A DNA stretch of 33,626 nt from Deltaproteobacteria bacterium (GTDB lineage: Bacteria; Desulfobacterota; Syntrophobacteria; Syntrophobacterales; Syntrophobacteraceae): positions 1 through 33,626 of the forward strand of contig JAJYTC010000032.1 in the NCBI GenBank assembly GCA_021793275.1, in the 5' to 3' direction. The translations under genes and the position numbers were made by a program. The notes under the pieces are model-generated. The model searched no databases, had not been told where the DNA came from, and was given only the letters and a program-made list of their open reading frames with translations. This document shows positions 1 through 33,626 of the stretch, in pieces. Numbering within the stretch: position 1 is the first letter of the stretch; every line of letters starts with the position of its first letter.

Positions 1-19
1 CATACTCAATCTCCAACTT

Positions 20-457
20 TTATTTTGGTGCCGATCCAATCAAATGAAAATTGAAAGTCGCACCATTATCCCCCTTTGCTAGCCCGATATCTCTTCGAAC
101 TGCTAACAACAACTCGTTAAGCAACTTGTCATGGCGCTCTGCTGATTTGTTTGGATTTGAGAACTTACCCTCGTCAGGGAATGCCATAAGGGCATCAATT
201 ACATATTGAGGGGCTGCTAGCGATATCGTATTAGCCGCCATCGCAAATCTCTTGTTTGCCTCATCTTTATCTGTTCCATCCACTGCCAGATCAGAAAGAG
301 CCGAAAAGAGTACTTTATAGTGGTTCAGTTTCTCGCCCCGCCACTGAACGGACAATTCATGCCTCTTTGTGAGATAAAAAGTCAAAGCTGCGACAATTAC
401 ACTGGCGGCCGCACTGATGATTGCTGCTGCAATGGTATTGTTCAATTCTCGGTTCAC
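20..457 (-). CDS. Hypothetical single-pass membrane protein
   Basis: A 145-residue protein that I do not recognise as a named family. Residues about 8-29 form a hydrophobic stretch rich in Ala, Ile and Val that should be one membrane segment close to the N-terminus. The remaining 115 residues are polar and largely helical in appearance and would lie on one side of the membrane. The ATG start is followed at once by the membrane segment. The DNA here looks more AT-rich than the metabolic operons further right, which together with the broken nuclease gene next door suggests accessory DNA. No function can be assigned. Confidence 0.55.
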   Translation of the reverse strand: MNRELNNTIAAAIISAAASVIVAALTFYLTKRHELSVQWRGEKLNHYKVLFSALSDLAVDGTDKDEANKRFAMAANTISLAAPQYVIDALMAFPDEGKFSNPNKSAERHDKLLNELLLAVRRDIGLAKGDNGATFNFHLIGSAPK

Positions 458-780
458 TCCTTAAATGCAAAGGAAAGTTACATTTCCAATAACTGGACAA
501 AAAGCCGGGCTCCGTCCAGTTTCTTAAGCCTCATCTCGGTTCACTATCGCCCTGGCGCCAAAAAGCGTTTCGCGCAAATTGCACTTTTCCCGACGCACGA
601 GTCCCCGATAAACCACCCCTTCCACGGCTTATAGACGGCAAAGTGGTTGTGCAATAATTTAAATACCGCTCTTCTCTCCCGGTCCCGCTCAAAAATGGCG
701 GGACCGAATCTCTTCCAAGATTGTCCTCGCCGGCCTTTCTTTTTGTACGCTGTGTCGAGTCTGGCTCATCGAAGTCCTCC
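458..780. other. Intergenic stretch without a recognisable gene
   Basis: An open frame on the minus strand crosses this stretch (531-806), but it is rich in Arg, Gly and Ser, resembles no family I know and overlaps the end of the nuclease gene, so I do not call it. The stretch contains a perfect hairpin, listed separately. Confidence 0.5.
680..706. repeat. Perfect 9-bp inverted repeat (hairpin)
   Basis: CGGTCCCGC at 680-688 and GCGGGACCG at 698-706 are exact inverted repeats separated by a 9-nt loop. It lies downstream of the minus-strand nuclease gene, but no T-run follows in either direction, so a REP-like repeat is at least as likely as a terminator. Confidence 0.55.
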
Positions 781-1458
781 TCATACGTGATCCAACAGTC
801 TCGCAATCTGCTCCGGATCGGGTAGCTGCCCCTTCAGGTCGGCCGGCAGGGTCGAGACGATCCGGTATCGGGATACGCCGATAGGTTTGTTTGATTTGCG
901 CAGCGCATATTCAACAACGGTTCTGTCCTTGGTCTTACAAAGAATCATCCCGATGGCCGGGTTCTCACCTTCCTGCCTGGCCGAGTCATCCAGGGCGGCA
1001 AGATAGAATTGCATCTTTCCGACATGTTCCGGCTGGAACTCACAATTCTTTAATTCCACGGCCACAAGGCAGCGCAATGGGCGGTGAAAGAGCACCAGGT
1101 CGATGAAGTACTCATGAGTTCCGACTTCCAGCCGGTACTGACTTCCAACAAATGCAAAGAGGCCGCCCATTTCGCGGAGGAAATTCTCAACCCGGCTTAT
1201 AAGGCCGCGCTCCAACTCCCGCTCGCTATGCTCTTCACCAAGGTCGAGGAAATCAAAGGTGTATTCGTCTTTGACCGCAAGCTTCGCATGCTTGCCGGTC
1301 GGAGCCGCAACCGTTCGGTCAAACGTCGTCTGGTTCAGAAGGGTCTTCGCGTAAGTCTGGTTTTCGATCTCGTGGAGAAGGACGTTCTTCGTCCTGCCGA
1401 GCTTACGTGTCATCCGGATGTAAAACTCCCCGCTGAGGCAAGTTGCACACTTTTGCAC
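781..1458 (-). pseudogene. C-terminal part of a DUF1016/YhcG-type PDDEXK nuclease, N-terminus missing
   Basis: The product matches the C-terminal nuclease domain of the DUF1016 (YhcG) family. Family-typical stretches are EFYIRMTRKLG near residue 11, the FDFLDLGEEHSERELE region near residue 68, and the PD-(D/E)XK core around residues 110-140, with an acidic residue in EYFIDLVLFH and the ExK in VAVELKN. Family members run to about 340-380 residues and carry an N-terminal DUF1016_N domain. Only 225 residues are present here. The first ten residues (MQKCATCLSG) do not fit the family and lie in a palindrome at 1448-1465. I found no remnant of the missing domain on the minus strand upstream. The gene is therefore probably truncated, although the nuclease core is complete and could still be made. 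YhcG-like proteins are often linked to restriction or defence islands. Confidence 0.7.
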
Positions 1459-1465
1459 AAAAGTG
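1448..1465. repeat. Palindrome at the truncation point of the nuclease gene
   Basis: CACTTTTG (1448-1455) and CAAAAGTG (1458-1465) are exact inverted repeats around a 2-nt centre. The palindrome sits where the family similarity of the nuclease gene begins, so it may mark a recombination junction or be a regulator site. Confidence 0.45.
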
Positions 1466-1930
1466 CAATCACAAATGTGTGAGTAAGAGTCCTCATAGCT
1501 GTAGAATCACGGGGAGGTGTTGTTCGAGAAATGCACCTATGATCCCATAGCCGGAATAAGCCACCCGGGCGCCATATGGATCGGGGGGCCTGCCATATTA
1601 CAACGGAAGACACCTTTCTGTTCTACCATTTCGTTAACCCGAAAACCTGCGACCCGGCCGTCGGAATTTCCGTCCCGCCTGCTCGGGGTCACCTGATCAT
1701 CCTCACAAAAAGAAATGGGCGGTATGTGCCGGCCGGTCCGGTAGTTGACACCGGCCCGATCCTGGCCCCTGAGCCGCTCAAGCTATTTACGGGCCCGTGG
1801 AACAGCCGATTTTAAATGTCTATGGAAACGGAACAGGTCAACAGGACCGGCGGGAAAATATTTACCGCCGGGACGGATCGACGATGAGAATTATATCGAT
1901 GTGAAGGAGAAAAGGCCCTACTGGCTACTC
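1459..1930. other. Intergenic stretch, no recognised gene
   Basis: The longest plausible frame is on the plus strand at 1576-1815 (79 residues, starting MDRGACHITTEDTF). It has no recognisable domain, no convincing ribosome binding site and no partner gene, so I leave it uncalled. No RNA gene was seen. Confidence 0.4.
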
Positions 1931-2620
1931 TTACGGGGCGTCGTTCTTTTTCATGAGTCTCTGGCAGATATGGACCCCGGCAAAAGCATCCTCCCCCCAA
2001 TGGTCCGCGCCGCTCATCCGGAACACCCTTTCGTCCACCTGCCCTCCTCCAATGAGGATGGAAGGCCGCCGGCCGGCCGGCCGGCGGTCTCCGGCTTCGA
2101 ATAATCGAACAAGTTCCCGAAGATGGGGAAAGCTGTCCGTGATAAGGGCCGAAGCGGCTACCACGTGAGGCTTGAACTCGGGCTCGGCGGCAACAAAGTC
2201 GGCCGGCGGAACGTCGACGCCCAGATCCAAAACGGTAAAACCGTGGCACTCCAGGAGGTCCCGGAAAAGGTTTTTCCCGATGTCGTGCAGGTCGCCCTCA
2301 ATGGTCCCGAGCAGCACCCGCCCCGAGTTCCCGCCACAAGCCTTCCCGACCATGACGGGCCGCAGCAGTTCGACTGCCAGCCGCATTATCTCGCCCGCCA
2401 TGATCAGTCCCGAGATGTAATAATGGCCCTGCTCGTGCATCGAGCCAACCAGACGCATACCCTCCCGGCAGGCGCGCAGAATTTCGGCGGGCGCTTCGCC
2501 CGCAGCGAGCCTTCGTTCGATGCACTGCAAAGCTTCCTCTTCTTGGAGATCAGCCACCAGGGCGGCCAGTTCCCCTGTCTCCAGAACAGTCGAGTTATTG
2601 TTTTTTCCCGGCACGAGCAT
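1931..2620 (-). CDS. Second corrinoid (B12-binding) methyl-carrier protein
   Basis: A 229-residue two-domain corrinoid protein of the MtaC/MttC/MtvC type. Residues about 10-90 form the helical cap domain, and residues about 95-220 the Rossmann-like B12 domain. The B12 signature is clear: EGDLHDIGKNL contains the D-x-H-x-x-G motif whose His ligates cobalt from below, followed by SALITDS and the IGGGQVD loop. It would carry a methyl group between a substrate-specific methyltransferase and a pterin methyltransferase in the cytoplasm. The start at 2620 was chosen because it lies 11 bases after the GntR stop and has GGAG just upstream; a longer frame begins inside the GntR gene and lacks family support. 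It is a divergent paralogue of the corrinoid protein at 3383-4021. A GC-rich run encodes an Arg/Pro/Gly-rich loop before the last glycine motif. Confidence 0.85.
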   Translation of the reverse strand: MLVPGKNNNSTVLETGELAALVADLQEEEALQCIERRLAAGEAPAEILRACREGMRLVGSMHEQGHYYISGLIMAGEIMRLAVELLRPVMVGKACGGNSGRVLLGTIEGDLHDIGKNLFRDLLECHGFTVLDLGVDVPPADFVAAEPEFKPHVVAASALITDSFPHLRELVRLFEAGDRRPAGRRPSILIGGGQVDERVFRMSGADHWGEDAFAGVHICQRLMKKNDAP

Positions 2621-2631
2621 CGCTCCGCACT

Positions 2632-3375
2632 CTAAGATACATCCCACAGGCCAAGTTTTGTCTTGAGAACCATGGTTTCGGGCGCAGCCGTAAACCATCC
2701 CCAACCGAAGGGAATATCGTCGAAGTCATAAACCAGATATTCCAGCCGAAAGGCCGGCCTGCCCTCCGGCTGGTTCAAAAGACGCGCCTCTTCGTCGTCG
2801 AAAACGGTCGGAATGATCGTCAGCTCGCTTTTTTTCGCTACCCCGCCGCCGTGACCTCTGAAAAGGTCGGACAGGGGCCCTACATCCAACTCGGCTTCCA
2901 CAAGCGGACGGGTGAAATCACAAAGGACGCGCCCCTCATGGCACATAACGGGCAGCTCCTCACGCAGCAAAAGACGGCGGATCAAAATCACCCTGGCGCC
3001 CCCGGGCAGGCCGAGCTTTTCAGCGGTTTTCGCATCCGCTCTCTCGGGGCTCATCCGAAGGATTTTGACCCTGGTGCCCGCAGGGTCCCGGAAGATCCCC
3101 TCGATGCTCTCCAGGCCGAACCTGGAACCGGCTAACGTAATAGACTTGACGAATGTCCCGCACCCCTGAACCCGCTCGACCAGGCCCTGCTCCGTAAGCA
3201 CCCCTATCGCCTGCCTGACGGTCATTACGGAAAGCCCGTACTGCTTGCCAATGGAGGACTCCGAGGGGATTTTCCCGCCCGGCGGGTAGATCCCCCCGGC
3301 TATTTGCCGGCGAAGAATGGCCGCCAACTGAGCATACGCCGGTTCGAAACGGTCTTTGTCGATCCGCTCGGACAT
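2632..3375 (-). CDS. GntR-family regulator, HutC/UTRA subfamily
   Basis: A 247-residue transcription factor. The N-terminal winged helix-turn-helix (residues about 10-75) has the GntR pattern: AILRRQIAGGIYPPGGKIPS, then TVRQAIGVLTEQGLVER and GTFVK. Residues about 95-240 resemble the UTRA ligand-binding domain, with RLLLREELPVMCHE in the middle. The start at 3375 (MSERIDKD) is 7 bases after the corrinoid gene stop; the longer frame from 3429 overlaps that gene. Its position between two corrinoid-protein genes suggests it controls this methyl-transfer operon in response to a substrate or product. The palindrome at 6361-6374 upstream of the operon is a candidate operator. The effector is unknown. 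Confidence 0.88.
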   Translation of the reverse strand: MSERIDKDRFEPAYAQLAAILRRQIAGGIYPPGGKIPSESSIGKQYGLSVMTVRQAIGVLTEQGLVERVQGCGTFVKSITLAGSRFGLESIEGIFRDPAGTRVKILRMSPERADAKTAEKLGLPGGARVILIRRLLLREELPVMCHEGRVLCDFTRPLVEAELDVGPLSDLFRGHGGGVAKKSELTIIPTVFDDEEARLLNQPEGRPAFRLEYLVYDFDDIPFGWGWFTAAPETMVLKTKLGLWDVS

Positions 3376-3382
3376 CGCCTGA

Positions 3383-4021
3383 TTATTTTCCCATCCATCC
3401 GAGAGCATATTTAATGCCGGCCACCGCATCGGTCACCCAGGCATCGGCGCCGACATACTGGCAGGCATGCTCGTCCATCTGGCCCCCGCCGATGATCACT
3501 TTGACCTTATCCCTCATCCCCGCCTCCTTAAGGGCCTCGACCACCTGCTTCATCGAATCGTAGGACAGGGTCAAAAGACCGCTAAGGCCGATTATATCAG
3601 GTTGAAACTGCCGGGCCTCCTCAATGAAACGTTTCGCGGGCACATCCACTCCGAGGTCTTTTACCTCAAACCCGTTAATATCCATGAGCATGCCCGCCAT
3701 ACCCTTGCCGATATCGTGAATGTCCCCTTCCACAGTGCCCAGCAGAAATCTTCCGACCTTAGCGCTGCCGCCGCCCTTTCCCTCTTCTGCGGAAATGTAG
3801 GGCTTTATAAGGTCTGAGGCGGCATTCATCATTTCGCCGGCAAGGATCAGTTCGGGCACGAAATAGGTCCCCTGTTCAAAGCGCTGGCCAATTATTTTTA
3901 ACGCCTCTTTGTACGCGTCGACGATTTGCATCGGGGGCGTTCCAGCCTCGAGATATTTCTTTGTGAGAGCCAGGGCGTCATTTTCCATCATTTCCACTAT
4001 CGCGTTCACGAGCTCTTGCAT
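3383..4021 (-). CDS. Corrinoid (B12-binding) methyl-carrier protein
   Basis: A 212-residue member of the methyltransferase-cognate corrinoid protein family. The cap domain covers residues about 1-85 and the B12 domain about 90-210. The signature motifs are VEGDIHDIGKGM (D-x-H-x-x-G, with the lower axial His), GLSGLLTLS and IIGGGQMDE. It should accept a methyl group from the UroD-family methyltransferase encoded 13 bases upstream and pass it to the pterin methyltransferase at 5499-6311, or work in reverse. The start at 4021 (MQELVNAI) matches the family start and has a purine-rich GGAGGG upstream; the frame extended to 4138 would overlap the UroD gene and is not family-like. No reductive activase for the cobalt centre is encoded in the window. 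Confidence 0.92.
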   Translation of the reverse strand: MQELVNAIVEMMENDALALTKKYLEAGTPPMQIVDAYKEALKIIGQRFEQGTYFVPELILAGEMMNAASDLIKPYISAEEGKGGGSAKVGRFLLGTVEGDIHDIGKGMAGMLMDINGFEVKDLGVDVPAKRFIEEARQFQPDIIGLSGLLTLSYDSMKQVVEALKEAGMRDKVKVIIGGGQMDEHACQYVGADAWVTDAVAGIKYALGWMGK

Positions 4022-4034
4022 CGATTGTCCCTCC

Positions 4035-5369
4035 CTAATATTTGCCGTATTTCTTGCCGGTTTGAATAAAAGCCTTGAGAGTATCTTCCCTGGCGTCGTC
4101 CATGGCGCAGCCGATACTAAGGATATATCCGCCGTCACCCGCCGCCCTGTCGAGCAGCTTCTTGGTCTCCTCTTCCACCTCTTTCGGGCTGCCGGTCATG
4201 ATCAAAGAGACCGGAAACCCGCCTCCGATACACGACTTGCCCCCCAGTACCCGCCTGGCCTTTGCCATATCTGTCCTGTCGAAAATGAAAATACACTCGC
4301 CCTTGGGCAGGTCGGCCAAATATTCGAGCCGCTGGTTATAGCCCCCCTCGACGAAACAAAGCGGAACGCAGCCCTTTTCGGCCAAACCGACGATCACCTT
4401 CCTCAGGCTGGGCCAGTAGAATTTTTCGAACTGCTGGTTGGACATAAATCCATCGGCGCCCTTGTGGAGCGGAATGAAGACAAGGGGGTTGTTGTTGGCC
4501 ACAGCCATGCCCGAGCCAAGACCGACCATCAGCGGCACGATCCTGTCCACGGCTTCGAGCACCTTTTCCGGCCTCCGGTAAAGGTCCATCATGAGCTCGC
4601 CGGTCCCCCTGAACGAGTCGCCCAAAACGTCGAAGGGGGCTTTCGAGAAGCCTCCGGCATACATCGGATAGCCTGAGCTCAAAATCCTTCCCATATAGGG
4701 AAGCAGCTTCCCTATCCACTCGAAGCTTGCTCTGCCCGCCTCCATGAGGGCCTTCAAGGCCTCCTGGACCGGTGGCGCGCCCAGGGTGGCAAGCCAGGGC
4801 CCCGCGGCGGGCAATTCCATGGTGCCGTAGACCGGAGGCAATGCGGCCAAACCCTTCAGCGCGCCATGGGTCCGCGGAAACCAGACGCGAAACCAGTAGT
4901 CGGTCGGATCGGCTATGAAGTGGTCATAATCTTCCGCCTTCATATAGGGCTTTTCCAGGAACTGGTAGCCCTGTTCTTCCTTGATCCCGTGACCCGGCCA
5001 CTTATAGAGATTGTAGTCAAGAATTTCAAGCGGCGGGCCGTACATAACCAGGGCGGGATTACCCGATGTGTCGGCATCATAGTCCCTGGCGAAATCAACC
5101 CAGACTTTTCCGAGAGCCTCCGGATCGTACATTGCCTTTTTTGCCGGGCAGCCGGCGAGCATGGTGGGGGCGAAAGTACTCAGTACGACGACCGGCGTCC
5201 TCTCCGGGGTTTTCTTAAGCTTTGCCGCATCCCTGATCAGTCCGGCCCGGTATGCGTAAGCGGCCTTCACTTCATCGCCTGCAAACTCGATTCCTTCTCC
5301 GGAGACCCATTTTGCCAGGAAGGCTTCCTGCCTCTGGTCCGAGGACATGTTTTCCCATCCTTCGATCAT
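4035..5369 (-). CDS. Uroporphyrinogen decarboxylase-family methyltransferase
   Basis: A 444-residue protein of the UroD/HemE superfamily (TIM-barrel; includes MtaA-like methyltransferases). It is longer than true HemE and sits between a pterin methyltransferase and a corrinoid protein, so a role as substrate:corrinoid methyltransferase is far more likely than haem synthesis. Family-like stretches include VVLSTFAPTMLAGCPAKKA near residue 65, the HKGADGFMSNQQFEKFYWPS segment near residue 305, and the C-terminal block around ILSIGCAMDDAREDT. Cys residues in VPLCFVEGG and KSCIGGG could be metal ligands, but the HxC arrangement of MtaA is not present, so metal binding is uncertain. The start is the ATG at 5369 with AGGAG upstream; MSSDQ seven residues later is an alternative. 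The methyl donor (a methoxylated aromatic, methylamine or other) cannot be told from sequence. Confidence 0.85.
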   Translation of the reverse strand: MIEGWENMSSDQRQEAFLAKWVSGEGIEFAGDEVKAAYAYRAGLIRDAAKLKKTPERTPVVVLSTFAPTMLAGCPAKKAMYDPEALGKVWVDFARDYDADTSGNPALVMYGPPLEILDYNLYKWPGHGIKEEQGYQFLEKPYMKAEDYDHFIADPTDYWFRVWFPRTHGALKGLAALPPVYGTMELPAAGPWLATLGAPPVQEALKALMEAGRASFEWIGKLLPYMGRILSSGYPMYAGGFSKAPFDVLGDSFRGTGELMMDLYRRPEKVLEAVDRIVPLMVGLGSGMAVANNNPLVFIPLHKGADGFMSNQQFEKFYWPSLRKVIVGLAEKGCVPLCFVEGGYNQRLEYLADLPKGECIFIFDRTDMAKARRVLGGKSCIGGGFPVSLIMTGSPKEVEEETKKLLDRAAGDGGYILSIGCAMDDAREDTLKAFIQTGKKYGKY

Positions 5370-5423
5370 GTTTTTTTCTCCTAATCAATTGTGTGGTTCG
5401 AAACGGTGGTTCGAGAAACTCCC

Positions 5424-5450
5424 GGTGGGCTGCGCTTCGCTTAGCCCACC
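5424..5450. repeat. REP-like hairpin in the operon gap
   Basis: GGTGGGCT (5424-5431) and AGCCCACC (5443-5450) form an exact 8-bp stem around GCGCTTCGCTT. The pattern, including the GCTTCGCT loop, is related to the tandem repeats at 18252-18350. It lies in the 129-bp gap between the pterin methyltransferase and UroD-family genes and may modulate transcript stability. Confidence 0.6.
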
Positions 5451-5498
5451 CTACGGTTCTGGAAGCCCGCCCTGCGGTTCTCAGCCCTGCCGGTCCTT

Positions 5499-6311
5499 TC
5501 AGGCGCCCTTGGCCGGCCCGATTTTCCCGGCCCGAAAGGCCCGATTGAAATTCATACAGTGACGGTCTTTTCCCAAAAGGGTCTCTGCTGCCATCATCAT
5601 CCCCCTCAGTTCGCGTCTTTCCGGATCGAGGATCGCGCTGTCCATCCCCGCCTGTATCCCGAGGACCAGGAAGGCCTGGTTGAGTATGGATCGCAGCGGC
5701 ATGCCAAAGGAAATGTTGGAAAGTCCGCACGTAATGTGAACCCGGGGGAATTCTTCGCTGATCTTCCGGCAGGTCTCAAAAGTGATGTTCCCGTTCTCGA
5801 CGCCGGTCGAAATTGCCATCACAAGAGGATCTACAAAGAGCTTTTCATCAGGCAGCCCGCCTTTGCGCGTCATCTCCACAAGGCGCCTCACGACGGCCAG
5901 GCGGCCTGCGGCGTCGCCGGGAATTCCGCTGTCGCTAATGGGAAGGATTATCAGTTCGGTTCCAAATTCACAGGCCAGGGGCAACACGCCGTCCACACGG
6001 AATTGCTCGCCGCTAAGGGAGTTTAACATGGGCGTTTTAGCGGCCTTTTGGATACCCGCCCGCAAGGCCTTGTGATTGGGGCTGTCGAGACACAGCGTCG
6101 CATCCGGGACCGCTTCCTGCACGATTTCAACCAGCCAGGCCATGTCCTCGGGCTCGCGCTCGGGCAAGCTGCCCGCATTGAGATCCAGATAGGAAGCCCC
6201 GCCTTGAAACTGGCGCAAGGCAAGATCGCGAATAAAATCGGCGTCTCGCTTTTCAATCGCCTCGCCAACCTGCTTTCTGGTGCCGTTTATTTTTTCACCG
6301 ATAAGGATCAT
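5499..6311 (-). CDS. Pterin-binding methyltransferase (tetrahydrofolate:corrinoid type)
   Basis: A 270-residue protein of the dihydropteroate synthase-like methyltransferase family (AcsE/MtvA/MtgA type). It would move a methyl group between a corrinoid protein and tetrahydrofolate, feeding the Wood-Ljungdahl C1 pathway. Motifs of the TIM barrel are visible: GEKINGTRK at residues 5-13, YLDLNAGS at 41-48, LCLDSPN at 73-79, LNSLSGE near 96, FVDPLVM near 162, and ITCGLSNISFGMP near 196-208. The start at 6311 (MILIGEKING) is the family start; 18 extra codons are open upstream. It is the first gene of the methyl-transfer operon, 73 bases downstream of a candidate -10 element. The gap to the next gene holds a REP-like hairpin, but all five genes run in the same direction. 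Confidence 0.88.
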   Translation of the reverse strand: MILIGEKINGTRKQVGEAIEKRDADFIRDLALRQFQGGASYLDLNAGSLPEREPEDMAWLVEIVQEAVPDATLCLDSPNHKALRAGIQKAAKTPMLNSLSGEQFRVDGVLPLACEFGTELIILPISDSGIPGDAAGRLAVVRRLVEMTRKGGLPDEKLFVDPLVMAISTGVENGNITFETCRKISEEFPRVHITCGLSNISFGMPLRSILNQAFLVLGIQAGMDSAILDPERRELRGMMMAAETLLGKDRHCMNFNRAFRAGKIGPAKGA

Positions 6312-6360
6312 TTGCGTTGCCTCGAAAAGGAAAGAGTGGTGGAAGCCAGCCGGCCATCTA

Positions 6361-6374
6361 GTCATCTAGATGAC
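6361..6374. promoter_or_regulatory. Perfect 14-bp palindrome, candidate GntR operator
   Basis: GTCATCTAGATGAC is an exact palindrome immediately downstream of the predicted -10 element (6384-6389), where a bound repressor would block initiation. The operon carries its own GntR/HutC regulator, whose family binds short palindromes with a central TA-rich core. A further TAGATG half-site follows on the minus strand. Assignment to this regulator is inference. Confidence 0.5.
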
Positions 6375-6383
6375 TTCCCGCCC

Positions 6384-6412
6384 AACATAAGTGCTCCTTT
6401 TCAAAATTGCAA
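6384..6412 (-). promoter_or_regulatory. Sigma-70-type promoter of the methyl-transfer operon
   Basis: On the minus strand TTGCAA (6412-6407) and TATGTT (6389-6384) are separated by exactly 17 bases. Transcription would start near 6377, just before the palindrome. The elements are imperfect but the spacing and position are good. Confidence 0.5.
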
Positions 6413-6445
6413 GAAAAAATCGGCCGGATCCGACCACCTGCAAAA

Positions 6446-7579
6446 TCAGCTGAGCAGGTGTTCGTTTCCGATGCGAACGCGAGTGAGGCCGGCAAGCTTT
6501 GCGGCTTTTAGACAGGCGCGGGCCTGGGCGGCCGAGGTGGTGGGAGAACCGTCCATCAGAAATTGCGGGGCAAATGCCAGCAGCGCATAAGGGATGTCCG
6601 GATTGATTCGGGCTATGAAGGAGGCCAGCCCGTAAATTTCCTCTTCGTCGATGAAGCCGGGGATGAGTGCAGTGCTTGCCACAAGCGCCGGCGGAGACAA
6701 ACGCTTCGAGGCCCATTCGGCGGCCCTGGCAAAATTATCCAGTATTTTTGAATTTTCAAATCCGCAAAGAGCGCGGTAAGTTGAGGGGTCCCAGGCTTTG
6801 AGATCGATTTTTACGCATCCTCCCGATTTAACGGCGAGCTTCATCATTGCTTTTAGCCCCGAGGGGTGAAGAGCGCCGTTGGTTTCCCAGCAGATACGAA
6901 GTATCCTGCCGGGATTTTTCTTTCTCACCGCCTGACTGAGCCGAACGGCGTACGGCAGCTGCGGCCCCGGGTCTCCGCCGAAAAAGCATATGCAGCTCGT
7001 AGCATCGTCGACTTCCTTCTCCAGGGTCTCGATGCCGGTCCACCGGGGCGCAAGATGGGCTTTCCTGAAAGACCAGTTCTGGCAATAGAGGCAATTCAAG
7101 TTGCACGCCTCAAGAGATACGGCCAGGTTATAGAAACCGACTTCGGGGCCGCAATCGTTTGAAAAACGGGGATATCCCGCCCCCGTGCCGCCTGCGCAGA
7201 CCCAGTCGGCAACACAGTTGGTGGGAAGAGGGTCGCGGTAGAAAGAAACCAGCGCGCGCGACCTGCCGTCGATTCGCATGCTCGATTCGGTACCGTGTCT
7301 TACCCCGCAGTACCCTTTCTGGTTCCTGCCCGGCCTGCAGCGATGAAAACAGAGTTTGCAGTCGATTCCCTCCGGGTTGGCGGGAGGACGGGTCGGAAGG
7401 CCGAACATTTCCCTGGATTGTGCATGGAGCCGCTCGATGTGTTCCCTGCTCTCCTCCGGACGTTTTCTGACACAGGACGGACAAATACCAATCAAGCAGG
7501 CGGCCTCGCCCAGAAGCTCACCGCAAAGAAGGCACCTGGCGTCTTTCGCGCCCGATACGCATTTTCCTCTTATGAACAT
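6446..7579 (-). CDS. PflX-like radical SAM protein linked to hyp genes
   Basis: A 377-residue radical SAM enzyme related to pyruvate formate-lyase activase-like proteins (COG1313/PflX). The cluster motif CNLNCLYC (Cys159, 163, 166) should bind the [4Fe-4S] cluster that cleaves S-adenosylmethionine, and CFFGGDPGPQ is the GGDP-type SAM-binding segment. Ahead of the core are several Cys pairs: CLLC at 16-19, CPSC at 33-36, and CKLCFHRC with GYCGV at about 74-92, the latter being the usual N-terminal zinc or cluster region of the family. The gene begins 14 bases after hypE and is probably the last gene of the hyp operon. The substrate is unknown; the linkage suggests a role in metalloenzyme maturation, but that is inference. 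Confidence 0.82.
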   Translation of the reverse strand: MFIRGKCVSGAKDARCLLCGELLGEAACLIGICPSCVRKRPEESREHIERLHAQSREMFGLPTRPPANPEGIDCKLCFHRCRPGRNQKGYCGVRHGTESSMRIDGRSRALVSFYRDPLPTNCVADWVCAGGTGAGYPRFSNDCGPEVGFYNLAVSLEACNLNCLYCQNWSFRKAHLAPRWTGIETLEKEVDDATSCICFFGGDPGPQLPYAVRLSQAVRKKNPGRILRICWETNGALHPSGLKAMMKLAVKSGGCVKIDLKAWDPSTYRALCGFENSKILDNFARAAEWASKRLSPPALVASTALIPGFIDEEEIYGLASFIARINPDIPYALLAFAPQFLMDGSPTTSAAQARACLKAAKLAGLTRVRIGNEHLLS

Positions 7580-7593
7580 AGATCAATTCCGTA

Positions 7594-8604
7594 TCAACAA
7601 ATGCGGGGAAGCTGCTCTCCCCGCAGCATATCCACTATGCGGCAGCCCCCTATCCTGGTCCTGAGCAAGACCCTTCCGGGGTCGTCGGAAACGACTTCAC
7701 CCATAAGGCAGGAGGATTTTCCAAGCGGATGGGACTTCATTGCTGAAAGAACGGCGTCGGCGCCAGAGGCCGGAACAATCGCCAGGACTTTCCCTTCGTT
7801 GGCCACGTAGAGCGGGTCGAGCCCGAGCACCTCACAGGCGCCGGCCACGTCGCCGCGCACCGGAAGCGCCTCTTCGAACAACCGGATTCCCACCCCTGAC
7901 TGTTCGGCTATCTCGTTTAAGGTCGTCGCCACCCCGCCCCGCGTCGGGTCGCGCAGTACGTGAATTCCCGCAAAAGCTTCGAGCATCCGTTCAACCAGGC
8001 CGTTCAACGCAGCGGAGTCGCTTTGGATTTCATTTTCAAACTCAAGCCCCTCGCGTTTGCACAACACCGCCATACCGTGGTCGCCTATCGTGCCGTTGAT
8101 CAGCACGAGGTCGCCCGGCCTGGCATTGGCGCCGGCGATGTCGAGTCCCGCCGGCACGATCCCGATCCCGGAGGTGTTGATAAACAGCTTGTCCGCCTTT
8201 CCCTTCGGCACCACCTTGGTGTCGCCCGCGATCACCTGCACGCCGGCTTCGCGCACCGCCCTCGCCATCGACGCCACCACTCTTTTTAGATCGTCCACCA
8301 AAAGGCCTTCTTCCAGGATGAAGCCCGCCGTAATATAGAGCGGCTTTGCGCCCCGCATGGCAAGATCGTTTACCGTACCGTGCACGGCAAGGCTTCCAAT
8401 GTCGCCCCCGGGGAAAAACAGGGGGTCGATCACGTAGGAATCGGTGGTCATGGCCAGGCGCCCGCCGCCGATTTCAAAAACGGCGGAGTCGTTTCTTTCC
8501 AGGAGCAGCGGGTTTTCAAAAGCGCTTAGAAAAAGCGCGTCGATGAGTTCGTGCATCGCGCGCCCGCCGCTTCCCTGATCGAGCTGAACAAGTCCCGGAT
8601 CCAT
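7594..8604 (-). CDS. hypE: Hydrogenase maturation protein HypE
   Basis: A 336-residue HypE of the PurM/SelD-like fold. HypE accepts the carbamoyl group from HypF on its C-terminal cysteine and dehydrates it with ATP to a thiocyanate that supplies the CN ligands of the [NiFe] centre. The C-terminus ends in PRIC, the invariant tail carrying that cysteine. Other family motifs are DQGSGGRAMHELI at the N-terminus, RNDSAVFEI near residue 38, HGTVNDLAMRGA near 75, VIAGDTKVV near 122 and LRDPTRGGVATTLNE near 220. The start at 8604 has a GGGGGGAGAGG run just upstream and matches the family; the open frame continues upstream into hypD. The gap from hypD is 17 bases. Confidence 0.96.
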   Translation of the reverse strand: MDPGLVQLDQGSGGRAMHELIDALFLSAFENPLLLERNDSAVFEIGGGRLAMTTDSYVIDPLFFPGGDIGSLAVHGTVNDLAMRGAKPLYITAGFILEEGLLVDDLKRVVASMARAVREAGVQVIAGDTKVVPKGKADKLFINTSGIGIVPAGLDIAGANARPGDLVLINGTIGDHGMAVLCKREGLEFENEIQSDSAALNGLVERMLEAFAGIHVLRDPTRGGVATTLNEIAEQSGVGIRLFEEALPVRGDVAGACEVLGLDPLYVANEGKVLAIVPASGADAVLSAMKSHPLGKSSCLMGEVVSDDPGRVLLRTRIGGCRIVDMLRGEQLPRIC

Positions 8605-8621
8605 CCTCTCCCCCCCAAAAT

Positions 8622-9722
8622 CTAACGCAGAGGCGCACTTTGATACCTGTAATACGCCCCGCAGGTCCCCTCGGAAGACACCATGCACGGGCCCTTTGGC
8701 TCCTGGGGCGAACAACCCTTTCGGAAAAGCCCGCATTCGGTCGGCAGCATAATCCCGCGCAACACTTCTCCGCACTTGCAGCCCGGGTGCTCGCGAACCT
8801 TTATGTCAGGCATGGCAAAGCGCTCTGCCGCGTCGAATTTTTTCCAGGCCGGGCGAAAACGAAGCCCGCTTTTCGGAATAACCCCCATACCTCGCCAGGT
8901 GGAATCGGCGGGTTCGAAAATTTCATCTATGAGTTTACGCGCGGCGACATTTCCTTCCCATGTGACAGCCCGGCGGTACTGGTTTTCGACTTCAGCGCGC
9001 CCGCTTTCGACCTGGTCGATCAAAAGAGTTACGCCCTGCAGGATGTCAAGGGGCTCGAAGCCCGTAACCACGCATGGGATCCGGTAATTTTCCGCCACCT
9101 CCCTGTATGCCCCGGCGCCGATTACAATGCTCACATGGCCCGGGCATATAAACCCGTCGATATTTACCTCACGGGCATCGAGCAGCGCCCTCATCGCCGG
9201 CGGCAGCAGCTTGTGGGCCGAAAAAACGGAGAAGTTCTCCACTCCCAGCTTCCGAGCCTGCTGGACCGCGGCAGCAATAGTCGGCGCCGTGGTTTCGAAG
9301 CCGATCCCTATGAATATCACCTCGCGGTCGGGGTTTTCCCGAGCGATCCTGAGAGCGTCCAGGGTCGCATAGACGATCCGCACGTCCGCCCCACGGCTTC
9401 TTTCGATATGAAGCGAGGAAGACGAACCAGGCACCCGCGCCAGATCTCCGAAGGTGGTAATGATAACCCCCGGTTTTCCAGAAAGCCATATGGCCCTGTC
9501 TATATCTTCGTTTGCCGTAACACACACGGGGCAGCCCGGACCGCTTATCAGCCTGATTTCCGGAGGCAGAAGCTCTTTTAGGCCGGATCTGAAGATGGCG
9601 ACCGTATGCGTGCCGCAGATCTCCATGAGCCTTATTTCCTTTTTGGAAAAAGTCCTGCGGCGAAGCCTTTCGATAAGCTCCTTCGCCAATTGAGGGTCCC
9701 TGTACTCATCGAGGTATTTCAC
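8622..9722 (-). CDS. hypD: Hydrogenase maturation protein HypD
   Basis: A 366-residue HypD, the iron-sulfur scaffold on which Fe(CN)2CO is assembled together with HypC. Conserved cysteines are seen in MEICGTHT (Cys36) and GPGCPVC (Cys64, Cys67). The C-terminal cluster region contains CKCGEVLRG, TECGLF and EGTCGAYYRY. GIGFETTAPTIAAA and CPGHVSIVIGA are further family motifs. The start is GTG at 9722, not the longer ATG frame: GTG is preceded by AAGGAGGAG at correct spacing and gives VKYLDEYRD, the family N-terminus. GTG overlaps the hypF stop in a GTGA, indicating translational coupling. HypD normally works with HypC, which is not encoded here. Confidence 0.96.
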   Translation of the reverse strand: MKYLDEYRDPQLAKELIERLRRRTFSKKEIRLMEICGTHTVAIFRSGLKELLPPEIRLISGPGCPVCVTANEDIDRAIWLSGKPGVIITTFGDLARVPGSSSSLHIERSRGADVRIVYATLDALRIARENPDREVIFIGIGFETTAPTIAAAVQQARKLGVENFSVFSAHKLLPPAMRALLDAREVNIDGFICPGHVSIVIGAGAYREVAENYRIPCVVTGFEPLDILQGVTLLIDQVESGRAEVENQYRRAVTWEGNVAARKLIDEIFEPADSTWRGMGVIPKSGLRFRPAWKKFDAAERFAMPDIKVREHPGCKCGEVLRGIMLPTECGLFRKGCSPQEPKGPCMVSSEGTCGAYYRYQSAPLR

Positions 9723-12160
9723 GGTAAATGCTCCTCCTTTGCCGCGATGGCTTCTCCTCGCTTTTCCATGAGCTTGTGGGCGCCTATCCACGCCTGGCCA
9801 AGAGATATGCACGCGTCATTGGGCGGGACTTCTTTGTGGGCGAAGACCTCCAGGCCCATGGCCAAAAGGTCTGATTCCAGCCGATCGGAAAGATAACCGT
9901 TCTGAAAGACCCCGCCGCTAAGGGCCACGCGATTGATGCCCGTTCTTGCCGCCGCCGCGAGCGCAGCCTCCCCGAGAATGCGCGCGAGGGAGTTATGGAA
10001 CCGCGCGGCGATTCTACCCGCCGGGACCCCTCGCCTGACATCTTCGACAAGGGCCTCGATTATCGGGAACTGGTCGATCAAAACGAAAGGTTTTGCCACG
10101 CGAAGACCGATCATAGACGGGTCATCGAGCGAGGTAGAGGAAGTGGTGCTTGCGGTCTCGATTTTTCCCTCATAATGTCCGTCATCGGGTTCTATAGCCT
10201 GTTCGAACTCGATTGCAGCCTGCCCTTCATAGGTGGTGTACAGGCACATCCCGCAAAGGGCTGCAGCCGCATCGAAGAGTCTTCCGCAAGAAGATGTAAG
10301 CGGGCAGTTGAGGCGCCGGGAAAGCATCCGCAAAATTATTCGCACATCCCCCGGCGGCCACGAAGCCAGAAAATCCGCATACCTGCTCTCGGCATTTTCC
10401 GGGTCGATGCTCCACAGGTAGCCGAGGGCCATTCGCCACGGCTCTCTTATCGCTTTTGCGCCTCCCGGCAGAGGAACGTTTTTGAAATGCCCGAGCCTTT
10501 TAAACCCCGCTTTATCGACTCGCAGGATTTCACCACCCCAGATCGTTTCATCTTCGCCAAAACCGGTCCCGTCCAGGGCCAGGCCGATTACCGGCTCATC
10601 GATCCCGTGTTCTGCCATTACCGCGGCAATGTGAGCGTGATGGTGCTGGACGGCCATTACGGGAAGCTCCCGTTGTTTTAGCGCCCACCGTGTACTCAAA
10701 TAATCGGGATGCATATCGTGCACGATCAGTTCGGGCCTGACTTCGAGAATACGTTCGAGATGGAGGATCGAATGCTCGAAGGAGCGAAGCGTTTCGAGAT
10801 TTTCAAGGTCCCCGGTGTGCTGGCTCAAAAAAGCGCTATTACCGCGTGTCAGGCAGACCGTATTTTTCAGCTCGGCGCCCGTTCCCAAGACCGAAGGGCA
10901 CGGATCGCGCAAAAAAACCGGCAGCGGCGCGTACCCTCGCGCCCGGCGAAGAGATCGGGCATGGCCTCCCCGGACACAGGCGACCGAATCGTCGCAGCGA
11001 ATGTAAATCTCGCGGTCGTGAAAGAGGAAGTAGTCGGCAATTGCGCTCAGCCTCAGCCTGGCTTCTTCATTTTCCGTTACGATCGGCTCATCGCTCTGGT
11101 TGCCGCTGGTCATTACGAGCGCGCGGCAGGGCGCGCCGTCAAAGAGGAGGAAATGAAGCGGCGTATAGGGCAAAAAAACGCCAAGACGCTTGTTTTTCGG
11201 AGCCACGCTCGCGGCAATCGGAACACCCGCGAAATCCCGACGCTTCCACAGAAGCACGATGGGCCTCGCCGGGCTTTTCAGCAACTCCTCTTCCCTGCCG
11301 TCAAGATGACAATGGAGCGCGATCTCTTCGATTCCGCCAAACATAACGGCAAAGGGCTTTTCCTCGCGTATCTTGCGGCCCCGCAGCCGGCTCACGGCCC
11401 CTTCATCGGTAGCCTTCACCGCCAGGTGGAAACCGCCAAGCCCTTTTACCGCGACAACAGCGCCCGCATCGAGCAGCGCCGTCACCTTCACCACGGCTTC
11501 CTCACGGGAGGCGATCACTTTTCGCCGGCAGTCTTCGAGCCACACCTGCGGGCCGCATTCAGGGCAACCGTTGGGTTGGGCATGAAAACGCCGGTCAAGG
11601 GGGTTTTCATACTCGCTGAGACATTCCGGGCACATGTCGAACTGCGACATCGTGGTCTTGTCCCGGTCGTATGGAATGTCCTTTATAATCGTATAACGGG
11701 GGCCGCAGTTGGTGCAGTTGATAAACGGATAGCGAAATCTGCGGTCGTTTGGATCGAAGAGTTCGCGCAGGCAGTCGGAGCAGGTGCACACATCGGGAGA
11801 AATCAGTGTCGAGCGCGATTCGACCGCCCTGCTTCCGGCTATCGTGAACCCTTCAAGCTCCCGGTAGGGAAGGTCTGCCGTTTCAACACCGACGATCCTG
11901 GCCAAAGGCGGGTGTTCCCGGGAAATCGAGCGGATAAAGGTTTCGACCGAGCCGGCGGGACCGGCGACTTCGATTTCCACACCGTCCGACTGGTTGCGGA
12001 CCCATCCGTTCAACCGGCATCGCCCGGCCAACTGGTAAATAAAGGGTCTAAAGCCGACTCCCTGGACGATCCCACGGACTTTGACCAGAACACGGCGTCC
12101 CGCGTTCTTGTCGGTGTTGCAAGGCTGATCGGAGTGTGTTTCTCCGGCTGAGGATTTCAC
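9719..12160 (-). CDS. hypF: Carbamoyltransferase HypF
   Basis: An 813-residue HypF that makes a carbamoyl group from carbamoyl phosphate and transfers it to HypE. Domains in order: acylphosphatase (about 25-110, with VRGIVQGVGFRPFIYQLAG), two zinc-finger units (about 125-215, CTCSDC with CTNCGPRY, then CPEC with CPECGPQ), a YrdC-like domain (about 225-400, including LRRARGYAPLP at its end) and the Kae1-like C-terminal domain with the metal-binding HHHAHIAAV motif near residue 505 and ALSGGVFQN. The length is normal for the family. The start is GTG at 12160, two bases after the hypB stop; no better start is nearby. It overlaps hypD by 4 bases. Confidence 0.96.
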   Translation of the reverse strand: MKSSAGETHSDQPCNTDKNAGRRVLVKVRGIVQGVGFRPFIYQLAGRCRLNGWVRNQSDGVEIEVAGPAGSVETFIRSISREHPPLARIVGVETADLPYRELEGFTIAGSRAVESRSTLISPDVCTCSDCLRELFDPNDRRFRYPFINCTNCGPRYTIIKDIPYDRDKTTMSQFDMCPECLSEYENPLDRRFHAQPNGCPECGPQVWLEDCRRKVIASREEAVVKVTALLDAGAVVAVKGLGGFHLAVKATDEGAVSRLRGRKIREEKPFAVMFGGIEEIALHCHLDGREEELLKSPARPIVLLWKRRDFAGVPIAASVAPKNKRLGVFLPYTPLHFLLFDGAPCRALVMTSGNQSDEPIVTENEEARLRLSAIADYFLFHDREIYIRCDDSVACVRGGHARSLRRARGYAPLPVFLRDPCPSVLGTGAELKNTVCLTRGNSAFLSQHTGDLENLETLRSFEHSILHLERILEVRPELIVHDMHPDYLSTRWALKQRELPVMAVQHHHAHIAAVMAEHGIDEPVIGLALDGTGFGEDETIWGGEILRVDKAGFKRLGHFKNVPLPGGAKAIREPWRMALGYLWSIDPENAESRYADFLASWPPGDVRIILRMLSRRLNCPLTSSCGRLFDAAAALCGMCLYTTYEGQAAIEFEQAIEPDDGHYEGKIETASTTSSTSLDDPSMIGLRVAKPFVLIDQFPIIEALVEDVRRGVPAGRIAARFHNSLARILGEAALAAAARTGINRVALSGGVFQNGYLSDRLESDLLAMGLEVFAHKEVPPNDACISLGQAWIGAHKLMEKRGEAIAAKEEHLP

Positions 12161-12162
12161 CG

Positions 12163-12870
12163 TCAGTGTTTGCCCGCGTGAGGGGAGGCGGCGGCGCCCG
12201 CCCGGTTTTTCCGGTGTTCGCTCACCTTATCTTCGATCCAGGAGAGCCAGGGGGCGAAACCTTCCCCGGTCCTGCACGAAATTTCGAAGACCTTGCCCGC
12301 CGGGTTCAACTGTCTCGCGCTTTGCCGGATTTTCCCCAGGTCGCAGTCCGTATAGGGCAACAGGTCGATTTTATTCACCAGCAGGACCGAACAAATCTGG
12401 AACATAAGCGGGTATTTGATCGGTTTGTCATCCCCCTCGGTAACGCTGAGGATCATGATTTTTTCATGCTCGCCAAGATTGAATTCGGCGGGGCAGACGA
12501 GGTTTCCGACGTTTTCGATTATCAGCAGGTCGACTCCGGCCAGATCGAGGGAGTCCAGGGCGATCTGGATCATGTTGGCGTCGAGGTGGCAGCCGCCGTC
12601 CGTGTTGATCTGCACGGCTTGAACGCCTTTTTTTTGTATCCTCTCGGCGTCGTAGGACGATTGGAGGTCGCCTTCGATTACCGCGATGTTCATCCGCCCG
12701 GCCAGTGCGTCTATGGTTCTTTCCAGCAGCGAAGTCTTGCCCGCCCCGGGCGAACTCATGAGGTTTACCACAAAGATTCCGGCCTTGTCGAATCGCCTCC
12801 GGTTTTCAGAGGCGAGCCGCTCATTGGCCTGAAGAATGTTGCGAACAACCGGCACCTTTATCTCAGCCAT
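12163..12870 (-). CDS. hypB: Nickel-insertion GTPase HypB
   Basis: A 235-residue HypB, the SIMIBI-class GTPase that helps HypA insert nickel into the hydrogenase large subunit. The P-loop SSPGAGKTSLLE spans about residues 39-50. EGDLQSSYDAERI, IIENVGNLVCP and VNKIDLLPY are the other nucleotide- and metal-site motifs. The His-rich or CxxCGC N-terminal extension of some HypB proteins is absent, so it probably lacks the high-affinity nickel store. The start at 12870 (MAEIKVPV) is preceded by GGGAGAAGAGG; six more codons are open upstream. It overlaps the hypA end by 8 bases, so the two genes are translationally coupled. Confidence 0.95.
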   Translation of the reverse strand: MAEIKVPVVRNILQANERLASENRRRFDKAGIFVVNLMSSPGAGKTSLLERTIDALAGRMNIAVIEGDLQSSYDAERIQKKGVQAVQINTDGGCHLDANMIQIALDSLDLAGVDLLIIENVGNLVCPAEFNLGEHEKIMILSVTEGDDKPIKYPLMFQICSVLLVNKIDLLPYTDCDLGKIRQSARQLNPAGKVFEISCRTGEGFAPWLSWIEDKVSEHRKNRAGAAASPHAGKH

Positions 12871-13222
12871 CCTCTTCTCCCGTTTCACCCTCTATGCTCA
12901 TCACGTAAAGCTCCCGTCCGCTAAGCATTTCGAAGACGGGCTGACCGCACTTCGGGCATTCGAATACCCGGTCCTGAACTTCAAAAGAAAAATCGCACTT
13001 GTCACAGCGCGCCGTAACCCCGACCGTTTCGATTTCGAGCAGCGCCCCCGAAGCCGCGGTATCGCGGCTGACCAGGTCGAAGCAAAACCTGAGCGACTCG
13101 GGGACCACGGCCGCAAGCTCCCCGATCCGGAGCCTGACCTTGTTTATGCGCCCCAGACGATGCCTGTTCGACTCATCGACAATGATATCAAGAAGGCTCT
13201 GGGCAATGGAGAGTTCGTGCAC
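12863..13222 (-). CDS. hypA: Hydrogenase nickel metallochaperone HypA
   Basis: A 119-residue HypA that brings nickel to the hydrogenase precursor with HypB. The start is a GTG at 13222, giving the invariant N-terminus (M)HELSIAQSL in which His2 binds nickel; the frame extended to the ATG at 13252 would bury that residue. The structural zinc site is formed by CDKC (Cys73, 76) and CPKC (Cys89, 92). IGELAAVVPESLRFCF is also typical. It is the first gene of the hyp operon. A weak TTGACC-type -35 lies about 100 bases upstream on the minus strand, but I cannot pick a convincing -10. Confidence 0.94.
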   Translation of the reverse strand: MHELSIAQSLLDIIVDESNRHRLGRINKVRLRIGELAAVVPESLRFCFDLVSRDTAASGALLEIETVGVTARCDKCDFSFEVQDRVFECPKCGQPVFEMLSGRELYVMSIEGETGEEDG

Positions 13223-13323
13223 GGGACTTTCCCCCGATTGACGGCAGGACATTCAGATCGCATAATGCATTTCGCATCCGGCAATGAATTCACGTCGCCA
13301 TTTAACATACCGGTTATAACGGG

Positions 13324-13419
13324 TCAATAGATGCGGGTGTTCAAACGGGGATGTTCTGTTCCGATGCGGTTTAAAGCAGCGAGAACGCGTCTTGCCTTTG
13401 TGGAAGGCCACTCACTCAT
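13324..13419 (-). pseudogene. Truncated hicA toxin fragment
   Basis: Directly after hicB, an ATG in an ATGA overlap opens a 31-codon frame starting MSEWPSTKARRVLAALNRIG. This resembles the N-terminus of HicA-type mRNA interferases of the kind paired with this HicB. After about 20 residues the similarity ends and a stop follows at 13324-13326. The conserved G-S-H active-site region of HicA is not encoded. This looks like a stub left by a deletion. Confidence 0.6.
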
Positions 13420-13630
13420 GCCGCAGCAAACCTGATGCTAAGCGTTTCAGGGGAAATCTCCCCGTGCTCGATCCTTTCGGCGAGAACACGCAGCGCCCGC
13501 GCCTGTGCTTTGCTGACGGCCTGCCAGGCTGTCTCGCCGTAGGCAAGGACCCCTGGAAGCTCCAACACTTCAGCCAGCCAAAGCCCATCTCGCATTCTAC
13601 CGTGAATGTCATAAGTTCGTTCCTTGCCAC
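13416..13630 (-). pseudogene. HicB-family antitoxin with a frameshift
   Basis: Two overlapping minus-strand frames together give one HicB-type antitoxin. The first, from GTG at 13630, reads VARNELMTFTVECE. The second reads DGLWLAEVLELPGVLAYG and continues through an Ala/Arg-rich helix to IRFAAA at 13416. A single missing base near 13588-13592 explains the switch. HicB proteins have an RNase H-like fold and neutralise HicA. Its stop overlaps the hicA start in the usual ATGA manner. Either the gene is dead or the sequence has a one-base error. An extended -10 promoter lies upstream. Confidence 0.7.
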
Positions 13631-13668
13631 AATTTCCAGTGTGGGATAGGGTTCTTTCGGATGCTCTG

Positions 13669-13677
13669 ATTATATCA
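13669..13677 (-). promoter_or_regulatory. Extended -10 promoter of the hicB gene
   Basis: On the minus strand TGATATAAT is a perfect extended -10 (TGnTATAAT), about 38 bases before the hicB GTG. The -35 region at 17-bp spacing is poor, as is common with extended -10 promoters. Confidence 0.5.
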
Positions 13678-13869
13678 CGTGGTCCGATGAAGCACATGAA
13701 TCTTCAGGGTGAACGGCCCCGCCACACCTGCACGGCGCCGATGCCCTAAAATGAGACGTAGATGCAAAGGTTACGGCAGGAGAGCGTCATATGTCCATAG
13801 GATTGGCTTTGTGAGCTTTTTCGGGATTGCTAATTGACCTGAGGGCGTCCTCACTTGCGCTGCGCAAAG

Positions 13870-14017
13870 TAAATAGTCTCCATCCGGAAACCCCTGTCTC
13901 GGGGAATGGTGGGCACGGCAATCCCGTGCCCACCCTACAGCGGGGCAGGGTTTACGTAGGGTGGGCACAAGTTTGATCGTGCCCGCCAAGAAGTTTCCGG
14001 ATGGACACTAAATAGTC
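13870..14017. mobile_element. Small MITE-like element with terminal inverted repeats and direct repeats
   Basis: TCCATCCGGAAAC (13879-13891) and GTTTCCGGATGGA (13993-14005) are 13-bp exact inverted repeats. They are flanked by identical 9-bp direct repeats TAAATAGTC at 13870-13878 and 14009-14017. Inside is a hairpin with an 11-bp perfect stem (13908-13918 with 13924-13934) and a second, imperfect GTGGGCAC hairpin. No protein is encoded. The layout suggests a non-autonomous transposed element with target duplication, but 3 extra bases on the right side make the boundary imperfect. Confidence 0.55.
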
Positions 14018-14032
14018 AAGTGCAAGGTATCG

Positions 14033-14308
14033 TTAGTCATCCAATTCTATGTCGTTTTCTTTGCACCATTCGCGGAGTGCCTGTTCTTCCCGCCTGTTTT
14101 CGAAGTCGTACCATTTTTGAAGCAGCCCTCGCCGTTCCAAAAGGCCCTTATACCGGGAATATGCGCCGCCGCGACGAAACATCCGCCGGACCTGATCATA
14201 GTCTTCGGGCAGATGCTCCTCCACGAAATCGAACACCAGGTCGGTTCCCAGACCGAGCTCGTTTTTCATGAAGGCATCCTCTATATCCGAAAACTTGAAT
14301 TTGGCCAT
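14033..14308 (-). CDS. UPF0158-family protein, apparently shortened by an internal deletion
   Basis: A 91-residue protein. The N-terminus MAKFKFSDIEDAFM and the long C-terminal part, including DFVEEHLPEDYDQVRRMF, RRGGAYSRYKGLLERRGLL and ALREWCKENDIEL, fit the UPF0158 family of unknown function. Family members are about 140-160 residues and have a middle segment with acidic stretches between these blocks. Here that segment is missing, and DAFM runs straight into KNELGLGTDLVF. The reading frame is kept, so this appears to be an in-frame deletion of some 50 residues. The function is unknown and it may no longer work. Confidence 0.6.
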   Translation of the reverse strand: MAKFKFSDIEDAFMKNELGLGTDLVFDFVEEHLPEDYDQVRRMFRRGGAYSRYKGLLERRGLLQKWYDFENRREEQALREWCKENDIELDD

Positions 14309-14516
14309 ATTCTTCTCTCACAAAAGACCCGCCCACGCCATTCGGCCGGAGCATCGGGGTATCCGCGATTTGGATTCAATCCAGCTTCTTTGAGATGAAG
14401 CCACGCCGGCTCACTTGTGTTTGTAACTCAATGTAGTAAGATTAAAATAACGGTCCGACGAACCAAATGCTCAAGAAACAGACCTATTGGATAATCCAGG
14501 GTGGGGTGAGTATTCC

Positions 14517-14753
14517 ATGACCAGTTACACTGCCAAATACACGAAGATACGTTCCGGCTATATGGGACAAATTGTTGAATGGCCGGAAGTCGTTACGGAG
14601 GGTTCGGATATCGGGGAATGCAGGATGATGCTCCGCGATGCGCTCCTGGAGATGGTGGCCGCGTACGGGCAGCTTGGCAAAGAAATGCCGCCGGGAAAAG
14701 CTCTCATCGAGCAGATGTCCGTAGAGGTCGGGAATGTCGGTCAATCGGCGTGA
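14517..14753 (+). CDS. HicB-like antitoxin
   Basis: A 78-residue protein of the HicB-like antitoxin family. MTSYTAKYTKIRSGYMGQIV followed by EWPEVVTEGSDIGE is the typical opening strand-turn-strand pattern, and an amphipathic helix (ECRMMLRDALLEMVAAYGQL) follows. The start at 14517 was chosen because it begins the family-like sequence. HicB normally pairs with a HicA mRNA interferase, but only a short fragment of hicA follows (14734-14781), so this is probably an orphan antitoxin. It differs from the HicB at 13416-13630. Confidence 0.65.
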   Translation: MTSYTAKYTKIRSGYMGQIVEWPEVVTEGSDIGECRMMLRDALLEMVAAYGQLGKEMPPGKALIEQMSVEVGNVGQSA

Positions 14754-14781
14754 TCTCATGATGAAAACTTCCGCGCTTTGA
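14734..14781 (+). pseudogene. Possible hicA remnant after the second hicB
   Basis: An ATG overlapping the end of hicB reads MSVNRRDLMMKTSAL and stops. The NRRDL opening is typical of HicA toxins of this subfamily, whose gene usually overlaps hicB. The catalytic His region is absent. The fragment is short, so chance similarity cannot be excluded. Confidence 0.4.
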
Positions 14782-14882
14782 TGTATTGATTGCTCTCTTG
14801 CTACGAATCTCCTGTCCATCCCTATATGAGAAATCGGAAAGTTGATGTATCATACCGATGAACCCCATCGGACCAGGAAAAA

Positions 14883-15785
14883 ATGAGAACCGTAGCAATC
14901 GTCAATCCCGCCGCAGGCCGGGGTAGCGCCCTGCACATATGGCGGCGGCTCATAAAAGAGCTGCCGAAAGAAACAAAAGGGCTCGAGACGTGGTACACCG
15001 AAGGCCCCGGCCATGCCGAGGCCCTGGCTGCCCAAGCCCGCAGGCTGGGGTTTGAACGAGTCATCGTGGGCGGGGGAGACGGGACCCTTTTTGAGACAGT
15101 CAACGGCCTGTGGTGGGAAAGTGAGGGGGAACTGCCCTCTGTGGGGATTGCGCCCCTTGGGACGGCGTGTGACTACGTGCACAGTTTCGAGACGGCCCGA
15201 AAGCCTTCCGAACGGCTGGCGGCCGCCATGTTGAACCCCACTGCGGACGTCGGTGTGGGGGAAGTCGCGCTTACCGGTCTTGACGGCAAACCGCTTAAAA
15301 GGGTCTTTCTGAACGTTCTGGGCGCCGGCTACGACGCCAACGTCGTGGCGCGCCTTGCCCGAAACGGAAAATTGGGAAAGATATCCTTTCTCGTCGAATC
15401 GCTGAAGGAATTGGTCCAACACAAATCATACCGGTTCCGGGGCGAACTGGACTCCGTTTTTTTTCAGGCCCGAAGCGTTATTTTCATAGCCGGACTCGGC
15501 CGATACTTCGGGGGCGGCATGATGATAGCGCCCGATGCCTCTCCGCTGGCCCGAAGCTTTCAGGTCCTTTGGTCCAACGGGGTTGGACACCTTAAAATTT
15601 TGAGCCTCCTTGCCAAGGTCTACAGGGGCAGGCATCAGGGCGATCCTTGCGTTTGCAGCCGGCATGCCGGGCGGCTGAGCATTGAAGCGGAGCCGCCGGC
15701 TTACGTGGAGGCGGACGGAGAACTTCTGGGACTGACCCCCATGGAAGTGCGGCTTCACCCCGCAGCACTGCGCTTCGTTATCTGA
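14883..15785 (+). CDS. Lipid kinase of the YegS/BmrU/DagK family
   Basis: A 300-residue protein with the diacylglycerol kinase catalytic domain. AIVNPAAGRGSA at residues 5-16 forms the nucleotide loop, and VGGGDGTLFE at 62-71 carries the catalytic GGDGT. GIAPLGTACDY (88-98) occupies the place of the usual PLGTGND(F), with Gly-Asn replaced by Ala-Cys. LGAGYDANVVARL and GRYFGGGMMIAPDASP are further family motifs. It should phosphorylate a lipid or sphingoid-like substrate with ATP at the membrane face. The ATG follows an AGGAAAAA ribosome binding site. The gene stands alone between the decayed toxin-antitoxin strip and the prkA cluster. Confidence 0.88.
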   Translation: MRTVAIVNPAAGRGSALHIWRRLIKELPKETKGLETWYTEGPGHAEALAAQARRLGFERVIVGGGDGTLFETVNGLWWESEGELPSVGIAPLGTACDYVHSFETARKPSERLAAAMLNPTADVGVGEVALTGLDGKPLKRVFLNVLGAGYDANVVARLARNGKLGKISFLVESLKELVQHKSYRFRGELDSVFFQARSVIFIAGLGRYFGGGMMIAPDASPLARSFQVLWSNGVGHLKILSLLAKVYRGRHQGDPCVCSRHAGRLSIEAEPPAYVEADGELLGLTPMEVRLHPAALRFVI

Positions 15786-16170
15786 TCGACCGGTAACGGC
15801 CCTTTTCCTGCTCTCTCCATCCCCCCGGACGAAAGATCCCGAACTGAAGATGTCCACCGTTTGACTCCCTTTATTGGAACCCCATCGCCGAGGTAAACGG
15901 TGGACAGCAGTATGACGTTCTTCTCTTTTTACCGGTCCGGGAGATTCAAGCGCCCAAAAGACAGCGCCAAAAAAATGTCATGGAGCGGCTCTCAGATCTC
16001 ACCCTTTGACCGCACCGCCTCACCTGTGCCATACTCTCCGGGCCGGGGGACGAAAAGAATCATTTTTCGAAGCGAATCATTATCCACCAGGCACAAAGCT
16101 TGAATGACCTGAGGACAATCCGGAAGAGTTTTCCACAGAGTCACCCAACCTCTTCAGATTGGAGCAACAG
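15786..16170 (+). other. Upstream region of the prkA cluster
   Basis: This 385-bp stretch holds a 12-bp perfect inverted repeat (listed separately) and an open frame at 15900-16103 that resembles nothing known and has no clear ribosome binding site. The promoter of the prkA cluster should lie here. A partial sigma-54-like AGGCAC-N5-TTGAA at 16089-16104 was considered but is not convincing. Confidence 0.4.
15851..15906. repeat. 12-bp inverted repeat upstream of prkA
   Basis: TGTCCACCGTTT (15851-15862) and AAACGGTGGACA (15895-15906) are exact inverted repeats separated by 32 bases. They could be two operator half-sites or a stem of a terminator or leader structure. Confidence 0.55.
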
Positions 16171-18237
16171 ATGGACGCGAAAAACGCCAGGAGCCTTCAA
16201 TACCATATTCAACAGATCAGGGAGGAAAAGAGACATTTTGAAAACGCCTACCAGGCCGTTGCCAGAATGATCCTCAACGAACCGTCCGCCATAGAGAAAG
16301 TGATGGTAAACGGCAAGAGCACCTATGATTTCAAAATTTTCCGTGCCTTCCCCAGGCACGTTATAGGCATGTACGACGAGATCAACAGTTTCGTCTCGTT
16401 TGTAAAGGACGCCGCCGAAGGGGGTTCATCGAGGGAGATGGCTTTCGTTCTCGTCGGGGAACCGGGCAACGGAAAAACATTCTTTGTCGACTACCTGTGC
16501 TCCCTCTACCGAAATTTTATCGCACGCGAGGAAAACCGAAGATATACCTTCAATATCAAAAATCTGGAAACACTGGGGAGCTACGGCAAGATAAGGGCGA
16601 TACAGTCCCAGACCTTCGAAGATCCCATGATCCTGGCCATGAATCTCTTCGAGTCCTTGGAGAAAAACAGGCAGTTTCTTTCCGAATCGGCCGGCTTTTC
16701 CGAGGAGCAGATCGACAGACTCTATCTCAATTACAGGCCTCTTGGGGCGTGCAGCGACTACATCCTGAACGAAATAAGGGAATACTCGAAGCAAGATCTC
16801 GAAAAGCTTCTAAGCTTCTTCGAAGTCGTCCCGGTCCCGCTTAGCGAAAGCATGGGATCGATGACCGGGAAATATTCCGCTAAGGACAAAATAACTTCAT
16901 CGGCGGTCGATCTGCTGGGGGAAGAATCGATCCAGCGGCTGCTCCACATCTCCGATCTCAACAACCCCTACCGATTCGACCTGAGACGAGGCGCCCTGGC
17001 GCGAGTCGCGGGCGGAGGAATCCATTTCAGCGATGAAATTTTCAAGAACAAAAAGGACCTCGTCCAGGTCTACCTTGGGGTCATCCAGAACCGGGACATA
17101 GAAATTGACGGGTTCCGTTGGCCCCTCGACACCCTCATCATCGCCACCAGCAACAACTCGGAATTCAACAGGTTCCTTGCTGAAAAGGAAGAGGCGCCCA
17201 TCGTCGACCGATGCAGGATCTGCTATGTCGCCCACAATACCGATTACCGCCTCCAGGAAAAGTTGACATCCTATGCAATAGGCAGCGAGGCCAAAACCAC
17301 CCTGACAAAGGAAAAGCTCCACCAGGACCCCAACCTCAACAGCGCCGCCTCCGCAGCGGTGGTGCTGACCAGGCTGCCCAAGTCGGAAAAACTCACTCCC
17401 ATCGAAACGATGAAGCTGGCTGCCGGCGAAGTCGCAGGCGAGAAGAGCATAAAGACGCTCGCAGAGGTAATCGACTCCCTCAATCATGAGCCCGACATCA
17501 CCAAGAGATTCGGTCAGAAGGGACTCGGCCAGCGCAATCTGGGCAGGGCCGTCCAACTGCTCATGGAGACCTCGGAGACCAACGACGGTCAATGCATGTT
17601 CGCCTACGACATCTTCAAGTCCATCGAACGGGTGATCCTGGATTACGTTTCCGAGGCAAATGAGCGCGCAAAGTTTCTCGACGATCTCAAAATCGCCAAA
17701 GGGCTCTACCGCGAACGGATAATGACCGAAATGTTCAACGCCTATATGGATGAACCCCATGCCATTCGCAAGGACGTGATGAACTACGTGAACATGATAA
17801 TAGGCATAGACGCCGAGGACCTCGGCCCGGACAGGATGTGGAAATACAAAAACCCGCAGACCGGAGAGCTCAAGGCTTTGAAGATCGACGAGCGCTACAT
17901 TCAAAGCGTCGAAGACAGGCTGGGGCTCAAAACCCGCGAACAGAGGGAGTCCTTCAGGACGTCGATCCGCAAAATATACGGCCAGAAGATGTCCACGGAT
18001 CGGGATTATGATTTCATGGACAATCTCGAACTGGTCAAGGCTGTAACCGATGTGCGGCTAAAATCGGACATCGCCGGGGCGGGCAGCCTGATCGGCGCCT
18101 TGGCCAACCGCACAAACGAGGAAAACCAGAAGCTCTACGACCGGATTATCAACGCCATGCTGGACAAGCTGGGATACTGCCGGACCTGTGCCCAGAAAAC
18201 CGTAGAATACTTTTGCACCAAAAGTGATGAGAACTGA
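16171..18237 (+). CDS. prkA: PrkA-family AAA serine protein kinase (first copy)
   Basis: A 688-residue protein of the PrkA/YeaG family. An N-terminal AAA ATPase domain holds the Walker A motif GEPGNGKT at residues 96-103, a Walker B-like IHFSDEIF segment near residue 288 and a sensor-like LIIATSNNSEFN near 325. The C-terminal kinase-like domain shows YKNPQTGELKALKID near residue 552 and REQRESFRTSIRKIYG near 590. PrkA proteins are cytoplasmic stress- or sporulation-linked enzymes with reported kinase and, more recently, protease-like activity. The start at 16171 follows GGAG; a TTG four codons earlier is possible. DUF444 and spoVR genes follow, as in E. coli yeaG-yeaH (with ycgB elsewhere). 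A Cys cluster (CRTCAQ...FC) ends the protein. Confidence 0.9.
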   Translation: MDAKNARSLQYHIQQIREEKRHFENAYQAVARMILNEPSAIEKVMVNGKSTYDFKIFRAFPRHVIGMYDEINSFVSFVKDAAEGGSSREMAFVLVGEPGNGKTFFVDYLCSLYRNFIAREENRRYTFNIKNLETLGSYGKIRAIQSQTFEDPMILAMNLFESLEKNRQFLSESAGFSEEQIDRLYLNYRPLGACSDYILNEIREYSKQDLEKLLSFFEVVPVPLSESMGSMTGKYSAKDKITSSAVDLLGEESIQRLLHISDLNNPYRFDLRRGALARVAGGGIHFSDEIFKNKKDLVQVYLGVIQNRDIEIDGFRWPLDTLIIATSNNSEFNRFLAEKEEAPIVDRCRICYVAHNTDYRLQEKLTSYAIGSEAKTTLTKEKLHQDPNLNSAASAAVVLTRLPKSEKLTPIETMKLAAGEVAGEKSIKTLAEVIDSLNHEPDITKRFGQKGLGQRNLGRAVQLLMETSETNDGQCMFAYDIFKSIERVILDYVSEANERAKFLDDLKIAKGLYRERIMTEMFNAYMDEPHAIRKDVMNYVNMIIGIDAEDLGPDRMWKYKNPQTGELKALKIDERYIQSVEDRLGLKTREQRESFRTSIRKIYGQKMSTDRDYDFMDNLELVKAVTDVRLKSDIAGAGSLIGALANRTNEENQKLYDRIINAMLDKLGYCRTCAQKTVEYFCTKSDEN
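18209..18225. repeat. Palindrome at the 3' end of prkA
   Basis: ACTTTTG (18209-18215) and CAAAAGT (18219-18225) are exact inverted repeats around CAC. The arms are the same as in the palindrome at 1448-1465. Here they fall inside the last codons of prkA, so coincidence is possible. Confidence 0.35.
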
Positions 18238-18251
18238 AACAAGGTTCAAGA

Positions 18252-18350
18252 CTGATGTGATGGGTTTCGCTTCGCTCCACCCATCCTACAATCTACTACA
18301 ACCTACAATCTGATGTGATGGGTTTCGCTTCGCTCCACCCATCCTACAAT
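18252..18350. repeat. Two 41-bp tandem REP-like hairpin repeats
   Basis: Positions 18252-18292 and 18310-18350 are identical 41-bp copies. Each holds a GATGGGT/ACCCATC stem around TTCGCTTCGCTCC. They lie 58 bp apart in the 150-bp gap between prkA and the DUF444 gene. The loop is related to the hairpin at 5424-5450. They could attenuate transcription or stabilise the upstream mRNA. Confidence 0.8.
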
Positions 18351-18387
18351 TTCCGACGACCCGGGAGGAAGGGTAAACGAGGGCCCC

Positions 18388-19713
18388 ATGAGAAAAATGG
18401 TTTCAGACTCCCCGGAAATGAAGACCGAAGAGGCTTCACGGCACGATGCGCCGGAATGCGGACCGGCGCTCATGAGTCCGCGAGCGCCGGACATGGCCTT
18501 CTGGAGCGGGGACATGGTATTTCTGCAAAACTCATCGCCTTCCATGGCCTCTCACGTTCAAAGTCTCAGCGCCATAGACGAACTGCTCGAACGCGACAAG
18601 CAGCGGGAAAAGGACGGTTTTCCGCGCAAGATTCGGGTTGGAAGGCTGGTCAAGCCCGGTCGCGGAGGCAAGGACAAAATCATCCTGGTGCCCACCACGG
18701 TGGAGGAAAAATTTATCCATGACGTAAGAAACGGAGAAACGGAGAAAGAAAGTTCATCCGGCGGAACGGGCGAAGGAGAAGAAGGGGAAGTGATTGGAGA
18801 GGAGCCTGCCGACGGCGTTCCGCAGGCCGATGGCCAGGGTTCGGGTCCGGGCGGAGGGGAAAGCGCCGATCATGAAATAGAATCGAGCGCCTATGATCTC
18901 GGGAAAGTCCTGGGCGAGAAGTTCGAATTGCCCAATCTGAAAAACAAGGGGAAAAAGCGCTCGCTCTCCCGTTACACCTACGACCTGACCGACAGGCACG
19001 CAAGAACCGGGCAGTTGCTCGACAAAAAGGCGACACTTAGAAAAATCATCGAAACCAATATCAACCTCGGCAACATCGACAATAACGGGGAAATCGACCC
19101 CTCCCGGTTTCTGGTTTCCCCTCAGGACGAAGTCTATCGAATTCTATCGAAGGAAAAAGATTACGAATCGCAGGCCATGATCTTCTTCCTGAGGGACTAC
19201 TCGGGTTCGATGGCCGGTCAGCCCACAGATGCAGTCGTTACCCAGCACGTGCTGATCTACAGTTGGCTCCTCTATCAGTATGAAAGAAAGGTGGAAACAA
19301 GGTTCATTCTTCATGACACGACGGCCAGGGAAGTCACCGATTTCTATACCTACTACAACTCTTCGGTGGCAGGCGGGACCAGGGTGGAGTCGGCCTACCG
19401 GCTTGTAAACGAGATCGTTGAAGCCGGTAATCTCGCCCGCGATTACAATATCTACGTTTTCCACGGTACGGACGGAGACGACTGGGATTCGGAGGGACAA
19501 AATACCCTTCCGGAAATCAGGAAAACTTTGGGCTTCGCCAACAGAGTCGGCGTGACCATTGCGGGTTTGAATGGCGGGTCTTCCATCGTGGAAAAGTATA
19601 TAGCGGGCTCCGGCCTGCTCGAAGAATTTCCCCGGGTGATTCGCATGGACAACGTAGGCGAAAACGCTACGGAAGTGCGGCTCATAGAGGGAATAAAAAA
19701 ACTGCTCTCCTGA
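18388..19713 (+). CDS. DUF444 (UPF0229, YeaH/YhbH) von Willebrand-type protein
   Basis: A 441-residue member of the YeaH/YhbH family. RDKQREKDGFPRKIRVG near residue 69 and IDNNGEIDPSRFLVS near 230 are family features. A Gly/Glu/Ser-rich acidic linker spans about residues 115-165. The vWA domain begins near residue 262, with a metal-site motif FLRDYSGSM (D270-x-S272-x-S274) that fits the MIDAS D-x-S-x-S. YeaH is the known partner of the PrkA kinase YeaG in E. coli stress response. An N-terminal extension of about 55 residues is longer than I would expect and could be partly untranslated; the ATG at 18388 has GAGGG just upstream. The spoVR gene follows after 15 bases. Confidence 0.9.
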   Translation: MRKMVSDSPEMKTEEASRHDAPECGPALMSPRAPDMAFWSGDMVFLQNSSPSMASHVQSLSAIDELLERDKQREKDGFPRKIRVGRLVKPGRGGKDKIILVPTTVEEKFIHDVRNGETEKESSSGGTGEGEEGEVIGEEPADGVPQADGQGSGPGGGESADHEIESSAYDLGKVLGEKFELPNLKNKGKKRSLSRYTYDLTDRHARTGQLLDKKATLRKIIETNINLGNIDNNGEIDPSRFLVSPQDEVYRILSKEKDYESQAMIFFLRDYSGSMAGQPTDAVVTQHVLIYSWLLYQYERKVETRFILHDTTAREVTDFYTYYNSSVAGGTRVESAYRLVNEIVEAGNLARDYNIYVFHGTDGDDWDSEGQNTLPEIRKTLGFANRVGVTIAGLNGGSSIVEKYIAGSGLLEEFPRVIRMDNVGENATEVRLIEGIKKLLS

Positions 19714-19728
19714 CGTGGAATTACGACT

Positions 19729-21357
19729 ATGGAGCTTATCAATCAGCACACCAAGAAAATAATGGAAGGGTGCAAGGAAAGGGCCCGAAAGTCGGGACTG
19801 CGCTTCGAAGACGAAACGCTCGAATACATCGTCACCAATAAAGACTTGATCGAACTTTCCTCCAAACACATGATCCCGACCCTCTACGATTACTGGGTAA
19901 ACGACGTCGAAGTGCTCAAGGAGAAAGGAAGGTACGAACTCTACCCCAACAATCCCTACGAAACGGTCATCAATACGCGCCCGGCTATTTCCTTCTATAA
20001 CGACAACAATCCCGACTGGCTCAATGTCATGATTTTCTACCACGTCCTGGGCCACATTGATTTCTTCCAAAACAATATGTTCTTCAAACACACCCGGGAT
20101 GAAGATTTCGCCGGACGCGCCCTCTCCGACAAAAGGTCCATCGCCATGCTTCGCTCCGAAAAGGGCCGATGGGTCGATTATGTGATCGAATTCAGCCGCA
20201 GCATAGACAACCTGGTGGGGTTCCATTCCGAGCTGTCCGAATTAAACGAGCCCCGGGAAATCAAGACCTCTGCAAAGCTCGACTTCTACTTCGACATTTT
20301 TCTGCAAACCATCCGAAAAGTGAACCTCCTCGAATATCTGAAGGAGATCGACCGCTATAACGAAGCGGCCCGCCAATATGGAGAGATGGCCGAGACCTTG
20401 TTTTTCTCGCAGGTGACCAGGTCTTATCCGGAATTTGATGCTCTTTTCGACCGGCACAAAAAACAGGGACGCAGGAAAGCGCGGGACCTTCTTGAATTCC
20501 TGCTGCTCAATTCACCCTTTTTGCAAAAGGAAGAAAACAGGTGGATGCAGTCGGTGATCGAAATAGTGCGCAAGACCTCGCTTTATTTCCAGCCCCAGAT
20601 ACGCACAAAAATCCTTAACGAAGGATGGGCCAGCTACTGGCATGAGAAGCTCTTCCTCAAAGACGACCGGATAAGGGGAAATGAAGTGGGTTTTGCCCGG
20701 GTCAATGCGCTGGTCACTTCGCTGCCAAGGGTCGGCATAAATCCATATGCCCTGGGAATGCGGCTTTTGAGCCACATCGAAGAGATGGCTGACAAAGGCA
20801 GGCTGTCCTACGATTTTCAGAAGCTCCAAAACGCAGAGCAGCGGCGCGACTACGATAAGGCCACCGGTTCGGGACTGGACTACGTCTTCAGGGTCAGGGA
20901 AGATTTCAACGATTTCATGTTCATCAACAGCTTCGTAGACCAGCAATTCGTGGACAGGCACAAACTCTTCGTCGCCGGCATCAGGCTAAATCCCGCCAAG
21001 CGGACCCGGGAGTACTACGTGCGAAGCAGGGACGCAGGACAGTACAGGCAAATGCTCCTCGACCAGCTCTATCATCCTCCCTTCATAGAAATCGAACAAT
21101 CCGGGACCCAAGACAACTGTCTCTACCTCAACCACCGCTTCGAGGGCAAACCGCTCGTAAAGGAATTCATTTCCAATACCATGCTGGGAATTGAATACCT
21201 CTGGGGCGGGCCGGTGAAACTCGAGACTTCCGAACCGATTGCAAAAGCGCGCGAATTTCAACCCGGGGAGTCCCATCCCCCTGCCGATAGGGGCCCCTCT
21301 TACCAAAGGGTGCTCTACACCATGAAAAACAGGCAGCTTTCGAGGACACTGCTGTGA
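19729..21357 (+). CDS. spoVR: SpoVR/YcgB-family protein
   Basis: A 542-residue SpoVR-like protein. The N-terminal half carries the family stretches NPYETVINTRPAISFYND (about 75-92) and MIFYHVLGHIDFFQNN (about 101-116), with His105 and His109 as likely conserved polar or metal-site residues. ILNEGWASYWHEKLF lies near residue 295 and YVFRVREDFNDFMFINSF near 385. SpoVR is needed for the spore cortex in Bacillus, but in non-sporulating bacteria the YcgB homologue works with the YeaG/YeaH stress system, and no spore gene is in this window. The stop codon overlaps the start of the second prkA-like gene, indicating coupled translation. Confidence 0.92.
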   Translation: MELINQHTKKIMEGCKERARKSGLRFEDETLEYIVTNKDLIELSSKHMIPTLYDYWVNDVEVLKEKGRYELYPNNPYETVINTRPAISFYNDNNPDWLNVMIFYHVLGHIDFFQNNMFFKHTRDEDFAGRALSDKRSIAMLRSEKGRWVDYVIEFSRSIDNLVGFHSELSELNEPREIKTSAKLDFYFDIFLQTIRKVNLLEYLKEIDRYNEAARQYGEMAETLFFSQVTRSYPEFDALFDRHKKQGRRKARDLLEFLLLNSPFLQKEENRWMQSVIEIVRKTSLYFQPQIRTKILNEGWASYWHEKLFLKDDRIRGNEVGFARVNALVTSLPRVGINPYALGMRLLSHIEEMADKGRLSYDFQKLQNAEQRRDYDKATGSGLDYVFRVREDFNDFMFINSFVDQQFVDRHKLFVAGIRLNPAKRTREYYVRSRDAGQYRQMLLDQLYHPPFIEIEQSGTQDNCLYLNHRFEGKPLVKEFISNTMLGIEYLWGGPVKLETSEPIAKAREFQPGESHPPADRGPSYQRVLYTMKNRQLSRTLL

Positions 21358-23651
21358 TGCAACCGGAAATGGAAAATGGACGTCGCGCGGTTGACCAACT
21401 CTGCGCAAAAATACAGGAACGGGGGCGGCGCACGCCGTTCAGTTTTCCCGAATACATCGCCCTCACCGCCAAATTTCCCGAACGTATCTTCCGCAATATC
21501 TTCCAGATGTTCTATGACATGATACACAGCTACATAGATGTTGGAGTAGATGAATACCCCGACGATCCCGAATCGATCAACTACGTCCCCTACGATTCCA
21601 GCCGCCTGTTCGAACAGGGCACGGACCGGCCGTTCTTTGGCGACCGGCTTTTCGTAAACAGGCTGCTCGGCCACATTTCCTCCTTCAGGCGCGGCATCAG
21701 GCAAAACAGAATCTATATTTTCGAGGGTCCTCACGGATGCGGCAAGAGCACTTTTCTAAATAACGTGCTGATGAAATTCGAAAAATACGCCGAGACCGAG
21801 GAAGGGTCAAGCTTCGAGACGGTTTGGCGGCTAAACAGGAAACTCCTTGGAAACGGAACGGACCCCACGGCAAAGTACCTCGTCGAGCAGTTGCGAAACA
21901 TCGTCAACCACTCCACCAGGGGCGAACAGGACCCGGCCCCCGGCCCCTCAGCCGCCGGCAAAGAACATCTGGAAATCGCATGCCCGAGCCATGACAATCC
22001 CCTGCTTCTGATTCCCAAAACATACCGCAGGGACTTCTTCGATGAATTGATTCCCAACAAGGATTTCAAACACAAGCTCTTCTCTCACAAGCAATACGAA
22101 TGGGTTTTCAAGGATAGCCCCTGCACTATCTGCCAGTCTTTGTATAACGCCCTCCTGGATATTTTGGACTCACCCTCCAAAGTCTTCGAAATGATCTATG
22201 CCCGCAGGTATCTGTTCAATAGAAGACTCGGGATCGGGATCAGTGTTTTCAACCCTGGCGACAGAATACACAGGATGCATGCCGTAAGCGACGACCATAT
22301 CCAAAACCACCTCAACGCCATATTGATGGACGGCAATAGAGTAAAGTACCTCTATTCACGCTATGCTAACACCAATAACGGCATTTACGCCATAATGGAT
22401 ATCAAGGGCCACAATAAGGAGCGTTTCGCCAATTTACACGGAATAATAAGTGAAGGAGTCCATAAGGTCGATTGTATAGAAGAAAATGTGAATTCGCTTT
22501 TCTTTGCAGTCATGAACCCGGAGGACCGTGAGAATATATCCGATACCCAGTCCTTTACAGATCGAATCACTTATGTGAAAATACCCTATGTACTTGATTT
22601 CAATACCGAAATTAAAATCTACAAGAACATTTTCGGAAACCAGATCCGGAAATATTTTCTTCCAATGGTCCTGGAAAACTTCGCAAAAATCATCATTTCT
22701 TCCCGGCTCAATCCTCAATCCGCGGCCATGGCCGAGTGGATACCCGACCCGGGGCAATACCGCATCTATTGCGATCGAAATCTTTTGCTGCTCAAAATGG
22801 ATATATACGCGGGGATCATTCCTTCCTGGCTATCGGAGGAGGACCGAAAAAATTTCACGGCTAAAAGGCGGCGAAGAATCATTGCGGAATCCGAGTCGGA
22901 AGGAGACAGAGGCTTTACCGGGAGAGATTCGATCAGGATGTTCAACGAATTTTTCCAGGCTTACTCGAAGAAGGACAAGCCTATCACGATGGCCATGCTG
23001 AACCTCTATTTCAAGAAGCACTGCTGCGCGGGCGGACCCATTCCGGAAGATTTTCCCGACGCCCTGAGCGGACTTTACGATTACACGGTCCTGCAGGAGG
23101 TAAAGGAATCGCTCTATTATTACAATGAAGATCACATTTCCCGGCAGATTCAAAACTACCTGTTTGCAGTCAATTTCGAAATCGGACAGACCCAGAAATG
23201 CCACTATACGAACGATGAACTGAAGATTACCGAAGAACTGTTCGAAACCATCGAGCAGAAGGTCCTGGGGCATCGTTCCACCCGAGACAAACGAAAGGCC
23301 TTTCGAAAGGAGGTGCAGAACATCTATGCGTCCAAGACCCTTGCCCAGGAGATACTGATCGAGGGAAAATCGGTATGTGAAACCCATCTCTACCAATCGT
23401 TGTACGACCGGTATGTCCATAACCTGAAAGAAAACGTGCTCGATCCCTTCCTCAAAAACGACAACTTCAGAAGCGGTGTCAAGGACTACGCAACGGAAAG
23501 CTTCAAGACTTACGACAAGCGGATCAGGGAGGACGTCGCCCTCCTTATGCGCAACCTCAACACCAGGTACGGGTACAGCGAAAACAGCGCAAAGGAAGTA
23601 TGCCTATACGTGATCGACAATGACCTCGCTAAAAAATTCGCAGAGCACTGA
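21357..23651 (+). CDS. Second, divergent PrkA-like AAA ATPase/kinase
   Basis: A 764-residue PrkA-like protein, longer than the first copy. Walker A is FEGPHGCGKST (residues 122-132). The segment in the Walker B position reads GIYAIMDIKGHNKERF, which has Asp but no following Glu, so ATP hydrolysis may be altered. SLFFAVMNPED resembles sensor 1 and YVKIPYVLDFNTEIKIYKN matches the PrkA block that follows the ATPase core. The C-terminal end (RKAFRKEVQNIYASK, then RYGYSENSAKEVCLYVIDN) also fits PrkA. CTIC and HCC cysteine groups are present. The ATG overlaps the spoVR stop (a GTG lies one codon earlier). It may be a regulator or partner of the first kinase; function is inferred. Confidence 0.85.
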   Translation: MQPEMENGRRAVDQLCAKIQERGRRTPFSFPEYIALTAKFPERIFRNIFQMFYDMIHSYIDVGVDEYPDDPESINYVPYDSSRLFEQGTDRPFFGDRLFVNRLLGHISSFRRGIRQNRIYIFEGPHGCGKSTFLNNVLMKFEKYAETEEGSSFETVWRLNRKLLGNGTDPTAKYLVEQLRNIVNHSTRGEQDPAPGPSAAGKEHLEIACPSHDNPLLLIPKTYRRDFFDELIPNKDFKHKLFSHKQYEWVFKDSPCTICQSLYNALLDILDSPSKVFEMIYARRYLFNRRLGIGISVFNPGDRIHRMHAVSDDHIQNHLNAILMDGNRVKYLYSRYANTNNGIYAIMDIKGHNKERFANLHGIISEGVHKVDCIEENVNSLFFAVMNPEDRENISDTQSFTDRITYVKIPYVLDFNTEIKIYKNIFGNQIRKYFLPMVLENFAKIIISSRLNPQSAAMAEWIPDPGQYRIYCDRNLLLLKMDIYAGIIPSWLSEEDRKNFTAKRRRRIIAESESEGDRGFTGRDSIRMFNEFFQAYSKKDKPITMAMLNLYFKKHCCAGGPIPEDFPDALSGLYDYTVLQEVKESLYYYNEDHISRQIQNYLFAVNFEIGQTQKCHYTNDELKITEELFETIEQKVLGHRSTRDKRKAFRKEVQNIYASKTLAQEILIEGKSVCETHLYQSLYDRYVHNLKENVLDPFLKNDNFRSGVKDYATESFKTYDKRIREDVALLMRNLNTRYGYSENSAKEVCLYVIDNDLAKKFAEH

Positions 23652-23745
23652 ATCGCGTTTTCATGGAGACTGAACCGCTATGTGCGAGCACGCCGGGCGG
23701 TTACATGAGCAGGAGGCTGTGAGAATCCGCTATCGAAAAGAACCC

Positions 23746-24021
23746 TCATGCTTTCTTTTCTGTCAGGCGACCGGAAATATACTTATGAAGAACGCTTGCA
23801 ATCAGAGTCTGGTACGGTATTCCTTCTTCCAGCGCTATCTTTTGAATTGCCGTTAAATCCTTTTGCGAGATGCGAATGTTCACCCTTTTGTCCTTCTTGA
23901 AGGTCGCGGAGGCGTAGCCTCGATAGCGAGCCGCTTCGGATTTCGGGTCGGAGATCGTTCTCCATTCGTCTCTTTCATAGGATTCCAGGATTTCTTTTTC
24001 TTCCGGTTCCAGATTGTTCAT
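23746..24021 (-). CDS. Ribbon-helix-helix antitoxin (BrnA/CopG-like)
   Basis: A 91-residue protein whose C-terminal half has the ribbon-helix-helix pattern: strand KRVNIRIS followed by helices around AIQKIALEEGIPYQTLIASV. The N-terminal half (EKEILESYERDEWRTISDP) is the toxin-binding region typical of BrnA-like antitoxins. It binds the toxin and the promoter. The ATG overlaps the toxin stop (ATGA), and toxin-first order is the BrnT-BrnA arrangement. Confidence 0.8.
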   Translation of the reverse strand: MNNLEPEEKEILESYERDEWRTISDPKSEAARYRGYASATFKKDKRVNIRISQKDLTAIQKIALEEGIPYQTLIASVLHKYISGRLTEKKA

Positions 24022-24299
24022 CCTTTCTTTTCTCCCGAATATCTTTTTGTAGCCTTGCGACTTGGAATCGCAGTTTTAAGAAATACTTCCTCTTCGGATT
24101 CGACAAAAGGGACTAACCAGGCATAATTCTCGATGTCGAGGATGAACATGCGTTGTCCACGATACTTAACCCGATTCGGGTGCTCGACAATGTCAAGAAT
24201 GTCGCCGCGCTCGATGTGAAGGACGACTTCCTCAAACGATACGCCCCGGTCCCTTTTAAGCTGTTCATTCTTTTCATCGTTCCAAGAAAAGTATTTCAT
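24018..24299 (-). CDS. BrnT-like toxin (RelE-fold ribonuclease family)
   Basis: A 93-residue protein resembling BrnT-type toxins: FSWNDEKNEQLKRDRGVSFEE near the N-terminus, then GQRMFILDIENYAWLVPFVE and a basic C-terminus around PSRKATKRYSG. BrnT-like proteins are RNases that stop translation and are neutralised by a ribbon-helix-helix antitoxin encoded downstream. Here that gene overlaps by 4 bases. A promoter with a consensus TTGACA sits so close that the mRNA would be nearly leaderless. It could also belong to a related family of small toxins; the pairing supports the toxin call. Confidence 0.78.
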   Translation of the reverse strand: MKYFSWNDEKNEQLKRDRGVSFEEVVLHIERGDILDIVEHPNRVKYRGQRMFILDIENYAWLVPFVESEEEVFLKTAIPSRKATKRYSGEKKG

Positions 24300-24307
24300 T
24301 GATAATT

Positions 24308-24348
24308 GAAATAAGCCAATGTGTGCATTTTGTCAACAGCACTGACAA
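24308..24348 (-). promoter_or_regulatory. Promoter and candidate operator of the toxin-antitoxin pair
   Basis: On the minus strand TTGACA (24336-24331) and TATTTC (24313-24308) are 17 bases apart. TTGTCA (24330-24335) and TGACAA (24343-24348) form an inverted repeat overlapping the -35, a likely place for antitoxin autoregulation. The predicted start point is only a few bases before the toxin ATG. Confidence 0.55.
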
Positions 24349-24539
24349 GTCCACACATTTCTCAGTAGCGGCCCAAGGAAAGCAGACCGAAGGCAGAAGA
24401 GGGTGAAACGGAGTTGGAGCCTCCGACTCCCGGACAAAGTACTCCCTCAACACCGCGGCGGCATGGTAAGATGATTGGCGGGTCGGGCGGTTGAGACTTT
24501 CGGCAAACCGCATGGTCGCTTCTTTTCAAAAGGAGGTTT

Positions 24540-24860
24540 ATGCGCATGATTACCGTAATAGTACAGTTCAAGCTCCCACAGCCGATTACCGGCGAACAGG
24601 CTCGGCAGACCTTTCTGAGTACAGCGCCAAGATACAAGGATTTGCCTGGCCTTATCCGTAAGTACTACATCCTGTCGCAGGACGGAGCAACGGCCGGCGG
24701 CGTCTATCTTTGGGATTCCAGGGAAAGTGCGGACCGGGTTTACACACAGGAATGGAAGAGCTTCGTGCGTGAAAAGTACGGCTCGGATGCATTGCTCACC
24801 TACTTCGAATGCCCTGTCGTCGTCGATAACATCTCGCACGAAATTCTGACGAAGAACTGA
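24540..24860 (+). CDS. YdhR-like dimeric alpha/beta-barrel protein
   Basis: A 106-residue protein resembling the YdhR family (antibiotic-biosynthesis-monooxygenase fold). The pattern is strand ITVIVQFKLP, a helix around GEQARQTFLSTAPRY, then LIRKYYILSQDGATAGGVYL, which is the ferredoxin-like repeat of this fold, and a second strand near FECPVVVDNISHE. The actual reaction is unknown for this family. The start codon is preceded by AAAGGAGG. It is probably a single-gene unit, divergent from the toxin gene. Confidence 0.8.
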   Translation: MRMITVIVQFKLPQPITGEQARQTFLSTAPRYKDLPGLIRKYYILSQDGATAGGVYLWDSRESADRVYTQEWKSFVREKYGSDALLTYFECPVVVDNISHEILTKN

Positions 24861-24984
24861 TACTCGGCAAGACCGTTCAGGCAAATCCGGGGCTCGAGCT
24901 GCTTCATGTGCTTGAGCCCGCGTCCGCTGTACCTTCCGGAAGCAGGGGGGGATTGTAAAAAACCCCGGGCAACCGTAAATAAAT

Positions 24985-24998
24985 TTGACCTGAATCAA
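24985..24998 (+). promoter_or_regulatory. FNR/CRP-type (HcpR-like) binding site upstream of hcp
   Basis: TTGAC-CTGA-ATCAA matches the FNR/DNR/HcpR inverted-repeat consensus TTGAy-N4-rTCAA. A TATTAG -10 candidate at 25021-25026 places the site centre near -41.5, the class II activator position. Regulators of this family control hcp in sulfate reducers and other anaerobes under nitrosative stress. Confidence 0.65.
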
Positions 24999-25095
24999 AG
25001 CTTTTCCAACCGAAGCGTCTTATTAGATTTTCAAAAGATGATCGATCGAAGCGGCCTACGTTTTTAACCCCCAGGAAAACGTGAAAGGAGAGAAA

Positions 25096-26760
25096 ATGTT
25101 TTGTTTTCAATGCCAGGAGACCGCCAAGAACACAGGTTGCACCATTAGAGGCGTTTGCGGCAAACCGGAGGAAACCGCGAACCTCCAAGATCTTCTAATC
25201 TATGCTCTCAAAGGGATTGCCGTCTATGCCGAGCGTCTCAGGGATTTTGGCGGAGTCGACAAGGATACCGGTCGATTTGTGGCAAAAGGCCTGTTCGCAA
25301 CCATTACCAATGTCAACTGGGACAACAGTCGCTTTGTCGCCATGATCAAAGAGGCGCTGAAGCGACGGGAACATTTGCGAACCAGGTTGCTTATGGCTTA
25401 CAGGGAAAAGACCGGCCGCCAGTTCGATGAACCGCTGCCTGATGCCGCCACCTGGTTTGCCGACGATACGGCTGCATTTGCGGAGAAGGCCAAGTCGGTA
25501 GGCGTTCTGAGCACTGAAAACGAAGATGTGCGGTCTCTGCGTCAGGTTCTCACCATCGGGTTGAAAGGTATTGCCGCCTATGCCGACCATGCCGCGATCC
25601 TGGGGTTTGAAAGGGAGGAAATCTACGACTTCATGATGGAGGCCCTGGCGTCCACCTTAAAAGAGCTCTCGGCAGATGAGATGGTCGGGCTCATCATGAA
25701 AGCAGGAGAAACGGCGGTCAAAACCATGGCTTTGCTCGACGAAGCCAACACATCCACCTATGGCCATCCGGAGATTACGAAAGTCAATATCGGAGTTCGC
25801 AACAATCCGGGAATTCTAATCAGCGGCCATGACCTCAAGGACATGGAGGAACTGCTCGAACAAACCCGGGGCACAGGGGTCGATGTATACACCCATGGTG
25901 AAATGCTCCCCGCAAACTATTACCCGGCATTCAAGAAACAGGCTCATTTTGCCGGCAACTACGGGAGTTCCTGGTGGCATCAGAACCAGGAATTCGAATC
26001 TTTTAACGGTCCCATCCTTCTTACCACCAACTGTCTGGTTCCGTTGAAAAAGGAAAATACCTATCTGGACCGGCTCTTTACGACAGGCGTGGTAGGCTAT
26101 GAGGGCGCTGCGCACATTCCGGATCGGCCTCCGGGCGGCGCCAAGGATTTTTCCGTCCTGATTGCAAAAGCAAAGAGCTGCCCTCCACCGGCTCAAATCG
26201 AAACCGGCTCGATCATTGGCGGATTCGCCCACAATCAGGTGCTCGCCCTGGCGGATAAAGTGGTTGAGGCAGTGAAGTCAGGGGCGATAAAGCGCTTTGT
26301 GGTCATGGCGGGCTGTGACGGTCGCCAGAAAGCGCGGGAGTATTATACCGCCGTGGCTGAGAACCTGCCGAAGGATACGGTAATCCTGACCGCCGGATGC
26401 GCCAAATATCGTTACAACAAGCTGGCTTTAGGCGACATCGGCGGCATTCCCCGCGTGCTCGACGCCGGTCAATGCAACGACTCCTATTCTCTTGCGCTTA
26501 TCGCCCTGAAGCTCAAGGAAGCGTTCGGGCTGGAAAATATAAACGACCTGCCGGTCTCATACGACATCGCATGGTACGAGCAAAAGGCTGTGGCCGTCCT
26601 TCTGGCGCTCCTCCACCTCGGAGTCAAGGGAATTCGGCTGGGCCCAACCTTACCTGGCTTTTTCTCCCCTAACGTGGCCAACGTCATGGTCGAAAAGTTC
26701 AATATCAAACCCATCGGCACGGTTGCCGAAGACATTGCGGCAATGATGGCCGGCAAGTAG
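25096..26760 (+). CDS. hcp: Hybrid-cluster protein (hydroxylamine/NO reductase)
   Basis: A 554-residue Hcp. The N-terminal [15 protein letters not shown] has Cys3, 6, 15 and 21 in the C-x2-C-x8-C-x5-C pattern of the class I (strict anaerobe) proteins, binding a [4Fe-4S] cluster. Hybrid-cluster ligands lie in [34 protein letters not shown] and [10 protein letters not shown]. It reduces nitric oxide or hydroxylamine in the cytoplasm, protecting against nitrosative stress. The start at 25096 follows AAGGAGAG; five upstream codons are also open. The ferredoxin and zinc-ribbon genes downstream could supply electrons. An FNR/HcpR-type site lies about 100 bases upstream. Confidence 0.96.
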
Positions 26761-26775
26761 CCCCAAAAAAAGTAA

Positions 26776-27000
<225 letters not shown>

Positions 27001-27110
27001 GCGACACCATCTCGAGAATGGCGCCGGGAAACTCGGTCCTGAGGGCGGGAAACGGTTTTCCCGCCCAAACAACCGGCCGGTCGCCGATAAATACAAAGAA
27101 GGAGAAAACC

Positions 27111-27356
27111 ATGCAAACTGAACAGAAAAACATGACCTGTGCTCACTGCGGCTATACAAGCGACGGACGATTCGAAGGGGATATCTGTCCGCAATGCGGG
27201 CTGACGTACTGGAAGTGTGGCAAATGCGGTTTTCTCATCACTGCCGCCAAGCCTCCGGGCATATGCCCGCAATGTCAGCAAAAATGCGAGTTCCTGAATG
27301 TCACCTGCTACACGCCTGAGTGCGGAGGACCAGGACGCATTGATCCCCGTTTATAG
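27111..27356 (+). CDS. Zinc-ribbon/rubredoxin-like small protein
   Basis: An 81-residue protein with repeated Cys pairs: CAHCG, CPQCG, CGKCG, CPQCQ and then CYTPECGG. The double CxxC spacing fits two zinc-ribbon or rubredoxin-like metal sites. The C-terminus NVTCYTPECGGPG resembles small proteins seen beside hcp or rubrerythrin genes in sulfate reducers. It may be an electron carrier or metal-site stabilising protein for the Hcp system. The start at 27111 has AAGGAG upstream; the longer frame overlaps the ferredoxin gene. Confidence 0.8.
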   Translation: MQTEQKNMTCAHCGYTSDGRFEGDICPQCGLTYWKCGKCGFLITAAKPPGICPQCQQKCEFLNVTCYTPECGGPGRIDPRL

Positions 27357-27676
27357 GTCGAAGGTCGAAAGCGAAAACCTTTGGCCTGAAAGAGCAGACG
27401 GAAGTCGATATAAGGGCCCGGCTCCGTCGCTCATTCGCTCTAGCGCGGGGACTGTATTCGCTGTGGCAGGTTGCGCTCGAACACAACCCGAGATCAGGCA
27501 ATTGAATCTGCAAATATAACGAAACGATGCGCCGGCCAATGCCGCAAAGGGGAGTTATTATCCGACGCCGGCCGTAAGAGGGTAATCTTCGAACTCGTTA
27601 CCAGGACCCCACCGAAACCGGTTCATGCCGCAAAACAGAATGTACTTGCGACTTTGAATCTCCAGGAGCGCAGTGT
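27357..27676 (+). other. Intergenic region before the nar remnant
   Basis: No family-like coding sequence was seen in these 320 bases. An AATATAAC stretch at about 27510-27517 could be a -10 element, but the -35 is not clear. No FNR-type palindrome was found, although one would be expected for a nitrate-reductase operon. Confidence 0.4.
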
Positions 27677-29108
27677 ATGCAAAAAGAAGATTTTTCTTCC
27701 GCGTTACGCTTCTTTAAACCCCTTATCAAGGGGGGGTACGCGCAAAAGGAGAAACTTGCCGGAGGCTGGACCGAGATCCGAACCGGGGGCCGCTCCTGGG
27801 AGGATTACCACCGAAGACGCTGGCAGTATGACAAGGTGGTGCGCTCTACCCATGGAGTCAACTGCACGGGATCATGCTCATGGAATGTCTACGTAAAAGA
27901 CGGCATCATCGTCTGGGAAACGCAACGCGGCGATTATCCCGACTGCGGACCGGAGAGCCCGGACTATGAACCCCGAGGATGCCCCAGGGGAGCGACCTTT
28001 TCATGGTACGTCTACAGCCCGCTGCGCCTGAAATACCCCTATATGCGTTCGGTTCTTTTGCAGATGTGGCAGGAGGCTTTGGAAACCCGTTCCGACCCCG
28101 TTGCAGCCTGGCGGAGCATCGTCGATGATCCTCTTAAGACCCGCAAATACAAGCGGGCTCGCGGCAAAGGCGGATTGGTGCGGGTCTCCTGGGACCAGGC
28201 GGTGGACCTCATCGCGGCCTCTCTTGTGCACACCATTCAAAAATACGGCCCCGACCGCATCTTCGGCTTTACCCCCATTCCCGCCATGTCCATGGTCTGT
28301 TGCGCTTCCGGCGCCAGGTTTCTTTCTCTTATCGGCGCATCCATGGTCAGCTTCTACGACTGGTATTGCGACCTGCCCCCCGCCTCTCCGCAAATCTGGG
28401 GCGACCAGACCGATGTCCCGGTGAGCGGCGACTGGTTCAACGCCACTTATATGATCGTGTGGGGAACCAACCTGCCCATGACGCGCACCCCGGATGCCCA
28501 TTTCTACACGGAAGCCCGATACAGAGGCGCCAAAGTGGCGGCCATGGCCCCCGACTATGCCGAGTACGTCAAATTCGCCGACGCCTGGCTGCCCGCCAAA
28601 GCCGGCACGGACAGCGCACTGGCGATGGCCCGGACGCTTCCCATGGTCTGGTACATCCCGCCCCTCAGTCCCCTGATCAACCTCTCGGATAAGACCAACG
28701 GGGCGCAGGTCCTGGATCGCTTGCGGATACCGGTGAGGTATCTGGCCAACCTGCTGGCTGCAGGCGATGAGGCACCGGTTCGCCTGGCGCTCAAAAAACT
28801 CATGGCCCTGCGCGCCTATATGAGGTCGAAACAGATGGCCGCCGCCGGAGGCAGGTTGCGCCCTTGCACAATCGCCGGGCGCAGGGGAGACGGCAGGGAT
28901 GGGAGGTACGCTTACAGAATCGCCGGAACTGGAAGAAGCCGGACTGACTCCCGCTGTGGCCGAAGAGATGTTCCGGTTGCTTGCCGTCGCCAAATACCGG
29001 GACCGGTTCGTGATTCCCACGGTGCAAAGGGAAGAGGTCCAAAATCTGCATCGGGACAGGGGCACATGCGGCTTTCCGCCTGAAAGTCCGGGGAGGGAAG
29101 ATGTCTGA
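27677..29108 (+). pseudogene. narG'-'narH fusion: start of NarG joined to end of NarH
   Basis: Codons 1-318 (to about 28630) encode the N-terminal part of NarG, the molybdenum catalytic subunit: HGVNCTGSC and EPRGCPRG supply the His and Cys ligands of the FS0 cluster, and WDQAVDLIA and FTPIPAMSM are typical. The frame then jumps directly to a NarH-type C-terminus: RTLPMVWYIPPLSPL, then IPVRYLANLLAAGDE. NarG is normally about 1,200 residues and NarH about 500, so roughly 900 NarG and over 300 NarH codons are missing. A frameshift near 28859 follows. The correct last frame ends with FVIPTVQREE and stops at 29106-29108, overlapping narJ. The open frame ending at 29083 is the shifted one. Either a real deletion or an assembly join; no active NarGH could be made. 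Confidence 0.9.
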
Positions 29109-29652
29109 GTCCAGGCGGTTTTTGTTTAAGCTCCTTTCCTTACTGTTGCAGTATCCCGATACAGGGTTGAAAAGTGCTTTTTCCGACCTGGAGGAGTTGT
29201 CGAGTAAGCTGTCCGAAAGAAGTGCGGAGCTGATCTGCCGCCGCTTCCTTCCCTATTTGCAGACCACTCCCCTATTGCGCGCACAGGAATACTACACGCA
29301 GACCTTCGATCTAAGCCCTGAAAGCTGCCTTTATCTCACCTGGCATCGTTGGGGCGAGGGCGAAGAGCGAGGGCGGGACCTGGCGCGTCTTCTCCGGATC
29401 TATCGGCAAGCAGGCTACGAGTGTGTCTCGAAAGATTTGCCCGATTACCTGCCGTTGGTTTTGGAGTTTGCTTCGGTTTGTCCCGGCGACAGCGGGTTCG
29501 GATTGTTGAGCAAGTTTAGCCCTGAGATTGAAAAGCTACGCGTCCGTCTGCAGGAAAGCGGCAGTCCCTATGCAGGGCTTCTTGCGCTCCTGGCGGAGGC
29601 GGTCACTGAGCCGCAGCAGGAAGATAGGAGGAGAGACGATGAGCTGGGATAA
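29101..29652 (+). CDS. narJ: Nitrate reductase assembly chaperone NarJ
   Basis: A 183-residue NarJ of the TorD/NarJ chaperone family. NarJ binds the NarG N-terminus and helps insert the molybdenum cofactor. The family opening FKLLSLLLQYPD is present, and the motif YYTQTFDLSPESCLYLTWHR near residue 64 is diagnostic. DLPDYLPLVLEFAS follows. The ATG overlaps the end of the narH fragment by 8 bases, and its own end overlaps the narI start by 14 bases, so the native nar gene order is preserved despite the loss of narGH. Confidence 0.93.
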   Translation: MSESRRFLFKLLSLLLQYPDTGLKSAFSDLEELSSKLSERSAELICRRFLPYLQTTPLLRAQEYYTQTFDLSPESCLYLTWHRWGEGEERGRDLARLLRIYRQAGYECVSKDLPDYLPLVLEFASVCPGDSGFGLLSKFSPEIEKLRVRLQESGSPYAGLLALLAEAVTEPQQEDRRRDDELG

Positions 29653-30307
29653 TCTGGCATTTGTGGCTTTTCCCTACATTTCACTCACTACCTTTACGGT
29701 CGGACATGCTTATCGCTATATAGCGGACCCCTTTCACTGGAACTCCAGATCCAGCGAGATCCTGGAAAAAGATCGACTGCAATACGCATCGGTGCTGTTC
29801 CATTACGGAATTGTGTTCACTTTCCTGGGGCATTTTGCGGGTCTGCTGGTCCCGCAAAGCTTCCTCACTTCATTGGGCATCACCCCGGCCATTCATATGC
29901 GCATTGCTGTTTTTTCCGGCATGATCTTCGGCCTTTCCGCCCTTGTTGGCGCCGGCCTGCTGCTTCGGCGCAGGCTTAAGCATATAAGGGTTTTCCGTCA
30001 TTCCAGCAAGAATGATGTGGCGACTATCGGATTGCTCACCTTTGTAATCGCATTGGGTACCTATAATGTCTTCTTTTCTCATTGCAACGTCCTCGATACC
30101 GTTGCCCCATGGATTCGAAGCATCCTGATCCTGTCTCCCGACCCCGGCCTCATGGCCTCGGTGCCTTTCACCTACAGGCTGCACATTGTTGCCGCCCTGG
30201 CCCTGCTGGGACTTTCGCCCTTCAGTCGGCTTATCCACATCTGGAGCGTCCCGGTCCCTTACCTGTTTCGCAGCCATATCGTCTTCAGGAAGCGCCAGGC
30301 GGAGTGA
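29639..30307 (+). CDS. narI: Nitrate reductase gamma subunit NarI
   Basis: A 222-residue NarI, the b-type cytochrome that anchors NarGH in the membrane and oxidises quinol. Five hydrophobic segments are visible. Likely haem-ligand His residues occur in TFTVGHAYRY near residue 22, FHYGIVFTFLGHFAG near 53-66, and at the end in YRLHIVAALALLGLSPFSRL with LIHIWSVP. The start at 29639 (MSWDNLAFV) overlaps narJ. With narG and narH destroyed, this subunit would have no partners unless they are encoded elsewhere. Confidence 0.94.
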   Translation: MSWDNLAFVAFPYISLTTFTVGHAYRYIADPFHWNSRSSEILEKDRLQYASVLFHYGIVFTFLGHFAGLLVPQSFLTSLGITPAIHMRIAVFSGMIFGLSALVGAGLLLRRRLKHIRVFRHSSKNDVATIGLLTFVIALGTYNVFFSHCNVLDTVAPWIRSILILSPDPGLMASVPFTYRLHIVAALALLGLSPFSRLIHIWSVPVPYLFRSHIVFRKRQAE

Positions 30308-30310
30308 TTC

Positions 30311-31369
30311 ATGATCAGACTTAAACTGGACCATATGAAAACGAACCTGGCGGAACTTCCTCCCGGCTACTTCGCCATGGTGATGGCGACGGGCATTGTT
30401 TCGATCTCCTCGCACCTCGTCGGCTTCGAATTCATCTCAGCGCTCCTCTTCTGGTTCAATGTGGCGTTTTATGGGGGCTTATGGCTGCTTTACATCGCAC
30501 GCATCATCATCTACCCGGCTCATGTAGCCAGGGACCTGACGGACCACAACCGCAGTGTCGGATATTTCACCGTGGTTGCCGGGACCTGCATCCTTGGCAC
30601 TCAGATGCTGATCCTGCACCAGGCCTTGCGCCCCTCCATGGCCCTTCTCGCTCTGGGCGTTCTCCTCTGGCTGTTCCTGATCTACGTGGTGTTTACCCTG
30701 CTCATGATCTCCGCCCACAAGCCCTCCCTTGAAAAGGGCATAAATGGTCTATGGCTGGTTTCCATAGTGAGCACCCAATCGATTTCCATCCTGGGCGGGA
30801 TAATCGCGCCGCACCTGCCCCACTCCCCCCAGTCGTTACTGCTCTTCTTTTCCCTGTGCATGTTTCTGATCGGTTGCATGCTGTACGTTCTAATCATCAC
30901 TCTCATTTTCTATCGGTTCATGTTCTTTGCCTTGAGTCCCATGGAATTGAACCATTCCTACTGGATCAACATGGGGGCGGTCGCCATAACGACCCTTGCC
31001 GGCGCGGGCCTGGCCTGGAACGCTCCGACCTGGCCCTTTCTGGCCGCATTGCATCCATTTATCGTCGGCCTTACACTCCTGTCCTGGGCTACGGCAAGCT
31101 GGTGGATTCCACTGCTGCTGCTGCTCGGGACCTGGCGATTCCTTATCCGCCGCGACCGTTTCGTTTATGAGCCCGCCTACTGGGGCATGGTGTTCCCTCT
31201 GGGAATGTACACCTCCTGCACATGGTGGCTGCACAAAGTCACCGACCTGCGGTTTCTATCGGTTATTCCGCAGTACTTCATCTACGTAGCCCTGCTGGCA
31301 TGGGGCATTACTTTTTACGGCTGGGCCGGCTCCGTTCTGAGATCGGACGTGAGTTCCAGCCGGGCCTGA
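30311..31369 (+). CDS. TehA/SLAC1-type (TDT family) membrane transporter
   Basis: A 352-residue membrane protein with about ten hydrophobic helices, resembling the tellurite-resistance/dicarboxylate transporter (TDT) family that includes TehA, Mae1 and the SLAC1 anion channel. Family-like stretches are [17 protein letters not shown] at the start, [14 protein letters not shown], and the end region [20 protein letters not shown]. The substrate is likely an anion; nitrate, nitrite or sulfite are possibilities given the nar neighbours, but this is inference. It starts 3 bases after narI and probably shares its transcript. The ATG at 30335 ([11 protein letters not shown]) is an alternative start. 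Confidence 0.85.
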
Positions 31370-31383
31370 AAAGCTGAGAAATC

Positions 31384-32979
31384 ATGAATAGACAGCAAAT
31401 AGTGAACAGCGTGGAGCAATATGGGGGATACTGGGATGTCATTGTGGTCGGCGGAGGTGCGACCGGGCTTGGTGTCGCTGTAGATGCAGCTTCCAGAGGC
31501 TATAAAACGATTTTGCTCGAGCAGCACGATTTTTCCAAAGGGACTTCGAGTCGCAGCACCAAGCTGGTGCACGGCGGCGTGCGCTACCTTCGCCGGGGCA
31601 ACGTGTCGCTGGTGATCGAGGCGCTGCACGAACGAGGGCTTTTGATTCACAATGCCCCGCATCTGGTCAGCCACCAGGCGTTCATTGTCCCCAGCTATGT
31701 GTGGTGGGACGGGCCTTTTTACGGTGCGGGAATGAAGGTCTACGACCTTTTGGCCGGCAAATTGGGGCTTGGCCCTTCCAGGAGGCTTTCCAAACAGGAA
31801 ACCCTGGCGCACATCCCAACGCTGGAATTCGAAGGACTGCGGGGTGGAGTCGTCTATTTCGACGGCCAGTTCGATGACTCGCGGCTTGCGATTAATCTGG
31901 CTCAAACCATAGTCGAGCATGGAGGAACGCCGATCAATTACTTCAAAGTGAGGCATTTCCTCAAGACCGGCGAGATGATCCATGGCGTCATAGCCACGGA
32001 TATGGAAACCGGTAGACATTACGAGATCAACGGCCGGGTTGTGGTAAATGCCACAGGCGTTTTTACCGACACCCTGCTCGAAATGGACAATCCCGAAGCG
32101 AAGAAGATAATTTGTCCCAGCCAGGGCGTACACTTGATTCTGGATAAGGAATTCCTGCCCGGTGAAGATGCTGTCATGGCGCCCCAGACTGAGGACGGCC
32201 GCGTGCTGTTCGCTGTTCCATGGCATGACAAAGTAATTGTGGGCACCACCGACACTCCTGTTGCCGAGGTTAGTCTGGAGCCGCGCGCCCTCGATCATGA
32301 AATCGAATTCATCCTCAAACATGCCGCCGCCTGCATGACTAAAGATCCGACACGCGCAGACGTTAAAAGCGTGTTCGCCGGTCTCAGGCCATTGGTCAAC
32401 ACAGGCGACAGCAAAAGCACAGCGGCGATTTCGCGGGATCATTATCTGGTGGTATCCGAGTCGGGCTTGGTGACCATTACCGGCGGCAAATGGACCACTT
32501 ATCGCAAAATGGCCGAGGATACGGTGAATCAGGCGATGATGGTCGCCGGCCTGGATGAGCGCGAATGCGTGACAAAGGAACTGAGAATCCATGGCTGGCT
32601 GAAACACTACGACAGACACGACCCACTGCGCTACTACGGTTCCGATGCAGTCTTCATCAGGAAACTCGTGAGTGCAGATCCGGCGCTTGGCGAAAAATTG
32701 CACCAAAAGCTCCCTTATATCAAAGCTGAAGTAATCTGGGCCGTTCGTGAAGAGATGGCTCGCACCGTGGAAGACTTTTTGGCTCGCCGAAGCCGCTCGC
32801 TTTTCCTTGATGCCGGGGCAAGCATGGAAATGGCTGCCGAAGTCGCCCGCTTAATGGCTGGCGAACTGAAACATGATGACGATTGGCAAAAAGAGCAAGT
32901 GGATGACTATACCAAACTTGCCGAAGGGTATTTGCTGAATGGCTCTCTACAAGGAGGCTTGAACGACAACATGAGGTGA
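31384..32979 (+). CDS. glpD: FAD-dependent glycerol-3-phosphate dehydrogenase
   Basis: A 531-residue GlpD/GlpA-type enzyme that oxidises glycerol-3-phosphate to dihydroxyacetone phosphate and passes electrons to quinones. The FAD-binding VVGGGATGLGVAVDA is at residues 21-35. GTSSRSTKLVHGGVRYL near residue 55 and ITGGKWTTYRKMAEDTV near 365 are both diagnostic. The length fits bacterial GlpD with its C-terminal cap. It starts 14 bases after the transporter gene; no GlpF, GlpK or GlpB/C is next to it, so its operon link may be accidental. Confidence 0.94.
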   Translation: MNRQQIVNSVEQYGGYWDVIVVGGGATGLGVAVDAASRGYKTILLEQHDFSKGTSSRSTKLVHGGVRYLRRGNVSLVIEALHERGLLIHNAPHLVSHQAFIVPSYVWWDGPFYGAGMKVYDLLAGKLGLGPSRRLSKQETLAHIPTLEFEGLRGGVVYFDGQFDDSRLAINLAQTIVEHGGTPINYFKVRHFLKTGEMIHGVIATDMETGRHYEINGRVVVNATGVFTDTLLEMDNPEAKKIICPSQGVHLILDKEFLPGEDAVMAPQTEDGRVLFAVPWHDKVIVGTTDTPVAEVSLEPRALDHEIEFILKHAAACMTKDPTRADVKSVFAGLRPLVNTGDSKSTAAISRDHYLVVSESGLVTITGGKWTTYRKMAEDTVNQAMMVAGLDERECVTKELRIHGWLKHYDRHDPLRYYGSDAVFIRKLVSADPALGEKLHQKLPYIKAEVIWAVREEMARTVEDFLARRSRSLFLDAGASMEMAAEVARLMAGELKHDDDWQKEQVDDYTKLAEGYLLNGSLQGGLNDNMR

Positions 32980-33369
32980 CATTGCCTGAATGCAACGCTA
33001 TTTTCTATCAGCTCTCTTCTGCCCGCTTCTTGCCCTCGCAATCCAGCGACACTATCTTCCACCAAAATTTGCAAAGGAGAGGGCCGGTAATGGCAGAAAA
33101 AAATCGCTGGATCAAGGATTATCAGTGGAACTACCCCGCCGATGTTTTCACAAAATGGCGCCAGAGATATTTTTACTCGACGTGGCGTTTTCCCCCATCT
33201 CAACGCAATTTCAGAATATTTTGAAATCAGCTCCGCAAGGCTTGAATATGCTGTGCGCGAGAAATTGCTCGTTCATCAGTGATCAGTTTGAAGAACCCCA
33301 TGCGCATTAATGCGGAACCGGGAAGCATTCCCAATTCACATTTGGACTACCACAAAGGAGGATTCCATC
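32980..33369 (+). other. Gap after glpD with one small open frame
   Basis: The only gene candidate is a 44-residue frame at 33090-33224 (MAEKNRWIKDYQWN and onward), preceded by AAAGGAGAG. It is rich in Trp, Tyr and Arg and I recognise no family; it could be the start of a truncated gene. No RNA gene or clear terminator was found in the rest. Confidence 0.35.
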
Positions 33370-33626
33370 ATGAAAAAAGCTTCATGCATCACGACAATCG
33401 TACTTCTACTCACGTCCTTTCTTTTCGCCGGCCCTGTCCTGGCCAATCAATTTAAAAGAGGACAGAAGATTTTTACGCAAAATTGTCAAATTTGTCATGG
33501 GGCGGACGGGGCTGGCAACGGCCCGGCATCTGCAGCACTGACTCCCAAACCCGCAGACTTCCGAAGTCCCACTTTCTGGAAAACAGTCACCAGGCAACAA
33601 ATGGAGCATACCATCAAGAAGATCGG
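33370..33626 (+). CDS. Secreted c-type cytochrome, cut by the window end
   Basis: The first 85 codons of a cytochrome c. A signal peptide occupies residues 1-26 (KK start, hydrophobic core, cleavage after PVLA). The haem-binding CQICH is at residues 39-43, and the following HGADGAGNGPASAAL is typical of class I cytochromes with a GxG-type loop. It should act in the periplasm as an electron carrier. The ATG has AAAGGAGG upstream at good spacing. Its axial Met region lies outside the window. Confidence 0.9.
   Translation, partial: MKKASCITTIVLLLTSFLFAGPVLANQFKRGQKIFTQNCQICHGADGAGNGPASAALTPKPADFRSPTFWKTVTRQQMEHTIKKI

Follow-up and report, generated by a model that had tools for sequence, protein, structure and literature searches.

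Two diverged PrkA-family proteins in a conserved DUF444-SpoVR gene cluster of Desulfobacterota resemble parts of a protein-remodelling motor more than they do protein kinases

The window analysed here, a 33,626-nucleotide stretch of contig JAJYTC010000032.1 from a deltaproteobacterium of the family Syntrophobacteraceae (assembly GCA_021793275.1), carries four consecutive genes that encode two PrkA-family proteins, a DUF444 von Willebrand type A (vWA) protein and a SpoVR-family protein (Table 1). The original prediction had placed four open reading frames in a single direction at this site, and all four lie on the forward strand with their families confirmed by Pfam at scores above the curated (gathering) cut-offs, which for the PrkA families is 25. 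PrkA1 matches PF08298 with 57 bits and PF06798 with 130 bits, PrkA2 matches PF06798 with 160 bits and PF08298 with 36 bits (the C-terminal part only), the vWA protein matches PF04285 with 108 bits, and the third reading frame matches PF04293 with 203 bits. The DUF444 protein also passes the NCBIfam model NF003712 (676 bits against a cut-off of 421). Neither PrkA reaches the YeaG equivalog (NF011999/PRK15455, cut-off 576 bits), PrkA1 scoring 47.7 and PrkA2 22.8 bits, and the SpoVR protein falls short of the YcgB equivalog (NF008737, cut-off 679 bits) at 93.7 bits. Because the four proteins are 50-93% identical over almost their whole length to counterparts in dozens of genomes, the reading frames are not a product of chance.

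Table 1. Features of the four-gene locus, numbered from the first nucleotide of the window.
Feature	Coordinates	Strand	Description	Basis
Candidate sigma-54-like promoter site AGGCACAAAGCTTGAA	16089..16104	+	82 nt before prkA1	
prkA1	16171..18237	+	PrkA-family AAA+ ATPase, 688 aa	Pfam PF08298, PF06798 and motif alignment
Dispersed repeat, two tandem copies of ~52 bp	18252..18361	+	prkA1-DUF444 gap; outside the system	
DUF444 vWA gene	18388..19713	+	441 aa	PF04285, NF003712
spoVR	19729..21357	+	SpoVR-family protein, 542 aa	PF04293
prkA2	21354..23651	+	Deeply diverged second PrkA-family AAA+ protein, 765 aa	PF06798, 160 bits
GTGA, prkA2 start over spoVR stop	21354..21357	+		

The set is preceded by a gene for a YegS-like lipid kinase and followed, on the opposite strand, by a toxin-antitoxin pair of the BrnT/CopG type and then by genes for YdhR-like and hybrid-cluster proteins. 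The CopG-like antitoxin and BrnT-like toxin (23749-24299) lie just past prkA2, and both score slightly below their Pfam cut-offs. The repeat between prkA1 and the DUF444 gene has an inverted core, GATGGGT...ACCCATC, of which there are 10 copies genome-wide, and it is REP-like. Further along the window, a 468-aa reading frame (27677-29083) matches two nitrate reductase subunits in turn, first alpha (NarG, N-terminal part) and then beta (NarH, C-terminal domain), with NarJ next; it has the appearance of a narG-narH fusion left by an in-frame deletion, unless the assembly is at fault.

As to regulation, the Rhizobium etli prkA-vWA-spoVR genes form one operon that is strongly dependent on sigma-54 and (p)ppGpp (PMC3188799). 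In a scan that compared the best-scoring site in the 300 nt upstream of prkA1 with shuffled sequence, sigma-54-like sites were found at p<=0.01 in 19 of 75 loci, where 0.75 were expected, and several were perfect TGGCAC-N5-TTGCW matches. The site in the window has GA rather than GC at its -12 element (p 0.05 by shuffling), and near-identical sites occur in the two closest relatives (loci L029 and L116). Since the scan gave frequent hits in an internal control region as well, the signal, which is confined to a minority of loci, is a lead only, suggestive of sigma-54 control of the set. Matches to promoter and terminator consensus sequences in general were no better than shuffle level.

The four-gene arrangement is far from peculiar to this genome. 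Among the 78 loci that had at least 5.6 kb of upstream sequence, 72 show the exact contiguous order PrkA1-DUF444-SpoVR-PrkA2, and in the remaining 6 genes have been moved or interrupted, the locus is cut by a contig end, or spoVR is split into two reading frames. A profile search of 297 genomes of the phylum found PrkA1 in 22, strong PrkA2 matches in 20 and both in 20; one of the two genomes with PrkA1 only holds a 320-residue fragment, and the other is 78% complete. Across 40 relatives PrkA2 was present in every genome with a PrkA1-type protein, about 5.3 kb away, and all ten loci taken from relatives had the same gene order. These searches bear out the claim that the second PrkA-like protein is part of the set, rather than a gene that only rarely stands beside the other three. 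Two rearranged loci in the 297-genome set (G285 and G168) retain both PrkA1 and PrkA2, and in G285 and L122 prkA2 has been kept despite its relocation from the other three genes.

In taxonomic terms, contigs of GTDB genomes include at least 435 relatives, mostly deltaproteobacterial. The best 80 of these at least 435 are mainly Desulfobacterota; the labels KSB1, Gemmatimonadetes and Aminicenantes each occur on one assembly, and isolates are represented by, among others, Desulfonema magnum, Geobacter argillaceus and Desulfatitalea alkaliphila. This spread across relatives rules out a pairing confined to one genus. No conserved flanking partner was found, the commonest neighbouring family being a generic response regulator at mixed positions in 14 of 79 loci. 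A search of 72,556 plasmids gave no match to PrkA2, and PrkA1 matched only two distant PrkAs there. The four genes are thus a real unit, kept together by hundreds of mostly sulfate- or metal-reducing bacteria and by one phage.

Individual loci vary in other ways. The set occurs in tandem in L110 (38-12286) and L146 (735-5629), the PrkA2 of one copy directly preceding the PrkA1 of the next, and in L085 (4386-6062), where the other three genes are intact, spoVR consists of two consecutive reading frames of 220 and 326 aa. On contig C1 of G168 (1329181-1342756 and 2629465-2631610), about 1.3 Mb separates PrkA1 from SpoVR-PrkA2, and PrkA2 is truncated by the contig end, its final ~80 codons lying ~11 kb past prkA1, a layout that reflects either rearrangement or misassembly.

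A translational tie between SpoVR and PrkA2 had also been proposed, from the overlap of the two genes. The overlap does exist in the window, where the prkA2 GTG (21354) and the spoVR TGA (21355-21357) share 4 nt counted from the GTG, or 1 nt if prkA2 starts at the alternative ATG at 21357. A start overlapping the spoVR stop is available in just 21 of 96 loci, so no argument should rest on the overlap alone; the gap between spoVR and prkA2 is 30 nt or less in 58 of the 96. Tight spacing is common, and overlap as such is not conserved.

A complete set is also carried by a phage. The IMG/VR contig 3300024259_000075 (L191; 41.6 kb) is that of a tailed phage, with terminase, portal, major head and tape-measure genes, and it holds all four genes in the window's order at 5983-13373, beside replication genes. 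The encoded proteins are 63% (PrkA1), 46% (DUF444), 46% (SpoVR) and 28% (PrkA2) identical to those of the window, and spoVR and prkA2 overlap by 1 nt. An alignment search of viral contigs with PrkA2 gave no match; the phage contig surfaced through PrkA1. Other phages carry clusters of PrkA, DUF444 and SpoVR genes, namely the Thermus phages phiYS40, MN1 and Lalka8 and the huge uncultured phages LR745206 and LR756511, and Ralstonia phage RsoM2USA has SpoVR and PrkA (PMC8504454). The PrkA-DUF444-SpoVR sets of these other phages have a single PrkA of the canonical clade, whereas two PrkAs in the window's order were found only in 3300024259_000075. That a phage carries the complete set suggests that its four members act as a unit.

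How far this set departs from known systems depends on the comparison. The three-gene prkA-vWA-spoVR operon, found in Proteobacteria and other groups, as in R. etli (PMC3188799), E. coli (YeaG/YeaH/YcgB) and Thermomicrobium, has the order PrkA-DUF444-SpoVR, like the window, and is linked to stress or stationary phase, with sigma-54 control in R. etli; it has no second PrkA, its PrkA belongs to the canonical clade, and the window proteins score far below the YeaG and YcgB equivalog cut-offs. The genome studied here (4.65 Mb, 278 contigs) in addition encodes a canonical PrkA-DUF444 (PrkA-YhbH) pair on another contig (L001), which shares the two families with the window but is only ~24-27% identical to PrkA1 and its DUF444 partner and falls in a separate clade. 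A haloarchaeal signature described in 2011 comprises two adjacent PrkA genes, always with DUF444 and SpoVR and universal in haloarchaea (PMC3102087). By that description the gene content is the same as in the window, although the haloarchaeal PrkA genes adjoin each other and those of the window are separated by DUF444 and SpoVR. Thus the four-gene content is not new. No haloarchaeal locus was among the matches listed in the plasmid and GTDB scans. The open-access literature searched yielded no account of the four-gene order in deltaproteobacteria and none of its phage counterpart.

The two PrkAs differ greatly from one another. In a phylogenetic tree PrkA1, PrkA2 and canonical PrkA (including E. 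coli YeaG) form three separate clades on long branches, and on this sequence evidence PrkA1 and PrkA2 are separate, ancient lineages. The separate deep clades rule out prkA2 as a recent duplicate of prkA1. PrkA1 has a complete set of AAA+ motifs (Walker A GEPGNGKT, Walker B GIHFSDE, sensor-1 N328, Arg finger R347, sensor-2 R455), and PrkA2 has a set that is complete save for the catalytic Glu (Walker A GPHGCGKST, Walker B GIYAIMD, sensor-1 N388, Arg finger R404, sensor-2 R524). Where PrkA1 retains the full Asp-Glu of Walker B, PrkA2 has Met-Asp, with Asp349 at the position of the catalytic Glu, a substitution that is invariant in a 48-row alignment and the consensus over 108 rows. The diverged phage PrkA2 has the same Asp, and the phage PrkA1 has DE. 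PrkA2 has in addition invariant C210, H213, C257 and C260 residues resembling a zinc knuckle, and this Cys/His...Cys-x2-Cys arrangement is common to PrkA2 and the canonical PrkA of this genome and absent from PrkA1. Mean column identity is 84% for PrkA1 versus 64% for PrkA2. A structural model of PrkA2 (pLDDT 80) matches AAA+ structures, including ClpA, MCM, BchI, RuvB and Lon, at Z scores of ~8-10, which are generic matches; the model of PrkA1 is poor (pLDDT 51), so that its fold assignment rests on motifs. The comparison with MoxR-type AAA+/vWA systems covered two traits: PrkA1 matches AAA_5 marginally (23.4 bits, cut-off 22), and its paired vWA protein has a MIDAS. PDB entries 9xip, 9xiq and 9xir, a 692-aa 'serine protein kinase' with 30 chains over the three entries, are related to both PrkA1 and PrkA2 and were not among the fold-library matches.

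The remaining two proteins retain recognizable functional sites. The MIDAS of the DUF444 protein (DxSxS, T, D) is intact at D270-S272-S274, T331 and D362. The SpoVR protein has the conserved H105xxxH109 and NEGWAxxWH (E298, H305) motifs, whose residues are identical in E. coli YcgB, and the conserved His and Glu residues are like those of a metal site.

The original prediction was of a two-kinase complex; spelled out, both PrkAs would be serine kinases of one signalling complex, scaffolded by SpoVR and the vWA protein, a reading in keeping with the family name and with the Pfam title of PF06798; several papers still call B. subtilis PrkA and YeaG kinases. At the position of YeaG K426, PrkA1 has Arg in 50 of 50 alignment rows, PrkA2 has K, R, N, M or S, and two canonical PrkAs have Asn, so the catalytic Lys proposed for a Hanks-type serine kinase is not conserved in PrkA1 or PrkA2. 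A few residues before K426, a conserved Gly-rich stretch ends in a sensor-2-like Arg, and this stretch resembles the AAA+ sensor 2 of MoxR and Lon. K426 has been treated as the catalytic lysine of YeaG, and the K426A variant fails to complement (PMC4664914); given the adjoining sensor-2-like Arg, damage to the AAA+ lid could explain this loss of function equally well. In PrkA2 the matches to AAA+ folds reach residue 552-567, inside the region (481-752) that Pfam names the PrkA kinase domain, and the fold-match lists of the PrkA2 model contain no protein-kinase fold, which does not prove that one is absent. Work on B. anthracis PrkA found negligible kinase and protease activity, with neither kinase activity nor autophosphorylation detected (PMC13001217). 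With K426 not conserved and the AAA+ motifs kept, the kinase label for both PrkAs finds no support in the form proposed; the two-kinase reading is weak, and we consider it improbable. From their motifs, the two proteins look more like halves of a protein-remodelling motor.

What kind of motor they might form admits several answers. A proteolytic machine, in which PrkA would unfold clients, as a ring, for degradation by its own weak protease activity or by a ClpP-like partner, would accommodate the ClpP-like reading frame (PF00574, PHROG 1827) inserted between prkA1 and the DUF444 gene of the phage, and B. subtilis PrkA has been reported, as cited in PMC13001217, to be a weak ATP-dependent protease. 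Its prospects are nevertheless slim: no protease gene recurs as a neighbour of the four genes across the bacterial loci examined, pure B. anthracis PrkA has no protease activity, the weak activity being ascribed to a contaminant (PMC13001217), and the phage insertion is a single case, which is not taken as proof of a protease partnership, ClpP genes being frequent in phages for other reasons. That PrkA2 is a degenerate bystander hitch-hiking in the operon might be argued from its being the less conserved ATPase of the pair, but its ATPase and zinc-like residues are invariant and it is retained where it has been relocated, and this idea deserves hardly any credence. A more serious alternative, though still an unlikely one, is that PrkA1 and PrkA2 form two independent homo-oligomeric AAA+ machines, with no mixed ring, that have one vWA adaptor in common or act on different clients. 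The very large divergence of the two proteins, the slower evolution of PrkA1 and the retention of most ATPase motifs in PrkA2 are points in favour of such machines; against them stand the strict co-occurrence of the pair and the conservation of complementary Walker B motifs, which persist even in the distant phage copy.

MoxR-type remodellers and magnesium chelatase combine an AAA+ protein with a MIDAS-containing vWA protein, and one of the two AAA+ subunits of magnesium chelatase is degenerate. MoxR/vWA and BchI/BchD systems (CbbQ/CbbO, RavA/ViaA and magnesium chelatase) accordingly offer a likeness in manner of working only: each has an AAA+ protein with a MIDAS vWA partner, and BchI/BchD pairs one active with one degenerate AAA+ subunit, as is proposed for PrkA1 and PrkA2. 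They belong to another AAA+ family and have no SpoVR counterpart, and in the window the vWA domain is a separate protein. Because of this shared layout and the motifs, the preferred interpretation is an AAA+ motor, its two PrkAs mixed or paired, that works with a vWA adaptor and acts via or on SpoVR.

More fully, the four proteins would constitute a module for stress or growth arrest with a two-subunit AAA+ motor at its core, the DUF444 protein serving as MIDAS adaptor and SpoVR as client or effector, a tentative reading to which we assign a probability of roughly 0.45. PrkA1 would be the main hydrolyser of ATP and would share a mixed ring with PrkA2 as its slow or regulatory partner (compare BchI/BchD). 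The DUF444 protein may deliver the client to the ring, a role that vWA proteins play beside MoxR-type ATPases; SpoVR could be that client, or an effector whose state the ring remodels. Expression of the module would probably be linked to starvation, possibly via sigma-54. Such a motor would need no protein phosphorylation. Two caveats attach to it: the Asp at the Walker B position of PrkA2 could still allow hydrolysis, and PrkA1 and PrkA2 could each build a homo-ring of their own.

PrkA, DUF444 and SpoVR genes are widespread and linked to starvation and sporulation. It is possible, if doubtful, that a hydrolysing PrkA1 and a PrkA2 with an altered Walker B motif, together with a MIDAS adaptor and SpoVR, make up an undescribed two-subunit AAA+ machine that is widespread in Desulfobacterota and was acquired whole by a phage. 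If true, the 'PrkA kinase' operon would have to be seen anew, as encoding a motor that remodels clients. A version with two complementary ATPase subunits, nearly always accompanied by the vWA and SpoVR proteins, offers a direct test of motor versus kinase.
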